This document shows positions 1 through 64,000 of a stretch of 64,000 bases of DNA, piece by piece. A model generated the notes under the pieces. That model was not told where the DNA came from. It searched no databases and saw only the letters and a list, made by a program, of their open reading frames with translations. Source of the stretch: Intestinimonas timonensis (GTDB lineage Bacteria > Bacillota > Clostridia > Oscillospirales > Oscillospiraceae); the NCBI RefSeq assembly GCF_900626145.1, contig NZ_LR130817.1, positions 552,336 through 616,335 on the forward strand. Reading direction: 5' to 3'. Each line of letters begins with the position of its first letter. Position 1 is the first letter of the stretch. A program made the translations under genes and the position numbers.

Positions 1-332
1 TCAACCAATATTTTCAGCTGCTCCATCCCACACGACGGATAGATATCCATTCTCACATTCCCGACATACAGCGTAGCGGAATGTTCTGCTTCGTTGCGGC
101 ATTCCTGCCTTGGAATCGGCACTTTTGCAAAGGCAACCCTGTCCTGTCCTTCCTGCTGTGCCATGCTGCCAGCAACAGACAGTACTTCTCGCTCCCAGCG
201 ATAATATGTAGTTGGTGTGATTCCCTGTTGCCTGCACCATTCCCGAACCGATCGCCCGCTGCTCCGGCATTCCTTGATTGCTGAAGCCCATTCCTGTAAC
301 TGTGCCTGGTGTTTCAACTCGATAGATGTCAC
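1..332 (-). CDS. tnpA: IS66 family accessory protein TnpA (partial, runs off the window)
   Basis: Reading leftward from GTG at 332 the frame begins VTSIELKHQAQLQEWASAIK and continues with CRSSGRSVREWCRQQGITPTTYYRW, the helix-turn-helix pattern of IS66 TnpA; the later ATLYVGNVRMDIY stretch also fits that family. No stop occurs before base 1. TnpA is an accessory protein of IS66 transposition. This frame, not the longer overlapping frame starting at 351, carries the family pattern. It belongs to the host flank rather than the prophage. Confidence 0.7.
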   Translation of the reverse strand, partial: MTSIELKHQAQLQEWASAIKECRSSGRSVREWCRQQGITPTTYYRWEREVLSVAGSMAQQEGQDRVAFAKVPIPRQECRNEAEHSATLYVGNVRMDIYPSCGMEQLKILV

Positions 333-707
333 TGCAAGACCCCCCGTACAAAATAGTGCTGGAACGTTCCGCTACGTTCCAGCACTATTATCTCATACAT
401 GTCTATCCGCCTGCTCCTTTGACGGTTACATTGTATTGTGCAGGATGTAGGAAAGGGGGCCTCTTACGAGTCGGTAAGAGGCCCCCTTTCCTTTGAGATA
501 ATGGTTTACTCGTCACACCATGTGCGAACGAGTAAACCATTATCCACTTATTTTCCTGTGTATGTTGTTGACTTCTACTTAACTTTATCATAGCTTGTCC
601 TGTCCACTGAGGTGTTGGCACTTTCCAGTGGACAGGTTTGCAGAGAGTGACAGTAACGATTTTTGCAGCTGAGCTTGGCCGTGAACCTTCCGGCATTTTG
701 AGGGTAG
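333..707. other. Non-coding host flank with three strong hairpins
   Basis: No convincing gene. There are three perfect inverted repeats: 352-366 with 375-389 (15 bp), 451-467 with 474-490 (17 bp, GC-rich, terminator-like in both directions) and 498-513 with 528-543 (16 bp). The region probably contains the end of the IS66-like element and its junction with older chromosomal DNA. Confidence 0.5.
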
Positions 708-1022
708 TTACACCCGACCCGAACATTTAGAAACGCTGCATGCCATCTTCATCAACAAATCCTTTTCAAAAAATCCGTCTATAACGAATTGAATGTGTGC
801 TTCGTCATCGTACCATGTTATACAACTACTCTGTTTCTCATCGGCTGAAATATATAAGTGTCCAGGACATCCATTAACCGTAACATTTTCGACTTCCATG
901 TTTTCTGCATCGATTAAAATTGCAGATCCCTCTTCAACTCGCACATATTCAAATCGGAGTATATCTCCTTCTTCATTTTCATAATGGAAACTAACTACAC
1001 TTTTACCTGCTTCTAAGTGCTG
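708..1022 (-). pseudogene. DUF4367-domain gene fragment, 5' end lost
   Basis: The leftward frame open from 1022 to a stop at 708 reads EAGKSVVSFHYENEEGDILRF, then ENVTVNGCPGHLYI and CITWYDDEAHIQFVIDGFF. This is the C-terminal pattern of DUF4367 proteins: a VNG turn, an IxWxDD segment and a final helix. There is no start codon with a ribosome site, and the frame closes at TAA 1023-1025, where the N-terminal half should be. I infer a host gene truncated at or near the prophage insertion point. A start at 944 would give only 78 residues. Confidence 0.55.
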
Positions 1023-1069
1023 TTAACTGCTGTAATGCCAATGGTTTTTAGAACAGATAAGAGTAGTTA

Positions 1070-1200
1070 AAAGTGGGTAAGTGTAGGTAATTCGTATATT
1101 ATTTCTGTACCATTCATACAACCATATTCCTACACTTCTTGATGTGGTTGATTTTATTTCTACACCTATACTCCTACACTGAAAGCGAGCTTGGCAAGGT
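1070..1200. other. Putative left attachment region with integrase arm-type repeats
   Basis: Between the broken DUF4367 gene and the integrase stop lie repeats of CCTACACT: inverted AGTGTAGG near 1080, direct CCTACACT near 1130 and another near 1172. The 13-mer CATATTCCTACAC at 1123-1135 recurs at 2984-2996. Repeats beside the 3' end of a tyrosine recombinase suggest Int arm sites of attL. The core cannot be defined without the right end. Confidence 0.4.
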
Positions 1201-2433
1201 CTATTTTATTTTCTCAATCTCCTCTCGAAGCCAAGTAAATTCGCGGCGCGTGTAGACCTTTTCTGTGATGTCGGAGATCTTGTGACCTACCATATATTTG
1301 ATGGCATACTCATCCACCCCATAGCGTTTTGCCATGGTCACAAAGTGGGTGCGACCATCGTGAGGACGGTGCTCGGGGTTTAGTTTCAATTCATCACGGA
1401 TACGCTCGAAGGCTTTCTGATACCGAGCATAGGTCAACTCAAAGTTCTTCTTGTTTCGGTTGTTGGGGTCTGCCCAGTTAAGCAGATACGGGCTTCCGAT
1501 TGCTTCTGCTTCTCGATATTTTTTGAGTACCAGGTCCTGAATACGGGAATGAATGGGGACAACACGATTCTCACCGGCATCCGTCTTCATGCCGCCTTGA
1601 AATGTCCAGCTCTCTAAATCCACATCCTTTAGTTCCAGTAGTCCCAGTTCCTGAGGGCGCCAGCCGGAGTAGCACTGGATAAGCAGGATGTCGATACCAT
1701 GTTTCTCATCGATATTATTCCAGAGCAATTCCATTTCATCATCTGTAAAAGCGATATGCCCCTTCTTTACTTTCTGGATCTCTTTGACGGTTTCTTCCGT
1801 GAGGTTGAAGGTTCTGGAATAGTTTCGATCCACTAACTCATATTCCAACGCATAGTCCAGCATCATGTTAAACATGGATTTGATTTGGTTCTTCATGGTG
1901 GCTGTTGGATGCTGCTCTCTGCCTCGAACAGTGGCCACGCCCTCTTCCATGCAGCCTTTTACATGACGGGCTCGAATGTCCATAACTCGCATCTTGTAAA
2001 CTGCCGAACAGTAAGGCCAGGCACTGGTCACCGCCTTTGTACTCTTGACGGTCTTTTCGTATTCTGGAAGCCACTTGTCATAGAGCTCCTGCATGGTGAT
2101 GGCTGTTCCAAGGTCATATGGATTCTTGTTATATTCCACCAGAGCGGCATAGGCATCGTTATAGGTGGCGAAGTATGATTCCGGCTTGAGCGGTTTGCAA
2201 ATGGGTCTGCCATTAGAAGTTTTCCCCACAGTTACCATGGCTCGGAATGGATTTCTCAAATTACGATTTTTGATCTCACTGATCTGACCAAAGCCATTCG
2301 GCAATCGCCGTCGCTTGTTGGATTTGCGAGGTCTTTTTATTTTTTCAGAAGGTTTCAGAGGATATCCGCAATGAGGACAGGCATTTGCCTTATCGCTCAC
2401 TGGCAATTCGCACTCTGGGCATTGGGTCAGCAT
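1201..2433 (-). CDS. int: Tyrosine-type site-specific integrase with N-terminal zinc ribbon
   Basis: This 410-residue tyrosine recombinase would integrate and excise the prophage. Residues 1-25 form a zinc ribbon (CPEC...CPHC), followed by a basic stretch, an SAM-like core-binding domain at about 100-200 and the catalytic domain. Catalytic residues are visible as R in SGWRPQELG, H and R in HDGRTHFV, H in GHKISDI and the tyrosine in EKVYTRR. Its length fits phage integrases. It is transcribed leftward toward the host junction, with the small membrane gene at 2427-2636 overlapping its start, so the two are probably cotranscribed. Confidence 0.93.
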   Translation of the reverse strand: MLTQCPECELPVSDKANACPHCGYPLKPSEKIKRPRKSNKRRRLPNGFGQISEIKNRNLRNPFRAMVTVGKTSNGRPICKPLKPESYFATYNDAYAALVEYNKNPYDLGTAITMQELYDKWLPEYEKTVKSTKAVTSAWPYCSAVYKMRVMDIRARHVKGCMEEGVATVRGREQHPTATMKNQIKSMFNMMLDYALEYELVDRNYSRTFNLTEETVKEIQKVKKGHIAFTDDEMELLWNNIDEKHGIDILLIQCYSGWRPQELGLLELKDVDLESWTFQGGMKTDAGENRVVPIHSRIQDLVLKKYREAEAIGSPYLLNWADPNNRNKKNFELTYARYQKAFERIRDELKLNPEHRPHDGRTHFVTMAKRYGVDEYAIKYMVGHKISDITEKVYTRREFTWLREEIEKIK

Positions 2434-2636
2434 AGGTCATCCCTCTTTTTCAAGGCTTTAATTTCTCGGCGTTCGATTTTGTCAACGATACGGCCGCCTA
2501 CCGCATGGAGTAGAAAAACGCTGCCCGCAAATAGTAGCGCACCCCAGGCTCGCTGATTTTTGTTGTACTCTTTTACGCCGCCCTGCATAGTATAGACTTC
2601 ATGCAAATGCTTGGCTGGGTTCACGTGTTTCTTCAT
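2427..2636 (-). CDS. Small membrane protein upstream of integrase
   Basis: A 69-residue leftward gene begins with MKKHVNPAKHLHEVYTM. It has an AAAGGAG ribosome site eight bases before the ATG at 2636, one likely membrane segment (WGALLFAGSVFLLHAVGG) and a charged C-terminal tail. Its stop overlaps the integrase start by a few bases, which indicates translational coupling. I do not recognise the family. The strong ribosome site and the coupling make it credible. Confidence 0.6.
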   Translation of the reverse strand: MKKHVNPAKHLHEVYTMQGGVKEYNKNQRAWGALLFAGSVFLLHAVGGRIVDKIERREIKALKKRDDLC

Positions 2637-2648
2637 TGGGTGTCTCCT

Positions 2649-2679
2649 TTCGCAAGATTTACAGTGGGTTTTATGGAGG
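2649..2679 (+). repeat. Cassette leader element, divergent-gene copy
   Basis: This copy reads TCGCAAGATTTACAG then TTTTATGGAGG. It sits in the 53-base gap between the divergent genes starting at 2636 (leftward) and 2690 (rightward). Its left half overlaps the ribosome site of the leftward gene, and its right half supplies the ribosome site of the rightward one. Confidence 0.55.
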
Positions 2680-2689
2680 TGTTCTATAT

Positions 2690-2888
2690 GAAATACATGA
2701 CGAATGCACAAATCGACGAGCTTAATTTGCTTTTGGATAAGCATGGGGCGGCTTTGACAGCATTTTATAACGAAGGAATGAGACAAGGCGCCAAAAATGT
2801 GATTCATGGTATGATGATTGGCGCGGCGATTATTGCTGGCGTTCAGATCACAAGGGCAATCATCAGAGCACACAAGCAAAAGAACTAA
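2690..2888 (+). CDS. Small phage membrane protein
   Basis: A 65-residue protein starts MKYMTNAQIDELNLLLDKHG, seven bases after GGAGGTG. The C-terminal half, IHGMMIGAAIIAGVQITRAII, is a probable membrane segment followed by a basic tail. The family is unknown. It is the first rightward cassette of the early region and is followed by an intrinsic terminator at 2898-2930. Confidence 0.55.
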
Positions 2889-2897
2889 ATAGGAATT

Positions 2898-2930
2898 GGG
2901 GTCGCTTAATCAGCGGCTCCTTTTCTTTTT
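2898..2930 (+). terminator. Intrinsic terminator
   Basis: The stem GGGGTCGCT / AGCGGCTCC is followed by TTTTCTTTTT, directly after the gene ending at 2888. Confidence 0.7.
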
Positions 2931-2952
2931 GCCCCTTGCGCCGCCCGCTCTA

Positions 2953-3004
2953 ATCATATATGATAAGTGTACGAATTGTCAAGCATATTCCTACACAATA
3001 TTTT
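2953..3004. promoter_or_regulatory. Divergent overlapping sigma-A-type promoters
   Basis: Rightward: TTGTCA at 2976-2981, a 17-base spacer, then TATTTT at 2999-3004. Leftward: TTGACA (complement of 2977-2982), an 18-base spacer, then TATGAT (complement of 2953-2958). The two -35 boxes overlap. The spacer of the rightward promoter contains CATATTCCTACAC, the same 13-mer as at 1123. One complex could therefore drive the first early genes and a leftward transcript toward int. Confidence 0.5.
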
Positions 3005-3027
3005 TGATTAAGATTTGAGGGCTGGAT

Positions 3028-3354
3028 ATGGTGATGAACGAGTGCTCCGCCTGTCCCCGGTGCGGCGGACGGTTGAAATACTACGACAGCGTGCCCAGAC
3101 TGGTACGGACGAAAGGGCGGCAAACCTCCAGAGTTCCCATGCGCCGCCTGCGGTGCTCCGGCTGCGGGGCAATCCACCGGGAACTGGGCGGTCTGTTCTT
3201 CCCCTACAAGCAGTACGAGGCCGAAGTGATATTCGGCGTACTGGAGGGGCTTATCACCTGCGAGACACTGGGGTTCGAGGATTACCCCTGCGAGATGACC
3301 ATGCTCCGGTGGCTTTCGCAGAAAGCACAGCTCCTATTATGGAGAAATCCATAA
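3028..3354 (+). CDS. DUF6431-like zinc-ribbon protein
   Basis: A 108-residue protein has two cysteine pairs (CPRC and CSGC) framing a basic segment, VPRLVRTKGRQTSRVPMRRL. The ELGGLFFPYKQYEAEVI stretch and a helical C terminus follow. This matches the small zinc-ribbon family I recall as DUF6431, common in Clostridia mobile elements and possibly nucleic-acid binding. Remarkably, its last codons coincide with one copy of the cassette leader element (3316-3344). Confidence 0.6.
   Translation: MVMNECSACPRCGGRLKYYDSVPRLVRTKGRQTSRVPMRRLRCSGCGAIHRELGGLFFPYKQYEAEVIFGVLEGLITCETLGFEDYPCEMTMLRWLSQKAQLLLWRNP
3316..3344 (+). repeat. Cassette leader element overlapping the end of a gene
   Basis: This copy reads TCGCAGAAAGCACAG then CTCCTATTATGGAG, a 4-bp hairpin with a TATTAT loop. 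It lies inside the 3' end of the zinc-ribbon gene and upstream of the gene at 3368. Confidence 0.65.
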
Positions 3355-3367
3355 GCGAAAGGAGTAA

Positions 3368-3610
3368 ATGAGCATGAAACTGACACCTGTGGACCAGATA
3401 CCGAAGACGAACGGCTATCACAAGCTGCAAGAGCTGATCGAGGAGTTTACGAACGGCGACGCTAAAATCGTAAAGGTGGAATTTAGCGAGACCGATTATA
3501 AATCCCCGGCGGTCTGCCGGTCTTGTCTGGCCGCGGCCATCAAGCGGTCGAAGCGTCCGGTCAAGGTATGGCGTCGTGGAAATGAGATATTCCTGAGCAG
3601 GGATGTTTGA
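3368..3610 (+). CDS. Conserved small phage protein
   Basis: An 80-residue soluble protein begins MSMKLTPVDQIPKTNGYHKL, with GAAAGGAG just upstream; ATG 3374 is an alternative start. It carries a CRSCL pair and a basic KRSKRPVKVWRRG segment. The function is unknown. An intrinsic terminator starts ten bases after its stop. Confidence 0.55.
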   Translation: MSMKLTPVDQIPKTNGYHKLQELIEEFTNGDAKIVKVEFSETDYKSPAVCRSCLAAAIKRSKRPVKVWRRGNEIFLSRDV

Positions 3611-3619
3611 CAAAGGATC

Positions 3620-3651
3620 GAGCCACCGTAACAGGCGGCTCTTTTCTTTTT
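3620..3651 (+). terminator. Intrinsic terminator
   Basis: GAGCCACC / GGCGGCTC hairpin followed by TTTTCTTTTT. Confidence 0.65.
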
Positions 3652-3692
3652 CGGACGCAGGAATTGCACAGCCCTTTATGGAGGTGATTTCA

Positions 3693-3911
3693 ATGGACAA
3701 AATCAAAGCACTCAACACCAAAGTCATGGCAAAAGACTTCGGACGGGTAGGCTTGGGCACACTGGCCATTGTAGCCGGAGCATTTCTGTGGGGCAAGTTT
3801 TTGTACGGCAGAGGTGTGCGCGGCTGCCAACGCTGGATGTGCGAGACGTTTCCGGACGAATACGAAAGCATGACGGAAAAGGTCGCTGATATGCTGGAAC
3901 AGGACCATTGA
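3693..3911 (+). CDS. Small membrane protein
   Basis: A 72-residue protein starts MDKIKALNTKVMAKDFG after a GGAGGTG site supplied by the leader element at 3656-3684. It has one hydrophobic segment, VGLGTLAIVAGAFLWGKFLYG, and an acidic C-terminal tail. The family is not recognised. It is a monocistronic cassette closed by the terminator at 3929-3958. Confidence 0.55.
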   Translation: MDKIKALNTKVMAKDFGRVGLGTLAIVAGAFLWGKFLYGRGVRGCQRWMCETFPDEYESMTEKVADMLEQDH

Positions 3912-3928
3912 ACAGGCCAAAACAGATT

Positions 3929-3958
3929 GAGCCGCTCTCGCGGCGGCTCTTTCTTTTG
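3929..3958 (+). terminator. Intrinsic terminator
   Basis: GAGCCGC / GCGGCTC hairpin with a TTTCTTTTG tail. Confidence 0.65.
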
Positions 3959-3970
3959 TCTCCGGCGGTT

Positions 3971-4020
3971 ATATTTCTAATTTAGATTAGCCCGATTTAA
4001 CCTAAGTTAGAAAACGGGCC
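3971..4020. promoter_or_regulatory. Palindromic motif shared with the 42.4 kb region
   Basis: ATATTTCTAAT is followed by the palindrome CTAATTTAGATTAG and by TTAGAAAACGGGC. A related arrangement, ATATTTCTAATCTAAGATAG and then ATAGAAAACAGGC, occurs at 42414-42445. These two are the only ones I see, so they may be a shared operator. Confidence 0.35.
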
Positions 4021-4190
4021 CCGCAGATTTTGCAATTCCTATTATGGAAAGGAAACGGATAGATGCTGGTGGAAATCCAGCGGTGAGACACGAAGGCGTG
4101 CCGCCAAGTAATAACTTAATCAAAGATGGCACCCACCGGGCAACGGTTTTCGTTGGGCCGACCCTGAAGTCGTTTCCTTTTCTTTTTTCG
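4021..4190 (+). ncRNA. Candidate structured RNA cassette
   Basis: After a leader element (4021-4051), a cassette without a credible gene is enclosed by the 10-bp stem AAAGGAAACG (4048-4057) / CGTTTCCTTT (4171-4180), followed by a T-rich tail. Inside are hairpins GCTGG/CCAGC (4065-4081), CACG/CGTG (4089-4100) and CAACG/CGTTG (4141-4155). I considered known riboswitches; it lacks the boxes of the cobalamin class. It sits in a position where neighbouring cassettes carry genes. Class and function are unknown. Confidence 0.5.
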
Positions 4191-4227
4191 CGCCGATTCA
4201 ACAGGGGCCTTTATGGAGGTGAAGGTT

Positions 4228-4416
4228 ATGAACACCAGGAAAATTCTTAGCGCGATCGGAACATTCGCGGTTGTGGGCGCGGTATCCACGGCAGGCGCGG
4301 CACTATGGACGAAGGTTCTGAACAGGAAGTTTCAAATGGTACAGCTCAAACTGACACACCCGAAGTCAGACAAAATCATATTCGTCGACTTCAAGAAGGC
4401 AAAGAGGGGCCGCTGA
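4228..4416 (+). CDS. Small membrane protein
   Basis: A 62-residue protein starts MNTRKILSAIGTFAVVGAVS, with GGAGGTG upstream. One N-terminal membrane segment is followed by a basic cytoplasmic tail ending KKAKRGR. No family is recognised. The terminator at 4404-4440 overlaps its last codons. Confidence 0.5.
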   Translation: MNTRKILSAIGTFAVVGAVSTAGAALWTKVLNRKFQMVQLKLTHPKSDKIIFVDFKKAKRGR

Positions 4417-4440
4417 CGCAGCGGCTCTTCTTTTTTTTTC
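4404..4440 (+). terminator. Intrinsic terminator overlapping a stop codon
   Basis: GGGCCGCT / AGCGGCTC hairpin followed by an uninterrupted run of nine T. Confidence 0.75.
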
Positions 4441-4441
4441 A

Positions 4442-4471
4442 TCCGCACAAAAGGCCGTCTCCTTTATGGAG
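4442..4471 (+). repeat. Cassette leader element with 6-bp hairpin
   Basis: TCCGCACAAAAGGCC is followed by GTCTCC-TTTAT-GGAGAC, a perfect six-base-pair hairpin. The gene's real ribosome site (TAGGAGG) lies further downstream, so here the hairpin is not itself the ribosome site. Confidence 0.65.
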
Positions 4472-4498
4472 ACAAAACTTTTTAGGAGGTAATCAAGG

Positions 4499-4696
4499 AT
4501 GAACAAGCAGAAATGGACAGAGAAGCCGGTCACCTGGGGCGGATATCTCAAACTCAGCGGCATTGTGACAGTCATCGGCGCGATTTTCAGCGCGGTGTAT
4601 ATCATTGCCATGTTTGAGCCGGCCTGGTGGATCGGGATTCGGAAGACGGTTGGAAAGACGTTCAACCATTGGGCCCGGAAAAGGAATCGTTTCTAA
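4499..4696 (+). CDS. Small membrane protein
   Basis: A 65-residue protein starts MNKQKWTEKPVTWGGYLKLS after TTTAGGAGG. One membrane segment (IVTVIGAIFSAVYIIAMF) is followed by a basic tail, HWARKRNRF. The 44-residue gene at 32423 has a similar opening (NKEQKWVEKHPITW), which suggests paralogy. The function is unknown. Confidence 0.55.
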   Translation: MNKQKWTEKPVTWGGYLKLSGIVTVIGAIFSAVYIIAMFEPAWWIGIRKTVGKTFNHWARKRNRF

Positions 4697-4701
4697 AGGG
4701 C

Positions 4702-4740
4702 GGGAGCCGCTGCAACAGGCGGCTCCTTTTCTTTTTCTTT
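4702..4740 (+). terminator. Intrinsic terminator
   Basis: GGGAGCCGC / GGCGGCTCC hairpin followed by TTTTCTTTTTCTTT. Confidence 0.7.
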
Positions 4741-4809
4741 CCACCGAGGTTGTTTTTACGAAAACGGGGCTGCGCCCTTAGAATAGCCGTTGAAAGGAGG
4801 CAGACGCCG

Positions 4810-5061
4810 ATGAATGAACAAGAGTTCCATCCGGGCTCCGTCCCTGTGGCGGTGGTGGCCCGTGTTTATGGAAAAGACGCGTCCTGGGTGAGGGCCGGAA
4901 TTATCTCCGGCTGGCTGCCCATCGGCAAGGCGACCCGGAACGGCAATCTGGTGGCCAGCATTGAGGAGATGGATTCCCGGTATGGCCGGATCAATTTCTA
5001 CATCTCGCCAAAACGATTGTACGAGGAAACCGGATATTTCTGGAGAGGAGAACGACGATGA
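4810..5061 (+). CDS. Excisionase-like small DNA-binding protein (tentative)
   Basis: An 83-residue protein starts after GAAAGGAGG. The segment VPVAVVARVYGKDASWVRAGIISGWLPIG looks like the winged-helix or helix-turn-helix of excisionase/MerR-type proteins that read a recognition helix after WV; INFYISPKRLYEETGY follows. This type of protein is frequent in Firmicute prophages. Its stop overlaps the next start (ATGA), giving a three-gene unit 4810-5689. A role in excision or early regulation is inference. Confidence 0.5.
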   Translation: MNEQEFHPGSVPVAVVARVYGKDASWVRAGIISGWLPIGKATRNGNLVASIEEMDSRYGRINFYISPKRLYEETGYFWRGERR

Positions 5062-5480
5062 GAAATGACATGCGCCCGGAGCTTTCGCAGAAGAACCCCT
5101 ACTGGATCGGCAAGCACCGCTACTACGAGCTGAAGCATTTCTGCCTGCAATACCCCATTTGGAAAAAGGCCCGACTGGCCCTGGATGGGCTGAGCAGGCG
5201 GCCGGCCGACCTCCAGGTCTTTGTGAGCTGCGGGCAGGCGAAGGGCGACCCAACAGAGCGGTGCGCCCAGTCCCGGATATTCTTCGGGGAGCGCATGGAG
5301 ATGGTGGAGCAGGCGGCCATCGAGGCGGAGCCCGACCTCTACTCCTATCTGCTGCGGGGCGTGACCGAGGGGCTGTCCTACGATGCGCTGAAGATGAAGT
5401 ATGATATTCCCTGCTGCCGGGACGTCTATTACGCCGCGTACAGACGGTTCTTCTGGCTGCTGAGCAAGAGGAGGGATTGA
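5058..5480 (+). CDS. Conserved phage protein of unknown function
   Basis: A 140-residue helical protein contains WIGKHRYYELKHFCLQYP and YDIPCCRDVYYAAYRRFFWLLS. The first half resembles small Firmicute phage regulators that read DNA through a late recognition helix, but I cannot name a family. It overlaps its upstream partner by ATGA and its downstream partner by four bases, so all three are translationally coupled. Confidence 0.5.
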   Translation: MRNDMRPELSQKNPYWIGKHRYYELKHFCLQYPIWKKARLALDGLSRRPADLQVFVSCGQAKGDPTERCAQSRIFFGERMEMVEQAAIEAEPDLYSYLLRGVTEGLSYDALKMKYDIPCCRDVYYAAYRRFFWLLSKRRD

Positions 5481-5689
5481 GGTTGCGGGTTGTGGACGTG
5501 GCTGTCCGGCAATGCTACCGGTTCAACTGCCCGAACTGCGGGAGCAGGCTGGAGGCCGACTGCGGCGATCTGGTGGACATCGGCGGAAAGACAAGCCGGT
5601 TCTGGTGCCCGGTCTGCCGGAAGGAGCGGTATGTTCCATGGAGTGCCCTAAGGAAACGGGTTGTGTACGAGGACAAGTCCGCGGAATAG
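5477..5689 (+). CDS. Zinc-ribbon protein
   Basis: A 70-residue protein has paired cysteines, FNCPNCGSRLE and FWCPVCRKER, a typical rubredoxin-like zinc knuckle. The start is TTG, either at 5477 or at 5483. It is the last gene of the coupled trio. The function is unknown; nucleic-acid binding or partner recruitment would fit. Confidence 0.5.
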   Translation: MRLRVVDVAVRQCYRFNCPNCGSRLEADCGDLVDIGGKTSRFWCPVCRKERYVPWSALRKRVVYEDKSAE

Positions 5690-5717
5690 GCAGGCTCCTT
5701 TATGGAGGTGAAATGCC

Positions 5718-5930
5718 ATGAAGAAAACGATTTTGGAAAAGGTGGCGGACAACAAGTTCAATGCTGTGAAACAGTTAGTCCGATTCATTCGGGAAAATGA
5801 CAAGAACCCGGGTGGATTTGAAGACTTATGGGAAAACAGTTTTGCGCTTGAGGACGAATTAGATGAAATCATACTTCGGATAGCGCACATCATCGAATTG
5901 GAAAAAGCATTAGAAGAATACGAAGAGTAA
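5718..5930 (+). CDS. Small acidic helical phage protein
   Basis: A 70-residue protein starts MKKTILEKVADNKFNAVKQL after GGAGGTG and a leader element. It is strongly helical and acidic (ALEDELDEIILRIAHIIELEKALEEYEE), suggesting a coiled-coil dimer. No family is recognised. Confidence 0.5.
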   Translation: MKKTILEKVADNKFNAVKQLVRFIRENDKNPGGFEDLWENSFALEDELDEIILRIAHIIELEKALEEYEE

Positions 5931-5935
5931 GGATT

Positions 5936-5968
5936 GGGCCTGCGGAAACGCGGGCTCTTTCCTTTTTG
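5936..5968 (+). terminator. Intrinsic terminator
   Basis: GGGCCTGCG / CGCGGGCTC hairpin with a TTTCCTTTTT tail. Confidence 0.65.
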
Positions 5969-5971
5969 TAT

Positions 5972-6002
5972 TTCGCAGAAACGGCAGCGGCTATTATGGA
6001 GG
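5972..6002 (+). repeat. Cassette leader element
   Basis: TTCGCAGAAACGGCAG then CGGCTATTATGGAGG. The GGAGGTG ribosome site of the gene at 6013 is part of the element. Confidence 0.6.
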
Positions 6003-6012
6003 TGATACCATT

Positions 6013-6186
6013 ATGACTTACAAGCAAATCGAGGCAAGCCGGGAGCTGAGGCTTTGGATCGGACAGGTGATCGTGTCCGCCGTTACGATGGCGGTCGCGT
6101 TGGCGTCCATTCCGGAGGTCAGGAACGCGGCTTCCACAAAGCTGGAACAGCTGAAATGGAAACTCAAATCCAGGAGCAAGGGCTGA
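6013..6186 (+). CDS. Small membrane protein
   Basis: A 57-residue protein, MTYKQIEASRELRLWIGQVI and on, has one membrane segment (VIVSAVTMAVALASI) and a basic C-terminal tail rich in lysine. GGAGGTG lies seven bases upstream. It is a monocistronic cassette with no recognised family. Confidence 0.5.
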   Translation: MTYKQIEASRELRLWIGQVIVSAVTMAVALASIPEVRNAASTKLEQLKWKLKSRSKG

Positions 6187-6304
6187 GCAGGCCCTTTGCT
6201 TTCTATTTTCCATACGCAGCCGGCCGGAAAGCGTGTTAGAGTGATATCCTGAAAAATTCCCGGGTGGAAAATTTGAGAAAACAGCATTAAAGGAGGAATT
6301 GAAT

Positions 6305-6526
6305 TTGGCGATTATTGCAGCGATCGCGGCGCTTTGCATTGGAATTTTGATTGGCATGTATCTGTTCCAGGATCGTCCGGTCGGCGACCTGCGGGTGGAC
6401 CATTCCGATTTCGCGGACGAAGGCCCTCATTTATATCTTGAGCTGGATACGGATATACGAACCGTTATGCGGAAGAAACGGGTGGTCTTCCGGGTCAAGG
6501 TGGAGGACTTCCTGCCGCACGAATGA
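6305..6526 (+). CDS. Small membrane-anchored protein
   Basis: The N-terminal segment AIIAAIAALCIGILIGMYLF is a membrane anchor. A soluble tail ends RKKRVVFRVKVEDFLPHE. TTG 6305 fits the AAAGGAGG site best; TTG 6299 would leave too short a spacer. The family is unknown. Confidence 0.45.
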   Translation: MAIIAAIAALCIGILIGMYLFQDRPVGDLRVDHSDFADEGPHLYLELDTDIRTVMRKKRVVFRVKVEDFLPHE

Positions 6527-6553
6527 CATAGGCCTTTATGGAGGTGTATTGTA

Positions 6554-6721
6554 ATGAAGAAATTGAAACTCTGGATGACACAGTGGCTGGTCGATATCGG
6601 CTCCTGCTTGACGGAACTGGGAGACCGTATGATTTGGAAAGGGGTCGATATGGGCGACGACCTTCTCAGAGATGACGATGAATTGTTGAAATACGCGAAA
6701 AAGAAGGGGATCGTCCGATAA
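6554..6721 (+). CDS. Small phage protein
   Basis: A 55-residue protein starts MKKLKLWMTQWLVDIGSCLT after GGAGGTG. It is amphipathic at the N terminus and ends in KKKGIVR. A long inverted repeat at its 3' end (6702-6738) also terminates the convergent gene 6739-6963. Confidence 0.45.
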   Translation: MKKLKLWMTQWLVDIGSCLTELGDRMIWKGVDMGDDLLRDDDELLKYAKKKGIVR

Positions 6722-6738
6722 CGGACGCCCCTTTCTTT
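6702..6738. terminator. Bidirectional terminator
   Basis: GGGGATCGTCCG pairs with CGGACGCCCC around ATAA. The left side has AAAAGAA and the right side TTTCTTTT, so both converging genes can terminate here. Confidence 0.6.
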
Positions 6739-6963
6739 TCATTTCGATATATACTTGTGCAACCAATCCGGCAAATCAGGATCGTCAATGGTCCAGGAGG
6801 TCTTTCGCCGTTCGGAATGGACCCATTCGTTTTCCCGACCATCGAAAATCCTTTTCCGTCCACATCTGTAAAGGACAATTTGGCCATCTTCCAGGCGATA
6901 CTCATTCCAATAATAACTATGCGTGACACAGCCAGGTCTCTCTTGCGTAGCATAAATCGTCAT
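6739..6963 (-). CDS. Conserved phage protein, leftward
   Basis: A 74-residue leftward gene starts MTIYATQERPGCVTHSYYWN with AAAGGATGG upstream. The pattern SYYWNEYRLEDGQIVLYRC, FDGRENEW, WTIDDPDLPDWL is one I have seen in many Clostridia phage proteins of unknown function. It is one of only a few leftward genes inside the early region, convergent with the gene at 6554. Confidence 0.6.
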   Translation of the reverse strand: MTIYATQERPGCVTHSYYWNEYRLEDGQIVLYRCGRKRIFDGRENEWVHSERRKTSWTIDDPDLPDWLHKYISK

Positions 6964-7115
6964 GGGTATAAGCCATCCTTTCCGAAGAATAATAGTTCTT
7001 TTTATGAGTATAGCACCACAGCCCTGCGGCCGCAAGAGACATCGAACGCCGGGTACGCACGAATAACATCGGCTATTATGGAGCCAATTCTGATTTTTGA
7101 AAGGAGAAAAAGCAT

Positions 7116-7556
7116 ATGGCAGAGATTAAAACGTTGTTGGATGATGTGATCGAGACGGAGCTCGCGAATCTGCGGACCCTTCCGTCCGGAAACGAGGAGA
7201 GAGCGAAAGCGATCCGGGATCTGGCGGCGCTGCACAAGCTGCGTATCGAGGAGATCAGGGCCCAGGCCGACGTGGATGAGAAGTCCGAGCGGCGGGAGAT
7301 GGACGGCAGACAGCGCAGGGAGGAGCTTGCCTGCAAAGATGCCGACCGCGCCCGCGAGGAGGAGCTTCAGAACCGTCAGCTTCGGGAGCAGAAGATCGAC
7401 CGGTATATGCGCATTGCGGTGGCCGGCGTGGAACTGGTGTTGCCGCTGATGTTCTATGGCATCTGGATGAGACGGGGATTCAAGTTTGAGGAGTCCGGAG
7501 TTTACTCGTCCACCACGTTCAGGAATCTGTTCAGCCGTTTTCGGCCGACAAAGTAA
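7116..7556 (+). CDS. Coiled-coil membrane-associated protein
   Basis: A 146-residue protein starts after GAAAGGAG. Residues 15-90 are highly charged and helical (EERAKAIRDLAALHKLRIEEI and on), and residues about 95-115 form a membrane segment (IAVAGVELVLPLMFYGIWM). The topology suggests an anchored coiled coil. The function is unknown. The leader element at 7054-7083 lies upstream. Confidence 0.5.
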   Translation: MAEIKTLLDDVIETELANLRTLPSGNEERAKAIRDLAALHKLRIEEIRAQADVDEKSERREMDGRQRREELACKDADRAREEELQNRQLREQKIDRYMRIAVAGVELVLPLMFYGIWMRRGFKFEESGVYSSTTFRNLFSRFRPTK

Positions 7557-7578
7557 CGAATAGGCTCGAAAAGAAAAT

Positions 7579-7614
7579 GAAGAGGCCGTGCAGACAGCAC
7601 AGTCTCTTCGTTTT
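7579..7614 (+). terminator. Intrinsic terminator
   Basis: GAAGAGGCCGTG / CAGTCTCTTC hairpin followed by GTTTTA. Confidence 0.5.
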
Positions 7615-7672
7615 ATCCGCATATTCGGCATGGTGTTTTATGGAGAAATCTGAATTTAAGGAGGTTTCGCAA

Positions 7673-7861
7673 ATGAAAATGACAGAAGAATTGAAACGTT
7701 CAAAATTGATTCTACGCATTGGGCGTGCACGCCGCTTATATGACGCTGGGAAAAATGCAGAAGAAATTGCGGCGGTTATGCGAGAGCCCATCGCGTTGAT
7801 GGAAAAATGGATCAATAACTTCAAAATCATTGACGAGAAAAGACGCACTCCAAACGGATAA
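7673..7861 (+). CDS. Small helix-turn-helix-like protein
   Basis: A 62-residue basic protein, MKMTEELKRSKLILRIGRAR, contains YDAGKNAEEIAAVMREPIALMEKWI, which reads like a helix-turn-helix (GKNAEEIAAVM followed by a recognition helix). AAGGAGG lies upstream. A DNA-binding role is inference from this pattern alone. Confidence 0.45.
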   Translation: MKMTEELKRSKLILRIGRARRLYDAGKNAEEIAAVMREPIALMEKWINNFKIIDEKRRTPNG

Positions 7862-7870
7862 CTCCGCAAT

Positions 7871-7902
7871 AGCAAGGGTCTGACGAAGACTCTTGCTTTT
7901 TT
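7871..7902. terminator. Terminator between convergent genes
   Basis: AGCAAGGGTC / GACTCTTGCT hairpin followed by TTTTTT. It touches the stop of the leftward gene at 7901. Confidence 0.7.
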
Positions 7903-8107
7903 AGTCAGGGTCCCAACCGGAGCCCATGTCTTTGATTTGGTCTTCTCCTGTCCCCCAACTGGCGCTGATGTCGGGAAGAGCGCAATCATAGCAAACATTG
8001 GCGTCTGGGTATTGATCGTCGTAAACACCCTTATAATATTCTCGACTGAGCTTTCGTCTCACGGCGGCAACATCAAACTCTTTGCCGCATTCTATACAAA
8101 CAGCCAT
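7901..8107 (-). CDS. Small zinc-binding protein, leftward
   Basis: A 68-residue leftward protein, MAVCIECGKEFDVAAVRRKL, has two cysteine pairs (CIEC and CYDC) and an acidic tail. A GGAGGGG ribosome site precedes the ATG at 8107. The pattern resembles small Clostridia phage zinc proteins of unknown function. Confidence 0.55.
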   Translation of the reverse strand: MAVCIECGKEFDVAAVRRKLSREYYKGVYDDQYPDANVCYDCALPDISASWGTGEDQIKDMGSGWDPD

Positions 8108-8249
8108 ATTCGCCCCTCCATACATAAAGGATGTTTCCATTTTACCATAGTCCTCGCCAAATTTACAAGGCGTTTTATGAGGAGAGAGCGCTCTTTACCT
8201 CAATATCAGCCGGAGCCGCAAGGCCCGGACGACTTAGGAGGTAATGCAA

Positions 8250-8585
8250 ATGCGTAAGAAGGGTAAAAAGGTCATTCGGCCGGCAGGAGACGAACTGATG
8301 GACTACCTGAACCGGGGGTTCGCGATCTGCAACCGGTGCGGGGCGGTGATGGACCGGAGAGAAGACCCAAGAGGAGGTTGTGATATTTACGCCTGCCCGT
8401 CCTGCGGATGGGAGATTGACGAGATGGAGTACGAGTATGAGAGCGGAGATCCGATGGAGCTCGTACAGGATGAAAGAGGCGATGACTACCTGGTCTTCCG
8501 GAACGACATGCCGCCCGCCGGGTGCAGAGCGTGCGGAGGCCCATACCCCTACTGCAAGCCGTCGTGCAGAATGTTCGACGACTAA
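8250..8585 (+). CDS. Zinc-finger phage protein
   Basis: A 111-residue protein starts MRKKGKKVIRPAGDELMDYL, seven bases after AGGAGG; ATG 8244 would be too close. Cysteine pairs ICNRCG and ACPSCG form one zinc site and CRACGGPYPYCKPSC a second. An acidic middle (MEYEYESGDPMELVQDERGD) separates them. The function is unknown. Confidence 0.55.
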   Translation: MRKKGKKVIRPAGDELMDYLNRGFAICNRCGAVMDRREDPRGGCDIYACPSCGWEIDEMEYEYESGDPMELVQDERGDDYLVFRNDMPPAGCRACGGPYPYCKPSCRMFDD

Positions 8586-8599
8586 GCATGACCAACGTA

Positions 8600-8636
8600 G
8601 AGGAGGAGCCCTGTAACAGGGGCTTTTCCTCTTTTA
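8600..8636 (+). terminator. Intrinsic terminator
   Basis: AGCCCCTG-type stem (GAGCCCTG / CAGGGGCTT) with a TTTTCCTCTTTT tail. Confidence 0.55.
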
Positions 8637-8651
8637 TATTTGGAGGCAGAC

Positions 8652-9011
8652 ATGCGCTATCACTACGAGAAGCCGCCCATTTATCTTTCCATGTACGGAC
8701 AGCGCTACTGCTGCGACCATCCGGTCTATAACCACTGCACCCTGTTCCTTGTCGGCGAACGGGGCCTGGCGGTGATTCAGCAGCGGTACGACCCGGAGAC
8801 GAAGCACACCTTCTGGGCCGAGGTAGACGAGTGGCTGACGGACCCATTATATCTGCACCCCCGGTTTCGGGCGTTCTTTGACCGCCGGGCCGGGACGGGT
8901 ACGGACGGCCTCTACCCCACCGTGACCATCCGGCAGATCATGTGGGCGCTGAAGATGAAGCCCCTGCCCAAGCAGCCCTGGGAGACGGTCTTCGACCATA
9001 CGCCGATTTGA
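8652..9011 (+). CDS. Conserved phage protein of unknown function
   Basis: A 119-residue soluble protein starts MRYHYEKPPIYLSMYGQRYC after TTTGGAGG. It is rich in tyrosine, histidine and tryptophan and contains CDHPVYNHCTLFL. No family is recognised. The next leader-like element begins at its stop codon (9001-9027). Confidence 0.5.
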   Translation: MRYHYEKPPIYLSMYGQRYCCDHPVYNHCTLFLVGERGLAVIQQRYDPETKHTFWAEVDEWLTDPLYLHPRFRAFFDRRAGTGTDGLYPTVTIRQIMWALKMKPLPKQPWETVFDHTPI

Positions 9012-9059
9012 CAACCTCCTTTATGAGAAACCAACTGATTTTGAAAGGGGTTGCGGTTT

Positions 9060-9209
9060 ATGAAAACATTCAAGAACAAGCTGTACGCTGTGGGGCTGAT
9101 GCTCTGCGGGAGTGTTCCGACATTCCTGGAGCAGGACGCCACGGCGCTGGTATTTATCGGGATGATTGCAGTTCCGCTGTTCTTTGCAAAAGAAAACTGG
9201 ATTTATTAA
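9060..9209 (+). CDS. Small membrane protein
   Basis: A 49-residue protein, MKTFKNKLYAVGLMLCGSVP, has two hydrophobic stretches (LYAVGLMLCGSVPTFL and ALVFIGMIAVPLFF). GAAAGGGG lies upstream. Similar tiny membrane proteins occur in Firmicute phages; the function is unknown. Confidence 0.5.
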   Translation: MKTFKNKLYAVGLMLCGSVPTFLEQDATALVFIGMIAVPLFFAKENWIY

Positions 9210-9215
9210 AGGGAA

Positions 9216-9241
9216 CGGCCCAGACAAGGGCTTTTCCTTTT
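9216..9241 (+). terminator. Weak intrinsic terminator
   Basis: A short GGCCC / GGGCT-type hairpin is followed by TTTTCCTTTTATTTTT. It follows the same layout as the other cassettes. Confidence 0.4.
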
Positions 9242-9306
9242 ATTTTTGCGCTTATTTCGCAGCTCCTATTACGGAGAACGATGCTCGTAAAAGGAGGTAA
9301 AGGGGC

Positions 9307-9522
9307 ATGGACGAAATGAGACTGGAATCGAAATTTACAACAGGACTTGTATCAAAAATCGCAAGGACCGTTGTGCGTAAGAAGCTGGGCTACGATATGG
9401 ATATTCGGCTCAACCGGCTGCGGACAACGGTGGTTGATGAAAAGACACACGTACATCTGGACGTCGATCTGGAGCTCACAAAGGAAGAGCTTGACAAATT
9501 ATTGAAGAGCATCGGGCTCTGA
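9307..9522 (+). CDS. Small phage protein
   Basis: A 71-residue protein starts MDEMRLESKFTTGLVSKIAR after AAAGGAGG. The body VVDEKTHVHLDVDLELTKEELDKLL looks like a small alpha/beta fold. It is conserved in phage small-gene regions as far as I recall, with no function. Confidence 0.5.
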   Translation: MDEMRLESKFTTGLVSKIARTVVRKKLGYDMDIRLNRLRTTVVDEKTHVHLDVDLELTKEELDKLLKSIGL

Positions 9523-9555
9523 GGCAGAGGCCCCATAACAGGGGCTTTTGTCTTT
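9523..9555 (+). terminator. Intrinsic terminator
   Basis: AGGCCCC / GGGGCTT hairpin around ATAACA followed by TTGTCTTTC. Confidence 0.5.
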
Positions 9556-9556
9556 C

Positions 9557-9655
9557 TTCCGCAGATTCCGCAGGTTCTATTGTGGAGAGGCATACAGCGA
9601 GCTACGAAGCGAGGGTGGTAGTAGGCAACGCAAGACGGAAACCCACCTGCCTCTC
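9557..9655 (+). ncRNA. Candidate small structured RNA cassette (tRNA-sized)
   Basis: A leader element (9557-9587) runs into a 71-base unit closed by a perfect 8-bp stem, GAGAGGCA (9585-9592) / TGCCTCTC (9648-9655). The size and the closing stem recall a tRNA, but there is no TTCGA arm. It precedes a real tRNA in the next cassette. It may be a degenerate tRNA or a small regulatory RNA. Confidence 0.35.
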
Positions 9656-9662
9656 TTAGGTT

Positions 9663-9693
9663 TTCGCAGATTTTGCAATTCCTATTATGGAGA
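9663..9693 (+). repeat. Cassette leader element before the tRNA
   Basis: TTCGCAGATTTTGCAATT then CCTATTATGGAGA. It is nearly identical to the copy at 4021-4051 over the first 20 bases and leads directly into the tRNA acceptor stem, which shows that the element is not tied to translation. Confidence 0.65.
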
Positions 9694-9763
9694 GGAAGTT
9701 AGCTCAATGGTAGAGCGCAGGCTGAAATGCCTGAGGCCGCCGGTTCGAGTCCGGCACTTTCTC
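9692..9763 (+). tRNA. Phage tRNA with atypical anticodon loop (possibly Phe GAA)
   Basis: The acceptor stem is GAGGAAG / CTTTCTC, the D arm GCTC-AATGGTA-GAGC and the T arm GCCGG-TTCGAGT-CCGGC, all perfect or with one wobble. The anticodon arm CAGGC / GCCTG encloses only six bases, TGAAAT, so the loop is one short; reading U33 as the first T gives anticodon GAA (Phe). The CCA end is not encoded. The D and T arms make a tRNA certain in origin, but the identity is unsure and it could be a decoy or degenerate tRNA. Confidence 0.65.
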
Positions 9764-9811
9764 TTTCGCTTTTGCATGGAGAAAAAAAACAAGTTTGGAA
9801 AGGAGTTTACC

Positions 9812-10375
9812 ATGGAGAAACGGCCGCTGGACACGGAGCTTGAAGTTCTTTGGAGCGAGCACCTCGAAGACGATGTGTTCTCAGTACGCGCTTACAATGT
9901 TCTGGCGCATCGTCTCGGTCTTCGCACGTTAGGGGATATTTTGAATTTGACCCGCGACGACATTGCAAAGGCGAGGGGCGCGGGGAAAAAGACCCTGGAC
10001 GACATTGCGAAGCTGGTTCGGTCGTGCGGATACGAACTGAACGGATTCACGGACGCCGGTCCGAACTGCAAAAAGTGCAAACAGAGGGATTTCCTGCGGC
10101 CGGCGCATCAGCACTTTCTCAAATTGGCAAGGGAGTTCAACCGCTCGTATCATCATCCCAAGGACCGCGCCTTTGTGTTTCCAAACCGGATTTCCGGAGA
10201 GACGGGCTGGGATATTGTAAAGCGGGCCATATTCGCCACCTATAACGTGTCGAGCATTGCCTCTCTGCCAGACGGGGCGCAGGCGAAAATCAATGAATTT
10301 GCGATGGGTCTCACGGATATTCTGTTCCAACAGCTGCGGGACCGGGCAAAAGAATACAAACGGAGCAATATTTGA
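9812..10375 (+). CDS. RNA polymerase alpha-CTD-like protein
   Basis: A 187-residue protein starts MEKRPLDTELEVLWSEHLED after GGAAAGGAG. Residues about 22-70 (FSVRAYNVLAHRLGLRTLGD, then LTRDDIAKARGAGKKTLDDI) reproduce the double helix-hairpin-helix of the RpoA C-terminal domain, including the LSxRxxNxL-like start and the GxKxLxEI turn. A second part has a CKKC pair and an unrelated helical region to 187. In bacteria the alpha-CTD binds UP elements and activators. A phage copy could redirect the host polymerase or pair with the phage polymerase at 45091; both are inference. Confidence 0.65.
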   Translation: MEKRPLDTELEVLWSEHLEDDVFSVRAYNVLAHRLGLRTLGDILNLTRDDIAKARGAGKKTLDDIAKLVRSCGYELNGFTDAGPNCKKCKQRDFLRPAHQHFLKLAREFNRSYHHPKDRAFVFPNRISGETGWDIVKRAIFATYNVSSIASLPDGAQAKINEFAMGLTDILFQQLRDRAKEYKRSNI

Positions 10376-10384
10376 AAGGAGAAA

Positions 10385-10849
10385 ATGAGCATGGAAGTTA
10401 AAATTGTGGGCGAGATCAAGTTCAAGACCTGTACCCTCCCGGTGTATCGGGATTTGGACGAGCCCCTGTTCAAGGCGGGGGACGTCGCCGAGCTGATGGA
10501 CTATGGGCCGAACAATATTTGGAACCTGACCAACCTTTGCGAAGAGGACGAGAGGCTGGTGCTGTCATCGGAAGTGGCGGGTCAACACCGGCGGGTGACG
10601 TTCCTCACCGAGAGCGGACTCTACAGCGTCCTTGCCCAGAGTCGGAAGCCGGTTGCCAGGGCGTGGCGGCGGGTCATTGCCGAGGAGCTGATTGCCCTGC
10701 GGCGGTCCCGTGGCAAAAATATCTCGGAGCAGTTCGAGGACTGGGACCACATGGCGGACACCATCTACTTTGACGAGGTGACCGGGCGGCTGATGCGGTC
10801 GGTGACCGTTCCCGGCGGGGACGTGGAGCAGGTTCCCTACGAGCCCTGA
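10385..10849 (+). CDS. Bro-N domain protein (antirepressor-like)
   Basis: A 154-residue protein has YRDLDEPLFKAGDVAELMDY, ERLVLSSEVAGQHRRVTFLTESGLYSVL and RSRKPVARAWRRVIAEE-type segments, the core pattern of the Bro-N DNA-binding domain of phage antirepressors. AAAGGAG lies upstream; ATG 10391 is an equally possible start. It lacks a recognisable second (KilA-C or ANT) domain. It probably acts in early gene control. Confidence 0.75.
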   Translation: MSMEVKIVGEIKFKTCTLPVYRDLDEPLFKAGDVAELMDYGPNNIWNLTNLCEEDERLVLSSEVAGQHRRVTFLTESGLYSVLAQSRKPVARAWRRVIAEELIALRRSRGKNISEQFEDWDHMADTIYFDEVTGRLMRSVTVPGGDVEQVPYEP

Positions 10850-10853
10850 CGCC

Positions 10854-11165
10854 ATGAAAGCGGAAATTGGATACCCCGATGTGGTCATGGGGGATTTTAT
10901 ACAGGACCTTATCGGCGACATCGAGCATAACATGCGGCTTGCTCCGCCCAACGACCAGTATTTCGAGGAGCTCAGCATTCAGAAATTTACCCTGCAACAG
11001 CTGCTCCGGGAGATTGGCAGGCATGAAGGAGACTCTCCCACCGCCGTAGTAGCGAGATTTGTGGAGAGGATGTCTGCCACAGCAAAAGAGGACGACCCAC
11101 GGTTCGTCTTTTCTATCTCCAGGGACGCGGCCCAGTCCATCCTGGACGGATTATATTTTGACTAA
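10854..11165 (+). CDS. Phage protein of unknown function
   Basis: A 103-residue mostly helical protein, MKAEIGYPDVVMGDFIQDLI, starts four bases after the Bro-N stop, so it is in the same operon. No motif is recognised. It ends ...ILDGLYFD just before the ribosome site of the next gene. Confidence 0.5.
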   Translation: MKAEIGYPDVVMGDFIQDLIGDIEHNMRLAPPNDQYFEELSIQKFTLQQLLREIGRHEGDSPTAVVARFVERMSATAKEDDPRFVFSISRDAAQSILDGLYFD

Positions 11166-11182
11166 ACAGAAAAGGAGAAACA

Positions 11183-11647
11183 ATGACTGGAGAAGTTTAC
11201 ATTCATTATGGCGCGGACGCCTTCGACCCGAGCCATGGGTTTCCGGTGGTAAACACGAAATACTCCTGGGTAAAGCCCCACGGAGGTCTATGGGCATCGA
11301 GAAAACGTGCGTCCTACGGCTGGGCCAAATGGTGCGAGGAGAATTCCTTTCGGGATTGCGCCGCAGAACCCTCATTTCAGTTTATCATGCGAAATCCGGA
11401 AAAAGTAGCGGTCATTCATAATTTGAACGATCTGCGACAGCTTCCGATGGTGAGAGACGTTCCGCCCGGCATGTGGGAGGAAATTGACTTTGTGGAATGT
11501 CTGCGGCGAGGAATTGACGCTGTTGAACTCTGCTGGTATGGGGAGGAATACCAAGACCAGCGGGCCGATGATTTATATCTCGCTTTGTATGGGTGGGACT
11601 GTGACTCCATTGTGGTCCTCAACCCCGACGCAGTGATTCAGATTTAA
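11183..11647 (+). CDS. Conserved protein of unknown function
   Basis: A 154-residue protein starts MTGEVYIHYGADAFDPSHGF after AAAGGAG. The conserved-looking core KPHGGLWASRKRASYGWAKW and the spacing to a C-terminal DLRQLP segment are reminiscent of uncharacterised toxin-like or ADP-ribosyltransferase-like families. I cannot assign a family or catalytic residues. Confidence 0.45.
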   Translation: MTGEVYIHYGADAFDPSHGFPVVNTKYSWVKPHGGLWASRKRASYGWAKWCEENSFRDCAAEPSFQFIMRNPEKVAVIHNLNDLRQLPMVRDVPPGMWEEIDFVECLRRGIDAVELCWYGEEYQDQRADDLYLALYGWDCDSIVVLNPDAVIQI

Positions 11648-11668
11648 TACTCGAAAGGAGAAAACATC

Positions 11669-12242
11669 ATGGTTAAGACCTATCTTGATATTCTGAGCGA
11701 GCGCGGCATCCGCCCCTTCCTGACCGACGAGGCTTTTGAGGAGCTCCAGAAGTTTGACTACAAGAGCCAGTACGCCATTCCCGGCCAGGTAATGCCGGTC
11801 TTCAAGCACCCCAACCAGCACAAGATCGAGCTGGGCAAGACCACCAATCTGATCGGCGACATGTGCTGGTACGGAGCCAGCGTGGAGGAGCTGGTGCGGT
11901 CCATCAAGTATGGCATGGTGGTGCTCGACGCGGACAAACGCCATTTGGACTGGAAGAAGGCCGCCGAGGACTTCGGTATTCAGGAGCTTCTCAAGGAATA
12001 CCGCCGGTTCCGCCGCAAGCCCAAGCTGACAGAGCGGGAAAAAGCTTGTCATTACCGCTTATACCGGCTATGTTCTGGAGGGTACGGCCGGAAAGGTAGT
12101 GGATTTCGTGGAACAGGAGCTGGGTCATTCCATTCAGACGCCGGAGCCGCCCGCAGTCCCGGTTGTTGTGGAGGTGCGCCGGGCTTTGCAGGAGGAATTC
12201 TGCGAGATCTGCCGGAAGCACCACATCTTTGATTATATTTAA
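11669..12242 (+). pseudogene. Phage protein with C-terminal DUF7736-like domain, frameshifted
   Basis: From ATG 11669 the frame gives MVKTYLDILSERGIRPFLTD and stays sensible to RKPKLTEREK. It then turns to a low-complexity, glycine/cysteine-rich tail ending at 12232. Shifting by one base at the A5 run 12039-12043 restores KLVITAYTGYVLEGTAGKVV and continues to a stop at 12240-12242. This resembles the intact DUF7736-type gene at 33267 (KVVLSAYTGILMCDFSEV). One extra A explains everything. It is either a real frameshift, a slippage-controlled gene or a sequencing error. Confidence 0.6.
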
Positions 12243-12255
12243 GGAGGATACGGAC

Positions 12256-13086
12256 GTGAACGCAAAAACGACCCTGCTCCACGGAGCCGGGAAAGCGGTC
12301 AAAAAGGCGGCGCCGACGATATTGACCGTTGTCAGCGCGGCGGGGGTGGTGGCCACGGCGGCTCTGGCGGTCAGGGCCACACCCAAGGCCCTCAAGCGCA
12401 TTGAGGCGGCAAAAGCGGTCAAAAAGGCGGAAAATGGCGGAAATTTGACCCGAATGGAGACGATAGGAGCCTGCTGGCAATGCTATGTACCGGCGGCGGC
12501 CACGGGAATCGCTGTAATCGGGTGTATTTTCGGAGCAAATGCCCTCAACCGGCGTCAGCAGGCGGCTCTGGTCAGCGCCTACGCCCTGGTCAGCCGGTCC
12601 TACAACGATTACCAGCGCAAGGTCAAGGAGCTCCACGGCGTAGACGCCCACCGGAGGATCATGGAAGCCTTGGCTGCCGAAAAGAGCAAAAAGCAGCCCA
12701 TCTACGCGGGCACCCTGATCGGGTCGTCCTCTCTGGACTTTGAGGACGCCGGCGAGGAAGAGCGGCTATTCTACGACGCCATCTCGGAGCGGTATTTTCA
12801 GGCCACCATCAGCCAGGTGCTCCAGGCCGAATACCACCTCAACCGGAACTTTGCCCTGGGCGGAGGATTCATTACCCTGAACCAGTTTTACGAGTTCCTG
12901 GGCATCGAGCCGGTACCCGGCGGGGACGAGGTGGGCTGGATGGTTTCGGACGGGCTCTACTGGGTGGACTTTGACCACCAAAAGACCGTGGTAGACGACG
13001 GGCTCAACGGCGAGGTGGAGTGCTACATCATCGACGCACCCTTCCCGCCGGTAAGCGAGCGTGAATACGAGGACATGGAGCTCTGA
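12256..13086 (+). CDS. DUF6353 family membrane protein, copy 1
   Basis: A 276-residue protein starts at GTG 12256 after AAGGAGG. An N-terminal amphipathic stretch leads to a first membrane segment around ILTVVSAAGVVATAALAVRA, then the family signature ATPKALK, a second membrane segment (AAATGIAVIGCIFGANAL) and a long soluble C-terminal domain. DUF6353 proteins are frequent in Firmicute phages and their function is unknown. Two paralogues lie at 13660 and 16538. Confidence 0.75.
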   Translation: MNAKTTLLHGAGKAVKKAAPTILTVVSAAGVVATAALAVRATPKALKRIEAAKAVKKAENGGNLTRMETIGACWQCYVPAAATGIAVIGCIFGANALNRRQQAALVSAYALVSRSYNDYQRKVKELHGVDAHRRIMEALAAEKSKKQPIYAGTLIGSSSLDFEDAGEEERLFYDAISERYFQATISQVLQAEYHLNRNFALGGGFITLNQFYEFLGIEPVPGGDEVGWMVSDGLYWVDFDHQKTVVDDGLNGEVECYIIDAPFPPVSEREYEDMEL

Positions 13087-13090
13087 GGGC

Positions 13091-13120
13091 TCCGCAGAAA
13101 TTGCATCTCCTATTATGGAG
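13091..13120 (+). repeat. Cassette leader element, near-consensus copy
   Basis: TCCGCAGAAATTGCAT then CTCCTATTATGGAG. It is essentially identical to the copy at 14463-14492. Each precedes a small membrane-protein gene. Confidence 0.75.
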
Positions 13121-13149
13121 AATCTATATTTAACAGGAGGTTTGACTTT

Positions 13150-13326
13150 ATGGACTCGAAAACGATATTTAAGGTATTGTCCTTTGTAGGTATGGCCCTG
13201 GGCGGGATCGGCACACTGCTGTCCGCCTGGGCTGACGGAAGGGAGCAGGACGCGATTATCGAGGAGAAAATAAATGAAGCACTGGCCGCCCGTGAACATG
13301 GAGAAAAGGAAAGCGAGGAGCCCTGA
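13150..13326 (+). CDS. Small membrane protein
   Basis: A 58-residue protein, MDSKTIFKVLSFVGMALGGI, has one N-terminal membrane segment and an acidic helical tail. ACAGGAGG lies upstream. A terminator hairpin overlaps its stop (13315-13343). The family is unknown. Confidence 0.5.
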   Translation: MDSKTIFKVLSFVGMALGGIGTLLSAWADGREQDAIIEEKINEALAAREHGEKESEEP

Positions 13327-13343
13327 CCGGGGCTCTTTGCTTT
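13315..13343 (+). terminator. Intrinsic terminator overlapping a stop codon
   Basis: GAGGAGCCCTG / CGGGGCTCT hairpin with a TTGCTTTT tail. Confidence 0.5.
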
Positions 13344-13360
13344 TGCAGGAGCCGCTGTCC

Positions 13361-13663
13361 ATGAACGAACAGGCGATCCTCTTTCTCATGGAGGTCCTGA
13401 ACGGCTTTGAGGAGCCGCCAAGGTCCGACTGGCCCAGGCACGAGGCGGAGGAAGTCAGCTTTTCCCGCTGGGCGGTGGAGGAGCTGCTGCAACAGGTCTG
13501 GGGCCACCCGTGGACACTGGCCTCTGAGACGGTAGAGCGTTTCGCCGCGAAGCTGGGGCTATACGCCGAGACCTGCGTCACGGACCAGCAGCACCGGATC
13601 TTTCGGATCGCGGCCGAAACCGTGAGGGGATTCCTCGATGAGATCGAGAAGCTGGAGCGATGA
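13361..13663 (+). CDS. Phage protein of unknown function
   Basis: A 100-residue acidic helical protein, MNEQAILFLMEVLNGFEEPP, with the start chosen after GCAGGAG. Its stop overlaps the start of the second DUF6353 gene (ATGA at 13660). No family is recognised. Confidence 0.5.
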   Translation: MNEQAILFLMEVLNGFEEPPRSDWPRHEAEEVSFSRWAVEELLQQVWGHPWTLASETVERFAAKLGLYAETCVTDQQHRIFRIAAETVRGFLDEIEKLER

Positions 13664-14460
13664 AAACATTGATATTTATGAGAGGAGATGGCGTATTGAA
13701 CAAACAAGCAATTTCAAACGCCCTGAAAGCGTTGCAGAAAACCGTGAAAAAGCACAGCCCGGAGATTTTGACGGGCATCGGCATCGCCGGGATGACCGCC
13801 GCCGCTGTGATGGCGGTCAAGGCCACCCCCAAGGCCCTGCGGATGGTGGACGAAAAGGAAATCCGGGACGGAAAGCGCCTGACCACCGGCGAGATCGTCA
13901 AGACCACCTGGAAATGTTATATTCCCCCGGTCGTCACCGGCGTATGCTCCGCGGCCTGCATCATCGGGGCCAGTTCCATCAGCGCACGGCGCAACGCGGC
14001 CCTGGTCACGGCCTACACCATTTCGGAGACCGCGTTGAAGGAGTACCGGGACAAGGCGGTTGAGGTGGTCGGCGTGAAGAAGGAGCAGGCCATCCGGGAC
14101 GCGGTGGCCAAGGACAAGCTGGAGAAGGCCAATGTCAAAGAGCGGGAATTCATTTCCACCGGACGGGGCGAGACCCCCTGTTTCGACCCGCTGACCAACA
14201 CCTGCTTCAAGTCGGACATCGAGAGCCTCCGCCGGGCGGAAAACACGCTGAACAAGCGGATGCGGGACGAGGTGAAGATCACCGTCAATGAGTTTCTGAT
14301 GGAGATAGGCCTGGAGCCCTGCGACGACTCTATCGGAGAGACCATGGGGTGGGACATCGACAAGGGCTACATTGAGCTGGACTTCAGCTCCCAGCTGGTG
14401 GACGGCGTCCCTTATCTGGTGCTGGGGCACCGGGTCCCGCCGGTCTATCTGGGCTGGTGA
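13660..14460 (+). CDS. DUF6353 family membrane protein, copy 2
   Basis: A protein of up to 266 residues with HSPEILTGIGIAGMTAAAVM, ATPKALRMVDEK, a second membrane segment (VVTGVCSAACIIGASSI) and a soluble C-terminal domain ending PPVYLGW. ATG 13660 overlaps the upstream stop; TTG 13696 behind GAGAGGAG would remove ten or so leading residues and looks better translated. It is a paralogue of the genes at 12256 and 16538. Confidence 0.75.
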   Translation: MKTLIFMRGDGVLNKQAISNALKALQKTVKKHSPEILTGIGIAGMTAAAVMAVKATPKALRMVDEKEIRDGKRLTTGEIVKTTWKCYIPPVVTGVCSAACIIGASSISARRNAALVTAYTISETALKEYRDKAVEVVGVKKEQAIRDAVAKDKLEKANVKEREFISTGRGETPCFDPLTNTCFKSDIESLRRAENTLNKRMRDEVKITVNEFLMEIGLEPCDDSIGETMGWDIDKGYIELDFSSQLVDGVPYLVLGHRVPPVYLGW

Positions 14461-14462
14461 CA

Positions 14463-14492
14463 TCCGCAGAAATTGCATCTCCTATTATGGAG
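14463..14492 (+). repeat. Cassette leader element, near-consensus copy
   Basis: TCCGCAGAAATTGCAT then CTCCTATTATGGAG, directly after the DUF6353 stop codon. A separate AAGGAGG serves the gene at 14533. Confidence 0.75.
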
Positions 14493-14532
14493 AACCATCC
14501 AATGAACCTAACTTTATAAGGAGGAACTTGAC

Positions 14533-14820
14533 ATGGAAGAGATGAACGCAAGAGTGATGGAGAACGAGGTTATGGACGAGACCGTGGAGGTCGATGAGGC
14601 CGTTGACAGCGGAAACGCTGGCGCGCTGGTCGCAGGAATCGTCGGAGGCTTCCTGGCTTACGCCGTGATTGGCGGGGCGAAGAAGCTCTGGGGGTTTGCG
14701 GGCGCCAAGCTGGCCGAGCGGAAGGCTGCCAGAAAGGCCGGGACCGACGCGGTAGACGTCGAGTACACCGATGTCGAAGAGACTGCGGAGGATTCCGACG
14801 AGGGGAACTCTGAAAAGTAA
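14533..14820 (+). CDS. Small membrane protein with acidic tails
   Basis: A 95-residue protein starts MEEMNARVMENEVMDETVEV after AAGGAGG. Acidic ends flank one glycine-rich membrane segment (AGALVAGIVGGFLAYAVIGG). The function is unknown. Confidence 0.55.
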   Translation: MEEMNARVMENEVMDETVEVDEAVDSGNAGALVAGIVGGFLAYAVIGGAKKLWGFAGAKLAERKAARKAGTDAVDVEYTDVEETAEDSDEGNSEK

Positions 14821-14840
14821 GCAGAAGAGAGGTTCGCCGG

Positions 14841-14876
14841 GGGAGAGTACCTGTTTCAGGTGCTTTCCCTTTTTTG
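14841..14876 (+). terminator. Intrinsic terminator
   Basis: GAGAGTACCTG / CAGGTGCTTTC hairpin followed by CCTTTTTTG. Confidence 0.5.
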
Positions 14877-14900
14877 CTTTTGAAAGGAGAAAATTGCATC

Positions 14901-15266
14901 ATGAGAGGTATTTTGAAAAACACCCTGTTGTTATTGGGCGGTATGGCGCTGGGGAGCCTGGCGACACGGAGAGCGATCCGGTATGCCGTGGAAAACAGGT
15001 ACGACCGTGTGAAGTACGAAGAGCCCATCTTTGGGACCGGGGAGGACGCCGAGCAGGTGCTGGACGGGCTCAAGACCCTCATCAGCACCTACGGCAACGC
15101 AACGGCGGCGGATTTGTATGAGCTGGCCGGCATCCACGATTTCAAATACGAGATGACAAGGATTGGCTGGACCTCCGTGGACGGGGTGGAGATCGTCCAG
15201 ACGGACGACGGCTATATCATCACACTCCCCCAGCCCAAGCCCATCACTTACAAGGAGGAACCGTAA
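14901..15266 (+). CDS. Membrane-anchored protein sharing a domain with its neighbour
   Basis: A 121-residue protein has an N-terminal anchor (NTLLLLGGMALGSLATRRA) and a domain PIFGTGEDAEQVLDGLKTLI...ATAADLYELAGI...GYIITLP. The same domain forms the C terminus of the next protein, so the pair are partial paralogues. AAAGGAG lies upstream, and its stop overlaps the next ATG. Confidence 0.6.
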   Translation: MRGILKNTLLLLGGMALGSLATRRAIRYAVENRYDRVKYEEPIFGTGEDAEQVLDGLKTLISTYGNATAADLYELAGIHDFKYEMTRIGWTSVDGVEIVQTDDGYIITLPQPKPITYKEEP

Positions 15267-15880
15267 TGGCAGAGTATCCCAACAACTCCCACAGCGCAAG
15301 GGAGAGAACGGATTCTACCGCACCGGGAAAAGCGGAAAAGAAGCTGGAAAAGGTGGTGACCGGAGCGGCCAAGACCCGGAAGAAGAGTGAGGCCCGGAAA
15401 TTCGTCAACATCTTTGTCCCGGAGGACGGGGAGAACGTCAAGTCCTATATCATGATGGACGTGATTATCCCCGGCATCAAGAACGCCATCGCCGACGTGA
15501 TCAGCATTGTGCTCTTCGGCGACTCCGGGCGCATCGGCGGAAGCAGGAGCAAGCGGGACGGACGCTCCCGGCTCACCTACTGGGACGACAGGCGGGATGA
15601 CCGCAGAGAGTACGGACGGCCCAGAGCTGCCGCGGGCTTTGAATATGACGACATTATATTTGAGACCCGCGGGGACGCCGAGCTGGTGCTGGATCAGCTG
15701 GAATCGGCCATCGCCAACTACGGCATCGCGTCAGTGGCCGACCTCTACGACCTGGCGGGCATCACCTGCCGCAATTACACGGCCAACCGCTATGGCTGGA
15801 CGGATATTCAGTCGGCAAAGGTCATCCGGACCCGGGAAGGCTACACCTTGCAGCTTCCGAGGACGGTTCAGATCAACTAA
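15266..15880 (+). CDS. Phage protein with the same C-terminal domain as its neighbour
   Basis: A 204-residue protein. Residues 1-110 are basic and low in complexity apart from MMDVIIPGIKNAIADVISIV. Residues about 130-200 (IIFETRGDAELVLDQLESAI, VADLYDLAGITCRNYT, GWTDIQSAKVIRTREGYTLQ) match the domain of the preceding gene. Families like this occur in Firmicute phages without a known role. The start overlaps the previous stop by one base. Confidence 0.6.
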   Translation: MAEYPNNSHSARERTDSTAPGKAEKKLEKVVTGAAKTRKKSEARKFVNIFVPEDGENVKSYIMMDVIIPGIKNAIADVISIVLFGDSGRIGGSRSKRDGRSRLTYWDDRRDDRREYGRPRAAAGFEYDDIIFETRGDAELVLDQLESAIANYGIASVADLYDLAGITCRNYTANRYGWTDIQSAKVIRTREGYTLQLPRTVQIN

Positions 15881-15895
15881 AAGGAGGCCACAGCC

Positions 15896-16021
15896 ATGTA
15901 TGGATATTTGACCTCCAGCGGCTACAAGGGTCTGGTATGCGGCCGGTGGATGCTGTTCGCCACGGACACCGAGTATTACGAGTACATGAGAGAGCATGAG
16001 GAGGAGCGCCATGCGGATTAA
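15896..16021 (+). CDS. Very small phage protein
   Basis: A 41-residue protein, MYGYLTSSGYKGLVCGRWML and on to EEERHAD, has AAAGGAGG in the ideal position. Its stop overlaps the next start by eleven bases. The function is unknown. Confidence 0.5.
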   Translation: MYGYLTSSGYKGLVCGRWMLFATDTEYYEYMREHEEERHAD

Positions 16022-16535
16022 CGCGGATTCATTTGTAGGCGTCGGCATCTGCATTTTGGGGCTTGTGGGCGTGGGCTACGCCATCGGCGTCCACTCCAAA
16101 ATGAAGGTGATGTGCGACCGGCTGGACACCAGCATCGACAACCTGGCCAACAACACCGAAATCGATATTCCCGCAAAGGTCATCGACCAGGCGGTTCAGA
16201 AGGCCGTAGAGCGGGAGTCCTATTCTGCGGTCAAGCGGGCCACGGAGGAGGTCGTGGCCGACGCGAAGCGGGAGATCGAGAGCCGGGTGGGCACGGCGGT
16301 AAAGGCCCAGTATGACGCGATTTCGGACGGTGTGGCAGACCAGATCGCCAAGAACGTCGCCCGGATCGACGAGAGCAAGCTCAAGAAGGAGGTCGTGCAG
16401 AAGGCCAAGGAGCAGATCGCCGAGAAATTCGACGACAAGCTGGACGACCTGCTGGAGGAGTTCAACGGAAATCTCCAGAACGTGGGGAAAATCTATAAAT
16501 CTATTGCGAGATCATTTTCTAAGGAGGATATTTGA
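16011..16535 (+). CDS. Membrane-anchored coiled-coil protein
   Basis: A 174-residue protein starts MRINADSFVGVGICILGLVG after GGAGCG. An N-terminal membrane anchor is followed by about 140 residues of charged helix (IDQAVQKAVERESYSAVKRA and on), a probable coiled coil. No family is recognised. It lies in the membrane-protein cluster 12-19 kb. Confidence 0.55.
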   Translation: MRINADSFVGVGICILGLVGVGYAIGVHSKMKVMCDRLDTSIDNLANNTEIDIPAKVIDQAVQKAVERESYSAVKRATEEVVADAKREIESRVGTAVKAQYDAISDGVADQIAKNVARIDESKLKKEVVQKAKEQIAEKFDDKLDDLLEEFNGNLQNVGKIYKSIARSFSKEDI

Positions 16536-16537
16536 CG

Positions 16538-17503
16538 ATGAAAACCAATGAAATCATGAAATCTGTGAGCCTGACCTTCAACAAGGTGGGGTTCCAGCTT
16601 CAGAAGAAGAGCCCTGAAATCCTGGTTGCCGCCGGCGTGGTCGGCGTGGTGGTGAGCGCCGTCATGGCCTGCCAAGCCACTCCCAAGGCCCTCAAGGTGG
16701 CAGAGAAGACCCAGGACGACGTCGAACGGATTCAGAGCGCCGAGGATTCCGGCGTTACCCAGGCCGGAGAGACCTACACCAAGGAGGACGCCCGCGGCGA
16801 CCGTATGCAGGTCTACGCCCACACCGGCTTCCAGTACATCAGGCTGTATGCCCCCGCCGTTCTGCTGGGCGCGGCGTCCATCACCTGCATCCTCACCAGC
16901 CACAAGCTCATGAGAAAGCGCAACATGGCGCTGGCGGCGGCCTATGCCACCCTGGACAAACACTTTAAGGATTACCGCGGCCGTGTGCTGGAGCGGTTCG
17001 GCGAGCAGGTGGAGAAGGAGCTGCGCTACAATATCAAGGCCAAGGAGATCGAGACCACGGTGGTGGACGAGAATGGTAAGGAGAAGAAGGTCAAGGAGAC
17101 GGTGGACGTAGCCGCCGAGGGCTGGGACCCCTCCAAGTACAGCCCCTATGCCCGTATCTTTGACGAGGGCCACCCCGCCTACATGAAGGATGCCGAGCAG
17201 AACAAATTTTACCTGCTGGCCCTTCAGGCCCAGGCCAACGACCGGCTCAAGTCCCGCGGCCACCTGTTCCTCAACGAGGTCTATGAGATGCTGGGCTTCC
17301 GCCTGACCAAGGCCGGCGCCGTGGTGGGCTGGATCTATGACCCCAGAGAGCCCATGGGGGACAACTTTGTGGACTTCGGCATGTTCGAGGTGTGCCGCGA
17401 GAAGGCGGTGGACTTCGTGAACGGCTACGAGCGGTCCTTTATCCTGGACTTCAACGTGGTGGGCGACATCACCGACGCGCTGGCCACCCACCAGACGCTG
17501 TGA
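16538..17503 (+). CDS. DUF6353 family membrane protein, copy 3
   Basis: A 321-residue protein, the longest of three paralogues. KKSPEILVAAGVVGVVVSAV, the signature ATPKALKVAEKT and a second membrane segment (APAVLLGAASITCILTSHKL) precede a soluble domain with an extra charged insertion (IETTVVDENGKEKKVKETVD). ATG 16538 follows AAGGAGG; ATG 16532 is upstream. Confidence 0.75.
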   Translation: MKTNEIMKSVSLTFNKVGFQLQKKSPEILVAAGVVGVVVSAVMACQATPKALKVAEKTQDDVERIQSAEDSGVTQAGETYTKEDARGDRMQVYAHTGFQYIRLYAPAVLLGAASITCILTSHKLMRKRNMALAAAYATLDKHFKDYRGRVLERFGEQVEKELRYNIKAKEIETTVVDENGKEKKVKETVDVAAEGWDPSKYSPYARIFDEGHPAYMKDAEQNKFYLLALQAQANDRLKSRGHLFLNEVYEMLGFRLTKAGAVVGWIYDPREPMGDNFVDFGMFEVCREKAVDFVNGYERSFILDFNVVGDITDALATHQTL

Positions 17504-17513
17504 GGGCTGAGCC

Positions 17514-18092
17514 ATGAAGAAATTTTTGGCGACCCTGCTGCTTGCAGCCGTAATGCTCACCGGAGCGTCCTTCTGTGTGGAGTATGAGCCTGCCGCCGCT
17601 TTGGAGCCGGTTGCCACCCCGGTCCATGCGGTTGCGGAACAGGTCAACCTGACGGAGAAACGGGCTGATATTCCTCAGCCTGTGGTCTCCAAGGCCCCTG
17701 TCGTCCAGCCGGAGGAACCGATGGAAGAGCCCAACGCCGTCACGCTGACCCAGGAGGAGATCGACCTGATCGCCCTCTGCGTGATGGCGGAGGCGGAAGG
17801 CGAGCCGGAGGAGGGCCAGCGGCTGGTTATCGACACCATTTTGAACCGGGTGGACGACCCCCGGTTTCCCGGCAATGTCCACGACGTGATTTATCAGAAG
17901 AACCAGTTTGCCGGCATGTATGGAGAGCGTATCGAGCGCTGCTATGTGAAGGAAGAGCTGGTTCAGCTGGTCCGGGAGGAGCTGGAGAACCGCACGAACA
18001 GCGAGGTGGTCTTCTTCCGGACTGGCCACTATCATTCCTACGGCGTCCCCCTGTTCCAGGTGGGGGCGCATTATTTTTCCAGTTATGAGTAA
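17514..18092 (+). CDS. Secreted SleB/CwlJ-type cell-wall hydrolase
   Basis: A 192-residue protein with a signal peptide (MKKFLATLLLAAVMLTGASF), a proline-rich linker to about 75 and then a Hydrolase_2 domain: IALCVMAEAEGEPEEGQRLV, DTILNRVDDPRFPGNVHDVI, QFAGM and GHYHSYG. This family includes the spore-cortex enzymes SleB and CwlJ, which cut peptidoglycan. Placement in an early/middle membrane-protein cluster rather than beside the endolysin is unusual and suggests wall remodelling or surface modification rather than lysis (inference). Confidence 0.8.
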   Translation: MKKFLATLLLAAVMLTGASFCVEYEPAAALEPVATPVHAVAEQVNLTEKRADIPQPVVSKAPVVQPEEPMEEPNAVTLTQEEIDLIALCVMAEAEGEPEEGQRLVIDTILNRVDDPRFPGNVHDVIYQKNQFAGMYGERIERCYVKEELVQLVREELENRTNSEVVFFRTGHYHSYGVPLFQVGAHYFSSYE

Positions 18093-18106
18093 AGGAGGCG
18101 CGCATT

Positions 18107-18202
18107 ATGAAAACCTGCATCAAAGCCCTGCTGTCCTACGCCCTGGCCACCGTATCGGGGCTCTGCCTGGTCGGCGGCGTCACCATTTTGTCCAGGAGGT
18201 AA
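18107..18202 (+). CDS. Tiny membrane peptide
   Basis: 31 residues, MKTCIKALLSYALATVSGLC and on to SRR, almost entirely a membrane segment. AAAGGAGG precedes it in the ideal position, and the ribosome site of the next gene overlaps its stop (AGGAGGTAA). Confidence 0.45.
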   Translation: MKTCIKALLSYALATVSGLCLVGGVTILSRR

Positions 18203-18207
18203 GCGGT

Positions 18208-18372
18208 ATGGAGGGATTTGCAAATCTGGTGTCCATGCTGGACTACGCGGTCAACACCAGAAGAAAACGCCACATCACCGGCGGGCTCCTGATCAGCGCG
18301 GCGCTGCTGTTCGGGGGCCTTGCCATTACCGTCATGAGCACTAAAGACGAAGAGGAGGACTACAATGAGTAA
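18208..18372 (+). CDS. Small membrane protein
   Basis: 54 residues, MEGFANLVSMLDYAVNTRRK, one membrane segment (GGLLISAALLFGGLAITVM) and an acidic tail. The ribosome site AGGAGG overlaps the previous stop, and the next gene starts within its last codons (ATGAG at 18365). Confidence 0.5.
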   Translation: MEGFANLVSMLDYAVNTRRKRHITGGLLISAALLFGGLAITVMSTKDEEEDYNE

Positions 18373-18976
18373 ACTTGGCACAGCGCTGGCCTTTCTCGCA
18401 GGCGCCGCACTGGGGGGCGTTTCCGCATGGTATGTCGCCAAGACGCGGTACGACGAGCTTTCCGAGCAGGAGATTGACTCCGCCAAGCAGGCCTTTTATG
18501 CCAGGGAGCAGCAGCTGAAGGAGGAGATCGCCGCTCTGAAGGAGCATCTGGCCAAAGAGGACGAGCCGGAGGAGGCGCCCAAAACCGTTTTGGCGGCCAA
18601 CAAGAACCAGGAGAAGGGCGACATCAACGACTACGCCAAGATGGTCAGCCGGGTTGGATATTCCCGCACCTCGGTGCCCCCGAAGCCGGAGCATGAGGTG
18701 GAGGCCCCCTATGTCATCTCCCCGAAGGAATTTGGGGAGATGGATGGCTACACCCAGATCAGCCTGACCTATTTTGACGACGGCATCCTCTCCGATGAGA
18801 ATGGGGTCATCATCGACGAGCCGGAGGATATTGTTGGGGACGCCCTGAACCACTTCGGGGAGTACGAGGAGGATTCCGTCTTTGTCAGGAGCGACCCCAA
18901 GCGGTGCGACTACGAGATCCTGCGGGATCTGCGCAGCTACGCGGAGTTCCGCTCCACCCTTCCTCCGAAAATTTGA
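18365..18976 (+). CDS. Membrane-anchored phage protein
   Basis: A 203-residue protein has an N-terminal anchor (LGTALAFLAGAALGGVSAWY), a coiled-coil region at about 30-65 and a soluble domain with YVISPKEFGEMDGYTQISLT...FDDGILSDE. The pattern occurs in Firmicute phage proteins of unknown function, also next to membrane genes. Confidence 0.6.
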   Translation: MSKLGTALAFLAGAALGGVSAWYVAKTRYDELSEQEIDSAKQAFYAREQQLKEEIAALKEHLAKEDEPEEAPKTVLAANKNQEKGDINDYAKMVSRVGYSRTSVPPKPEHEVEAPYVISPKEFGEMDGYTQISLTYFDDGILSDENGVIIDEPEDIVGDALNHFGEYEEDSVFVRSDPKRCDYEILRDLRSYAEFRSTLPPKI

Positions 18977-18992
18977 AAGGGAGGTCTGACGC

Positions 18993-19550
18993 TTGACCCG
19001 GGATGAACTGATTGACCAGTATTTTGACTGGATGTATCAGCTCGTGGTCGACGACCGATATTCTAACAAGTCCTATCGCAAGCTGTTTGCGCGGCTTTAC
19101 GATACGGAATTCACCTATACGATTCCGATGGACGGCAACCGGGCCGAAGACGGCATCGACCTTAGATATCGGTTCGGTCGCGAGCAACTATATTCTGACG
19201 CCATGGTCGCGTCCTGCCTGGACGACCGCCCGTGCAGCATTCTGGAAATGATGATCGCCCTCGCCATCCGCTGCGAGGAGCACATCATGGATGACCCCGA
19301 CGCCGGAGACCGGACGGGGCAGTGGTTCTGGAGTATGCTGGTGAGCCTGGGGCTCGGCTCCATGGACGACCGGAAGTTTGACCGATATTTTGTTGATCAG
19401 ACGCTGGAGCGGTTCCTGGAACGCGGGTACGGACGCAACGGCGAAGGCGGGCTCTTTACCGTGGACAACGGCCGCGACATGCGGAACACGGAAATCTGGT
19501 ATCAGATGAACTATTACCTGCGCGAAATCATCAGGGAGGGAGGCATTTAG
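18993..19550 (+). CDS. Conserved phage protein
   Basis: A 185-residue protein from TTG 18993 after GGGAGG. It is a soluble mixed fold with LIDQYFDWMYQLVVDDRYSN, SYRKLFARLYDTEFTY and the conserved-looking ILEMMIALAIRCEEHIMDDP. It recurs in large Firmicute phages near replication genes as far as I recall. The function is unknown. Confidence 0.6.
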   Translation: MTRDELIDQYFDWMYQLVVDDRYSNKSYRKLFARLYDTEFTYTIPMDGNRAEDGIDLRYRFGREQLYSDAMVASCLDDRPCSILEMMIALAIRCEEHIMDDPDAGDRTGQWFWSMLVSLGLGSMDDRKFDRYFVDQTLERFLERGYGRNGEGGLFTVDNGRDMRNTEIWYQMNYYLREIIREGGI

Positions 19551-19551
19551 C

Positions 19552-19800
19552 ATGAGTAAAAAGGGAAAATTCGTGGATATCTGCACGCTGGAGGACTTGA
19601 CGGCCCTGGTAAACCACAACTTCCAGGCCTTTGAGAAGCGGGTGGCCAAGCTGAGCCGTAAAAGCAGCATGTTGACCGTGCTCGCCGTTGCCGCAGTTGT
19701 GGGCGTTTACGCCCTGGCGGCGGAGAACCGGAAGCGGGAGGAACAGGTCTACCAGCTTTCGGTCCGTGTGAAAAAGCTGGAGTATGATAAAGGAGAGTAA
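19552..19800 (+). CDS. Small membrane coiled-coil protein
   Basis: 82 residues: a soluble N terminus, one membrane segment (MLTVLAVAAVVGVYALAA) and a C-terminal helix, EEQVYQLSVRVKKLEYDKGE. It starts two bases after the previous stop, with GGGAGG upstream. The function is unknown. Confidence 0.5.
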   Translation: MSKKGKFVDICTLEDLTALVNHNFQAFEKRVAKLSRKSSMLTVLAVAAVVGVYALAAENRKREEQVYQLSVRVKKLEYDKGE

Positions 19801-19808
19801 GTGACCCG

Positions 19809-22800
19809 ATGCTGGACTTCTTGATGATTTCAACGCGCAGCGGGAAACGCGGCATCATCGAGATCTATCCCAAGTTTATCATCAAGAAAAGTAGCGACCT
19901 CATGATCAGAGGCGGCGACTTCTATGCAATCTGGATTGACGAACGGGGTATGTGGTCGACTGATGAACAGGACGCGGTCGACTTGATCGACCGTGAGCTG
20001 GACCGATACGCAGAAGAAAACCGCACGCGCTTTGACGGCAACATTCGCGTCCTCCATATGTGGGACGCGGAAACTGGCATGATCGACACCTGGCACAAGT
20101 ATTGCCAGAAGCAGATGAAAGACCAGTTCCATATGCTCGATGAAAAGCTGATATTCTCCAACACGAAAGTGACCAAGCGCGACTACGCCAGCAAGTCCCT
20201 CCCCTACCCCCTGGAGCCGGGGGAGACTCCGGCGTGGGAGCGTCTGGTCTCCACATTATATTCTCCCGAGGAGCGGCACAAGATCGAGTGGTGCATCGGG
20301 GCTATCGTTACCGGGGAGTCCAAGAAGCTGCAAAAGTTTCTGGTCTTCTACGGAGCGGTGGGCACCGGAAAGAGCACCATCATCAATGTGATCATGCAGC
20401 TCTTCGAGGGATACCACACCAGCTTCAGCGCCAAGGACCTGGGCTCCTCCAGCAACGCCTTTGCTCTGGAGGCCTTCCGCGCCAATCCGCTGGTGGCCAT
20501 TCAGCATGACGGCGACCTCTCCCGCATCGAGGACAACACCCGCATCAATTCGCTGGTGTCCCACGAGATGATGACTGTCAACGAAAAGTTCCGCTCCGCC
20601 TACTCCAACCGCTTTAAGACCTTCCTCATCATGGGAACCAACAAGCCGGTCAAGATTACGGACGCGAAATCCGGTGTCATCCGAAGGCTGATCGACGTGA
20701 CGCCCACCGGGGACAAGGTTCCGCCGGACGAGTACCGGAGGCTGACCCGGCAAATCCCCTTTGAGCTGGGCGGCATTGCCTATCACTGTCAGGAGGTCTA
20801 TCTGGAGGACCCGGACTACTACAACGATTATATTCCCATCGCCATGATGGGGGCCTCCAATGACTTTTATAACTTCATCGTGGACTCCTATCATGTGTTC
20901 AAACGGGACGATGGCGTGTCCCTGAAGTCGGCCTGGGAGATGTATAAGGTCTACTGCGAGGACGCCAAGGTGCCCTACCCCGTCTCCCGCATGATATTTA
21001 AGGAGGAGCTGAAGAACTACTTCCGGTGTTACGAGGAGCGGTTCAGCATGGGGGACGGGTCCCGCGTTCGGAACTATTACAGCGGGTTTCGGACGGAAAA
21101 ATTTGAGGAACAGGCGCCGGAGGACAAGCCGGTGTCGCCCCCTCACCCCACCATCGACTTTGTGGAGGGGCAGGCTTCGGCGTTTGACAAGGACTGCGCC
21201 GACTGCCCCGCCCAGTATGCAGGCGGAGAAGGCACGCCCCGTAACAAATGGGAGCGTGTCCGGACAAAGCTGTCCGCCCTGGACACCAGCAAGCTGCACT
21301 ACGTCAAGCTCCCGGAAAACCACATCGTCATCGACTTTGATATTCCGGACGAGCAGGGCCAGAAGTCCTTTGAGCGGAATCTGGCCGAGGCGAGCAAGTG
21401 GCCGGCCACTTATGCGGAGGTAAGCAAGAGTGGCTGCGGCATCCACCTGCATTATATTTATTCCGGAGACCCGACGCGGCTCAGCCGGATTTACGACGAC
21501 CACATCGAGGTCAAGGTCTTTACCGGCAACAGCTCCCTGCGCCGCAAGCTCTCCAAATGCAACAACCTGCCTATCGCTACGATAAGCTCTGGATTACCGT
21601 TGAAAGGAGAAAACAATGTGGTAAATTCCAAAGTCATTCAAAGCGAAAAAGGGCTTAGAGTTCAGATCAAGCGAAACCTCAATAAGGAAATCCATCCGGC
21701 TACTAAGCCCTCTATCGACTTTATCCACAAGATTCTGACGGACGCCTATGAGAGCGGTATGCCCTACGACGTCACCGATATGCGCAACGCGGTCCTGGCC
21801 TTCGCCGCCAACAGCACCAACCAGGCGGAATACTGCATCAAGCTGGTGAATAAGATGCCCTTCAAATCCGCCGAGGACGGGCAGGGGGTGAAAAACGACG
21901 AGGCCAAGCTGGTCTTTTATGATGTAGAGGTATTCCCCAATCTGTTCCTGGTGAACTGGAAGATCGAAGGCCCCGGTCAAACCGTGGTCCGGATGATCAA
22001 CCCCAAGCCCACGGAGATCGAGGAGCTGATGAAGTTCCGTTTGGTGGGGTTCAACTGCCGCCGGTACGACAATCATATGTTGTACGCTCGGCTGATAGGT
22101 TACACCAACGAGCAGCTCTACAACCTGTCCCAGAAGATCATCAACAGCGAGAAGAAGGCCCGAAGCACCAACTGCTTCTTTGGGGAGGCCTACAACGTCT
22201 CTTATACGGACGTGTATGACTTCTGCTCGGTCAAGCAGAGCCTGAAGAAATGGGAGATCGAGCTGGGTCTTCATCACCAGGAGCTGGGTCTTCCCTGGGA
22301 CCAGCCGGTTCCGGAGGAGATGTGGCAGAAGGTCGCGGAATACTGCGACAACGATGTCATTGCTACCGAGGCCGTCTTTAATGCCCGGAAAGCCGACTTT
22401 GTGGCCCGGGAGATCCTGGCGGACGTGGCCGGGATGACGGTGAATGACACCACCAACTCCCTCACCACCAGAATTATATTTGGCGGAAACAAGCGCCCCC
22501 AGGACCAGTTCAATTACCGGAATATGGGCGACACGACGCAGATCTATGACCCGAACCGGGACCTGCCCTTTACCATGGGAGAACCTGAGTTCGACGAGTT
22601 CACCGCCTTTGACAAAAAGGGACGCCCCATCTTCCCCGGATACAAATTCGAGGGCGGGAAGTCCCTCTATCGCGGTGAGGAGGTTGGCGAGGGCGGCTAC
22701 GTCTATGCCGAGCCGGGTATGTACGGCGACATCGCCCTGCTGGACATTGCCTCCATGCACCCCTCCAGCATCATCGCGGAGGAGCTGTTCGGCCCCGAGT

Positions 22801-23957
22801 ACACCAAGCGGTTCCAGGAGATCAAGGACGCCCGTGTGGAGATCAAGCACAAGAACTTTGAGAAGGCCCGGAAGATGCTGAACGGCGCACTGGCCAAGTA
22901 TCTGACGGATGAGGGTTCGGCAGACGCTCTGGCCCAGGCACTGAAAATCGCCATCAACTCGGTCTATGGCCTGACCTCGGCCAACTTCGAGAATCCCTTC
23001 CGGGACAACCGGAACAAAGACAATATCGTCGCCAAGCGCGGCGCCCTGTTTATGGTCAACCTCAAGCACGAGGTCCAGAAACGGGGCTTTACTGTTGCCC
23101 ACATCAAGACGGACTCCATTAAAATCCCGGACGCAACGCCGGCCATCATCGACTTTGTGATGAAGTACGGTGAGAAGTACGGCTATACCTTTGAGCACGA
23201 GGCTACCTACGACCGGATGTGCCTGGTGAACAACGCCGTTTACATCGCCAAGTACGCCACGGCGGAGAAATGCCAGCTGGCTTACGGCTATGTGCCCGGT
23301 GATATTCGGAAACACCCCGGCGAATGGAACGCCACCGGCACCCAGTTCCAGATCCCCTACGTGTTCAAGAAGCTGTTCTCCAGGGAAGAGATCGTGTTCG
23401 AGGATATGTGCGAGACCAAGTCGGTCACCACCGCACTGTACCTGGATACGAACGAGACCCTGCCGGATGTATCCGAGTATGAGAAAGAGCTTGAAACACT
23501 GCGGAAAAAATGGCCGGACAAAGAGGGACAGTACCCCATGGATTATGACGAGGTCGTTGCGGATCTGAAAGCCAAAATCGAACCGGGCCACAATTATATT
23601 TTCATCGGCAAGGTTGGCTCCTTTTGTCCTATGAAACCCGGCTGCAACGGCGGTCTGCTGCTGCGGGAGGTCGTGGACAAAAAGACCGGCGAAAAGAGCT
23701 ATGCCTCTGCTGGCGGGGCCAAGGGCTACCGTTGGCTGGAGTCCGAGATGGTCAAGCATCTGGGTAAGGAAGACGGCATCGACCGGGGGTACTACGATGC
23801 CATGGTGGACGCCGCCGTTGCGGATATTTCCCAATACGGAGACTTCGAGTGGTTCGTATCCGACGACCCCTATGTGAAAGCGGACGATGACACGCCACCC
23901 TGGTTCGGCCCCGGGGAGCCCTATGGCGATGACGCTACCGCCTTTGATGTGAGGTGA
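19809..23957 (+). CDS. SF3 helicase - AEP primase - family B DNA polymerase fusion
   Basis: 1382 residues that could carry the whole replication core in one chain. SF3 helicase: Walker A GAVGTGKST (residues 182-190), the AIQHDGDL acidic motif near 230 and LIMGTNKPV with the sensor Asn near 272. AEP primase: IDFDIPD (~508), SKSGCGIHLHY (~539) and IEVKVFTGN (~566), the three archaeo-eukaryotic primase motifs. DNA polymerase: 3'-5' exonuclease motifs YDVEVFP (~705), NCRRYDNH (~748) and YCDNDV (~845), then polymerase motif A LDIASMHPSSII (~978), motif B KIAINSVYG (~1046) and motif C KTDS (~1100). Such modules are usually separate genes; an internal ribosome site plus GTG at 21618 could yield the polymerase part alone. 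Confidence 0.9.
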   Translation: MLDFLMISTRSGKRGIIEIYPKFIIKKSSDLMIRGGDFYAIWIDERGMWSTDEQDAVDLIDRELDRYAEENRTRFDGNIRVLHMWDAETGMIDTWHKYCQKQMKDQFHMLDEKLIFSNTKVTKRDYASKSLPYPLEPGETPAWERLVSTLYSPEERHKIEWCIGAIVTGESKKLQKFLVFYGAVGTGKSTIINVIMQLFEGYHTSFSAKDLGSSSNAFALEAFRANPLVAIQHDGDLSRIEDNTRINSLVSHEMMTVNEKFRSAYSNRFKTFLIMGTNKPVKITDAKSGVIRRLIDVTPTGDKVPPDEYRRLTRQIPFELGGIAYHCQEVYLEDPDYYNDYIPIAMMGASNDFYNFIVDSYHVFKRDDGVSLKSAWEMYKVYCEDAKVPYPVSRMIFKEELKNYFRCYEERFSMGDGSRVRNYYSGFRTEKFEEQAPEDKPVSPPHPTIDFVEGQASAFDKDCADCPAQYAGGEGTPRNKWERVRTKLSALDTSKLHYVKLPENHIVIDFDIPDEQGQKSFERNLAEASKWPATYAEVSKSGCGIHLHYIYSGDPTRLSRIYDDHIEVKVFTGNSSLRRKLSKCNNLPIATISSGLPLKGENNVVNSKVIQSEKGLRVQIKRNLNKEIHPATKPSIDFIHKILTDAYESGMPYDVTDMRNAVLAFAANSTNQAEYCIKLVNKMPFKSAEDGQGVKNDEAKLVFYDVEVFPNLFLVNWKIEGPGQTVVRMINPKPTEIEELMKFRLVGFNCRRYDNHMLYARLIGYTNEQLYNLSQKIINSEKKARSTNCFFGEAYNVSYTDVYDFCSVKQSLKKWEIELGLHHQELGLPWDQPVPEEMWQKVAEYCDNDVIATEAVFNARKADFVAREILADVAGMTVNDTTNSLTTRIIFGGNKRPQDQFNYRNMGDTTQIYDPNRDLPFTMGEPEFDEFTAFDKKGRPIFPGYKFEGGKSLYRGEEVGEGGYVYAEPGMYGDIALLDIASMHPSSIIAEELFGPEYTKRFQEIKDARVEIKHKNFEKARKMLNGALAKYLTDEGSADALAQALKIAINSVYGLTSANFENPFRDNRNKDNIVAKRGALFMVNLKHEVQKRGFTVAHIKTDSIKIPDATPAIIDFVMKYGEKYGYTFEHEATYDRMCLVNNAVYIAKYATAEKCQLAYGYVPGDIRKHPGEWNATGTQFQIPYVFKKLFSREEIVFEDMCETKSVTTALYLDTNETLPDVSEYEKELETLRKKWPDKEGQYPMDYDEVVADLKAKIEPGHNYIFIGKVGSFCPMKPGCNGGLLLREVVDKKTGEKSYASAGGAKGYRWLESEMVKHLGKEDGIDRGYYDAMVDAAVADISQYGDFEWFVSDDPYVKADDDTPPWFGPGEPYGDDATAFDVR
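21601..21620 (+). promoter_or_regulatory. Internal ribosome site and GTG inside the polymerase fusion
   Basis: TTGAAAGGAGAAAACA, the commonest ribosome-site context of this phage, stands just before in-frame GTG 21618-21620 (codon 604), between the primase and polymerase parts. Confidence 0.4.
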
Positions 23958-23962
23958 AGACG

Positions 23963-24199
23963 ATGAGCATCGTGCTGATTATATTCTGGTTCGACGTTCT
24001 GGCCGCGTTCATCTGCGCCGCCACCGAACGGTTCTTCCTATGCGGCGTCAATGTTGTGTTGGCGGTTTTGCTGGCTTTCATGGCCATGGTTTATGAGGGA
24101 CGTCTGCTGAACCGCGTCAAGAAGCTGGAAGAGGAAGTCGCACTGCTCCGCAGGGGCACGATTATCTGCGAACACCTTTCCCAAATCAACGATAAATGA
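23963..24199 (+). CDS. Small membrane protein with coiled coil
   Basis: 78 residues, [20 protein letters not shown], two membrane segments and a C-terminal coiled coil ([15 protein letters not shown]). ATG 23963 is the best start for the GAGGTG site; GTG 23954 overlaps the polymerase stop. The family is unknown. Confidence 0.5.
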
Positions 24200-24213
24200 A
24201 GGAGAGTTTTATT

Positions 24214-24705
24214 ATGGCTAACCCCGGAGTGAATGAGAACCTTGTGATCGAGAACGCCCGCCTGCTCTTCCGGAACTTCTCCGGCAGAGAGAGCAAGTAC
24301 AACCGCGCTGGACGGCGGAACTTCTGCGTCTACATCGAAGATGCCGCAGACGCCCAGAAGCTGATCGATGACGGCTGGAATGTCCGTGTTCGTCCGCCCC
24401 GTGAGGATGGCGAGGAACCCCGCTATTATATTCAGGTGGCGGTCAGCTTTGAGAACATTCCGCCCACGGTCTACATGATTACCAAGCGCAAGAAGGTAAA
24501 GCTGGATGAGGAGTCCATCGACACCCTCGACTTCGCGGAGATCCGCAATGTGGACCTGACCATCCGCCCCTACAACTGGGTGATTCAGGAGGGCACCAAG
24601 AACGAGAAGAGCGGCGTTAAGGCCTACCTGCGTTCGCTGTACGTGGTCATCGAAGAGGATGAGTTCGCCGAGAAGTACGCCGGCGACGAGTATCCGGAGG
24701 AGTAA
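24214..24705 (+). CDS. Putative single-stranded DNA-binding protein
   Basis: 163 residues starting [20 protein letters not shown] after AAGGAGAG. The sequence [51 protein letters not shown] and an acidic C-terminal tail ([17 protein letters not shown]) match a protein regularly found beside replication genes in Firmicute phages. I take it as the phage SSB from the OB-like strand pattern and the acidic tail. The call is by context and pattern, not a catalytic motif. Confidence 0.45.
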
Positions 24706-24823
24706 GACCAATGTGGGGGCGTCGGTGAATAAGGAGATAGCCGGCGCCCTCTCCTATTTTTGAAAGGAGAAAAACCATGGCAAATGAGGTAAATTGCCGC
24801 ATGATATTTAAGGAGGGTGTGGA

Positions 24824-25789
24824 ATGAAGCCATTCTGGAAAAATTCCCGGAAGAAGAAAACGAAGAACCCTTCCACGCCTCCCCAGCAGAAACCGAGAAC
24901 ACGGGCAAAACCGAAGTCCATGGAGGAACCGTGGAAACCTCCCATGGCTGTTCCGCCCAAAGCGATGGGGCAAGAAAGAACACCCATCACACAGATGCTG
25001 GAATCGGCTCGTCCCGTCCGGAAAGAGTACATTCCAGCCAGGCCGTCGACGCGAAAGAGCGAGTATTATCACGAGTTTCGCTCCAATTTTCAGCAGCTGC
25101 TTTCTCCAAAATGTCGCCCGATTGATATTTGGAGGGATTTCATCGTCATGGTGGCCTGCGCAATGTCCAATACCGTGGATAAAGCCCATTATGATGAGCG
25201 GGAGAAACGGTATCTGGAAATCATCAACAAATACGAAGAATCTCAGCAGCATATTTTCCCCAAACTCTATGCCGCTGTGGTCCTGGCTCTGGATGAAAAC
25301 CCGGAACAGGACTTTCTCGGCGAGATGTTTATGGATCTGCACCTCGACTATGAGGAGCTGAAACAGATATTTACGCCATACCACGTGTGCCAACTGATGG
25401 CGGACATCACGATGGACGACCTTGTTGAGCAGATTGACAAGCAGGGCTATGTTTCCATCAATGACTGCTGCTGTGGAGCAGGAGCAAATCTAATTGCCGC
25501 AATCAATTCCGCCCGACGCAAATTGGAAGATGCGGGCCTGAACTTTCAGAACCACATTCTGATCATCGGGCAGGACATCGAGGAACTGGTGGCGCTAATG
25601 TGTTATATTCAGATCTCCCTGCTCGGGGTCGCTGGCTATATCAAGGTCGGAAACGCCCTTACGGAGCCAATGACCCCTGGCGACAGCATGGAAAATTACT
25701 GGTTCACGCCTATGTATTTTTCTGACGTATGGCACACAAGAAGAACCATTCGGACGTTTATGGATTTATTTAAGGAGGATGCGACATGA
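24824..25789 (+). CDS. N6-DNA-methylase-fold protein lacking NPPY
   Basis: 321 residues. A proline/lysine-rich start (1-65) leads to a helical region and a methyltransferase fold: FTPYHVCQLMADI resembles the HsdM-type entry, NDCCCGAGANLIAAI is SAM motif I and GQDIEELVALMCYIQISLLG follows as in type I methylases. The catalytic NPPY/F is absent where expected (GNALTEPMTPGDSMENYWFT). A tiny frame, 24778-24828, with its own AAAGGAG ends in the start of this gene and may couple translation. Role: a DNA-binding or decoy methylase (inference). Confidence 0.65.
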   Translation: MKPFWKNSRKKKTKNPSTPPQQKPRTRAKPKSMEEPWKPPMAVPPKAMGQERTPITQMLESARPVRKEYIPARPSTRKSEYYHEFRSNFQQLLSPKCRPIDIWRDFIVMVACAMSNTVDKAHYDEREKRYLEIINKYEESQQHIFPKLYAAVVLALDENPEQDFLGEMFMDLHLDYEELKQIFTPYHVCQLMADITMDDLVEQIDKQGYVSINDCCCGAGANLIAAINSARRKLEDAGLNFQNHILIIGQDIEELVALMCYIQISLLGVAGYIKVGNALTEPMTPGDSMENYWFTPMYFSDVWHTRRTIRTFMDLFKEDAT

Positions 25790-26205
25790 ATAAATGGCCA
25801 AGATGCGAGGACTGCGTGCGCGACAATTACCTTAGAGCGCCCGTCTGTCAAACCTGCGTTGCCGGAAGCAATTTTTTGCCCCGGGGACGCAGCAAGATTT
25901 ACTACGAGTCTGTCCAGGAGATGAATCAGCCGCCGGCAGCTTATCGCGCTATAGTTCAGGCCTTGCGGAGGTTTGACGATAGCGCTCTTGTTCCGGAGAT
26001 TCTGGACGTGATGTTCAACGAGCCAGCCACTATCGTCTTCTGGGCCGATGGCACCAAGACTGTGGTCAAAGCCGTTTACGACGAGTTCGATCCGGAGAAG
26101 GGGCTTGCTATGGCGATTGCGAAGAAAGCTCTCGGCAACAAGGGCAACTACTACAATGTCATTGCAAAGTGGACGGACGAGTATCTTGAGAAAGAGGACA
26201 AGTGA
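25786..26205 (+). CDS. Conserved phage protein with N-terminal zinc knuckle
   Basis: 139 residues. CEDC and CQTC pairs (residues 7-25) form a zinc knuckle. Residues 60-135 contain PATIVFWADGTKTVVKAVYD...LAMAIAKKALGNKGNYYNVI, a segment found in many Firmicute phages as a free-standing protein of unknown function. It overlaps the previous stop by ATGA. Confidence 0.6.
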   Translation: MNKWPRCEDCVRDNYLRAPVCQTCVAGSNFLPRGRSKIYYESVQEMNQPPAAYRAIVQALRRFDDSALVPEILDVMFNEPATIVFWADGTKTVVKAVYDEFDPEKGLAMAIAKKALGNKGNYYNVIAKWTDEYLEKEDK

Positions 26206-26211
26206 TGCCCC

Positions 26212-27486
26212 GTGGCCATTCAGTTATATGACTACCAGCTCGAAGCTCTGAATCGGATGAAAAACGGCTGTATCCTCTGCGGCGGGGTTGGTTCGGGGAA
26301 GTCCCGGACCGGCCTCGCTTATTACTATGTGCAAGAGGGCGGCAAAGTGGGTACGGACGAGTATATTCCGATGAAGAATCCCAGAGACCTCTACATCATC
26401 ACCACTGCACGAAAACGGGACACCTGTGAATGGCAGGGCGATTTGGCTCCGTTCCTGCTCTCCCCCACTCCGGAGGCCAACTACTACAAAAACAAAGTGG
26501 TCATCGACTCCTGGAACAACATTGGTAAGTACGTTGACGTCAAGGACGCCTTCTTTATCTTTGATGAACAGCGGGTGGTGGGGTATGGCGCCTGGACCAA
26601 GGCATTCCTCAAAATCGTAAAGTCGAATGACTGGCTTCTGCTCTCGGCCACGCCTGGCGATACCTGGCAGGATTATATTCCGGTCTTCATCGCCAACGGG
26701 TTCTACCGCAACAAGACCGACTTTGTGGACCAGCATGTGATCTACGATTGGAGGGCCAAATACCCGAAGGTTGACGGCTACCGCAATACCGGAAGGCTAA
26801 TCCGGCTTCGGGACAGGATTCTGGTCAACATGGATTTCAAGCGGCAGACAGTATCCCATCATGAGGACATCCGGGTTTCGTATGATATTTCCAGGTATAA
26901 GGACATCATGCGGACGCGATGGAATCCCTGGGAGGACAGGCCCATTGAAACCGCAGCCGAACTCTGCATGGCGCTTCGCCGGGTGACCAATTCGGATGAA
27001 TCCCGGTCTGTTGCGATACTGGAAATCATGGAGGACCATCCCAGGGCCATCATCTTTTATAGCTACGACTATGAGCTGGATATTTTGCGTTCACTGGGGT
27101 ATCCGGAGGGTACGGAGGTTGCGGAGTGGAACGGTCACAAGCACCAGGAAATCCCTACCGGAAAAAAGTGGGTGTACCTCGTCCAGTACACCGCCGGCTG
27201 CGAGGGTTGGAACTGCATCACCACGGACACTATTATATTCTACTCGCAGCAGTATTCCTACAAGGTTGCTACGCAGGCGGCCGGACGGATTGACCGGCTG
27301 AATACGCCCTACCGGGATCTCAACTACTACCACCTGAAGAGCTTTTCCGGGATTGACCTCGCCATCAGCAAGGCTCTGTCCAAGAAGAAGAACTTCAACG
27401 AGGGCAAGTTTGTCGGTTGGGCCACAAAGCCGTTGGAGGTGAACCCCAAGAGTCATGAACAGGAAAGACGTCGCAGAGCTGCTTAA
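26212..27486 (+). CDS. SF2 helicase (SNF2/DEAD-like)
   Basis: 424 residues from GTG 26212. Motif I is GGVGSGKSRTG (residues 20-30) and a Q-tip-like YDYQLEAL precedes it. Motif II reads FIFDEQR in place of DEAH, motif III is SATP and motif VI is QAAGRIDR. Motif V, QYTAGCEGWNC, is also clear. This is the compact phage replicative/recombination helicase type common in Firmicute phages. It likely acts with the polymerase fusion or in recombination. Confidence 0.85.
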   Translation: MAIQLYDYQLEALNRMKNGCILCGGVGSGKSRTGLAYYYVQEGGKVGTDEYIPMKNPRDLYIITTARKRDTCEWQGDLAPFLLSPTPEANYYKNKVVIDSWNNIGKYVDVKDAFFIFDEQRVVGYGAWTKAFLKIVKSNDWLLLSATPGDTWQDYIPVFIANGFYRNKTDFVDQHVIYDWRAKYPKVDGYRNTGRLIRLRDRILVNMDFKRQTVSHHEDIRVSYDISRYKDIMRTRWNPWEDRPIETAAELCMALRRVTNSDESRSVAILEIMEDHPRAIIFYSYDYELDILRSLGYPEGTEVAEWNGHKHQEIPTGKKWVYLVQYTAGCEGWNCITTDTIIFYSQQYSYKVATQAAGRIDRLNTPYRDLNYYHLKSFSGIDLAISKALSKKKNFNEGKFVGWATKPLEVNPKSHEQERRRRAA

Positions 27487-27781
27487 CCGCAGGCGGAGAC
27501 AAATTCTCGTTCACAGCATCATCTATTACAAAATGGACGATAACCTCATTTCGGATAGCGCTTGGTCGGCATGGGCTACGGAACTGGAAGAGCTTCAGAA
27601 GAAGTATCCCGACATCGCCGCCAAGGTTCCCTATGCAGAAGAATTCAAAGACTTCGACCACTCGACTGGTATGAACCTGCCTTTGGATGACCCCTGGGCC
27701 GTCAATAAGGCCCGACAGCTGCTTGCAATGAAGGACAGAGGATTCTGCATCCAATGTGAGCAGCTTGAAATTAAACTCTAA
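27455..27781 (+). CDS. Small phage protein resembling the LigA domain Ia
   Basis: 108 residues. RRQILVHSIIYYKMDDNLIS, then ISDSAWSAWATELEELQKKYPD, strongly resembles the N-terminal NMN-binding helix pair (YYxxDxPxISDxxYD) of NAD-dependent DNA ligases, but no adenylation domain follows. It overlaps the helicase end by 32 bases. It may be a free-standing Ia-like protein whose function is unclear. Confidence 0.55.
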   Translation: MNRKDVAELLNRRRRQILVHSIIYYKMDDNLISDSAWSAWATELEELQKKYPDIAAKVPYAEEFKDFDHSTGMNLPLDDPWAVNKARQLLAMKDRGFCIQCEQLEIKL

Positions 27782-27794
27782 AAGGAGAAAGACG

Positions 27795-28412
27795 ATGAAT
27801 GACGAAAATAAATTTGCGTCAGACCATAGCGATGTTGAAAGTCGCGTTTTCGCTTTTCGCAGTTGCATGGAGCCTGCTCTGCATCTGTTTCCGGAGAACA
27901 TCGTTGAGAGGTTGAAAAGCGACGGCTTCTTTACGGCCCCGGCCAGCACCAAATACCATGGAGCATACGAGGGCGGTCTATTCGAGCACAGTCTGAATGT
28001 GACCAACTCTCTGGTAGAACTCACAAAGCAGAATAGCCTGGCGTGGGGACGCCCGGAATCGCCTTACATCATCGGCATGTTCCATGATATTTGCAAGCAG
28101 GATCAATACCGGCATCCGGTTGACGCGACTTTCTATGGTGGCGGTGCCCCGATCCCTCTTGTTGATGAAAGCAAGTGGGAGTACGACCCCGATGCGGTTC
28201 TCAAAGGGCACGGGGAGAAGTCGGTGATGCTGCTTTCCCAGCATTTGTCCCTTACCATGGAAGAAATCCTGTGCATCCGTTATCACATGGGCGCCTTTGT
28301 AGACCAGAAAGAGTGGAACGACTACACAAGGGCAATTCATGCGTATCCGAACGTCCTCTGGACGCATACAGCAGACATGCTTGCGGCGCACATCCTGGAA
28401 GTTGACAAGTGA
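27795..28412 (+). CDS. HD-domain phosphohydrolase
   Basis: 205 residues starting at ATG 27795 after AAAGGAG. The HD signature is visible: GLFEHSLNV supplies the first His, IGMFHDICKQ the HD pair, GHGEKSVML a following His and WTHTADMLAAHIL the last Asp. HD proteins in phages often hydrolyse nucleotides or cyclic nucleotides; here a dNTP or signalling-nucleotide phosphohydrolase is likely. Confidence 0.75.
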   Translation: MNDENKFASDHSDVESRVFAFRSCMEPALHLFPENIVERLKSDGFFTAPASTKYHGAYEGGLFEHSLNVTNSLVELTKQNSLAWGRPESPYIIGMFHDICKQDQYRHPVDATFYGGGAPIPLVDESKWEYDPDAVLKGHGEKSVMLLSQHLSLTMEEILCIRYHMGAFVDQKEWNDYTRAIHAYPNVLWTHTADMLAAHILEVDK

Positions 28413-28452
28413 CCATACCTTATTATATTCTGTCTCGAAAGAGGTGAAAGGA

Positions 28453-29238
28453 ATGCTTGGTGCGATTATTGGGGACATTGTTGGCTCCAGATTTGAACGG
28501 CACAACCACAAGTCCAAGGACTTTGATCTATTCACAGACCGGTGCCGGTTTACAGATGATACAGCCATGACGGTGGCGGTCGCCAAAGCTCTGCTGGAGT
28601 GCAAAGGCGACTATACCGAGCTCAGTGATCATACGGTTCGGTGTATGCAGGAGATTGGGCGAAAGTACCCCAATGCCGGGTACGGACAGATATTCTACCT
28701 CTGGCTCCACCATAAGAACCCGGGGCCCTACCGGAGCTACGGAAACGGCTCCGCCATGCGGGTAAGCCCGGTGGCTTATGTTGCCAAAACGGAAAAAGAA
28801 TGTATCCAACTTGCCAAGGCAGTAACGCAGGTCAGTCACGATCATCCAGAGGGGATAAAAGGCGCGGAGGCTGCGGCTTTGGCTACTTGGGGTGCGATGC
28901 GTGGAATTCCAAAAGGAGCAATCCGGGCGCACATCGAGGAGTGGTATTATATTTTGGATTTCACTATTGATGAGATCCGGCCTAAATACCGCTTTGACGC
29001 AAGCTGCCAGGGATCTGCCCCTCAAGCAATCGAGGCATTTTTGGAGTCGGAAAATTTTGAAGATACCATCCGCATCGCGGTCTCCCTCGGTGGGGACAGC
29101 GACACGATTGCGGCCATTGCCGGCGGGATCGCGGGAGCCTATTACGGCGTCCCGAACGACCTTAGACTGAAAGCAATAGAGTATCTGCCGGCAGAGTTCA
29201 TTGATATTCTGGAAGACTTTGAGAAAAACTATTGTTGA
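28453..29238 (+). CDS. ADP-ribosylglycohydrolase (DraG-like)
   Basis: 261 residues starting MLGAIIGDIVGSRFERHNHK after GAGGTGAAAGG. Dinuclear metal ligands are visible: GDIVGS, the FTDDTAM motif, SHDHPEG and the C-terminal GGDSDTIAAI. The enzyme removes ADP-ribose from modified targets. In a phage it could undo host ADP-ribosylation defences or recycle an ADP-ribose modification. It is followed by a terminator at 29249-29286. Confidence 0.9.
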   Translation: MLGAIIGDIVGSRFERHNHKSKDFDLFTDRCRFTDDTAMTVAVAKALLECKGDYTELSDHTVRCMQEIGRKYPNAGYGQIFYLWLHHKNPGPYRSYGNGSAMRVSPVAYVAKTEKECIQLAKAVTQVSHDHPEGIKGAEAAALATWGAMRGIPKGAIRAHIEEWYYILDFTIDEIRPKYRFDASCQGSAPQAIEAFLESENFEDTIRIAVSLGGDSDTIAAIAGGIAGAYYGVPNDLRLKAIEYLPAEFIDILEDFEKNYC

Positions 29239-29248
29239 AACGCAAATC

Positions 29249-29286
29249 GGGGCCACCCTCATCTTCGGAGGTGGCCTTTTCTTATT
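29249..29286 (+). terminator. Intrinsic terminator
   Basis: GGCCACC / GGTGGCC hairpin followed by TTTTCTTATTATT. Confidence 0.75.
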
Positions 29287-29303
29287 ATTAGGAGGCACTG
29301 CCA

Positions 29304-29489
29304 ATGGATAAAAAGCAGCTACAAGAGTTTATCAGCGCCATTGGGTCGATTGCGGAAACGGCCCTTCTCTTTTATCGGAGCACCCTGGCGGCGAAAGCAA
29401 CCCCGGAAGAGGCTATGCGGTTGACCCAGGCCTTTATCGCGGCCATATTTTACGGCAACAAAAACAGCAGCTCCACTCCGGAGCAATGA
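29304..29489 (+). CDS. Small phage protein
   Basis: 61 residues, MDKKQLQEFISAIGSIAETA, helical, with TTAGGAGG upstream. It is a frequent small gene in Firmicute phages with no known role. Confidence 0.5.
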   Translation: MDKKQLQEFISAIGSIAETALLFYRSTLAAKATPEEAMRLTQAFIAAIFYGNKNSSSTPEQ

Positions 29490-29501
29490 AAGGAGAACAT
29501 T

Positions 29502-29894
29502 ATGACGATTCAGGGGTGGGTTTTCTTTGGGATTCTTGCTCTCTTTATTCTTTCGTTTGGCATCTTTGGCGCAATTATATTTGAAAAGATTGTCTGGAAG
29601 GTCCTCAGCGTTGTAGCAGCCATGCTCCTCATCATCGGACTCTTTGCCGGGATGCGCTGGTATTATCAGAATACCGCCAGCGGTCAACGGGCAATGACTG
29701 ACCAGAAAAGTGAACTGGACAACGGGCTCGAACGGACGGTGACGATTTATACGGCAGATGGTGAGATCATTGCACAGTACACTGGGAAAATTGACATTGA
29801 GGGCAATGACGGCGGCTACGTCCTCTTTGACTATGAGGGGAAGCGCTACACCTACTATAACTGCTTTGTGGAGTCTATTGCGGACATTAAGTAG
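29502..29894 (+). CDS. Membrane protein with extracytoplasmic domain
   Basis: 130 residues. Two membrane segments (VFFGILALFILSFGIFGAII and VVAAMLLIIGLFAGM) precede a beta-rich domain (TVTIYTADGEIIAQYTGKID). AAAGGAG lies upstream. Membrane proteins of this layout are common in such phages; the function is unknown. Confidence 0.55.
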   Translation: MTIQGWVFFGILALFILSFGIFGAIIFEKIVWKVLSVVAAMLLIIGLFAGMRWYYQNTASGQRAMTDQKSELDNGLERTVTIYTADGEIIAQYTGKIDIEGNDGGYVLFDYEGKRYTYYNCFVESIADIK

Positions 29895-29930
29895 GGTACG
29901 GACGAAAAATTATATTTAAGAGGTAAGACT

Positions 29931-30215
29931 ATGGCTGGATTGAATTGTGAAATCAGATGGGAAACCCGGCTCTGTGAGGTAGATGGCGAGCTTGGATATT
30001 TCCATTGCTGGGAGCATTGGTCCAATGTGATAGATGCGAGTCCGCTGCGGGGTGGTCATCCCGGAGGCCAGATTGGGCAAGTCTATGGAATTGTCGAGTT
30101 TAAGGACGGCGTCCGGCGGATCGACCCTGCAAAAATCAAGTTCTGCGACGACGAAAACGCTATTCTGGCGGAGATGGAGAAACACAATCGCGCCGGTAAA
30201 TTGGAGGGTCAGTAA
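29931..30215 (+). CDS. Conserved small phage protein
   Basis: 94 residues containing RLCEVDGELGYFHCWEHWSN and YGIVEFKDGVRRIDPAKIKF, a pattern I associate with small Firmicute phage proteins of unknown function. The upstream leader is ATTATATTTAAGAGG. Confidence 0.55.
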   Translation: MAGLNCEIRWETRLCEVDGELGYFHCWEHWSNVIDASPLRGGHPGGQIGQVYGIVEFKDGVRRIDPAKIKFCDDENAILAEMEKHNRAGKLEGQ

Positions 30216-30400
30216 TGAAAGTTTGTATTTTATCGAATGATGACCCCGCGGCCTTTCAAAGCTCGATCAATGCTTTTATCGCTGACAAAAAGGTCATCGA
30301 CATCAAGTATCAGAGCATGAACCTGACGCTCAAGTTTACGAATGGGGTTCCTTCGGAATCAATCATCGTGGATCGTGCGCTCATCATCTATGAAGAATGA
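30215..30400 (+). CDS. Cse60-like small protein
   Basis: 61 residues, MKVCILSNDDPAAFQSSINA, ending DIKYQSMNLTLKF...IVDRALIIYEE. This resembles the Bacillus sporulation protein Cse60 family, a small alpha/beta protein also found in phages. The start overlaps the previous stop by one base. Confidence 0.55.
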   Translation: MKVCILSNDDPAAFQSSINAFIADKKVIDIKYQSMNLTLKFTNGVPSESIIVDRALIIYEE

Positions 30401-30581
30401 GCAGATAGCGGCAGTTCGTTGCAAATGCGGACGCCCGGCACATATTTGGCATTCACGGGATGGATATTTATGCGGGTGCATCAATCCGGACTGCGCCATC
30501 TCTTTAGAGAGGTCACAGAAGTCCAGAGCGGAATCGATCCAAAAGTGGAATGCAAAGATGAAAGGAGAATCTCATGAATAA
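30390..30581 (+). CDS. Lar-like restriction alleviation zinc-ribbon protein
   Basis: 63 residues starting MKNEQIAAVRCKCGRPAHIW. CKCG and CGCINPDC cysteines, followed by SRAESIQKWNAKM, reproduce the Lar family pattern (zinc ribbon, then AIxxWN). Lar proteins alleviate type I restriction. Overlaps on both sides (30390 and 30574) show a tightly coupled operon. Confidence 0.65.
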   Translation: MKNEQIAAVRCKCGRPAHIWHSRDGYLCGCINPDCAISLERSQKSRAESIQKWNAKMKGESHE

Positions 30582-30792
30582 CGAACGGCATCCCTGCCGG
30601 TATATCGATTGTACGTTGGAACATGACGGCTCCTGGGTAGACGGAAAGTGGTATGAATGGGAAGATATTTACGGCAACCGTGAAGTCGCTCGAATGAAAC
30701 TCGACGCCATGGACCACTTTTATCCTAATACCAAAATCATCAAGGAAGAAAATGTCCGTCGTTACAGAGAGATTATGGAAGGAGAAAACTGA
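30574..30792 (+). CDS. Small phage protein
   Basis: 72 residues, MNNERHPCRYIDCTLEHDGS, acidic and helical toward the end. It follows AAAGGAG within the previous gene, and the next ATG overlaps its stop. No family. Confidence 0.45.
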   Translation: MNNERHPCRYIDCTLEHDGSWVDGKWYEWEDIYGNREVARMKLDAMDHFYPNTKIIKEENVRRYREIMEGEN

Positions 30793-31037
30793 TGTTCGTT
30801 GTGAGAGACTGGACGCGAAACCCTTCTTACACCATGGTAAGCAACGACGTTAAAGACGTCCGCGATATTGTTATCGGCATTACCGGAGATGAAACGATTG
30901 GCGACCATGTGCTTCTTCATCTTGGACATATGATTTTTGGACAATTTTTAGTATGGGGTCCGCTTGTCATCAGGTGCGTTCCGGATGAAGATGCTCAGTC
31001 ATTATATTTGAAAGGAGAAAACGATGCTGATCATTAA
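30792..31037 (+). CDS. Small phage protein
   Basis: 81 residues, MFVVRDWTRNPSYTMVSNDV, with VRDIVIGITGDETIGDHVLL suggesting a small alpha/beta domain. GGAGAAAAC lies upstream. No family is recognised. Confidence 0.45.
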   Translation: MFVVRDWTRNPSYTMVSNDVKDVRDIVIGITGDETIGDHVLLHLGHMIFGQFLVWGPLVIRCVPDEDAQSLYLKGENDADH

Positions 31038-31200
31038 GACAGCGGAAGACCGAGAACGCTGCACGTCTTGTTATGGCAACATCATCGTTGAGTTGACCAT
31101 GGAAGAAGTCGTTGCCCTGTTCTCAGGAGCAACGCTCGGCGATCCGAACTTTAATGAATATGGGATATTCATTCGATTAGAAGGCTCCACGCCTGTTTGA
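31024..31200 (+). CDS. Small phage protein (58 residues)
   Basis: MLIIKTAEDRERCTSCYGNI continues to FIRLEGSTPV. GAAAGGAG lies in the ideal position inside the end of the previous gene. The CTSC pair could bind metal. No family. Confidence 0.45.
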   Translation: MLIIKTAEDRERCTSCYGNIIVELTMEEVVALFSGATLGDPNFNEYGIFIRLEGSTPV

Positions 31201-31212
31201 AAGGAGAAACTA

Positions 31213-31596
31213 ATGGGTATTAAGTTTGAAGGTCAGGTCTTAAAATTTGGCACCGTGGATAAATGCAATAGAAAATTTGCCCCGGACTGCAAGATCACGT
31301 TCCCCGAGAAAATCCCGGTAGCCTACAACTTCGATATGGATGAAATAATCGGACATGCTGATATTTCCAAGGTGGAGGACGGACTCAAAGGCGTGGTATC
31401 ATTGTTCGATACGAATATTCTCCCTGGAAACGAGTATTTCGTTGGCGGATATTATACCAGGATCAAGACGCATGTGGAGGATCGCATCACCGTCATCGAT
31501 TCTGGTAGATTGGTCAGCATGAGTATCGTTCCAGAGCATAATGTCGCTGATGAAAATTTGAAAGTTAGGAGAGTTGGACCCAATGCTGAAAATTGA
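31213..31596 (+). CDS. Phage protein, beta-rich
   Basis: 127 residues, MGIKFEGQVLKFGTVDKCNR, with strands and turns: KITFPEKIPVAYNFDMDEII, VSLFDTNILPGNEYFVGGYY and VIDSGRLVSMSIVPEHNVAD. The layout is reminiscent of phage prohead-protease-like or DUF2213-type folds but lacks clear catalytic residues. The function is unknown. Confidence 0.45.
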   Translation: MGIKFEGQVLKFGTVDKCNRKFAPDCKITFPEKIPVAYNFDMDEIIGHADISKVEDGLKGVVSLFDTNILPGNEYFVGGYYTRIKTHVEDRITVIDSGRLVSMSIVPEHNVADENLKVRRVGPNAEN

Positions 31597-32422
31597 AAAC
31601 ACTGAGGTTCTGGGCTGGGAGCACGCCATTCGTGGAATGCGCAATCCTTTGAACAGTTGGGCAAAGAGTGATAGCGGCTCATGTGTGTCCACTCAGGCGG
31701 TGGAAGAAGGATGGTTTGAAGTCGGCCCGAACGACCTCGATTTGATGAAGCGCCTTCGTAACGCCGGCACAGACCACCGGAAGTTCATGCGGATGATAAC
31801 GGTCTATGTAGACATGATTGGCCCTTTGTACTGGTGGAAGGAGTTCGATACCTACAAGGTGGGGACGGTGGCCAATTCCTGCTCCACAATGCACAAGATT
31901 ACATCAAAAGAGTTTACACTGGATGATTTCAGCTGCGAGCATCTTTTTGATTCGGTCAACGGAGAAGACACCGATTGCTGGATTCGTTCTGGAGATATAT
32001 CCGGCGTATTGGAGCCAATCAATGTTCTTGATGTCACCATTATGATGCTGAATAAAGCTCGAATTTTATATTTGTACTATCAAAAAAAGGCATTAAATGG
32101 GGATCAATTTGCTAAAGATCATGTCAAAGAGTATTGGTGGCAGATGATCCAGCTCCTCCCCTCCTCCTACAACCAGCGGCGGACAGTCATGCTCAACTAT
32201 GAGGTGCTGGCCAACATCTACAAGAGCCGGCGGAACCACAAGCTGGATGAGTGGCACACCTTCTGCGACTGGATCGAGGGTTTGCCGTACAGTGAGCTGA
32301 TTACTGGCCCCAGCTTGAAAGATATCCCCATTAGTAATGAGATCATGGAAGAGGCGAAACGAAGAGTCCATGAGGAACTGAATGCACAGTTCGATCATTT
32401 CTGTAAATTACATGAGGGTTGA
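31583..32422 (+). CDS. ThyX-like protein (distant)
   Basis: 279 residues. VSTQAVEEGWFEVGPNDLDL, HRKFMRMITVYVDMIGPLYW and especially LLPSSYNQRRTVMLNYEVLANIYKSRRNHKLDEW resemble flavin-dependent thymidylate synthase, where the LP..., (R/N)xxxxxxF and RxxxxAQxEI positions bind FAD and dUMP. The classical RHRxxSxNE motif is replaced. This divergent form is common in Firmicute phages and its activity is uncertain. Confidence 0.5.
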   Translation: MLKIENTEVLGWEHAIRGMRNPLNSWAKSDSGSCVSTQAVEEGWFEVGPNDLDLMKRLRNAGTDHRKFMRMITVYVDMIGPLYWWKEFDTYKVGTVANSCSTMHKITSKEFTLDDFSCEHLFDSVNGEDTDCWIRSGDISGVLEPINVLDVTIMMLNKARILYLYYQKKALNGDQFAKDHVKEYWWQMIQLLPSSYNQRRTVMLNYEVLANIYKSRRNHKLDEWHTFCDWIEGLPYSELITGPSLKDIPISNEIMEEAKRRVHEELNAQFDHFCKLHEG

Positions 32423-32557
32423 ATGATGAATAAGGAACAGAAGTGGGTCGAAAAGCACCCCATAACGTGGCTTTTGATGCAGAAAATAGGGGAGTTTCTG
32501 TGGTTCTTTGCCAAGTTCTCTGTCTGTATGCTTTTGTGGTGGGCGATACACCTCTGA
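32423..32557 (+). CDS. Tiny membrane protein
   Basis: 44 residues, MMNKEQKWVEKHPITWLLMQ, with a C-terminal membrane segment (FFAKFSVCMLLWWAIHL). It starts at the stop of the previous gene. It resembles the start of the gene at 4499. Confidence 0.45.
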   Translation: MMNKEQKWVEKHPITWLLMQKIGEFLWFFAKFSVCMLLWWAIHL

Positions 32558-32587
32558 TTGACACTCTTCGGCCAAGCATGGTATGAT
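32558..32587 (+). promoter_or_regulatory. Sigma-A promoter, near-consensus
   Basis: TTGACA (32558-32563), an 18-base spacer, then TATGAT (32582-32587) preceded by TGG, an extended -10. Transcription would begin near 32594, so the leader element at 32613-32644 lies inside the transcript. Confidence 0.7.
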
Positions 32588-32612
32588 GAACTTGGATAAG
32601 CCAAATCGACTA

Positions 32613-32644
32613 TGCGCAAAAAGTGCAGCTCCTATTATGGAAGG
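32613..32644 (+). repeat. Cassette leader element in a transcribed leader
   Basis: TGCGCAAAAAGTGCAG then CTCCTATTATGGAAGG. It lies 20 to 50 bases downstream of the predicted start of transcription, and AAGGAGG of the next gene is part of it. Confidence 0.7.
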
Positions 32645-32657
32645 AGGTTGTTAAGTT

Positions 32658-32861
32658 ATGGCTGAACGCAACAATTCTCACCTTCTGGATGGTGGTGATG
32701 ATCCCATGGGCATGACAGACAACCAGTATAAGGGTATGCTTCTGGACCAGTTGGAAGACTGGCAGGAAGTCCTGGATCTGGCAATCAAGGCCGGGAACAC
32801 CGAAATCCAGGAAAAGGTCGAGAAACAGATTCGCAAAATCAATGAAAAGCTGAAGTTCTAA
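32658..32861 (+). CDS. Small conserved phage protein
   Basis: 67 residues, MAERNNSHLLDGGDDPMGMT, helical with KGMLLDQLEDWQEVLDLAIK. Similar short helical proteins sit near replication genes in Firmicute phages. Its own promoter at 32558 and a terminator at 32875 make it a monocistronic unit. Confidence 0.55.
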   Translation: MAERNNSHLLDGGDDPMGMTDNQYKGMLLDQLEDWQEVLDLAIKAGNTEIQEKVEKQIRKINEKLKF

Positions 32862-32874
32862 ACCTCGACCAAAG

Positions 32875-32910
32875 GGAGAGCCTACGGAAATGTGGGCTCT
32901 CTTCTTTTAT
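32875..32910 (+). terminator. Intrinsic terminator
   Basis: GAGAGCC / GGGCTCTC hairpin followed by TTCTTTTAT. Confidence 0.6.
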
Positions 32911-32930
32911 ATTTGAAAGGGGTCGATCGG

Positions 32931-33098
32931 ATGGAAAAAATACTTCGACTAAACGAACAAGATATTATCCAGGCACTTGCAGACCACTTCAATGTGGATC
33001 GCGCCAAAGTAAACCTGACGGTCAAAATTAGGACAGAGGGATATGGCCCGACCGAGCATCAGTTTCCGGAAGTGAGCGCTGTTATCAAGGAGGGTTGA
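32931..33098 (+). CDS. Small phage protein
   Basis: 55 residues, MEKILRLNEQDIIQALADHF; the RAKVNLTVKIRTEGYGPTEH segment suggests a small alpha/beta fold. TTGAAAGGGG lies upstream. No family. Confidence 0.5.
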   Translation: MEKILRLNEQDIIQALADHFNVDRAKVNLTVKIRTEGYGPTEHQFPEVSAVIKEG

Positions 33099-33100
33099 GC

Positions 33101-33280
33101 ATGGACATTCCAGGAATACGATGCTTGACCTGCATTCACATCAAAGTTTGCTCGCTGAAACCCACCCTGCTCATGTATGAAATGATGGCGAAAGAAATGG
33201 GCATATCTCTGCACTGTCCAAACTATATTGATATTTCACGGCTTCGCCCGGAGAAAGGACAAAAAGATGACGCTTCATGA
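33101..33280 (+). CDS. Small cysteine-containing phage protein
   Basis: 59 residues, MDIPGIRCLTCIHIKVCSLK, with CxxC...C...C spacing that could bind zinc. ATG 33101 follows AAGGAGGG. It overlaps the next gene. Confidence 0.45.
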   Translation: MDIPGIRCLTCIHIKVCSLKPTLLMYEMMAKEMGISLHCPNYIDISRLRPEKGQKDDAS

Positions 33281-33458
33281 AAAAGTAGTCCTATCGGCTT
33301 ACACCGGCATTTTGATGTGCGACTTTTCCGAAGTGCACAAGTACATCGAAAAACTCCTCGGCAGGCCGGTCTGGACGCATGAACTGGCCAGCGAGGCTCT
33401 GTGGTCCGAAATTAAGGAGAAAGCGAAGCCTGATTTTCACAAAATCATCGAGCCATAG
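33267..33458 (+). CDS. DUF7736-type phage protein
   Basis: 63 residues, MTLHEKVVLSAYTGILMCDF...IEKLLGRPVWTHELA, a very recurrent small phage protein family (recalled as DUF7736) of unknown function. It is intact here, whereas the same domain is frameshifted at 11669-12242. Confidence 0.7.
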   Translation: MTLHEKVVLSAYTGILMCDFSEVHKYIEKLLGRPVWTHELASEALWSEIKEKAKPDFHKIIEP

Positions 33459-33469
33459 GAGGGGTTCCA

Positions 33470-33640
33470 ATGCGAAAGCTCTATGTTTGCGATCGTAAGC
33501 GATGCGGCGACCGGTGTCACTATCCTGATTGCCGGCATACCACTGATATTTCCCATGCACTCAATGCTCCAACCTTCCCCAACGGCTTTGAGAAGGTGAA
33601 GCACAACGGCAACGTCTATTTTGTAGAGAGGGAGGATTGA
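33470..33640 (+). CDS. Small cysteine/histidine-rich phage protein
   Basis: 56 residues, MRKLYVCDRKRCGDRCHYPD, with CDRKRCGDRCHYPDCRHT as a probable zinc site. GGAGGGG lies upstream. It is a known type of small phage protein without function. Confidence 0.5.
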   Translation: MRKLYVCDRKRCGDRCHYPDCRHTTDISHALNAPTFPNGFEKVKHNGNVYFVERED

Positions 33641-33644
33641 TATT

Positions 33645-34259
33645 TTGACCTTTAAGGAATTCACAGCCTGGTGCAATGAACGAGCCTGTGACGGACGGTG
33701 GGGCATGGTAGAGGCAATGGTCTGCATCGACCTGATGGCGGAAATCCGAAAACTATCCTTCTGGAAAAGGGAAAAATTTTGGCGGGAGCTGTATGAAAAG
33801 CGTATTTTGGATGAAATTGTCGAGCCAATCAACCAAAAGATCATCATCGACCAACTCGCCGCCAGAATACCGCATACTGACCAAGCAATCACACACGAAA
33901 AGGAGCATTCTACCATGACAATCAATGAATACCAGGCGCTTGCGCTGCGCACGGAGTCACGCATCACCACCGACCCCGTCCCTTATATTCGCGTTCTGGA
34001 AGGGCTTATGGGCCTGAACGGAGAGGCCGGCGAGGCCATTGACCTGATGAAGAAAGTGCAGTTCCAAGGCCACGAGTTCGACCGGGAGCACATGGCCAAA
34101 GAACTGGGCGACATTGCCTGGTATCTGGCTGTCAGCGCTGACGCCATTGGCTACGACCTGGAGAGCATCCTGCAAATGAATGTGGACAAACTCAGGACGC
34201 GGTATCCGGACGGTTTCAGCACGGAGCAGAGCCTGCATCGCAGCGCCAATGATATTTAG
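33645..34259 (+). CDS. Small phage domain fused to MazG-like pyrophosphohydrolase
   Basis: 204 residues from TTG 33645. Residues 1-65 (MTFKEFTAWCNERACDGRWG...FWKREKFW) match a protein usually encoded alone in related phages. Residues 91-204 (LEGLMGLNGEAGEAIDLMKK, HMAKELGDIAWYLA) are a MazG-type nucleotide pyrophosphohydrolase with the EAGE and ELGD metal sites. AAAGGAG and an in-frame ATG at 33915 lie at the junction, so the enzyme may also be made alone. Confidence 0.75.
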   Translation: MTFKEFTAWCNERACDGRWGMVEAMVCIDLMAEIRKLSFWKREKFWRELYEKRILDEIVEPINQKIIIDQLAARIPHTDQAITHEKEHSTMTINEYQALALRTESRITTDPVPYIRVLEGLMGLNGEAGEAIDLMKKVQFQGHEFDREHMAKELGDIAWYLAVSADAIGYDLESILQMNVDKLRTRYPDGFSTEQSLHRSANDI

Positions 34260-34270
34260 GAGGCACCGCC

Positions 34271-34435
34271 ATGAGCATCCAAGATGACTACCTGTTTGTC
34301 CGGTTTGACAAATACTGCAAAACCTGCAAGCATGAGAAGCTGGAGGAAAACGAACCGCCCTGCGACGAGTGTCTGGAGCATCCAGTAAACCTGCACTCGC
34401 ATAAACCCGTTTGCTACGAGGGTACGGATGAATGA
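34271..34435 (+). CDS. Small zinc-binding phage protein
   Basis: 54 residues, MSIQDDYLFVRFDKYCKTCK, with CKTC and CDEC pairs. TTTAGGAGG lies upstream. The family is common in phages and its role is unknown. Confidence 0.5.
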   Translation: MSIQDDYLFVRFDKYCKTCKHEKLEENEPPCDECLEHPVNLHSHKPVCYEGTDE

Positions 34436-34449
34436 GGAGGCTGTGCGCT

Positions 34450-34641
34450 ATGAAACTGCGATTCATTGGGGAAGATGGTTCCATGGGTCTGAAAAACGGC
34501 GAAGCCTATGACGCCCGCATTTATATTCGAGGGAAGTTCCTTTGGGTGGAATGGAAGGTCGGGCGTTTCATGACTCGTTCCTGCCCTTACTCCTCTACGA
34601 AGGTATTTGCCCAGAATTGGGACCTGGCATACACCACTTAA
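34450..34641 (+). CDS. Small phage protein, SH3-like
   Basis: 63 residues, MKLRFIGEDGSMGLKNGEAY; the GLKNGEAYDARIYIRGKFLW segment reads like a small beta barrel. ATG 34450 fits the GAGGAGG site. The function is unknown. Confidence 0.5.
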   Translation: MKLRFIGEDGSMGLKNGEAYDARIYIRGKFLWVEWKVGRFMTRSCPYSSTKVFAQNWDLAYTT

Positions 34642-34657
34642 AACACAGGAGGGCAAT

Positions 34658-34858
34658 ATGGCACAAAAGCGAATCAGGATGGTTCAGCGTGATATTTTGA
34701 ACGATCGGCTGCGGCTTCTCTACGACGACGGAACGCAAGGTGTTCTGGAGTATGGGGAAGCCGTTTCCCGTTCCAAGGCGCCTGCCATCATCAAACCGAA
34801 CGACTTTGTTGGGCTGACGCTCAAGCAGGCCAAACTGAAACTTGGCATCAAGAATTGA
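34658..34858 (+). CDS. Small phage protein
   Basis: 66 residues, MAQKRIRMVQRDILNDRLRL, basic N terminus and FVGLTLKQAKLKLGI at the C terminus, a PASTA-like turn. CAGGAGGG lies upstream. Confidence 0.45.
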   Translation: MAQKRIRMVQRDILNDRLRLLYDDGTQGVLEYGEAVSRSKAPAIIKPNDFVGLTLKQAKLKLGIKN

Positions 34859-34868
34859 GGTGCGGCCC

Positions 34869-35765
34869 GTGAGTTACCAATACGATTTATATTTACAAAA
34901 GCACAAGGCCAACGTGAAAAAGGGTTTTGACTGGCTTCAGACTAACATGCCCTGGCTCTTTGAGGGGAAACCGGACGCTGCTTGGCAGACCGAGTTCGAG
35001 CATGATGCGTCCAAATCAAAGCCGGATGAGTACGAGGCCTATGACGCTTATTTCTATGGAGGCAACCGCTCCTATGCTGTTGTCCAGGCGTTCCAAAGAG
35101 CCTGGCTCCTGCACATCCACCGCAATCCCCATCACTGGCAGCACTGGGTTCTAATCAACGATGACCCCGGTGAAGGCGAAGTCCTGCTGGAGATGCCTTA
35201 CAATTATATTATTGAGATGATCTGCGACTGGTGGGCCTTCAGCTGGGCGGAAGGTAATCTGAGCGAGATCTTCTCGTGGTATGATGAACATAAGGACTAT
35301 ATCAAACTGAACCCGAAGACCCGCGAAACCGTGGAAGATATTCTCTGGGAACTCCGGGGCCGGCTTGGATTTAATGTCCTTGCTCATCATGGCGTCAAAG
35401 GTCAGAAGTGGGGCGTTCGTAATGGGCCGCCGTATCCGCTTGATAAAACCGGGAAGTCTGATACAATAGTGACAAAAACCATCAAAGGACACACTGCTCC
35501 TTCTAAGCGAGATGAACCGGACAGTGTTGTCGACCATGTTACTTCTGACAGTAGCGTTAAAACTCGTGCCTTTTATGACGGCGATGGTTGGAAAGTAAAG
35601 GAGATACACACAACCGATCACGGAAACCCAAAACACCATTCGTATGGAAGTCATGGCGAGCACATTCATTATTATGAGTGGGATCGTGAAACCGGAAAAC
35701 GAATTAGTAGCACTCAGGAAGAGATACCGGAGGATTTAAGGAAGGAGAATGATGATATTTTATGA
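34869..35765 (+). CDS. DUF5662 protein with internal HHGVKGQKWGVR motif
   Basis: 298 residues from GTG 34869 (GAGGTG upstream). Residues about 1-165 fit DUF5662: HKANVKKGFDWLQ, EFEHDASKSKPDEYEAYDAY, LHIHRNPHHWQHW and MPYNYIIEMICDWW, with a histidine/aspartate set that could bind metal. At about 176-194 comes HHGVKGQKWGVRNGPPYPL, the motif that opens several virion-region proteins of this phage, then a charged C-terminal region with SHGEHIHYYEWD. A fusion outside the structural operon is unusual. Confidence 0.65.
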   Translation: MSYQYDLYLQKHKANVKKGFDWLQTNMPWLFEGKPDAAWQTEFEHDASKSKPDEYEAYDAYFYGGNRSYAVVQAFQRAWLLHIHRNPHHWQHWVLINDDPGEGEVLLEMPYNYIIEMICDWWAFSWAEGNLSEIFSWYDEHKDYIKLNPKTRETVEDILWELRGRLGFNVLAHHGVKGQKWGVRNGPPYPLDKTGKSDTIVTKTIKGHTAPSKRDEPDSVVDHVTSDSSVKTRAFYDGDGWKVKEIHTTDHGNPKHHSYGSHGEHIHYYEWDRETGKRISSTQEEIPEDLRKENDDIL

Positions 35766-35998
35766 CTTTAGAAGAGTTTGTAGCGATTCTGAGCGATGAG
35801 TATGCCACGGCCGAGTTTGAGTATAATGGACAACAATGTGGCGTAGAGCCGCAAACTCAGGATTCAGAGACCACTTATACTATGTGGTATGGCGAGGTGT
35901 GGAAAGACTACGACAACATTGACGATCTTCTTTCGGACGACTTCTTCGATGGACGCCCCCTTCGTGATATTTTCGATTCGGTTGACGTGCAGTTCTAA
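35762..35998 (+). CDS. Small acidic phage protein
   Basis: 78 residues, MTLEEFVAILSDEYATAEFE, acidic, starting in an ATGA overlap with the DUF5662 fusion. The pairing and acidity could fit a partner or inhibitor of that protein (inference only). Confidence 0.45.
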   Translation: MTLEEFVAILSDEYATAEFEYNGQQCGVEPQTQDSETTYTMWYGEVWKDYDNIDDLLSDDFFDGRPLRDIFDSVDVQF

Positions 35999-36049
35999 CT
36001 CATGATTTAACGAGCATTAGTCTGAACCGGAAGGTGAAAAGGAGTTCGC

Positions 36050-36208
36050 ATGGTTAAAAAGTATGACAAAGTCCGCCTGAAGGACGGAAGGACAGCAACC
36101 ATTGTCGAGGTCTTGGAGGAAGGCGTTGCCTATCTGGCCGATATTGACTTACCCGGTCCTGATTGGGATACGGAGGAGATTCGCCAGGAAGACATCGAAG
36201 AGGATTGA
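36050..36208 (+). CDS. Small acidic phage protein
   Basis: 52 residues, MVKKYDKVRLKDGRTATIVE, with KDGRTATIVEVLEEGVAYLA like a small SH3 barrel. AAAAGGAG lies upstream. The function is unknown. Confidence 0.5.
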   Translation: MVKKYDKVRLKDGRTATIVEVLEEGVAYLADIDLPGPDWDTEEIRQEDIEED

Positions 36209-36220
36209 TATTTGAACGCT

Positions 36221-36379
36221 ATGAAAGTACGCTGGAAAGGCGAAACCGAGTTCCTGATGCTTACACACGATAAAGTTTATACCGTTCTTGGCATGGAAAA
36301 GGGTTGGTATAGGCTGGTCGACGACAGCGGTGAAGATTATCTGTACCCTCCTGAGAACTTCGAGATCGTGGAAGAGTAA
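36221..36379 (+). CDS. Small phage protein
   Basis: 52 residues, MKVRWKGETEFLMLTHDKVY, with WYRLVDDSGEDYLYPPENFE, a frequent beta-rich small phage protein with no known role. ATG 36221 has only a weak ribosome site and may be coupled to the previous stop. Confidence 0.5.
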   Translation: MKVRWKGETEFLMLTHDKVYTVLGMEKGWYRLVDDSGEDYLYPPENFEIVEE

Positions 36380-36430
36380 TTATATTTATGAGCCTTTAGA
36401 GTTCTAAGCCCACAGGAAAGGAGAAAAACT

Positions 36431-37633
36431 GTGATAACAATTCAAGGGCAATACAACACTGCTATTTGCTACACCAATGAGCTGGAAGGAGCGGCTCGGG
36501 AGCAGATTCAAGCTGTTTGTGACCGGCCTGAGTTTGCAGGCTGTAAAATCCGCATTATGCCCGATGTCCATGCGGGTAAAGGCTGTACCATCGGCACCAC
36601 TATGACCATTCAGGACAAGATCGTCCCCGGTATGGTAGGCGTGGATATTGGCTGTGGTATGGAAACTGTGGAACTGGCCGAACGCGAGATTGACTTCGCC
36701 AAGCTGGATGCGCTGATTCGGGAGAAGATTCCCTACGGCCGAGAAATCCGCGATATTCCCCATCCTCTCAATTCGGAAATCGACTTGACCCAGCTCCGTT
36801 GTGCCGACCAGGTCAATCTTGACCGAGCAGTTCACAGCATCGGCTCTTTGGGAGGCGGTAACCACTTTATTGAGGTAGACCAAGCCGGGGACGGGCGGCT
36901 GTTTCTCGTGATTCACTCCGGGAGCCGACATCTCGGAACGGAAGTGGCCGACTATTATCAAAACGAAGGCCGCCTGGCACTCTGGGGCGGAGCCCGTCAT
37001 CAGATTCAGGAGACCATTGCCCAGTTGAAAGCGGAGGGGCGTTTCCAGGAAATTCAGAAGACCATTACGGCGCTGAAGAAAGAGCACGTGTTGGATATTC
37101 CGAAAGACCTGGCCTATGTGGAGGGTAAGTTGTTCGACGACTACATCCACGACATGAAGTTGACCCAGCGCTTCGCCGTTCTGAACCGAAAAGCTATGGC
37201 GGACATCATCGTGTCCGGGATGGGATTCACGATTACGGACGAATTCACCACCATCCATAATTATATTGATACGGACGCCATGATCCTTCGCAAAGGCTCC
37301 GTTTCTGCCAAAGCTGGCGAAAAGCTGCTCATCCCCATCAACATGCGTGACGGAAGCCTGATCTGCATTGGCAAGGGAAATGAAGAGTGGAACTGCTCCG
37401 CTCCGCATGGCGCGGGAAGACTGATGAGCCGGCGAGCTGCGCTCAATACGTTGTCTATGGAAACCTTCCGGTCGGAAATGGAAGGCATCTATACGACCTG
37501 TGTGGTGCCGGATACGTTGGACGAATCTCCCATGGCGTATAAGGGCATGGATGAGATTATCGCACAAATCGGCCCCACAGCGGACATTGTGGAGCGTATT
37601 CGCCCGGTCTACAACTTCAAAGCCTCGGATTAA
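36431..37633 (+). CDS. rtcB: RtcB-type RNA ligase
   Basis: 400 residues. RtcB motifs are complete: PDVHAGKGCTIG near the N terminus, GVDIGCGME, GGGNHFIEV, VIHSGSRHLG and the guanylylation site NCSAPHGAGRLMSR. RtcB joins RNA 2',3'-cyclic phosphate to 5'-OH ends with GTP and Mn. In phages it can repair tRNAs cut by host anticodon nucleases. GAAAGGAG lies upstream and a hairpin follows at 37653-37690. Confidence 0.93.
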   Translation: MITIQGQYNTAICYTNELEGAAREQIQAVCDRPEFAGCKIRIMPDVHAGKGCTIGTTMTIQDKIVPGMVGVDIGCGMETVELAEREIDFAKLDALIREKIPYGREIRDIPHPLNSEIDLTQLRCADQVNLDRAVHSIGSLGGGNHFIEVDQAGDGRLFLVIHSGSRHLGTEVADYYQNEGRLALWGGARHQIQETIAQLKAEGRFQEIQKTITALKKEHVLDIPKDLAYVEGKLFDDYIHDMKLTQRFAVLNRKAMADIIVSGMGFTITDEFTTIHNYIDTDAMILRKGSVSAKAGEKLLIPINMRDGSLICIGKGNEEWNCSAPHGAGRLMSRRAALNTLSMETFRSEMEGIYTTCVVPDTLDESPMAYKGMDEIIAQIGPTADIVERIRPVYNFKASD

Positions 37634-37652
37634 ACAAAATACGAAAAAAAAG

Positions 37653-37690
37653 AATGCCTCGAATTGTGTAACAGCAGTTCGGGGCATTTA
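37653..37690 (+). terminator. Probable intrinsic terminator
   Basis: AATGCCTCGAA / TTCGGGGCATT hairpin followed by TATATTTTC. Confidence 0.5.
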
Positions 37691-37711
37691 TATTTTCTGG
37701 AAAGGAGCGAC

Positions 37712-37936
37712 ATGAAAGGGATTTATCAGAGTGTGCCCGACTGCATCGCTTGTATGAATTTGGGGTGGGCTCCCGAAGGAGCCTGTTCGGGATGCCTCAG
37801 ATTGGCAAAAGAGCGCGCCGAAGAGGTTGATATTTTACAGCTCGGCGTTGGTCTCTTCGCAGACAAGGCCGTTATCAAGAAAACGAACGGAGCACTGGCA
37901 ACCGTTCCGATGAGTGAACTCACCATTATCGATTGA
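37712..37936 (+). CDS. Small phage protein with zinc site
   Basis: 74 residues, MKGIYQSVPDCIACMNLGWA, with CIAC and CSGC pairs and a C-terminal NGALATVPMSELTII. GAAAGGAG lies upstream. The function is unknown. Confidence 0.5.
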   Translation: MKGIYQSVPDCIACMNLGWAPEGACSGCLRLAKERAEEVDILQLGVGLFADKAVIKKTNGALATVPMSELTIID

Positions 37937-37959
37937 TATTTTGAAAAGGAGAAAACACC

Positions 37960-39006
37960 ATGAACGAAATGAATGCAAATGCGGTCGAAACCAAGGAACC
38001 CGAGAACGCTACGGCATCTACCCCTCCGAAGATCATTGCCGTGGACTTCGACGGCTGTCTTGCGGTCAACAAGTGGCCGGAGGTGGGAGAGCCCATCTGG
38101 AAGAACATCAATCGGCTGAAAGAGGAGCAGGCCAACGGTACCAAGGTCATCCTCTGGACCAACCGTGTCGGCGAGCCCCTGGAGAAGGCTGTGGGCTTCT
38201 GCAAGGAGCATGATATTCACTTGGACGCAGTCAACGAGAACCTGCCTGAGATCGTCGAGGCCTTTGGCGGGGACTGCCGGAAGGTCTTTGCCAATGAGTA
38301 TTGGGATGACCGGGCGGTGCTGATGGACGAAGAGGAAAACCGCTGGGCCTCTCAGGAGGTCGAGATGGCCTGTCAGCGGGAAAAAGAGGCTTCGGAGGAT
38401 ACGGATGACTGGGCCTATGGCGTGGCCTGCTACAAGAGCGCTCTGAGGGCCTACGAGTGCCTTTACAGGGATGGTCACAGCGGTTTCAGCATCCAGATCA
38501 CCAAGAGCATTCTGAACCGTCTGATTGACGGCAAGTGCCTGACGCCCATTGAGGACACTCCTGATATTTGGAGCGACATCACCGGTGAGTGCAACTGGAA
38601 AGAAGGATATCAGGAGTACCAGTGCAAGCGCATGTCCTCCCTGTTCAAGGAGGTTGCTCCGGATGGCACAGCCACCTATTCCGATGCCGAACGGGTCTGC
38701 GGCATAAACATCAATGCTCCGAATGCGGCCTTTAGCAATGGCTTCATGACCCGGCTCGTGGATAAGATCTTCCCCATCACCATGCCCTATCTGCCTGCCG
38801 GCAAGAAGTATCGCGTGTTTTCGGAGGACTTCCTGGTCGATCCTAAGAACGGCGACTACGATACGGTTGGCTACCATTATATTCTTACGCCCGATGACAA
38901 GAAGGTGGAGCTTAACCGCTACTTCAAGGAAGAGGACGGAAAGATGGTCCAGATTGAAAAGGCCGAGTATGAGGAGCGGAAGGCGAAGCGGGTGACCAAG
39001 AAATGA
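37960..39006 (+). CDS. HAD-family phosphatase with C-terminal phage domain
   Basis: 348 residues. Residues 22-125 form a HAD-like phosphatase: IIAVDFDGCLAV is motif I, VILWTNRVG motif II, and ANEYWDDRAVLMDE supplies the distal aspartates, as in BT0820-type or polynucleotide-3'-phosphatase-like proteins. Residues 250-345 (NGFMTRLVDKIFPITMPYLP...SEDFLVDPKNGDYDTVGYHY) form a second domain seen alone in other phages. A nucleic-acid-end phosphatase beside RtcB would make sense but is inference. Confidence 0.75.
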   Translation: MNEMNANAVETKEPENATASTPPKIIAVDFDGCLAVNKWPEVGEPIWKNINRLKEEQANGTKVILWTNRVGEPLEKAVGFCKEHDIHLDAVNENLPEIVEAFGGDCRKVFANEYWDDRAVLMDEEENRWASQEVEMACQREKEASEDTDDWAYGVACYKSALRAYECLYRDGHSGFSIQITKSILNRLIDGKCLTPIEDTPDIWSDITGECNWKEGYQEYQCKRMSSLFKEVAPDGTATYSDAERVCGININAPNAAFSNGFMTRLVDKIFPITMPYLPAGKKYRVFSEDFLVDPKNGDYDTVGYHYILTPDDKKVELNRYFKEEDGKMVQIEKAEYEERKAKRVTKK

Positions 39007-39122
39007 AAAATGGTTGGGATGATATTCTAAGGTTCATCTTCAACTCGGTCGCTGTTCTGGCCATCCTCGGCGTTCTATTCCTTGTAAAACTTCTGTTCGA
39101 CTTTTTGAGGTGGATTATATGA
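39003..39122 (+). CDS. Tiny membrane protein
   Basis: 39 residues, MKNGWDDILRFIFNSVAVLA, with one membrane segment (VAVLAILGVLFLVKLLFDF). The start overlaps the previous stop (ATGA) and the next start overlaps its own. Confidence 0.5.
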   Translation: MKNGWDDILRFIFNSVAVLAILGVLFLVKLLFDFLRWII

Positions 39123-39295
39123 AAAATTTCGACACTGTGCTGGTAGGATTCGACCACAGCCACGGCGACCCTGCGGTATTGATCGTTGGGAGAAAAGCTC
39201 CGGGCGATAATGTCCGGATTATCAATCAGTTCCAAGGCAAAGAGGCGGAAGAGCTGTACCGGAAACTGGTCGGAGAGGAGGATAAAAATGATTGA
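39119..39295 (+). CDS. Small phage protein
   Basis: 58 residues, MKNFDTVLVGFDHSHGDPAV, a small alpha/beta protein (VLIVGRKAPGDNVRIINQFQ). It is a typical phage small protein and is coupled on both sides by overlaps. Confidence 0.5.
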   Translation: MKNFDTVLVGFDHSHGDPAVLIVGRKAPGDNVRIINQFQGKEAEELYRKLVGEEDKND

Positions 39296-39614
39296 GAAAA
39301 GACTGGGTAAAATTGACTTTGTCGAGTTTGGTAGTATGAAAGATTACCCGTTTCAGCTGGGGCTCCAACTCGGTTTCTCGATGTCTGGCAGTGGCGTCAT
39401 GGATGGTGGCAAATACACTGTAAACATGTCTCCAGACTGCCACTGGGAAATTGGAACTCGTCATACCAATCTTGCGGAATCCCTCGACCGCGTGGCAAAA
39501 ATCCTCAATGATGCGAAGGTGAATTATATTTCCGAGCTGTTGGGGAAGCCCGTTGAAGTAACTTTGGAAGATGGTATGTTCAAGGAATTCCGGATTCTTA
39601 CGGAGGTCCTTTGA
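39288..39614 (+). CDS. Phage protein, beta-rich
   Basis: 108 residues, MIEKRLGKIDFVEFGSMKDY, with FQLGLQLGFSMSGSGVMDGG and LLGKPVEVTLEDGMFKEFRI. The pattern is recurrent in Firmicute phages with unknown function. GAGAGGAGG lies upstream. Confidence 0.55.
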   Translation: MIEKRLGKIDFVEFGSMKDYPFQLGLQLGFSMSGSGVMDGGKYTVNMSPDCHWEIGTRHTNLAESLDRVAKILNDAKVNYISELLGKPVEVTLEDGMFKEFRILTEVL

Positions 39615-39633
39615 TATTTTGAAGGGAGGACAC

Positions 39634-39930
39634 ATGAAACGCATTTACGTTGGCACACTCTTGTGCATTATTTTGTCGTTGGGACTTTTGACCGGATGTG
39701 ACCAAGGCGTCGCTCGCTCTCTCGGTGGCGATATGACATTAGAACTTGAACCCGGGCAAAAACTGGAGATGATCACTTGGAAAGAGGATTCCTTGTGGTA
39801 TTTGACCAGACCCATGCGGGATGACGAGGAGCCTGAAACCCACACGTTTCAGCAATCGTCTGAATTCGGCGTGTTTGAGGGGACCGTAACCATCGTCGAA
39901 TCTGTTGTCGAAGGAGAAAACGCATCATGA
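39634..39930 (+). CDS. Small lipoprotein
   Basis: 98 residues with a type II signal peptide and lipobox LLTGC (cysteine 22), then an exported domain (TLELEPGQKLEMITWKEDSLWYLTRPM). The leader TGATATTTTGAAGGGAGGAC shows the recurring ATATTT word before the ribosome site. A surface-exposed lysogenic or early lipoprotein such as an exclusion factor is possible. Confidence 0.65.
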   Translation: MKRIYVGTLLCIILSLGLLTGCDQGVARSLGGDMTLELEPGQKLEMITWKEDSLWYLTRPMRDDEEPETHTFQQSSEFGVFEGTVTIVESVVEGENAS

Positions 39931-40457
39931 CTATTTATGTTTCAGGAAGACAATCGGGCAAAACCACATTTCTGATTCGGCAATCCGCAGATACAGGCGC
40001 GGTCATTGTGGCGCCGACCTGCCAGATGGCGAGATACATCGATAGTATGGCTCGCGACCTTGGTTTGCAGATTCCTCCGCCCGTTACTGTCGCCGATTGG
40101 ATTCGAGGCCTGGTTCGTCAGCCTAAAGACCATGACAAAACCTACCTGGTGGATGAGCTGCAAATGGCTCTACATCAACTGAATGTCAAAGCGGCAACGA
40201 TTGATAGAAATTATGAGGAGATGGTTCGTATGTTTGGAGTAAAGGAAACCTGCTGCACCAGATGCAGCCATAGGGACGTGTGCCAGTACAAGTCGGAGTA
40301 TCTGGCGGCACAAACTGCTGTGGATGAGGTGAGCGTCCGCCGGCCCTCGAAGGATGACGAGTCTATCAGGAGCATTCGCCTGCATGATATTCCCTGGATC
40401 GAGCCGGTGGAGCTGAAATGCAGGTACTTTCATCAGAACACAGGAGCAGTTCGATAA
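39927..40457 (+). CDS. P-loop protein fused to a small cysteine-rich phage domain
   Basis: 176 residues. Residues 1-85: Walker A VSGRQSGKTT and a Walker-B-like YLVDELQMAL, the layout of small phage P-loop ATPases. Residues 100-176: CCTRCSHRDVC and WIEPVELKCRYFHQNTGAVR, a part encoded as a separate gene in some phages. It overlaps the lipoprotein stop by ATGA. Confidence 0.6.
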   Translation: MTIYVSGRQSGKTTFLIRQSADTGAVIVAPTCQMARYIDSMARDLGLQIPPPVTVADWIRGLVRQPKDHDKTYLVDELQMALHQLNVKAATIDRNYEEMVRMFGVKETCCTRCSHRDVCQYKSEYLAAQTAVDEVSVRRPSKDDESIRSIRLHDIPWIEPVELKCRYFHQNTGAVR

Positions 40458-40480
40458 GCTGAATTTGGGAGGAAGACCCG

Positions 40481-40732
40481 ATGCTTGAGAAAACACTGAT
40501 TGATCTTGCACATCGTCATTTTAAGATTATGTGGCGATATGAAGCGATGACCAACTCTATCATTATCCACGTGGAAAAACAATATGGTCAACAACGATAT
40601 CAACAAAATTACCGAATCACGTTTGAAGAGATCGGCTGTTCCGGTGGATTTGAGTTGTCTATGATCGTGCTTCTTAATCGCATGGCCGATACAATAAACC
40701 GGGCGATCGAAGCAACGGACGATTCGGTTTGA
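40481..40732 (+). CDS. Small phage protein
   Basis: 83 residues, MLEKTLIDLAHRHFKIMWRY, alpha/beta with IIIHVEKQYGQQRYQQNYRI. GGGAGG lies upstream. The function is unknown. Confidence 0.5.
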   Translation: MLEKTLIDLAHRHFKIMWRYEAMTNSIIIHVEKQYGQQRYQQNYRITFEEIGCSGGFELSMIVLLNRMADTINRAIEATDDSV

Positions 40733-40756
40733 TATTTTGAAAGGAGAAGCCAATTT

Positions 40757-41131
40757 ATGAACAAAAAAGTGATGCGCCATAAGGCGATCTGCGACGAGTT
40801 GAACAGCTTGTACGAAAGGAAGAACCATGACTACGGCGACAGCTTCCATCAGACCTTTGTAGAGGAGGGGCTGGCTATGACCCGTATCCGGTTGGGGGAC
40901 AAGTTCTCCCGGTTTAAGACCCTCTCCCGCCTCTCTGCAAATGACGCCGGTCAGCAGCAGGTTACGGACGAATCCATTCGGGACACCCTGATGGATCTGG
41001 CCAACTACGCCATCATGACCATTCTGGAGATGGATGAGGAGAAAGGGATGGAAACGCCCGATCCCAATGCTGCCTCTATGGCGATTGGTGCTTGCTCAGC
41101 CCGCAGTGATATTCGGGCCGGTCTTCGCTGA
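40757..41131 (+). CDS. DUF1599 (nucleotide-modification-associated) protein
   Basis: 124 residues. YERKNHDYGDSFHQTFVEEG, IRLGDKFSRFKTLSRL and DESIRDTLMDLANYAIMTIL match DUF1599, a helical family linked to nucleotide-modification clusters. TGATATTTTGAAAGGAG forms the leader. The function is unproven. Confidence 0.7.
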   Translation: MNKKVMRHKAICDELNSLYERKNHDYGDSFHQTFVEEGLAMTRIRLGDKFSRFKTLSRLSANDAGQQQVTDESIRDTLMDLANYAIMTILEMDEEKGMETPDPNAASMAIGACSARSDIRAGLR

Positions 41132-41157
41132 AACCAACGGAATGATGGGAGACAGCT

Positions 41158-41496
41158 ATGCAGGTCAAGAAAGCCGGAGGAAAGGTGTACGGGGCCGTAC
41201 TTACCGCAGCGGAGAAGAAAGCCATGGACTTGGAGATCCAGCGGGAGCTGGCAGAGTACGACCGAAAGCATATCGCCGAGATCGACGCGACTATTTTATG
41301 GGTGCTGCATGAGCAATTCGGGTTCGGGGCTCAGCGGCTCCGAACTTATTACGACGCCTTCCACGACCGTATCAAAGAATTGGTCAGCCGCTATGAGATG
41401 GAGGACCAGGATGATATTTGGCTCTGCACTCAGATGCTGAAGAGAATCGGCGTCGATGTGGAGGCGTGGCACAAGGAGAGTGAGCATGGGACTTGA
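41158..41496 (+). CDS. Conserved phage protein
   Basis: 112 residues, VLTAAEKKAMDLEIQRELAE, DATILWVLHEQFGFGAQRLR, ending ...IWLCTQMLKRIGVDVEAW. It is a very common helical protein of Firmicute phages with unknown role, and the next gene starts inside it. Confidence 0.6.
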   Translation: MQVKKAGGKVYGAVLTAAEKKAMDLEIQRELAEYDRKHIAEIDATILWVLHEQFGFGAQRLRTYYDAFHDRIKELVSRYEMEDQDDIWLCTQMLKRIGVDVEAWHKESEHGT

Positions 41497-41782
41497 TGAT
41501 TTTGGAAGAACAGTACGGAACATCCGCTTAGTCAGGGCGCTCCTGCTCTATGACATGGCAAAGGACCTTGATATTTCACCGGCTGAGCTGTCTGCCATCG
41601 AGTGCGGGAGAAAACCTGTTCCCGATTGGTTCGTCTCCAAGCTGCAAGAAAAATACGGCATCAGCGACATGCACGCTCAATCGCTTATCAAATTTATGAA
41701 GGAACGGGGTGACAGTGATTGTCCTGGAACGACCGAAAAAACGCAGAGGGATATTCTGACCCGACCGCCTATCAGGCCCTGA
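41486..41782 (+). CDS. XRE-type helix-turn-helix protein
   Basis: 98 residues from ATG 41486. VRNIRLVRALLLYDMAKDLD, then ISPAELSAIECGRKPVPDWF, is a Cro/CI-type HTH domain (residues 10-55). It is a possible regulator, but it sits deep in the metabolic operon, far from int, so it is not an obvious lysogeny repressor. Confidence 0.65.
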   Translation: MGLDDFGRTVRNIRLVRALLLYDMAKDLDISPAELSAIECGRKPVPDWFVSKLQEKYGISDMHAQSLIKFMKERGDSDCPGTTEKTQRDILTRPPIRP

Positions 41783-41916
41783 AGAACATTGAGACCGAGG
41801 AGGAACGGTTCCACAAGCTGCTCCATATGATCTTTGATATTTGCGCTTTGTCGGACTTCGAGATCGAGGGGCGGATCGTTCTTGTGGATAAGCGTTCCGG
41901 AAAGGTTTGGAGGTGA
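41719..41916 (+). CDS. Small conserved phage protein
   Basis: 65 residues from TTG 41719, MSWNDRKNAEGYSDPTAYQA...FEIEGRIVLVDKRSGKVWR, a recognisable and frequent phage small protein. It overlaps the HTH gene by 64 bases in another frame. Confidence 0.6.
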   Translation: MSWNDRKNAEGYSDPTAYQALKNIETEEERFHKLLHMIFDICALSDFEIEGRIVLVDKRSGKVWR

Positions 41917-41921
41917 GTGGA

Positions 41922-42137
41922 ATGGGTCTATCAAGATTGGCGAAGAAATGCCAAGCGTGTCCGTACGTATCCACCTGCGACCATAAGCGAATGGAGGCGC
42001 TTGGATATTTACCACTGCCGGAAGCAAATGTTGAAGTGAAGGTAGATTTGTCAGCCACACCAACAGCGGAACTGGTTGATCAGTTGAGTCGAGCCGTACA
42101 GATTCCAAAACACGCATTACGTGGAGGTCGAGTATGA
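41922..42137 (+). CDS. Small phage protein
   Basis: 71 residues, MGLSRLAKKCQACPYVSTCD, with a CQACPYVSTC motif that could bind zinc. GGAGGTG lies upstream, and it overlaps the next start (ATGA). Confidence 0.5.
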   Translation: MGLSRLAKKCQACPYVSTCDHKRMEALGYLPLPEANVEVKVDLSATPTAELVDQLSRAVQIPKHALRGGRV

Positions 42138-42403
42138 CACTTGAACAGACTTTGGAAACGGTCGCCAAGATACAGAAGGCCTGGGACGCCTTGGCTCTAT
42201 CGATATCGGATGCGGCCGAAGCATTTGCAAAGATGTGGGAGGAGGTCTTCTCCAGCCCTGATATTTGGCCCGGACGGAAGTCTGTCCCGCCGAAAAAGTA
42301 CGGCATGTCTCTGCTCAAAAAGCGTCCGTACCAGGCGTTTCCGGCTTATCATTACCACCCCATTGCCCCTCGAAACAGGCCTTACCAGCGGCGTTCCTAT
42401 TGA
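42134..42403 (+). CDS. Phage protein with basic tail
   Basis: 89 residues. The helical half LEQTLETVAKIQKAWDALAL is followed by a basic, proline/tyrosine-rich tail (PYQAFPAYHYHPIAPRNRPY). It is the last gene before the origin-like region. The function is unknown. Confidence 0.5.
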   Translation: MTLEQTLETVAKIQKAWDALALSISDAAEAFAKMWEEVFSSPDIWPGRKSVPPKKYGMSLLKKRPYQAFPAYHYHPIAPRNRPYQRRSY

Positions 42404-42912
42404 GAATGAGGCTGGATATTTCTAATCTAAGATAGAAAACAGGCTAACTTAGAATAGAATTCGTCCGTACACGGCTTGAAAATCTCTGCCCAGATGGTCA
42501 AAAGCTGCTACTATTACTGTTAGTAGCAGGTCATTTTGCTGGCCACTTTTGGTCTGTAAAACTGGCCATTTGCCCACTTTGGGTTCGGATTTTGCGAAAA
42601 TTTGGAGGTTGGATAGCCGTGTACGGACGGAAAATTGGTGAAAAACTGGCCATTTGCCCACTTTTTGCCCACTTTTATTTCAAAAGTGGCCAGGCTGAAA
42701 CCCTTGCGCCCCAAGGGTTTGCGGGTTTTCTGGCCACTTGCCCACTTTTTTTCTTAATTAAATGCGAAAAAAATATTAAAAATTATATATAAGTGGAAGA
42801 AAAAAGTGGCCAACTGGCCAGCAAGGGCAAAATAGTGAGTTTTGAGGCTGTTTCGAGCCGTTTTCACAAGATGACGTGACTGCAAAGTTCACTCTTCCAT
42901 TTCACGATGCAT
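42404..42912. other. Non-coding iteron-rich region, putative replication origin
   Basis: About 500 bases without genes. TGGCCACTTT / GCCCACTTT-type iterons occur at about 42540, 42561, 42645, 42664, 42729 and, inverted, at 42683 and 42802; two 20-mers, ACTGGCCATTTGCCCACTTT, at 42561 and 42645 are identical. A perfect 14-bp inverted repeat joins 42462-42475 with 42616-42629, and a 9-bp hairpin lies at 42505-42529. An AT-rich stretch at 42745-42795 could be an unwinding element. Iterons plus an AT-rich zone suggest an origin or a partition/regulatory site. Confidence 0.5.
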
Positions 42913-42914
42913 TG

Positions 42915-42923
42915 TGATATACT
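42915..42923 (+). promoter_or_regulatory. Extended -10 promoter
   Basis: TGATATACT is an extended -10 box (TGN then TATACT); the -35 position (TTCCAT) is poor. The predicted start near 42930 coincides with the first base of the closing stem of the RNA described next. Confidence 0.5.
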
Positions 42924-42929
42924 GAATCC

Positions 42930-43101
42930 GCCACACAATCGTATAAAGAATTATTCGGCTACGGAGAACACATCTTGGCAACAAGTGTCTTCTCTCTATA
43001 CTCATGCGCCCGTAGCCGGGTAACGAGATTGTGTGGCAACAATGAGAGATGCGCTTTAGTTGCAGAGTGCGTCTCTTCATTGGGGCGCACTCTTTTATTT
43101 T
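42930..43101 (+). ncRNA. Candidate structured RNA or attenuated leader
   Basis: A closing stem of 11 bp pairs 42930-42940 (GCCACACAATC) with 43027-43037; inside it is a perfect 9-bp stem, 42956-42964 (CGGCTACGG) with 43010-43018, around a further hairpin. It ends in the terminator GAGTGCG (43065-43071) / CGCACTC (43086-43092) followed by TTTTATTTT. AGAGATGCGC (43045-43054) can instead pair toward 43070, competing with the terminator, so it may be a small RNA or a riboswitch/attenuator for the gene at 43122. No known class is recognised. Confidence 0.55.
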
Positions 43102-43121
43102 GCCCAAAGGAGGGAAGGTTG

Positions 43122-43703
43122 ATGGGAAGATCTAACAAACCGAATCCTAATATTGGCGGGAAGCTCGGACTTGTCGCCGGAATCGTTAGTGCTGTGACTC
43201 CAGTTGCGATTGAGTTTATAGACCGAATCCCCAGAAAAGACGAAACGGAGCCCTCTGAAGAATTGATATCCATGCCGGAGCTCTGTTCCAAAAAGTTCCC
43301 TTTGAAACTGGACGAAGCTAAAGAACTTATAGAGGGCCACGGTCTGAAAGCGCTGCCTATCGAAGTTCGCATCAGAGATGCGCATGTTAGATACAAGGAT
43401 TGTTTTGACCTTCAGGTCGTTGCCTGCAATAAAAAGGCCAACTCAAAACTTAAGCCTGGAGAGGTTGTTATTATCCAGTATGTGACTCGTGAGGTAATCG
43501 ATGAGAGTCTACGGATATTTGAAGAAGCTGAGCGGCAAAAAGCCACCTTGAAGCAAGAAAGAGCCGATAGGCGGGCCGAGAAATGGGAGCACATAAAAAC
43601 CCATGCTGGTGATACTGCCGTCAAAGCAAAGGCCGGCGTTGAGAAGATCATTCGTCGCGACAACAAAAAGAAAGAGCTTGACAAGGAGGATTCTTATGAG
43701 TAG
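43122..43703 (+). CDS. PASTA-like phage protein
   Basis: 193 residues starting MGRSNKPNPNIGGKLGLVAG after AAAGGAGGG. The segment KLDEAKELIEGHGLKALPIE through NSKLKPGEVVIIQYV resembles a PASTA-like fold (helix, then strands with a KPGxxV turn). The rest is a long charged helix. It lies directly behind the structured leader, so its expression may be attenuated. Confidence 0.55.
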   Translation: MGRSNKPNPNIGGKLGLVAGIVSAVTPVAIEFIDRIPRKDETEPSEELISMPELCSKKFPLKLDEAKELIEGHGLKALPIEVRIRDAHVRYKDCFDLQVVACNKKANSKLKPGEVVIIQYVTREVIDESLRIFEEAERQKATLKQERADRRAEKWEHIKTHAGDTAVKAKAGVEKIIRRDNKKKELDKEDSYE

Positions 43704-43815
43704 TGGAAAGAAACGCAGCGGCGGCGGATTGCTGCTGGACCTTATCCTGACCATCTGCACGGGAGGTCTTTGGCTGATCTGGATTCTGATTCGGTATCTG
43801 CGGAACAACAGCTGA
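43696..43815 (+). CDS. Small membrane protein
   Basis: 39 residues, MSSGKKRSGGGLLLDLILTI, one membrane segment with a CTGGLWLIWILIRYL core, the style of small Firmicute phage membrane peptides. AAGGAGG lies upstream within the previous gene. Confidence 0.5.
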   Translation: MSSGKKRSGGGLLLDLILTICTGGLWLIWILIRYLRNNS

Positions 43816-43842
43816 TGGAAAACAAATTGATATTCTGCGTTT

Positions 43843-43880
43843 AGCCGAGGTGCCTACGGGTGTCTCGGCTGTTTTTGTTT
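43843..43880 (+). terminator. Intrinsic terminator
   Basis: AGCCGAGG / CTCGGCT hairpin followed by GTTTTTGTTTT. Confidence 0.7.
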
Positions 43881-43919
43881 TCGCAGGAAAAACCGTCGCC
43901 TTTATGAGGAGGCGATGTT

Positions 43920-44099
43920 ATGAAACCGAACATGAATGACTCGACCCGACTACTGATAACGTTTACCACTTCGATGGCGGCGGCGATTGGATCATGCGCC
44001 GGAGCCACGATCTGGCAATCGTTTGGCAAACCAAAGGTCGAGGAGATTGCCGAGAAGAATAGCAAGCCAAAACGGAAAATAGGATTTAGTATCGATTAA
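43920..44099 (+). CDS. Small membrane protein
   Basis: 59 residues, MKPNMNDSTRLLITFTTSMA, one membrane segment (FTTSMAAAIGSCAGATIW) and a basic tail. A leader element (43881-43910) and GAGGAGG precede it, reproducing the cassette layout of the far-left region. Confidence 0.5.
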   Translation: MKPNMNDSTRLLITFTTSMAAAIGSCAGATIWQSFGKPKVEEIAEKNSKPKRKIGFSID

Positions 44100-44104
44100 A
44101 GATT

Positions 44105-44135
44105 AGAGCCGCCAGCCGCGGCTCTTTTCTTTTTG
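44105..44135 (+). terminator. Intrinsic terminator
   Basis: AGAGCCGC / GCGGCTCT hairpin followed by TTTCTTTTTG. Confidence 0.7.
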
Positions 44136-44261
44136 CCCAAATTGATATTTTAAGGCTGTTTTTCTTTCCGCGAAAAAAACAGACTCTTTTATGGAGAGGA
44201 GAGAGATATGTCGCGCATATCTTGTTCTTTCTATCACTTTTATCGGAAAGGAGGCCGTTCG

Positions 44262-44561
44262 ATGGCCCGAAGCGCAAGACTGGAAAGCGGTTTTCAAGAC
44301 CGGCTCATCAGCACGCTGAAAGCACGATTCCCTGGCTGCATGATATTTAAGATGGACCAGCGCCAGGGCATTCCCGACCTGTTGATTCTTTACGGCGAGA
44401 AATGGGCCTCCCTTGAATGCAAGAGATCTAACAAAGCCAAGAGACAGCCGAACCAGGAATATTACGTTGGGAAGATGAACGAGATGTCGTTCTCCAGATT
44501 CATCTCCCCGGAGAACAAGGAGGAAGTGTTGGATGAACTTTGTAAAGCATTCCAACCTTGA
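44262..44561 (+). CDS. VRR-NUC domain nuclease
   Basis: 99 residues starting MARSARLESGFQDRLISTLK after AAAGGAGG. GIPDLLILYGEKWASLECKR is the PD...(E)xK catalytic core of VRR-NUC. ATG 44208 is an in-frame alternative with its own GGAGAGG. These nucleases act on branched or structured DNA in recombination and repair. Confidence 0.8.
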   Translation: MARSARLESGFQDRLISTLKARFPGCMIFKMDQRQGIPDLLILYGEKWASLECKRSNKAKRQPNQEYYVGKMNEMSFSRFISPENKEEVLDELCKAFQP

Positions 44562-45087
44562 GGGTCAACATGCTTTTCTTGGCGCGAGCACCTATCACTG
44601 GATCAACTACACGGAAGAGAAGGTGGCCGACGCCTACGCCAAGTATCGTGCGGCCCAGCGCGGCACAGTCCTTCACTCTTTTGCCGCCCAGTGCATCAAG
44701 CTGGGTCAGCGGCTACCCAAGTCGCAAAAGACATTGAACATGTATGTCAACGATGCAATCGGTTACAAGATGACGCCGGAACAGATCCTCTACTATTCCC
44801 CGAACTGCTTCGGCACCGCTGACGCGATTTCATTTCGAGGCGACATGCTCCGGATTCATGATTTGAAAACTGGAGAAAGTCCGACACACATGGAACAGCT
44901 GATGATTTATGCGGCGCTCTTTTGCTTGGAGTATAACTACAAGCCGAACGAGATTCAAATGGAGCTTCGTATTTATCAGAATGACGGAATCATTTGTCAC
45001 CAGCCCACGATCGAAGATATTTTCCCCATCATGGACCGGATCATAACCTTCGATAAAATCATCAACAGTATCAAAGAGGAGGAGTAA
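44533..45087 (+). CDS. PD-(D/E)XK exonuclease (Cas4/RecB-like)
   Basis: 184 residues. GTVLHSFAAQ, YYSPNCFGTADAISFRGDML, RIHDLKTGESPTHMEQLMIY and AALFCLE carry the H...D...(D/E)xK...Q/Y motifs of RecB/Cas4-type nucleases. It overlaps the VRR-NUC gene by 29 bases and stops three bases before the polymerase gene, so all three are coupled. It is likely a recombination or DNA-processing nuclease. Confidence 0.8.
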   Translation: MNFVKHSNLEGQHAFLGASTYHWINYTEEKVADAYAKYRAAQRGTVLHSFAAQCIKLGQRLPKSQKTLNMYVNDAIGYKMTPEQILYYSPNCFGTADAISFRGDMLRIHDLKTGESPTHMEQLMIYAALFCLEYNYKPNEIQMELRIYQNDGIICHQPTIEDIFPIMDRIITFDKIINSIKEEE

Positions 45088-45090
45088 GCC

Positions 45091-47811
45091 ATGAACCCCA
45101 TCGCGGAAGATATTTTGATGCACTATGGCGTCAAGCGGCGCTCTGGGCGCTACCCCTGGGGTTCTGGTGAAAACCCCTATCAGCATGGCGGCGACTTTCT
45201 GGCCAGAGTGGAAGAACTCGAAGCCATGGGAAAGAGCCAAAAAGAAATTGCCGAAGAACTGAAGATGTCCACTACTGACCTTCGTATGCAGGTTCGGGTG
45301 GCAAAGCATGAGCGACGGGCTCTCCAGGCGGAACGGGCCAAGTCCCTTCGTGAAGAAGGAAAGACTCTCGATGAGATTGCCAAAATCATGGGGTACAACA
45401 ACGACTCCTCGGTTCGTGCGCTTCTCAATGAAAACACCGCCAGCAACAAGAACAAGGCCCTTGCTACCGCCGAGGCATTGAAGAAAGAGCTGGCAGTAAA
45501 AGGGGCTCTTGATGTTGGCGAGGGCGTAGAGCAGCAGCTTGGCGTCTCGAAAGGAGTTCTTCAGGAAGCTCTGTTCATTTTGGAAACAGAAGGTTATAAC
45601 CGATATGGCGTTGGAGTCCCTCAGGTGAACGATCCCAAGAAGCGGACAATCACTCCGGTTATTTCGGTTCCCGACATCGAGCAGAGAGACGCCTACCAGA
45701 ACCTCGACATCATCAAGTCGGTGGGCGACTATCACTCTTCGGATGGAGGCGCATCCTGGGATAAGCGCGAGTATCCGGCAAGCATCGATTCAAGCCGAGT
45801 CAAGGTGCTCTATGGGGATGAGGGCGGCTCGAACAAGGACGGAGTCATTGAAATTCGTCGTGGCGTTGCAGACCTTGACCTGGGAAACGCTCACTATGCG
45901 CAGGTACGCATTCTTGTGGATGGGACGCATTACCTCAAGGGCATGGCCATGTATTCTGATGACATGCCGGAGGGGTGTGACATCGTGTTTAACACGAACA
46001 AGCACTCCGGAACGCCCAAGATGGATGTATTCAAAAAGATTCAGGATGACCCAGACAATCCTTTCGGCGCATTCATCAAGGCCAACGGTCAGAGCTACTA
46101 CCCCGACCCGAATGGCAAGTACACAGACCCGATTACCGGCGAGAAAAAATCTTTGTCGGCCATCAATAAGCTGAAGGAGGAGGGTGACTGGGACAAGATG
46201 AGTAAGAACTTGTCCTCCCAGTTCCTATCCAAGCAGCCCATCAAACTGATCCAGAAGCAGTTGGATTTGACCTATGCCGATGCGGCCGATGAATTCGCCG
46301 AGATTTGCTCTCTGAACAACCCGACTATCAAGCGGAAGCTTCTTATGGACTTTGCAGATGAATGTGATTCTGCCGTCGTCCATCTGAAAGCGGCCGCCCT
46401 CCCCCGGCAGAGCACACAGGTCATCCTGCCTATCACAGCAATGAAGGAAACGGAAATCTATGCCCCCAACTATCGTAACGGTGAGAAAGTTGTGCTGATC
46501 CGCTACCCTCATGGCGGAACCTTTGAAATTCCGGAGTTGACGGTCAACAACAAGAATCAGTCGGCCATCTCCGTTCTCGGCAAGAACATCAGGGATGCGG
46601 TCGGCATCAACCCGAAGGTGGCGGAACGGCTGTCCGGCGCGGACTTTGATGGCGACCAGGTTGTTGTCATTCCTGTTGGCGGAAAGGTTTCTGTAAAATC
46701 TACCCCCGCCCTGGAGGGGTTGAAAGGTTTCGACCCTAAAACGGAATACTCCACCGAGGGGAAGACCGGTATCCGGCTTCTCTCAAAAGAAGCCACCCAG
46801 ATCGAGATGGGGAAGATTTCCAACCTCATCACCGATATGACCTTAAAAGGGGCCCCCACCGAGGACATCACGAAAGCTGTCAGACACAGCATGGTCGTCA
46901 TCGATGCGGCAAAGCACAAACTCGACTACAAGCGTTCGGAGATTGAAAACGACATCCCCACCCTTCGTAAGCGGTGGCAGGGTTACACTGACCCCGAAAC
47001 CGGCAAAGAGAAAGGTGGTGCCTCCACCCTGCTTTCCAGGCGCAAGCAGACCGTCGATGTTCCCGAGCGTCAGGGCAGTGGACGCATTGACCGGGAGACT
47101 GGCGAAGTCGTCTATAAGGAGTCTGGTCGAACCTATATAGACCCTAAGACTGGGAAAACAGTTCAGGCCACGACGAAGATCAAGTTGCTGGAGAAAACCA
47201 AGGATGTTCGCACCTTGTCCTCTGGCACCGTTCAGGAAGATGCCTATGCCGACTATGCCAATCGTATGAAAGCACTCGCCAACCAGGCGAGACTTGAGTA
47301 TCTGGATACGCCGACATTGGTACGGAACGCCAGCGCAGCAAAAACATATGCGCCTGAAGTCGCAAGGCTGACCAGTGCACTGAAGACTGCGCAGCTTAAC
47401 GCCCCTAAGGAACGTGAGGCCCAGCGCATCGCCAATGCTCAGGTAAAGGCCAAGGTTCAGGCGAACAATGTCACCGACAAAGACGAAATCTCTAAGATTC
47501 GTCGTGCAGCGATCAGTGACGCTCGCGTTTCCACTGGTGCAAGCGGAAAAGGAACGCGCATTACGATCTCCGATGGAGAATGGGAAGCAATCCAAGCTGG
47601 CGCGATCTCTGATACAACCTTGAAAGAGATTCTTCGTTACTCTGATCCCGATGTCGTCCGGGAGCGCGCAACCCCAAGAGCATCGACGCAGCTGTCTGAA
47701 GCTCGTGTCAATCGCATTAAAGCGATGGCCAATTCTGGAAGCACCAACTCCGAAATTGCAGATGCTTTGGGCATTTCGCCTTCTGTCGTTTCCAAGTATC
47801 TCAATGAGTAA
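45091..47811 (+). CDS. Single-chain RNA polymerase, YonO-like (putative)
   Basis: 906 residues. The key evidence is SGADFDGDQVVVIP with D518, D520 and D522, equivalent to the NADFDGDQM metal site of beta-prime and to the DxDGD of YonO-like and RdRp-like two-barrel polymerases. Near residue 282, YLKGMAMYSDDMPEGCDIVF resembles the lysine-bearing partner barrel. The length matches YonO of SP-beta as I recall it. Residues 1-31 hold HYGVKRRSGRYPWGSGENPY, akin to the virion-protein tag, then an HTH (AEELKMSTTDLRMQVR); the last 20 residues form another HTH (NSEIADALGISPSVVSKYL). Its position just before the late operon suggests transcription of late genes. Confidence 0.8.
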   Translation: MNPIAEDILMHYGVKRRSGRYPWGSGENPYQHGGDFLARVEELEAMGKSQKEIAEELKMSTTDLRMQVRVAKHERRALQAERAKSLREEGKTLDEIAKIMGYNNDSSVRALLNENTASNKNKALATAEALKKELAVKGALDVGEGVEQQLGVSKGVLQEALFILETEGYNRYGVGVPQVNDPKKRTITPVISVPDIEQRDAYQNLDIIKSVGDYHSSDGGASWDKREYPASIDSSRVKVLYGDEGGSNKDGVIEIRRGVADLDLGNAHYAQVRILVDGTHYLKGMAMYSDDMPEGCDIVFNTNKHSGTPKMDVFKKIQDDPDNPFGAFIKANGQSYYPDPNGKYTDPITGEKKSLSAINKLKEEGDWDKMSKNLSSQFLSKQPIKLIQKQLDLTYADAADEFAEICSLNNPTIKRKLLMDFADECDSAVVHLKAAALPRQSTQVILPITAMKETEIYAPNYRNGEKVVLIRYPHGGTFEIPELTVNNKNQSAISVLGKNIRDAVGINPKVAERLSGADFDGDQVVVIPVGGKVSVKSTPALEGLKGFDPKTEYSTEGKTGIRLLSKEATQIEMGKISNLITDMTLKGAPTEDITKAVRHSMVVIDAAKHKLDYKRSEIENDIPTLRKRWQGYTDPETGKEKGGASTLLSRRKQTVDVPERQGSGRIDRETGEVVYKESGRTYIDPKTGKTVQATTKIKLLEKTKDVRTLSSGTVQEDAYADYANRMKALANQARLEYLDTPTLVRNASAAKTYAPEVARLTSALKTAQLNAPKEREAQRIANAQVKAKVQANNVTDKDEISKIRRAAISDARVSTGASGKGTRITISDGEWEAIQAGAISDTTLKEILRYSDPDVVRERATPRASTQLSEARVNRIKAMANSGSTNSEIADALGISPSVVSKYLNE

Positions 47812-47829
47812 GAAAGGAAGTGAGAGCGA

Positions 47830-48093
47830 ATGGAAATGTGTATGCTTACTACTACCGATAACCCCTACGACCCTTTTACACAGTATGAAGCGTGGTATCG
47901 GTTCGACGAAGACAACGGCTATCATTCCTGCGCTTTCTTAGCGCGCATCGCCCGTACTTCCGATCAGCTCTCTGACAAGGAGAACCAGGAAGAAATCGAG
48001 CGAGCAATCAACGATATCATCAAGTACGACCCCCTGGGCATCTATAAAAAGGTCAAGAAGATTGTGCAATCCGAGCCTGCCGTGACCGCATGA
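47830..48093 (+). CDS. Conserved small phage protein
   Basis: 87 residues, MEMCMLTTTDNPYDPFTQYE...WYRFDEDNGYHSCAFLARIA, a very recurrent protein of Firmicute phages usually close to the terminase. Its function is unknown. A terminator follows at 48119. Confidence 0.65.
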   Translation: MEMCMLTTTDNPYDPFTQYEAWYRFDEDNGYHSCAFLARIARTSDQLSDKENQEEIERAINDIIKYDPLGIYKKVKKIVQSEPAVTA

Positions 48094-48118
48094 TGGTAAA
48101 CCGATGGTAGCCATTGGG

Positions 48119-48156
48119 AAAGAAACGTTCTCTCATCAGGAGTGCGTTTCTTTTTG
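48119..48156 (+). terminator. Intrinsic terminator closing the early/middle operon
   Basis: AAGAAACG / CGTTTCTT hairpin followed by TTTTTG. Confidence 0.7.
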
Positions 48157-48532
48157 TCATTTATGGGACAAATTCAACCCACCGGCTGCGGATCACGGCC
48201 TCGAACTCATTCAAAGGGTATAGGGGGTCCCTCCGAAATGGCACCCCCTCTGCATCGCGTTGGTCTTTGAAAATTCTCCGGGGGATATTTTTGAAAAATG
48301 GGTTCGGTTTGGGGCGGCGTTTGAACAAGCCCGCAAGACGAGCACTCACTGGCAAGGACTCTTTTTATCTGGTTGGAACCTCCTTTTTCCTCCAGAGGCA
48401 TTGCATTACCTCCAATGTCATTTTTCTCCACTTGCCGGCGGATCGTTTGTGCGGGCTTCTTCAAATGCCGCCCTGAACTACCCATAAACACATGGAAAAC
48501 AAAACAGAAGTTATGGAGAGGGGGCGTCAAGC
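48157..48532. other. Non-coding region, putative packaging (cos/pac) site
   Basis: About 375 bases directly upstream of the terminase-associated genes with no credible gene. AGGGGGT (48222-48228) pairs with ACCCCCT (48243-48249), followed by CTCCGGGGGATATTTTTGAA near 48275. C/G-run clusters next to terminase genes are typical of packaging initiation sites in Firmicute siphophages, so a cos or pac function is likely but unproven. A late promoter should also lie here; I cannot pick one confidently. Confidence 0.4.
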
Positions 48533-48871
48533 GTGGCAAAACCCATCAAGTCTTCCGGCAGTCAGGCAGGGAAACGCCGCGCCGCCTTGACGCCGGAGGG
48601 CCGCGAGAACCAACTGATCGACCTGGCGGTATCTCTTGTGGAAAAGCGGCTGCTGGAAGGGACCGCCTCCTCTCAGGAGGTCACCACCATCCTGAAGCTG
48701 GGGACCACGAGGGCCCGCCTTGAGAATGAGCGGCTGGCCAAGGAGGTGGAGCTGGTCCAGGCCAAGACCGAGGCTTATAAATCCGGAGTCCGGATGGATG
48801 AGCTTTACGAGAAGGCCATGGCCGCGTTCAAGCGATACAGCGGACAGGAGGAGGACGAGGATGAGTATTAG
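48533..48871 (+). CDS. Terminase-associated protein (possible small subunit)
   Basis: 112 residues from GTG 48533 behind GAGAGGGGG. It is helical and charged: LTPEGRENQLIDLAVSLVEK, then TTRARLENERLAKEVELVQA. The position before an HNH nuclease, and the helical oligomerisation pattern, resemble small terminase subunits, though no clear HTH is visible. It overlaps the HNH gene. Confidence 0.5.
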   Translation: MAKPIKSSGSQAGKRRAALTPEGRENQLIDLAVSLVEKRLLEGTASSQEVTTILKLGTTRARLENERLAKEVELVQAKTEAYKSGVRMDELYEKAMAAFKRYSGQEEDEDEY

Positions 48872-49277
48872 GTGCTACTCCGAGCTGATCCAACTCCCCA
48901 CCTTCCTGGACCGCTATCAGTACCTCCGTCTGGATGGCGTTGTCGGAGAGGAGACCTTCGGCTTTGACCGGTATATGAATCAGGCTTTTTACAAGTCGCC
49001 GGAGTGGCGGCGGGTGCGTGACGCGGTGATCGCCCGGGACCTGGGGTGTGATTTGGGTGTGGCCGGACGGGAGATATTCCGCCGTCCCATCATTCACCAC
49101 ATGAACCCCATCAGTCCAAAGGACATCCGGGATCGGGTGGAGATGATCCTCGACCCGGAGTACCTGATCACCACCATCCACGAAACTCATCTGGCCATTC
49201 ACTACGGCGATGAGAACCTGCTGCTTCCGGAGCCGGTCGTACGAAGGCCCAACGACACCTGCCTCTGGAAAATGTAG
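48861..49277 (+). CDS. HNH endonuclease-like protein
   Basis: 138 residues starting MSIRCYSELIQLPTFLDRYQ. WRRVRDAVIARDLGCDLGVA, RRPIIHHMNPISPKDI and THLAIHYGDENLLL are the pattern of phage HNH proteins adjacent to terminase (H-H-N/M-P and THxAIHYG). Such HNH proteins assist terminase cleavage at cos sites. The usual CxxC pairs are missing. Confidence 0.7.
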   Translation: MSIRCYSELIQLPTFLDRYQYLRLDGVVGEETFGFDRYMNQAFYKSPEWRRVRDAVIARDLGCDLGVAGREIFRRPIIHHMNPISPKDIRDRVEMILDPEYLITTIHETHLAIHYGDENLLLPEPVVRRPNDTCLWKM

Positions 49278-49434
49278 AAAAGAGGGACGACACTCCGCCC
49301 TTCTTTTCCGGCTTGCTAAGTCTTGATCTTGGCTTTCCCGTGACCGTTGTTCCGCTGGAAATGCGGACTGTGACAACCTTCACGCTTCCGGCCTGACTTT
49401 TGGACTTAGCAGCTTTTGCGCTTAACCGTTTCAT
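49168..49434 (-). CDS. Small basic protein, leftward, overlapping the HNH gene
   Basis: 88 residues from ATG 49434. A perfect AAAGGAGG stands nine bases before the start. The first 50 residues (MKRLSAKAAKSKSQAGSVKV, TGKPRSRLSKPEKKGG) are very basic. The 3' half lies antisense to the HNH gene and may be non-functional sequence. It is the only leftward candidate in the late region. The family is unknown. Confidence 0.4.
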   Translation of the reverse strand: MKRLSAKAAKSKSQAGSVKVVTVRISSGTTVTGKPRSRLSKPEKKGGVSSLFSTFSRGRCRWAFVRPAPEAAGSHRRSEWPDEFRGWW

Positions 49435-49547
49435 GTCGTTTCTACCTCCTTTCGCAGGGATGAATCAATCATGTGGCCCAGGAGCGGCATGGAACGGGCG
49501 CACCTTATGACAACACAACTTTTCGCTATAAGCAAGGAGGCGGCGCC

Positions 49548-49778
49548 ATGGAAGGTAATCCGGGAAGGGCACCCAGGCTCGTGGGAGTCGTGGTGAACTG
49601 CCTCGACCTGACCATCCGTAAAAGCCCCGGCAATGAGGCGGAGGTCACAGGACATCTATCGGTCCTGACCGAAGTTCTGGTCGATATGGACAAGTCAACG
49701 GAGGACTTCTACCGGGTGCTCGCCAGAAACGGCGTCGCCGGGTTCTGTCCGAAGAAGTACGTGGCGATCCGCCGGTAA
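49548..49778 (+). CDS. SH3-like small protein
   Basis: 76 residues, MEGNPGRAPRLVGVVVNCLD, ending FYRVLARNGVAGFCPKKYVA, the classic bacterial SH3 pattern (WxxVxxxxxxGWxxxxYL). CAAGGAGG lies upstream. In phages SH3 modules can mediate wall or protein binding; the role here is unknown. Confidence 0.6.
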   Translation: MEGNPGRAPRLVGVVVNCLDLTIRKSPGNEAEVTGHLSVLTEVLVDMDKSTEDFYRVLARNGVAGFCPKKYVAIRR

Positions 49779-49788
49779 GGAGAGTGCT

Positions 49789-50172
49789 ATGGAGATCACA
49801 GAAAGCGTCCTGACATCTGTCAAGAAACTGCTGGGGATCGACGAAGGCTACACGCACTTTGACGCCGACATTGTAATGCACATCAACAGCGTGTTTTCGA
49901 TTCTGACACAGATGGGGGTCGGGCCGGCAAACGGATTCTCCATTACGGGGAAAGACGAAGGCTGGTCCGATTTCATTTCTGGCGGGGCCGTCCTGCCCCT
50001 GGTCAAATCTTATGTCGGCCTGAAGGTGCGCCTGCTGTTTGACCCGCCCCTCAGCTCTGCGGCCGTCGAGTCTATGAACCGGCAGATCAGCGAGTTTGAG
50101 TGGCGGCTTTTCGTTGCGGCAGACCCAGTCGAACCCACCAGCGGGAAGGAGGAACTTCAAAATGGAGCATGA
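49789..50172 (+). CDS. Head-tail connector-like protein (gp6 type)
   Basis: 127 residues. VLTSVKKLLGIDEGYTHFDA, DIVMHINSVFSILTQMGVGP and YVGLKVRLLFDPPLSSAAVE reproduce the helical gp6-like (Phage_connect_1) head completion proteins. Its place ahead of terminase is shifted from the usual order. Confidence 0.7.
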   Translation: MEITESVLTSVKKLLGIDEGYTHFDADIVMHINSVFSILTQMGVGPANGFSITGKDEGWSDFISGGAVLPLVKSYVGLKVRLLFDPPLSSAAVESMNRQISEFEWRLFVAADPVEPTSGKEELQNGA

Positions 50173-50677
50173 TGCATTACTGCACTACGGAATCAAAGGA
50201 ATGAAGTGGGGCGTGCGCCGTTACCAGAACAAGGACGGTTCGCTGACCCCCAAAGGAGAGGCGCGCTACGACCGTGACAAGCGGGAGAACGCGGCCAAGA
50301 AGAAGGAAAACCGGATTGACCTCTCCCAGCCTGATCCGAAGCGCTGGGCAAAGGAGGACCTGGAGCGCACCAAGCGCACCGTGGACGCCAGCGCCAACCT
50401 GGCCAAGGAGCTGAAGAAGCTGGACGAGAGCACCACTTCCAAGCCGACACCAAAGCGGATGGACCTGTCCAAGATGAGCGACAAGGAGATGCGGGATCAG
50501 ATTAACCGGGAGCTGCTGGAACGGCAGTATAACCAGCTGTTCGCGGAAGTGCCTGCCGCTCAGGTCTCCAAGGGCCGCGAAGCGCTCAAGACCACGCTGG
50601 AAGTTGCCGGCAGCGTTCTGGCCATTGGCAGCAGCGCACTGGGCATCGCGTTGGCCATCAAGGAACTGAAGGGCTGA
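50162..50677 (+). CDS. HYGIKGMKWGVR-tagged protein 1
   Basis: 171 residues starting MEHDALLHYGIKGMKWGVRR after AAGGAGG. The tag at residues 7-20 is followed by YQNKDGSLTPKGEARYDRD, a long charged helix and a C-terminal hydrophobic segment (TLEVAGSVLAIGSSALGIAL). The tag opens many Firmicute phage proteins in the head region. I infer a virion-associated or ejected protein. It is a paralogue of the genes at 53359 and 53933. Confidence 0.65.
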   Translation: MEHDALLHYGIKGMKWGVRRYQNKDGSLTPKGEARYDRDKRENAAKKKENRIDLSQPDPKRWAKEDLERTKRTVDASANLAKELKKLDESTTSKPTPKRMDLSKMSDKEMRDQINRELLERQYNQLFAEVPAAQVSKGREALKTTLEVAGSVLAIGSSALGIALAIKELKG

Positions 50678-50688
50678 GGTGAGTCGGT

Positions 50689-51573
50689 ATGGAGCTGCGC
50701 CACCACGGCATTTTGGGCCAGAAATGGGGCGTGCGCAACGGCCCGCCCTATCCATTGAGCGGCGGTGACTATACTCCGTCCCAGCGGAAGGCCATTTCCA
50801 ACAAACGCAAAAGCGGCAACAGCATCTACAACAAGAAGCACTTCGATGAGGTGCTGAAGGTTGATAAGACCACGCTGAGCACGCTGTCCTATGATAAGGA
50901 CCGGACCAAGAACGCCGATATGTTCTACGCCACCCACCATGCTCTGGATAAACACCAGTACAACGCCCTGTTCAACCGGCCGATTCCCCAGACGGTCTAT
51001 GATAAGGATGGAAAGGCGATCGGCACAGGTTCGTTCATGAAGTACCGGATCGACAATTCCCTCAAGACCGACCTGAAGGTGGCCAGCGAGGATTCCGGAG
51101 CCAAGGTCTTTATGGACCTCTATAAGAAGGACCGGGATTTCTACAACTTTGTCACTGACCGGGAGCGGATGCAGGGGTACTTTGTAAACGACAAGTACAA
51201 GTTCAAGGGCTACCGCGAAGCAGCGGCCGTCCTTGGGAAGATGCGGGAGCCGGACTACAAGCCGACCTCCGATGACCTTCAGACCGTGTACCGGATGTTC
51301 AACTACGTCATCCCCTATGACGGTCAGGGCGACAGCCGAAAGGGACGCGATATGTATAACCAGCGCACCAAGTTCTTCCATGCGTGCAAGGAGGCCGGTT
51401 ATGGCGCAGTTCTGGACACGAACGACGCCATATACGGCGGGTTCAAGGCCAAGTCACCCATTATCGTGTTCGATATGGAGCAGGTGGTCCCGAAAGACGT
51501 CTACCGCACAAATCTGACGGATCAGAAGTTTTCCACTCTGGTCCTGGTCGGCCGGAAGCTGCTGGGCTTGTAA
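50689..51573 (+). CDS. HHGILGQKWGVR-tagged protein 2
   Basis: 294 residues starting MELRHHGILGQKWGVRNGPP. After the tag and YPLSGGDYTPSQRKAI comes a domain of about 240 residues (KADMFYATHHALDKHQYNAL-like, EAGYGAVLDTNDAIYGGFKA, SPIIVFD) that I do not recognise. It may be a virion-borne effector. The tag matches that inside the DUF5662 protein (NGPPYPL ending). Confidence 0.6.
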   Translation: MELRHHGILGQKWGVRNGPPYPLSGGDYTPSQRKAISNKRKSGNSIYNKKHFDEVLKVDKTTLSTLSYDKDRTKNADMFYATHHALDKHQYNALFNRPIPQTVYDKDGKAIGTGSFMKYRIDNSLKTDLKVASEDSGAKVFMDLYKKDRDFYNFVTDRERMQGYFVNDKYKFKGYREAAAVLGKMREPDYKPTSDDLQTVYRMFNYVIPYDGQGDSRKGRDMYNQRTKFFHACKEAGYGAVLDTNDAIYGGFKAKSPIIVFDMEQVVPKDVYRTNLTDQKFSTLVLVGRKLLGL

Positions 51574-51591
51574 CGGGAGGCGGGTGCGTAC

Positions 51592-53340
51592 ATGTTATCC
51601 AACACCGCCGTCCCCCGTTATTATGGAGCATTTCGGGACGCCGTTCTCCGAGGGGATATTCACGTCTGCAAGGAAGTGGCGATGGAGATGTGGCGGATCG
51701 ACCGCCTGATCGAGTCACCGGGATATTACTACGATGACCGGGCGGTGGAGGGATGGATTGAGTTCTGCGAGAACGAGCTGACCCTAACTGATGGCTCCGA
51801 CCTGCATCTTCTGGATACCTTCAAGCTCTGGGGCGAACAGGTGTTTGGATGGTACTATTTCGACGACCGCTCTGTCTATGTGCCGAACCCGGATGGACGG
51901 GGCGGCCGGTATGTGACGAAGCGGGTCAAGCAGCGGCTGACCAAGAAGCAGTACCTCATTGTGGGAAGAGGCGCGGCCAAGTCCCTCTACGACTCCTGCA
52001 TCCAGGCCTATTTCTGTGTGGTGGACGGCTCGACGACCCATCAGATCACGACGGCCCCCACCATGAAGCAGGCGGAGGAGATCGTCAACCCCATCAAGAC
52101 CGCCATCACCAGAGCGAGAGGCCCTGTGTTTCAGTTCATGACCGAGGGTTCCTTGCAGAACACCACCGGCTCCAGAGCCAACCGCGTCAAGCTGGCCTCT
52201 ACAAAGAAGGGGATCGAGAACTTCATCTCCGGCTCCCTGGTGGAGGTCCGTCCCATGTCGGTGGACAAGCTCCAGGGACTCCGCTGCAAAGTGGCCACGG
52301 TGGATGAGTGGCTTTCTTCGGCGGACGCCCGGGAGGATGTCATCGGTGCCATTGAGCAGGGCGCATCCAAGCTGGACGACTACCTGATCATCGCCACCAG
52401 CTCCGAGGGCACGGTCCGAAACGGAGCGGGCGATACCATCAAAATGGAGCTGATGAACATTCTTCAGGGTATCGGCCCTCCCCAGGAGCACGTGTCCATC
52501 TGGTGGTACAAGCTGGACTCCGTGGAAGAGGTCGCCTATCCGGGCATGTGGATCAAGGCAAACCCCAATCTGGGAAAGACCGTGACCTACGAGACCTACC
52601 AGAAGGACGTTGACCGGGCAGAAACGGCCCCCGCCACCCGCAACGATATGCTGGCAAAGCGGTTCGGGCTGCCCATGGAGGGCTACACCTACTACTTCAC
52701 CTATGAGGAGACTCTCCCCCATCGCCGGCAGAGATTTTGGCAGATGCCCTGCTCCCTGGGGGCAGACCTTTCCCAGGGCGACGACTTCTGCTCCTTTACC
52801 TTCCTGTTTCCTCTTCGGGATGGCTCCTTTGGCGTCAAGACCCGAAACTACATCACATCGCTGACCCTGCACAAGCTGCCGGCGGCCATGCGGGTGAAGT
52901 ATGAGGACTTCATGGCGGAGGGGAGCCTGATCGTCATGGAGGGTACTGTTCTGGACATGATGCAGGTCTACGATGACCTGGACGAGCACATCATCAACCG
53001 GGGCTATGACGTGCGCTGCTTTGGCTACGACCCATACAACGCCCAGGAGTTCATCAAGCGGTGGACAGATGAAAACGGCCCCTTCGGCGTAGAAGTGGTC
53101 CGACAGGGTTCCCGGACGGAATCTGTCCCTCTGGGCGAGCTGAAAAAGCTGGCCGGAGAGCGTATGCTGCTCTTTGACGAGGAGCTGCTCACCTTCTCCA
53201 TGGGAAATTGCATCACCATGGAGGACACCAATGGAAACCGGAAGCTGCTGAAGAAACGGTCCGACCAGAAAATCGACGCTGTGGCGGCCATGATGGATGC
53301 GTATGTGGCCTATAAGCACAATCCAGAAGCATTTGAATAA
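51592..53340 (+). CDS. terL: Terminase large subunit
   Basis: 582 residues. ATPase: a Walker-A-like IVGRGAAKSL (residues 123-132), Walker B VATVDEWLS (~233) and a coupling TSS motif. Nuclease: GADLSQGDD (~391), a middle acidic FGYDP and DAVAAMMDAY at the C terminus. It is the packaging motor and DNA nuclease, of the usual length for Firmicute siphophages. It is preceded by tagged protein 2 and followed by a G10 run. Confidence 0.93.
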   Translation: MLSNTAVPRYYGAFRDAVLRGDIHVCKEVAMEMWRIDRLIESPGYYYDDRAVEGWIEFCENELTLTDGSDLHLLDTFKLWGEQVFGWYYFDDRSVYVPNPDGRGGRYVTKRVKQRLTKKQYLIVGRGAAKSLYDSCIQAYFCVVDGSTTHQITTAPTMKQAEEIVNPIKTAITRARGPVFQFMTEGSLQNTTGSRANRVKLASTKKGIENFISGSLVEVRPMSVDKLQGLRCKVATVDEWLSSADAREDVIGAIEQGASKLDDYLIIATSSEGTVRNGAGDTIKMELMNILQGIGPPQEHVSIWWYKLDSVEEVAYPGMWIKANPNLGKTVTYETYQKDVDRAETAPATRNDMLAKRFGLPMEGYTYYFTYEETLPHRRQRFWQMPCSLGADLSQGDDFCSFTFLFPLRDGSFGVKTRNYITSLTLHKLPAAMRVKYEDFMAEGSLIVMEGTVLDMMQVYDDLDEHIINRGYDVRCFGYDPYNAQEFIKRWTDENGPFGVEVVRQGSRTESVPLGELKKLAGERMLLFDEELLTFSMGNCITMEDTNGNRKLLKKRSDQKIDAVAAMMDAYVAYKHNPEAFE

Positions 53341-53344
53341 AAAA

Positions 53345-53354
53345 GGGGGGGGGG
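53345..53354 (+). repeat. Homopolymeric G10 tract in a ribosome-site position
   Basis: Ten consecutive G stand between the terL stop and ATG 53359, replacing the usual AAAGGAG. Slippage here would change Shine-Dalgarno strength and spacing. Confidence 0.7.
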
Positions 53355-53358
53355 TACT

Positions 53359-53916
53359 ATGAAGCCCTATGAAAAGCCTCTCTCCCCGCAGGAGTACCTG
53401 ATGCACTACGGTGTCAAGGGTATGAAATGGGGCGTAAGACGCTACCAGAACTACGACGGTTCTTACACCCGCAAGGGTCTGGAACGGTATCGCAAAGCGG
53501 AGTCGGACTACGAAACCGCTAAGTCGAAAGCAGACGAAACCAGGGCCGCCTACAAATCCGGTCAAGCTACCCGTCAGCAGGTCAAGGATGCCAAGAGCGC
53601 TGTTAAGACCGAGAAGCGTAAAATGGAAAACGCTTATGAAAAGCTGAAAACCGACAAACTGGCCGATGAAGGAAAGAAGCTTTACCAGAGTGGAAAAACT
53701 ATTTCGGGAAACACCCAAGCGACCTATTTGGCCGAGGGCGTTATCATTGCTGGAAGCACCGTGGTGTCCAGACTTCTCGCGAACCAACTGAACAACCAGG
53801 AGGTTGCCAATATTGCCGCATCGACCATCGCGATCGGCGGAACGATTGTCAATGGTTTACTGGCGGCAAAGACGAGCAGGGAGAACAAACGGCTGAGAGC
53901 GTACTACGCCCACTAA
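53359..53916 (+). CDS. HYGVKGMKWGVR-tagged protein 3
   Basis: 185 residues. MKPYEKPLSPQEYLMHYGVK, the tag and RRYQNYDGSYTRKGLERY lead into a long coiled coil (residues 40-105) and a C-terminal hydrophobic region (VIIAGSTVVSRLL, then ASTIAIGGTIVNGLL). The first 35 residues are almost identical to the next protein, so a recent duplication of the tag module is likely. Confidence 0.65.
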   Translation: MKPYEKPLSPQEYLMHYGVKGMKWGVRRYQNYDGSYTRKGLERYRKAESDYETAKSKADETRAAYKSGQATRQQVKDAKSAVKTEKRKMENAYEKLKTDKLADEGKKLYQSGKTISGNTQATYLAEGVIIAGSTVVSRLLANQLNNQEVANIAASTIAIGGTIVNGLLAAKTSRENKRLRAYYAH

Positions 53917-53932
53917 GCGAAGGAGGAAAAGT

Positions 53933-54814
53933 ATGGGTCCTTACGACAAACCTTTTTCTCCCCAAGAATACCTGATGCACTACGGCGTCAAGGGTATGAA
54001 ATGGGGCGTACGTCGTTACCAGAACAAGGATGGTACATTGACAAAAGCCGGAAAAGAACGGTATAGTCAGAACCAGCAGGACGGGGTTGATTCTTTTCTG
54101 AAGAGTGTGGGTTCCAAAAAGGTTTCCGAATTGACCGGTTCTGTAAATGAAGATCTCGCAATCCAGGCGGTTACATATGTTTCCGCATTTGCCGCTGTTC
54201 TCGCCGTGAAAGCGGTACAAAACCGAATGCTGCGGAAAGGCCGGATGAAAGAGCTGGATAGGCTCAACCGGGAGAAGGATATTAAAGACTTTGACGAGTG
54301 CCCCCGCCTCCCCCGGAAGATGAAAGCGGAAGAGAGCGTCAAAGTAACCAATCCGGATTATCCTGATTTGGGCACCACCATGAATTGCACCTTCTGCACA
54401 ACCGCCATGGCCCTTCGAGAGAAGGGATATGACGTGCAGGCGACAAAAGTCAGTGATGGATTCTTTTCTGATGACTTTTTCAAAGCCACTTTCAATTCCC
54501 CTGAGGTCAAAATGGGAAGGAAAAAGTCGGGGCAAGCCGTTCTCGATACGCTTTCGCAGACCGGCGACGGGTCCTATGGCAATCTGACCGTGGCTTGGAA
54601 ACTCGGGGGTAAGCATAGTCTTTTCTGGAAGAATGAGGGCGGCAGAACTCGAATCTATGACGGTCAGAGCGGAGAAGAGATTACTCAATCTCCGTCGAAA
54701 ACCAGATCGTTCATGGACTTTGTCAATCTGAAAACCATCACATATAACCGCCTTGATAATTGCGAGCCAACCACCTATGCCTTGGCCGCGGTTGAACGAC
54801 CTAAAAAGATGTAA
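53933..54814 (+). CDS. HYGVKGMKWGVR-tagged protein with papain-like domain
   Basis: 293 residues. The tag module (residues 1-40) and a membrane-like stretch (YVSAFAAVLAVKAVQ) precede a C-terminal domain with NCTFCTTAMALREKGYDV, LGGKHSLFWKNEGG and RIYDGQSGE, which gives Cys, His and Asp in the order of papain-fold toxin/peptidase domains. It could be a virion-delivered protease or deamidase. The small gene at 54830 follows and might be its partner. Confidence 0.6.
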   Translation: MGPYDKPFSPQEYLMHYGVKGMKWGVRRYQNKDGTLTKAGKERYSQNQQDGVDSFLKSVGSKKVSELTGSVNEDLAIQAVTYVSAFAAVLAVKAVQNRMLRKGRMKELDRLNREKDIKDFDECPRLPRKMKAEESVKVTNPDYPDLGTTMNCTFCTTAMALREKGYDVQATKVSDGFFSDDFFKATFNSPEVKMGRKKSGQAVLDTLSQTGDGSYGNLTVAWKLGGKHSLFWKNEGGRTRIYDGQSGEEITQSPSKTRSFMDFVNLKTITYNRLDNCEPTTYALAAVERPKKM

Positions 54815-54829
54815 AGAGGGAGGATAAAC

Positions 54830-55048
54830 ATGACCGTAAAGGAAGCCATTGTTATTTTCGCAAAGCAGTTCCCCGATAAGGCGGTTGTCGGGTATTGGGA
54901 CAAGCCGAATGGCATCGTTCTTAACACCCAGTCTATCACAGCGGGACTGACAGCCCCTGCCCAGTATCTCGTCACAGACGATGGACAGATTTATGGGACC
55001 AACCCCATGAGAAGCAACCTCAGTCCTGGAGACATGAAGAAACTGTAA
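54830..55048 (+). CDS. Small protein after the papain-like gene
   Basis: 72 residues, MTVKEAIVIFAKQFPDKAVV, with YWDKPNGIVLNTQSI and YGTNPMRSNLSPGDMKKL. The pair layout with the papain-like protein recalls toxin-immunity pairs, but this protein also looks like a common phage small protein. The function is unknown. Confidence 0.5.
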   Translation: MTVKEAIVIFAKQFPDKAVVGYWDKPNGIVLNTQSITAGLTAPAQYLVTDDGQIYGTNPMRSNLSPGDMKKL

Positions 55049-55062
55049 TCCCATGGACCATG

Positions 55063-55096
55063 CCGCAGACTCTTAACCGGGTCTGCGGATTTTTTT
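55063..55096 (+). terminator. Intrinsic terminator
   Basis: CCGCAGAC / GTCTGCGG hairpin followed by ATTTTTTTA. Confidence 0.8.
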
Positions 55097-55163
55097 ATGC
55101 CCAAAATTCAACACACAGAGCAACGACATAATTTCATCAAGCGCGGACTGGAGGTGAGAGATT

Positions 55164-56411
55164 ATGGAAATTGCATTTGGTTCCAGGCTGAAACATGCCT
55201 GGAACGCTTTTTTGGGTAACGAAACCTTTGGGTTCCGATACCCGCTTGGCCCAAGCTCCTCCTACCGTCCGGACCGGCCCATTTTCAGCCGGGGCAATGA
55301 GCGGTCCATCATCACATCGGTCTACAACCGGATCGCGCTGGACGCGTCCTCCATCGCCATCCAGCACGCGAGGCTGGATGAGGACGGGCGGTTTACCGAG
55401 GTGATCGACTCCTCGCTGAATTCCTGCTTGTCCCTGGAGGCGAATCTGGACCAGACCGGACGGGCCTTTATCCAGGACGTGGTCATGTCCATGCTGGACG
55501 AGGGCTGCGTGGCCATCGTGCCCACGGACACCGATATCGACCCGGAAAACGGCTCCTACAAAATCGAGAAGCTGCGGGTCGGCAAGGTCCTGGAATGGTA
55601 TCCACAGCACGTAAAGCTGCGGGTCTATAACGAGCAGCGGGGTGAAAAGCAGGACATCATCCTGCCCAAGAGCACAGTGGCCCTGGTGGAGAACCCGTTC
55701 TTCGCAATCATGAACGAGCCCAACTCCACCATGCAGCGGCTGATCCGGAAGCTGAACATTCTGGACGCCATCGACGAACAGAGCGGCTCCGGAAAGCTCA
55801 ATCTGATCATCCAGCTCCCCTACGTCATCAAGACGGAAGCGAGACGTCAACAGGCGGAAAAACGCCGTAGAGATATTGAGGAACAGTTGTCCGGCTCCAA
55901 GTATGGCGTCGCTTACACCGACGGCACGGAGCATGTGGTGCAGCTGAACCGGCCCATCGACAACAATCTGATGTCCCAGATTGAATACCTGACGAGTATG
56001 CTTTACAGCCAGTTGGGAATCACCCAGGGGATATTGGACGGCACTGCTGATGACCGGACGAAGCTGAACTACGACAACCGGACCATCGAACCCATCCTGT
56101 CCGCCATTGTTGACGAAATGAAGAGGAAATTCCTCACCAAAACTGCTCGGTCACAGAAGCAGTCGATCCTGTTCTTCAGAGACCCGTTCAGGCTGGTGCC
56201 CATCAACGACATCGCCGAAATCGCCGACAAGATGACTCGCAATGAGATCATGACCTCCAACGAGATCCGGCAGAAGATCGGTATGAAGCCGTCGAAGGAC
56301 CCCAAGGCGGACGAGCTCCGGAACAGTAACCTAAGCGCCCCGAAAGGGGAGGGCGAACAGCCACCATCTGAATCCGAAGGAGGAAATGTTCAAAATGGAT
56401 CTGAAGTTTGA
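55164..56411 (+). CDS. Portal protein (HK97 type)
   Basis: 415 residues. ERSIITSVYNRIALDASSIA, EWYPQHVKLRVYNEQRG, the SQLGITQGILDGTADDRTKL wing region and a C-terminal proline/glutamate-rich tail are typical of HK97-like portals, which form the dodecameric ring for DNA entry. GGAGGTG lies upstream. It overlaps the protease-capsid gene by 17 bases. Confidence 0.9.
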   Translation: MEIAFGSRLKHAWNAFLGNETFGFRYPLGPSSSYRPDRPIFSRGNERSIITSVYNRIALDASSIAIQHARLDEDGRFTEVIDSSLNSCLSLEANLDQTGRAFIQDVVMSMLDEGCVAIVPTDTDIDPENGSYKIEKLRVGKVLEWYPQHVKLRVYNEQRGEKQDIILPKSTVALVENPFFAIMNEPNSTMQRLIRKLNILDAIDEQSGSGKLNLIIQLPYVIKTEARRQQAEKRRRDIEEQLSGSKYGVAYTDGTEHVVQLNRPIDNNLMSQIEYLTSMLYSQLGITQGILDGTADDRTKLNYDNRTIEPILSAIVDEMKRKFLTKTARSQKQSILFFRDPFRLVPINDIAEIADKMTRNEIMTSNEIRQKIGMKPSKDPKADELRNSNLSAPKGEGEQPPSESEGGNVQNGSEV

Positions 56412-58341
56412 CTTTAGTGGCTGGGCTACCCGAAACGATCTTGTCTGCGCTGATGGGCGAACCATTCGCCACAACGCATTCGAGCATTGCGACGGGAAGA
56501 CGGTTCCTCTTGTTTGGAACCACCAGCACAACGAACCCACCAACATCCTGGGCCACGCCCTCTTGGAGAACCGCAAGGACGGCGTCTATGCATACTGCAC
56601 GTTCAACGAGAGTGAGAGCGGCAAAGCGGCCAAGGAGCTGGTGCAGCACGGGGACATTGTGTCCCTCTCCATCTATGCCAATGGGCTCCAGCAGACGCCG
56701 AACAAGGACGTCATGCACGGCGACATCCGCGAGGTCAGCCTGGTAGTGGCCGGTGCGAATCCCGGCGCCTTCATTGACTTCGTGGACATGGCTCATGGGG
56801 AAGGCGGTGAGCAGGAGATGATCCTGTCCGCTTACGAGCCTATTTCCCTGTACCGTCCCGATGAGAAGCCCCCGCTGATCCACAAGGCCGATACCAAGGA
56901 GAAGCCTGATGACAAGCCCAACGCGGGCGAAGACGGGGACAAACCTAAGGATGGCGATAAGTCCAAGGGCAAAGAGAAGCCCGAGGACGAGGAGACCATC
57001 GAGGATGTTGTCAACACCATGAACGAGAAGCAGAAGAAGGTCATGTACGCTTTGATTGCTGCCGCCGCGGAGCAGGTGAACGACAACGCCGAGGATGACG
57101 AGGAAGAGGACCCCGATGACCCCGACAACAAATCCGACAAATCTAAGGGAGGAAACAAGACCATGAAGCACAATGTGTTCGACACTGAAGACACTCAGGA
57201 CACCGTTCTGAGCCACTCCGACTGCGCTGACATTCTTGCTCTGGCCAAGAGCAGCAGCGTGGGTAGCCTTCGGACTGCTCTGAAGATCTACGCTGATCAG
57301 AACGAACTCAAGCACGGCATCGACAACATCGAGAGCCTGTTCCCCGACTACAAGGATCTGCGCCCCGGCGCTCCTGAGCGGGTCGCTCGTGACCAGGGCT
57401 GGGTGAGCGTTGTCATGCGCAAGGTTCACAAGAGCCCCATCAGCCGCATCCGCACCCGCCAGGCGGACACCCGCAAGGACAGTATCCGGGCCCACGGCTA
57501 TCAGAAGGGCAAGCGTAAGCAGCTCTCCGGCAACATGAACGTCATCACCCGGACCACCGATCCCCAGACCGTGTACCGCACCGATGCCCTGCACCGGGAC
57601 GACATCATCGACATCACCGATTTCGATGTGGTGGAGTACCAGTACGCCGTTATGCGGGAGAACATCAATGAAGATGTCGCTACCGCCATCATGGTGGGCG
57701 ATGGCCGTGAGCCGGATGATGAGATGAAGATTTCCGAGGATCACATCCGCTCCATTTGGAACGACAACGACCTCTACACCATCCACTACGACGTGGACAT
57801 CGAGGCCGCCAAGGCCGAGCTCCAGGGCAGCAAGACCAGCATGAGCTTCGGCGAGAACTATATCTATGCTGAGGCAGTCATCGCCGCCGCCCTCTATGCC
57901 CGTGAGAAGTACAAGGGCACCGGCACCCCCGATTTCTTCTGCACGCCCCATATGGTCAACGTGATGCTGCTGGCCCGGGACATGAACGGCCGCCGCATTT
58001 ACACCTCCAAGGCCGACCTGGCCGCCGCCCTGAATGTGGGCGAGCTCTACACTGCCGAGCAGTTTGAGGGTCTGGTGCGCATGGATGACGAGGGCCACAA
58101 GCACAAGCTGCTGGGCATCTTCGTCAACCTGACCGACTACACCGTGGGCTCCACCAAGGGCGGCGAGATCGCCCGGTTCGACCAGTTCGACATCGACTTC
58201 AACCAGCAGAAGTACCTGATCGAGACCCGGCTGTCCGGTGCTCTGACCCGCGTCTACTCCGCCATCGCTCTGGAGGAGCCCGTGGCTGCCTTCGCCTCCG
58301 GCGGTACTGGCGGCGATGGCGGCGGGGCCGGCACTCCCTGA
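56395..58341 (+). CDS. Prohead protease - major capsid protein fusion
   Basis: 648 residues from ATG 56395, eleven bases after AAGGAGG. Residues 1-135 are a HK97-type prohead protease (LVWNHQHNE with the catalytic His, DIVSLSIYANG with the Ser, IREVSLVVAGANPGAFI). A charged linker of about 110 residues follows. Residues 257-648 are the major capsid protein (ISRIRTRQADTRKDSIRAHG, YIYAEAVIAAALYAREKYKG). At the junction AAGGGAGG precedes in-frame ATG 57163, so free capsid protein can be made from the same message. Confidence 0.88.
   Translation: MDLKFDFSGWATRNDLVCADGRTIRHNAFEHCDGKTVPLVWNHQHNEPTNILGHALLENRKDGVYAYCTFNESESGKAAKELVQHGDIVSLSIYANGLQQTPNKDVMHGDIREVSLVVAGANPGAFIDFVDMAHGEGGEQEMILSAYEPISLYRPDEKPPLIHKADTKEKPDDKPNAGEDGDKPKDGDKSKGKEKPEDEETIEDVVNTMNEKQKKVMYALIAAAAEQVNDNAEDDEEEDPDDPDNKSDKSKGGNKTMKHNVFDTEDTQDTVLSHSDCADILALAKSSSVGSLRTALKIYADQNELKHGIDNIESLFPDYKDLRPGAPERVARDQGWVSVVMRKVHKSPISRIRTRQADTRKDSIRAHGYQKGKRKQLSGNMNVITRTTDPQTVYRTDALHRDDIIDITDFDVVEYQYAVMRENINEDVATAIMVGDGREPDDEMKISEDHIRSIWNDNDLYTIHYDVDIEAAKAELQGSKTSMSFGENYIYAEAVIAAALYAREKYKGTGTPDFFCTPHMVNVMLLARDMNGRRIYTSKADLAAALNVGELYTAEQFEGLVRMDDEGHKHKLLGIFVNLTDYTVGSTKGGEIARFDQFDIDFNQQKYLIETRLSGALTRVYSAIALEEPVAAFASGGTGGDGGGAGTP
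57163..58341 (+). CDS. Internal start: major capsid protein alone
   Basis: ATG 57163 (MKHNVFDTEDTQDTVLSHSD) follows AAGGGAGGAAACAAGACC, a good ribosome site inside the fused gene. The 392-residue product would be the normal-sized HK97-fold capsid protein, needed in far greater amounts than the protease. This is an alternative product, not a separate gene copy. Confidence 0.6.
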   Translation: MKHNVFDTEDTQDTVLSHSDCADILALAKSSSVGSLRTALKIYADQNELKHGIDNIESLFPDYKDLRPGAPERVARDQGWVSVVMRKVHKSPISRIRTRQADTRKDSIRAHGYQKGKRKQLSGNMNVITRTTDPQTVYRTDALHRDDIIDITDFDVVEYQYAVMRENINEDVATAIMVGDGREPDDEMKISEDHIRSIWNDNDLYTIHYDVDIEAAKAELQGSKTSMSFGENYIYAEAVIAAALYAREKYKGTGTPDFFCTPHMVNVMLLARDMNGRRIYTSKADLAAALNVGELYTAEQFEGLVRMDDEGHKHKLLGIFVNLTDYTVGSTKGGEIARFDQFDIDFNQQKYLIETRLSGALTRVYSAIALEEPVAAFASGGTGGDGGGAGTP

Positions 58342-58355
58342 GGAGAAGATTCAAA

Positions 58356-58670
58356 ATGGCGAAATTTTATGGATCGGTAGGCTATGCTGAGACCATTCAG
58401 ACCGCGCCTGGCGTGCATGAGGAGCAGATCGTTGAGTATCCGTACTACGGCGATTTGACCCGGAATGCACGCCAGCTTCAGTCTGGGGAGTCGCTCAACG
58501 ATGACATCAATGTCGCGAACGAGATCAGCATAGTCGCCGATCCGTTCGCCAGGGAGAATTTCCACAAAATGCGGTATGTGACGTTCATGGGGGCGAAGTG
58601 GAAAATTTCAAGGGTCGAGGTGGGTTATCCGCGGCTGATCCTGACCATCGGAGGGCTGTACTATGAATAG
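58356..58670 (+). CDS. Head-tail connector protein
   Basis: 104 residues, MAKFYGSVGYAETIQTAPGV, with ADPFARENFHKMRYVTFMGA and VGYPRLILTIGGLY, a pattern of Firmicute siphophage head closure proteins between capsid and tail genes. It overlaps the next gene by eight bases. Confidence 0.7.
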   Translation: MAKFYGSVGYAETIQTAPGVHEEQIVEYPYYGDLTRNARQLQSGESLNDDINVANEISIVADPFARENFHKMRYVTFMGAKWKISRVEVGYPRLILTIGGLYYE

Positions 58671-58968
58671 GCGTTATGAGCTCCAGGCGGTTCTGGAGGG
58701 CATTCTCGGCTCCGGGAATGTGTATTTCCAGCCGCCGGAGAACCTGAAGATGCGGTATGACTGCATCGTCTATGAGCGGAGCGAAATCGAAACTGTCCAT
58801 GCGGACAACGCCCCTTATCGCCTGCTGGACCACTACCAGGTGACGGTCATCTACAAGAACCCGGACAGCGACCTCCCTCACCGCCTCGCCATGCTGCCCA
58901 TGTGCACCCATGACCGCCATTTTACAGCGGACAACCTGAACCACGATATTTTCAACCTGTACTATTAA
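58663..58968 (+). CDS. Tail completion/connector protein
   Basis: 101 residues. LKMRYDCIVYERSEIETVHA, YRLLDHYQVTVIYKNPDSDL and HDRHFTADNLNHDIFNLYY match the tail-terminator-like proteins of Firmicute siphophages. Its position directly before the major tail protein supports this. Confidence 0.7.
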   Translation: MNRRYELQAVLEGILGSGNVYFQPPENLKMRYDCIVYERSEIETVHADNAPYRLLDHYQVTVIYKNPDSDLPHRLAMLPMCTHDRHFTADNLNHDIFNLYY

Positions 58969-58983
58969 AGGAGGAAATCCGAA

Positions 58984-60018
58984 ATGAGTAGAATCGTATG
59001 GGACAAGACCGGTGAGCGTTTTTACGAAACCGGTGTTGATCGCGCTGTCCTTTACCCCATCAGCTCCGCCGGCCTTTACAACAAGGGCGTGCCCTGGAAC
59101 GGCATCACCGGCATCACCGAGAGCCCTTCCGGCGCGGAGCCCAACAACCTCTATGCCGACAACATCAAGTACCTGGTGCTGGTGGGCGCTGAGGACTTCG
59201 GCCTGACCGTCGAGTGCTACACCTACCCCGATGAGTGGGAGGAGTGCGACGGCTCCGCCGAGATCGCCCCCGGTGTGGTCGCCGGCCAGCAGAACCGCAA
59301 GGTCTTCGGCCTGAGCTACCGCACCAAGCTGGGCAACGATGTGGACGGTCAGGACCACGGCTACAAGCTGCACCTGGTCTACGGCGGCCTGGCCTCTCCC
59401 TCTGAGCGGGGCTATCAGACTGTCAACGACTCCCCCGAGCCCATCAACCCCAGCTGGGAGATCACCACCACTCCCGTGGACGTTCCCGGCTACAAGCCCA
59501 CTGCCCGCCTGATCATCACCTCCACCAAGGTCGATCCCGCCAAGCTGAAGGCCCTGGAGGACATCCTGTACGGCACCGAGGATCAGGACGCCCGCCTGCC
59601 TCTGCCTGAGGAGGTCATTCAGCTGCTCAAGCCTTCCGTGGCTGTGACCGCCTCTCCTGAGAGTGCCGACGCCACCCTGTTCGGCAAGAAGGTGTCCGAC
59701 CTTCAGACCAATGTCGCGGTGGGCGCGGACAGCATCACCGGTACGCTGAAGAACGTGACCGGCTACACCGAGTTCAGCAGCAAGCCCGCCGAGCAGTCCG
59801 GCCATTACCTGGCCCTGAAGTTCGACGTGACTCCGACTGACGCCGTCACCACCGTGGAGCTGGTGGGCGGCACCAAGGGCCCCGTGACCCTGGACGCCGA
59901 CAAGAATATCGTCCTGCTGATCAAGAACAACACCCAGAGCGTCAAGGTGACCTCCACCAAGGACGGTTCCTCCGTCACCAAGACCTACGCGCTGACCAAC
60001 CTGACCCTGGAATCCTAA
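58984..60018 (+). CDS. Major tail protein
   Basis: 344 residues. GERFYETGVDRAVLYPISSA, WNGITGITESPSGAEPNNLY, KVFGLSYRTKLGNDVDGQDH and YKLHLVYGGLASPSERGYQT are the conserved core of Firmicute siphophage tube proteins. Residues 215-344 form an extra C-terminal, Ig-like or carbohydrate-binding type domain. AAAGGAGG lies upstream. The following terminator is split by an insertion sequence. Confidence 0.88.
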   Translation: MSRIVWDKTGERFYETGVDRAVLYPISSAGLYNKGVPWNGITGITESPSGAEPNNLYADNIKYLVLVGAEDFGLTVECYTYPDEWEECDGSAEIAPGVVAGQQNRKVFGLSYRTKLGNDVDGQDHGYKLHLVYGGLASPSERGYQTVNDSPEPINPSWEITTTPVDVPGYKPTARLIITSTKVDPAKLKALEDILYGTEDQDARLPLPEEVIQLLKPSVAVTASPESADATLFGKKVSDLQTNVAVGADSITGTLKNVTGYTEFSSKPAEQSGHYLALKFDVTPTDAVTTVELVGGTKGPVTLDADKNIVLLIKNNTQSVKVTSTKDGSSVTKTYALTNLTLES

Positions 60019-60087
60019 CCACCCCAACCCAAAAGCGGGGCTCTCTTCTGATATGTACCCAGAATTCTGGACACATAAAAAATTGAA

Positions 60088-60906
60088 TTAGGTGCACATG
60101 GATGCCTCTCTGAATTTTGTAGGAGGCATCCATTTTGTTTTCTCTTGGATTCTTTCGTTGTTGTAGTAATTTATGTAGCCGTCAACAGCCTTGGCAAATG
60201 TTTCAAAAGAGGAATACTCTTTTTCATGCCCGTAGAACATCTCGTTTTTCATCCGTCCAAAGAAGGTCTCCATGATGCAATTGTCGTAACAGTTGCCCTT
60301 CCTTGACATGGATTGAATGATTTTGTGATCTTTAAGTGCCTGCCTGAAGTACACGTGCTGGTACTGCCACCCTTGATCAGAGTGAAAGATCAGGCCATCT
60401 ACAGAGGGAAACTTCGTAAAGGCGCCGGCCAACATTCTCTGGATCTGTTCCATATTGGCACTTTGAGATAAATCATAAGAAATGATTTCGTTTGTGTTCA
60501 TGTCGAGTATAGGAGAGAGATAACACTTCCCCCACGAAAAACCGAACTGAGATACATCGGTAGTCCATTTTTGCATAGGAGCTGTCGTGCTGAAATCCCG
60601 GTCAAGGATATTCTCAGCAACCTTGCCGACCTCGCCCTTGTAGGAATGATACTTTTCCTTTGGGCGCTTTCCTGCCAACCCCATAGTGTGCATAAGCCGT
60701 TGTACCCGCTTATGATTGACCTTGTGGCCGCGCTTTATCAGTTCCTGATATACTCTTCGCACACCGTAGCGGCCTTTATGCTGTGAGAAAATGTCTTTGA
60801 TTTCATCTGCCAAGCAATGGTTTCGAACAGCAACTTGATCGGCCTTGCTCAACTCAAAATAATAGGTAGACCGTGCCATCTGCATAGATTTCAACAGATA
60901 TTTCAA
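60088..60906 (-). CDS. IS3 transposase OrfB (DDE integrase core)
   Basis: 272 residues. The DDE catalytic residues are visible as D in WTTDVSQF, D in FHSDQGWQY and E in METFFGRMKNE; HTH_21-like KGRYGVRRVYQELIKRGHKV precedes. TTG 60906 overlaps the OrfA stop, and the normal product is an OrfAB fusion made by -1 frameshifting near the GAAAAAGG site upstream of the overlap. Confidence 0.9.
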   Translation of the reverse strand: MKYLLKSMQMARSTYYFELSKADQVAVRNHCLADEIKDIFSQHKGRYGVRRVYQELIKRGHKVNHKRVQRLMHTMGLAGKRPKEKYHSYKGEVGKVAENILDRDFSTTAPMQKWTTDVSQFGFSWGKCYLSPILDMNTNEIISYDLSQSANMEQIQRMLAGAFTKFPSVDGLIFHSDQGWQYQHVYFRQALKDHKIIQSMSRKGNCYDNCIMETFFGRMKNEMFYGHEKEYSSFETFAKAVDGYINYYNNERIQEKTKWMPPTKFREASMCT

Positions 60907-61466
60907 TTGGTATCCTTTTTCACGCAGCTCTTTGATGATCGCTGCTTTCTCGCCTTGAGTTGCGCTGCGTGCCTCTCTTCTCTCAAGGCGATCTCTTTTT
61001 TTATAACTTCATTCTCCGCCTTTATATACTCGTTTTCTGCCCGAAGCCGGATCAATTCTTCTCGTTCGGATTCATTCAGTGGCCTTGCTTCTTCCTTTTT
61101 CATTTGGGGTACCCCTTTACTTGGACGACCTTTTTTCATTTCTACCAGGCCATTATACCCCTTTGTTTTATAGTTTTGAACCCATTGATACAATAGTCTA
61201 TCTTGAATACCGGCCTCGATTGCCACTGACACACAGGATTTTCCGGACATTACTTGGGATACTAGTTCCAGCCGTTCTTCTGGTGTCCAGTTCCTGTTGA
61301 AATTTTTGTGTTTCAGTGCTTCTGGACCGCGGCTATCCTCTGCTCTTACCCATAGTCTCACTTTATCCCGAAAGGATTTATCGCTAACACCTTCCGGCGT
61401 TTCTGGCCATTTTCCTTCTCGATACAGTTCTACACATTTCCTTTTGTACTCATATGTGTACCGCAT
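60903..61466 (-). CDS. IS3 transposase OrfA
   Basis: 187 residues from ATG 61466 (MRYTYEYKRKCVELYREGKW). Two helix-turn-helix units (SDKSFRDKVRLWVRAEDSRG and GKSCVSVAIEAGIQDRLLYQ) and a C-terminal leucine-zipper-like helix (LIRLRAENEYIKAENEVIKK) are typical of IS150-type OrfA, which binds the IS ends. Confidence 0.85.
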   Translation of the reverse strand: MRYTYEYKRKCVELYREGKWPETPEGVSDKSFRDKVRLWVRAEDSRGPEALKHKNFNRNWTPEERLELVSQVMSGKSCVSVAIEAGIQDRLLYQWVQNYKTKGYNGLVEMKKGRPSKGVPQMKKEEARPLNESEREELIRLRAENEYIKAENEVIKKEIALREERHAAQLKARKQRSSKSCVKKDTN

Positions 61467-61561
61467 AATAATACCCCCTTTACTGGGTGTCCAGTAAAGG
61501 GGGTACATATCATTCACCGAGGGCTCCGCTTTCTTTTTATTTTTGAAAGGAGAAAACTGCA

Positions 61562-61951
61562 ATGCTGAAGAAAACCATGACTTACGAGGACTACAACGGT
61601 GTTCCCCGCACCGAGGACTTTTACTTCAATCTGACCCCCGCTGAGGTGACGGAGATGGAGCTTTCCGTGGATGGCGGTCTGGTGGAGATGATCAACCGCG
61701 TGGTCGCGGCCCAGGACGGAAAGCAGATCATCAACGTGTTCAAGGACATCATCCTGCGGGCCTATGGCGAAAAGTCCCCCGACGGCAAGCGTTTCGTCAA
61801 GAATCAGGAGATCCGGGACGCCTTCGCCCAGACCAACGCGTACAGCGACCTGTTCATGGAGCTGGCCACCGACGCCAAAGCCGCGGCCGCATTCGTCAAC
61901 GGCGTCATCCAGCAGCCGAAGAAGGCCCCCGCGCCCGCCCCGCAGAACTGA
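61562..61951 (+). CDS. Tail assembly chaperone, first protein
   Basis: 129 residues. TYEDYNGVPRTEDFYFNLTP, AEVTEMELSVDGGLVEMINR and KSPDGKRFVKNQEIRDAFAQ are a very recognisable Firmicute phage tail-chaperone (gpG-like) pattern. TTGAAAGGAG lies upstream, now separated from the major tail gene by the insertion sequence. Confidence 0.8.
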   Translation: MLKKTMTYEDYNGVPRTEDFYFNLTPAEVTEMELSVDGGLVEMINRVVAAQDGKQIINVFKDIILRAYGEKSPDGKRFVKNQEIRDAFAQTNAYSDLFMELATDAKAAAAFVNGVIQQPKKAPAPAPQN

Positions 61952-61971
61952 GTTTGAACAGGGGGCCGGAG

Positions 61972-62514
61972 ATGCTGGAACTTGTGGTGCCTAAATCAGA
62001 GCAGTATGACGACGACAGCGGCTGCTTTATTACGACCAAGGAACAGACCCTTCGTCTGGAGCACTCTCTGGTCTCCCTTTCAAAATGGGAGGCGAAGTGG
62101 CACAAGCCGTACCTGTCCACCAAGTCGAAGACGGTGGAGGAGCAGATCGACTACGTCCGCTGCATGACCCTGACCCAGAATGTTGACCCCAATGTCTATA
62201 CCGCCATTACACCCCAGCTGCTGGCGGTGGTCAAGGACTACATCGAGGACTCCATGACGGCCACCACCTTCTCGAAGGAACAGAGAGGCCGCCGGGGGAG
62301 GGAAATCGTGACGGCGGAGATCATCTACTACTGGATGATCTCCCACCAAATCCCCTTCGAGTGCCAGAAGTGGCATTTGAACCGGCTGATGACGCTCATC
62401 AACGTATGCAGCGCCAAGACTGGCCCGCAGAAGAAGATGAGCCAGAAGGATATTTTCGCACAAAACCGCGCCCTGAACGCGGCGCGAAGGAAGAGAGGAA
62501 ACACAAGGGGGTGA
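61972..62514 (+). CDS. Tail assembly chaperone, second protein
   Basis: 180 residues from ATG 61972. LRLEHSLVSLSKWEAKWHKP, STKSKTVEEQIDYVRCMTLT and a basic C terminus (AQNRALNAARRKRGNTRG) fit the T-type partner of the chaperone pair. In many siphophages the two are linked by a programmed frameshift; here there are separate starts and no obvious slippery run at the junction. Confidence 0.7.
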   Translation: MLELVVPKSEQYDDDSGCFITTKEQTLRLEHSLVSLSKWEAKWHKPYLSTKSKTVEEQIDYVRCMTLTQNVDPNVYTAITPQLLAVVKDYIEDSMTATTFSKEQRGRRGREIVTAEIIYYWMISHQIPFECQKWHLNRLMTLINVCSAKTGPQKKMSQKDIFAQNRALNAARRKRGNTRG

Positions 62515-62518
62515 CGCC

Positions 62519-63820
62519 ATGTATGAAGAACGGATCTGGAGATTCCTGAAGGGGAAGCTGCTTTCCGACTGCGGAGCCGCCGGACTGATGGGAAACCTCT
62601 ACGCCGAAAGCGGGCTGAACCCCGTCAATCTCCAGAACACCCATGAGAGGAAGCTGGGGCTCTCGGACAAGGAATACACCCAGCAGGTGGATTTCGGACT
62701 TTACGCCGACTTTGTCCATGACGGAGCGGGTTACGGCCTTGCCCAGTGGACCTTCTGGAGCCGGAAGCAGAACCTGCTGGCCTTTGCCAAAAGCAGGGAG
62801 AAGAGCATCGGCGATCTGGAGACGCAGCTGGAGTTCCTGTGGAAGGAGCTGACGGAAAGCTACGCCTCCCTGGCGCAGATGCTGATGTCTGCCAGTTCTG
62901 TCCGGGCTGCCTCCGACGCGGTCCTGCTCCAGTTTGAACGCCCGGCCGACCAGAGTGAGACGGCCAAAGCCCGCCGGGCTGCCTACGGGCAGAAGTATTA
63001 CGACCAATTTGCAGGAAAGGAGGCGGCCGCCATGAGCAACAGTCCATTGGTCTCCTACACAAAGCTGTCCCCTAACCATTCCGGTAGGCGCAAGCACGCC
63101 ATCGATACCATCTCCATCCACTGTATGGCCGGTGATTTGACGGTGGAGAGCTGCGGAAACCTGTTCGCCAGCCCAAGCCGGAAGGCCAGCAGCAATTACG
63201 GGATCGGGAGCGACGGCCGGATCGGACTCTATGTGGAGGAATGCAATCGCTCCTGGTGCACCTCCTCCAGCTCCAACGACAACCGGGCCATTACCATCGA
63301 GGTGGCGAACAACGGGGGAGCCAACCAGGGATGGCCGGTATCTGACGCGGCTTATCGGTCCCTGATCGCCCTCCTGGTGGACATCTGCCAGAGAAACGGG
63401 GTTAAACGGCTGCTCTGGAAGGGGGACAAGTCGCTGATCGGGCAGGTGGATAAGCAGAACATGACCGTCCACCGCTGGTTTGCGGCAAAGGCGTGCCCAG
63501 GGGACTGGCTTTACAGCCGCCACGGGCAGATCGCCGATGAGGTAAATGCAAAACTGTCTGAGGAGGACGAGGATATGGACCAGACAAAATTCAATGAGAT
63601 GTTCTCCGCCGCCATGACGGATTATCTCAAAGGTCTTCAGAACAACAACTGCGGCGACTGGTCCCAGGAAGCGCGGGGCTGGTGTATAAGCGTCGGGCTG
63701 TTTGCCGGAAACGGAACCGCAGTGGACGGAAAGCCGAACATGATGTGGCCGTCCGGGCTGACCCGTGAACAGGCCGCCCAGCTCTTCTACCGGCTTGCGA
63801 AGATGGTGGGGCTTGCGTGA
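62519..63820 (+). CDS. Endolysin: tail-lysozyme plus amidase
   Basis: 433 residues. Residues 1-165 are a Phage_tail_lysozyme-type muramidase (GAAGLMGNLYAESGLNPVNL, GYGLAQWTFWSRKQNLL). Residues 180-330 are an Amidase_2-like N-acetylmuramoyl-L-alanine amidase (SIHCMAGDLTVES, NRAITIEVANNG, TVHRWFAAKACPGDWL with His and Cys metal ligands). Residues 350-433 form an SLH- or wall-binding-like tail. It sits unusually early, directly after the tail chaperones and before the tape measure, so it may be a tail-associated lysin or the lysis enzyme. Confidence 0.85.
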   Translation: MYEERIWRFLKGKLLSDCGAAGLMGNLYAESGLNPVNLQNTHERKLGLSDKEYTQQVDFGLYADFVHDGAGYGLAQWTFWSRKQNLLAFAKSREKSIGDLETQLEFLWKELTESYASLAQMLMSASSVRAASDAVLLQFERPADQSETAKARRAAYGQKYYDQFAGKEAAAMSNSPLVSYTKLSPNHSGRRKHAIDTISIHCMAGDLTVESCGNLFASPSRKASSNYGIGSDGRIGLYVEECNRSWCTSSSSNDNRAITIEVANNGGANQGWPVSDAAYRSLIALLVDICQRNGVKRLLWKGDKSLIGQVDKQNMTVHRWFAAKACPGDWLYSRHGQIADEVNAKLSEEDEDMDQTKFNEMFSAAMTDYLKGLQNNNCGDWSQEARGWCISVGLFAGNGTAVDGKPNMMWPSGLTREQAAQLFYRLAKMVGLA

Positions 63821-64000
63821 TGAGAAATCGTACAAGCCGAACCAGAGGCAAAGCTGGAAGAAAGCCGGACCTGTCGCAGTTTTCAAAATGGATGATCGCC
63901 GACATTCGTCCCCTGCTGTGGGTCGTGACTGTCGGCGGTTTTTTACTGGCCTTTTACTGTGTCTACAAGGGATACACCGGCGCGCTTCCGTGGATCGGCG
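63820..64000 (+). CDS. Holin-like or small membrane protein (partial)
   Basis: The gene starts at ATG 63820, overlapping the endolysin stop (TGATGA), and is cut by the window end. MRNRTSRTRGKAGRKPDLSQ is basic, followed by a membrane segment (LLWVVTVGGFLLAFYCVY). A membrane protein right after an endolysin suggests a holin, but the complete sequence is needed. Confidence 0.5.
   Translation, partial: MRNRTSRTRGKAGRKPDLSQFSKWMIADIRPLLWVVTVGGFLLAFYCVYKGYTGALPWIG

Follow-up and report, generated by a model that had tools for sequence, protein, structure and literature searches.

A phage-encoded single-chain two-barrel RNA polymerase and a repeated promoter-like element linked to its gene

Two-barrel RNA polymerases made as one chain are known from several phages. 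YonO of SP-beta has been shown to be a DNA-dependent RNA polymerase, and its promoter is left open in the accessible part of the report (PMC5467207). In phage P23-45, gp96 is a virion RNA polymerase fused to the tail tape measure and gp64 is a non-virion RNA polymerase, according to the accessible part of PMC10770324, which also cites gp66 of the crAss-like phage phi14:2 as a single-subunit two-barrel virion enzyme.

The DNA analysed here (the window) is a stretch of 64,000 nucleotides from Intestinimonas timonensis. A first-pass annotation had proposed that a 906-residue ORF in it encodes a rare single-chain polymerase related to YonO, with an ADFDGDQ triad, a partner barrel around YLKGMAMYSDD, helix-turn-helix (HTH) segments at both ends, and a start resembling the tag of virion-region proteins. 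The ORF is present at the position and length given there (Table 1).

Table 1. Features of the polymerase locus, the head module and the promoter-like elements in the window
Feature	Position	Strand	Remark
Early-region block of 15 promoter-like elements	2651..9694	+	starts 2651, 3317, 3656, 4022, 4191, 5680, 5974, 6516, 7056, 7618, 8155, 9001, 9249, 9560, 9665
Promoter-like element	13093..13122	+	CGCAGAAATTGCATCTCCTATTATGGAGAA
Promoter-like element	14465..14494	+	CGCAGAAATTGCATCTCCTATTATGGAGAA
Promoter-like element	32615..32644	+	CGCAAAAAGTGCAGCTCCTATTATGGAAGG
Weaker promoter-like element	43882..43911	+	score 14.0
Promoter-like element	44169..44198	+	922 nt upstream of polymerase start; heads nuclease-exonuclease-RNAP genes
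Small ORF	44208..44561	+	in place of VRR-nuclease gene of related phages
Exonuclease, PHROG 3953	44533..45087	+	directly upstream of polymerase
Single-chain two-barrel RNA polymerase ORF, PHROG 4291	45091..47811	+	906 aa; ATG start
N-terminal peptide, residues 11-26, candidate virion tag	45121..45168	+	HYGVKRRSGRYPWGSG; conserved, pLDDT <50
N-terminal helical/HTH region, residues 33-120	45187..45450	+	HTH profiles, structure model
Beta-like barrel segment, residues 268-305	45892..46005	+	invariant K283 and K304; lysine role and exact barrel limits presumed
Beta-prime-like barrel segment, residues 466-530	46486..46680	+	RYPHGG and ADFDGDQ (D518, D520, D522)
C-terminal HTH, residues 867-906	47689..47808	+	Pfam
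Small conserved ORF, PHROG 4303	47830..48093	+	directly downstream of polymerase
Head-module ORF	50096..50677	+	H-x-G...GMKWGVRR tag (DUF7211)
Head-module ORF	50689..51573	+	HHGILGQKWGVR tag (DUF7211 below cut-off)
Large terminase	51592..53340	+
Head-module ORF	53359..53916	+	HYGVKGMKWGVRR tag (DUF7211)
Head-module ORF	53933..54814	+	HYGVKGMKWGVRR tag (DUF7211); papain-fold/glutamine-deamidase-like domain (PF15644)
Portal protein	55164..56411	+
Head maturation protease (S78)	56386..58341	+	possibly fused to capsid protein, cf. annotation of 1706 orf10 and Eevee gp18

The triad lies at residues 517-523, and its three aspartates are invariant in an alignment (A2) of 69 sequences including the window protein. 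K283, in the YLKGMAMYSDD segment (residues 281-291), is equally invariant, and so are K304 (in FNTNK), R471, P473 and H474. The alignment uses 69 of 76 chosen sequences; L076 was left out for its stop codon and, as a precaution, so were L081, L086, L091, L095, L099 and L114, whatever their reading frames. The metal-binding DxDxD triad of the two-barrel superfamily is thus present in one barrel, and a second barrel carries conserved basic residues (K283, K304), whose presumed role is taken from the superfamily description in the accessible part of PMC7824862. In the structure model the two barrels pack as in solved members of the superfamily. The model matches QDE-1, RDR2 and Thermus phage RNA polymerases, including the gp62/gp64-type folds 8f5m and 8f72, and these matches fall within residues ~224-742, the range holding both motifs, which bears out the earlier placement of both barrels in one chain. 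The nearest solved relatives in the structure search are enzymes of the QDE-1/RDR type; crAss gp66 is not among the matches listed.

At the sequence level these relationships are faint. PDB searches by sequence only, with the protein or a 13-sequence profile, returned HTH proteins and designed repeats and no polymerase, and phmmer gave no match between the window protein and QDE-1 or RDR2. The RDR/QDE-1 family PF05183 matches 8 of 13 family members at E ≤ 0.01 (best 9.5e-5); the four members scored (15.0-19.1 bits) do not reach its curated cut-off of 23.8 bits, and no match is listed for the window protein at E ≤ 1. The proposed relation to YonO holds for fold and architecture but not for sequence: the 69-sequence profile shows no similarity, hhalign giving a probability of 0.2% over 18 columns outside the barrels. 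The fold and the active-site residues are established by computation, and a single-chain two-barrel RNA polymerase fold is nearly certain; RNA synthesis by the protein is predicted.

HTH segments occur at both ends, as had been suggested. Residues 867-906 exceed several Pfam cut-offs; the N-terminal segment falls within residues ~39-128, where profiles stay below cut-off in the window protein and rise above it in some relatives (in one, L032, at residues 72-110). The significant Pfam matches of the window protein are HTHs, which may explain why many records carry the name HTH protein; among the matches listed, record names are mostly HTH or DNA-binding protein, hypothetical protein, or RNA-dependent RNA polymerase.

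The supposed rarity of such proteins does not hold. PHROG 4291 matches residues 4-905 of 906 (E 0, 1207.1 bits), at least 8000 homologues were found, and tblastn matched the polymerase in 251 of 50,697 phage records, 249 of them covering at least 80% of the protein; the family is therefore widespread. The matching records are named for Arthrobacter (95), Gordonia (55), Streptomyces (54), Lactococcus (13), Siphovirus contigs (12), Curtobacterium (7) and others.

Phages with the polymerase gene also carry a new, repeated intergenic promoter-like element, roughly of the form CGCA-N5-TACA-N4-CTATAATG. A repeat scan of the window returned 13 copies of a 30-nt element ending TATTATGGA. The corresponding repeats are CGCATGTTTTACATATACTATAGTAGAAAG in Lactococcus phage 1706, CGCGAAAAATACA...CTTTATGGAA in FP_oengus, TTTTACATACCCTATAATGAAAG in P162, CGCGTAAATTACACGGGCTATAATGAGA in Mudcat and CGCAGAAATTACATGCCCTATAATGAGA in OhMyWard. 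The elements of these six phages align without gaps as CGCR, five bases, TRCA, four bases and CTATAATG. The CGCR box is CACA in most 1706 copies and is missing in P162, where box 2 and the 3' block remain. Conservation is highest at the C of box 2 (C11, 0.99) and at the third base of the hexamer (T20, 0.99). A fixed pattern taken from the window and 1706 did about as well as chance would in FP_oengus, in 18 kb of P162 and in positions 1-40 kb of ReqiPoco6; the FP_oengus and P162 elements were recognised afterwards by their own repeats. A literature search returned no description of the promoter, the tag or a packaged polymerase; most subscription papers lay outside its reach, and it is weak evidence of novelty.

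A matrix was built from the six phages, at least one training site being out of register (lowest score -23.1). It passes 20 sites in the window, 15 of them between 2.6 and 9.7 kb (Table 1), and 79 forward and 2 reverse sites in the training loci. Six further polymerase-bearing phages were held out, having been fetched before inspection of their repeats. The element is present in all six, with 55 forward and no reverse sites (OlympicHelado 12, ReqiPoco6 14, BitterVaud1 5, which are weaker, Camille 8, HotFries 7, Eevee 9). Column-permuted matrices gave a mean of 0.86 and a maximum of 5 forward sites against the 55 observed. Spacer-shifted matrices gave 0-23 in the held-out loci, since the boxes alone can pass the threshold. 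The polymerase-free (tblastn-negative) phages phiC31, r1t, ArV2, GTE2 and FP_Mushu have 0, 0, 1, 0 and 0 forward sites and no reverse sites, and the 40 kb scanned of SP-beta have two of each.

The sites have a characteristic placement. They are intergenic in 51 of 55 held-out cases and in 91 of 102 over 11 loci, and for 81 of these 102 the next CDS starts within 100 nt. In 7 of 11 phages the nearest site precedes the polymerase start by 907-974 nt. The distance is 1251 nt in HotFries, where the site is inside a coding gene, and 1588 nt in Camille; in 1706 and P162 the 5.6 kb before the polymerase gene are free of the element. BitterVaud1 stands outside this distance count because its polymerase is at the start of the record. 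No forward site is found in the late regions scanned (the window after 45.1 kb, HotFries 1-22.6 kb, BitterVaud1 1-28 kb, FP_oengus 32-46 kb, ReqiPoco6 1-40 kb, 1706 1-24 kb) or in the tail-gene ends of Mudcat and OhMyWard.

The same linkage appears in larger collections. By blastn against the 50,697 records, a 42-nt consensus matches 1207 places in 233 records. For Arthrobacter, Gordonia, Streptomyces, Siphovirus, Rhodococcus and Microbacterium the numbers of element and polymerase records are equal, the records themselves possibly differing; the other matches are named for Curtobacterium (4), Lactococcus (4) and Caudovirus (1), names also found among the polymerase records. Consensus-matching records are fewer than gene carriers in Lactococcus (4 of 13) and Curtobacterium (4 of 7). 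In IMG/VR, 79 stretches carry an exact 28-mer pattern of the element. Among the 29 distinct metagenomic contigs (3300 names) of at least 35 kb picked by the element, isolate records and shorter contigs being left out, 22 encode the polymerase, including all 13 of at least 47 kb; the seven that do not are all 35-46 kb long and are perhaps fragments. The linkage of element to polymerase gene is strong. As the phages belong to related lineages, gene and element may co-occur by descent.

The gene that the element at 44169 precedes, 44208..44561, may encode a nuclease, a putative name given from its position and a motif. The FP_oengus counterpart of the adjoining exonuclease is annotated 'cas4 family nuclease'.

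The N-terminal peptide of the polymerase has the form HYG...SGRYPWGSG and resembles the H-x-G...KWG tags of the head-module proteins. Of the 69 sequences, 67 have letters at this place; in these, H11, G13, S18, G19, R20, Y21, G24, S25 and G26 are constant, and P22, Y12 and W23 are kept in 97%, 93% and 87%. Residues 11-26 rank 14th in conservation among the 891 windows of the alignment, with a modelled pLDDT below 50. The tag-like start is thus real and highly conserved, but it does not pass the tag model: DUF7211 (PF23847) scores 12.4 bits (E 0.11, cut-off 27) against residues 5-15, so that its equivalence to the head-module tag is hypothetical. Three of the four tagged ORFs of the window pass the DUF7211 cut-off (41.1, 49.0 and 47.5 bits), and the fourth scores 17.9 bits. 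The papain-fold domain in 53933..54814 has an E-value of 1.1e-4, just below cut-off. ORF 50689..51573, suspected from its motifs to encode a putative ADP-ribosyltransferase, has a model of pLDDT 45. The accessible part of PMC9503650 discusses head-packaged ADP-ribosyltransferases near terminase and portal; the tag strings do not occur in that part.

Annotations in related phages bear on packaging. The polymerase orthologue of phage 1706, orf75, is called 'structural protein' in the original record EU081845 and 'RNA-dependent RNA polymerase' in RefSeq. In EU081845 names that look derived from homology carry 'putative', and two small ORFs that lie away from the structural region, 62 and 71, are also called plain 'structural protein'; from this naming pattern in the GenBank record, our sole source for the label, we infer that orf75 was detected experimentally. 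When all six frames of 1706 were scanned, tags turned up in just two ORFs, each labelled structural. These are orf7, with two H-x-G...GM[KR]WG tags, and orf75, with the SGRYPWGSG form. ReqiPoco6 has seven KWG-tagged ORFs around the terminase and before the portal gene, and its polymerase, gp106, is labelled 'structural protein' by similarity to 1706 orf75. Searching with the KWG tag (E up to 10) gave matches in 247 phage records, whose genus counts are nearly those of the polymerase, and a query with the polymerase peptide matched 253. It is plausible, and we lean towards it, that the polymerase is packaged in the virion; whether the peptide is the packaging signal is an even question.

From these results it appears probable that the protein is a DNA-templated two-barrel polymerase for early genes, likely delivered by the virion, that reads a cognate promoter. 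Its active site would be formed by two double-psi barrels, the aspartates of one binding metal and the conserved lysines lying in the other, and the HTH segments would be the likely readers of the promoter, CGC[AG]-N5-T[AG]CA-N4-C-TATAATG-like. The polymerase would transcribe the genes that follow the element across short intergenic gaps in the early region, the genes being presumed early from their order. Where the element lies ~0.9-1 kb before the polymerase gene (7 of 11 phages), it would head a nuclease-exonuclease-RNAP operon, and the enzyme would therefore amplify its own production. Since promoters of this kind could not be used before the enzyme is present, the virion probably brings the polymerase in together with the DNA, and the probably disordered H-x-G...SGRYPWGSG start would act as a packaging signal akin to the head-module tags.

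The same polymerase and promoters could operate without packaging, if host RNA polymerase made the first transcripts, including that of the polymerase gene, and the phage enzyme then took over early and middle genes. The non-virion gp64 of P23-45 serves early and some middle genes in this manner, according to the accessible part of PMC10770324, and sigma70-like sites, counted over the two strands together, are enriched in positions 2000-15000 of the window (20 against 7.9 in shuffles). The structural label of 1706 orf75 and the conserved N-terminal peptide of low model confidence speak against this arrangement, as does the start-up problem posed by a phage element at the head of the polymerase operon, although a host promoter further upstream is possible. 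We regard it as rather unlikely.

The repeats might instead serve host RNA polymerase acting with another conserved phage protein, either as sigma70 promoters of the host or as sites for a regulator (activator boxes, repressor stoperators), the two-barrel enzyme serving other genes. Host sigma70 could use the TANNNT-like hexamer within the element, whose 3' half reads TATAAT in Mudcat and, for the most part, in OhMyWard, and repeated asymmetric intergenic repressor sites occur in other phages. However, no -35 signal is seen in 134 sites (2.42 of 6 positions against a background of 2.44), and the constancy of C11 and T20 exceeds that of the equivalent of the sigma -11 A, which is A in 0.81 of sites overall and never in the 13 FP_oengus sites. 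The layout is, moreover, common to phages of Firmicutes and of Actinobacteria. Some copies in the window closely follow the end of a terminator-like hairpin (at 5957 before 5974, at 9232 before 9249, and at 4433 before a sub-threshold copy at 4444), an arrangement that separate transcription units would be expected to show and that resembles terminator-promoter units. A hairpin-like repeat likewise ends just ahead of the FP_oengus copies at 4907 and 5178. At 9665, TATTAT ends at 9688 and a tRNA-like gene, itself odd, starts at ~9692-9693, a gap close for a usual sigma70 start; this spacing argues weakly against sigma70 use. The missing -35, the -11 base and the hairpins fit a phage-specific reader, and host promoters or regulator sites are improbable. 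The linkage, the HTHs of the polymerase and the comparable P23-45 system in the accessible part of PMC10770324 suggest that the polymerase itself is this reader, which we hold to be quite likely; another shared phage protein could also be the reader.

PHROG 4291 and several RefSeq records name the protein an RNA-dependent RNA polymerase. That it truly is one is highly improbable: the name owes to similarity with eukaryotic RDRs, and the weak PF05183 matches and nearest solved folds point the same way, but QDE-1 itself has been solved with DNA templates (PDB entry titles), YonO prefers DNA (accessible part of PMC5467207), and the promoter-like signal that goes with the gene is a DNA element. 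The 1706 label and the terminal HTHs could suggest a structural or DNA-binding protein of the virion that has lost its catalytic activity; with the triad, both lysines and R471/P473/H474 invariant in 69 sequences, this is scarcely credible.

More tentatively, and at somewhat less than even chances, the virion-delivered polymerase may mark a large siphophage lineage of Actinobacteria and Firmicutes that delivers its own polymerase, with a short, portable H-x-G-type N-terminal packaging signal, whose KWG form would package enzyme-like effectors, and a common -35-less early promoter that would be read as soon as the DNA enters, independently of host RNA polymerase. The pairing of a polymerase with a shared promoter-like signal before early genes suggests that a phage may bring its own transcription apparatus along when it infects. 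The approximately 250 phage records, with hosts including Lactococcus, Arthrobacter, Gordonia and Streptomyces, can be tested as compact relatives of cellular RNA polymerase that consist of one chain and have a predicted promoter; given a defined promoter, an enzyme of ~100 kDa would make minimal two-barrel transcription accessible to study. If the tag is real, it would account for the entry into virions of enzymes that are unfused to structural proteins.

The closest systems are the other members of PHROG 4291, such as 1706 orf75, FP_oengus AUV56548.1 and Gordonia OhMyWard gp85, which are full-length homologues of the window protein. FP_oengus and OhMyWard also have the upstream exonuclease and the downstream small ORF. 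No structural difference separates the window protein from this family, whose names (RdRp, HTH/DNA-binding, structural, putative RNA polymerase, hypothetical) omit a promoter-linked early role. Among eukaryotic two-barrel RNA polymerases, QDE-1 and RDR2 differ in that the terminal HTHs, the N-terminal peptide and the promoter linkage are features of the phage protein. The phi14:2 gp66 is a much larger protein of phages with other hosts. YonO is likewise a phage-encoded single chain with both barrels and the aspartate triad, but it serves late genes, whereas the candidate promoters of the window polymerase lie in early regions and the late regions scanned are free of forward sites. The P23-45 enzymes gp96 and gp64 are also two-barrel polymerases, of pre-early and early genes, and in their relatives, too, motifs and gene occur together (accessible part of PMC10770324). 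The promoters differ, and gp96 is delivered by its tape-measure fusion, whereas the window polymerase is a separate protein with a short N-terminal peptide.

The SGRYPWGSG peptide, which is the conserved N-terminal segment of the polymerase and a candidate virion tag, may be carried by other proteins as well, because similar motifs occur in two ORFs without the polymerase triad, one SGRYPWGTG-like (around codon 1867 in locus L055) and the other SGRFPWGKK-like (around codon 1094 in locus L102). When phage records were queried with the peptide, MT835616, an unannotated fecal phage contig, was matched at two places.

In the nearest genome compared (G001), a 197-codon frame (locus L125, G001:C1:296155-296439) has 34% identity to polymerase residues 538-632. 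It is separate from the full polymerase copy at 351561, and is possibly the remnant of a second polymerase.

Features of the window and their positions
Feature	Position	Description
Tagged ORF	53933-54814	between terminase and portal; H-x-G...KWG tag and papain-fold toxin 1 / glutamine deamidase-like domain
Tagged ORF	34842-35765	outside the head module; KWG-type tag HHGVKGQKWGVRNGPPYP, codons near 35385
Direct repeat	42555-42748	about 26 nt, ACTGGCCATTTGCCCACTTT-like; three copies, 84-nt spacing
tRNA-like gene	9692-9764	immediately 3' of promoter-like element

The ORF between terminase and portal, whose match to PF15644 scores 23.6 bits against a cut-off of 24.1, is a candidate packaged effector. 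The ORF at 34842-35765 carries HHGVKGQKWGVRNGPPYP internally, some 180 residues from its start, rather than at the N-terminus.

Sigma70-like promoter matches are enriched between 2000 and 15000 (20 versus 7.9 in shuffles, both strands). Most of them lie away from the phage elements, and these sites could serve lysogenic or first transcripts.

The tRNA-like gene is odd in that ARAGORN calls a four-base anticodon. In ReqiPoco6 (locus L134), too, a promoter-like element (at 2669) stands just ahead of the phage's tRNA (2701-2774).
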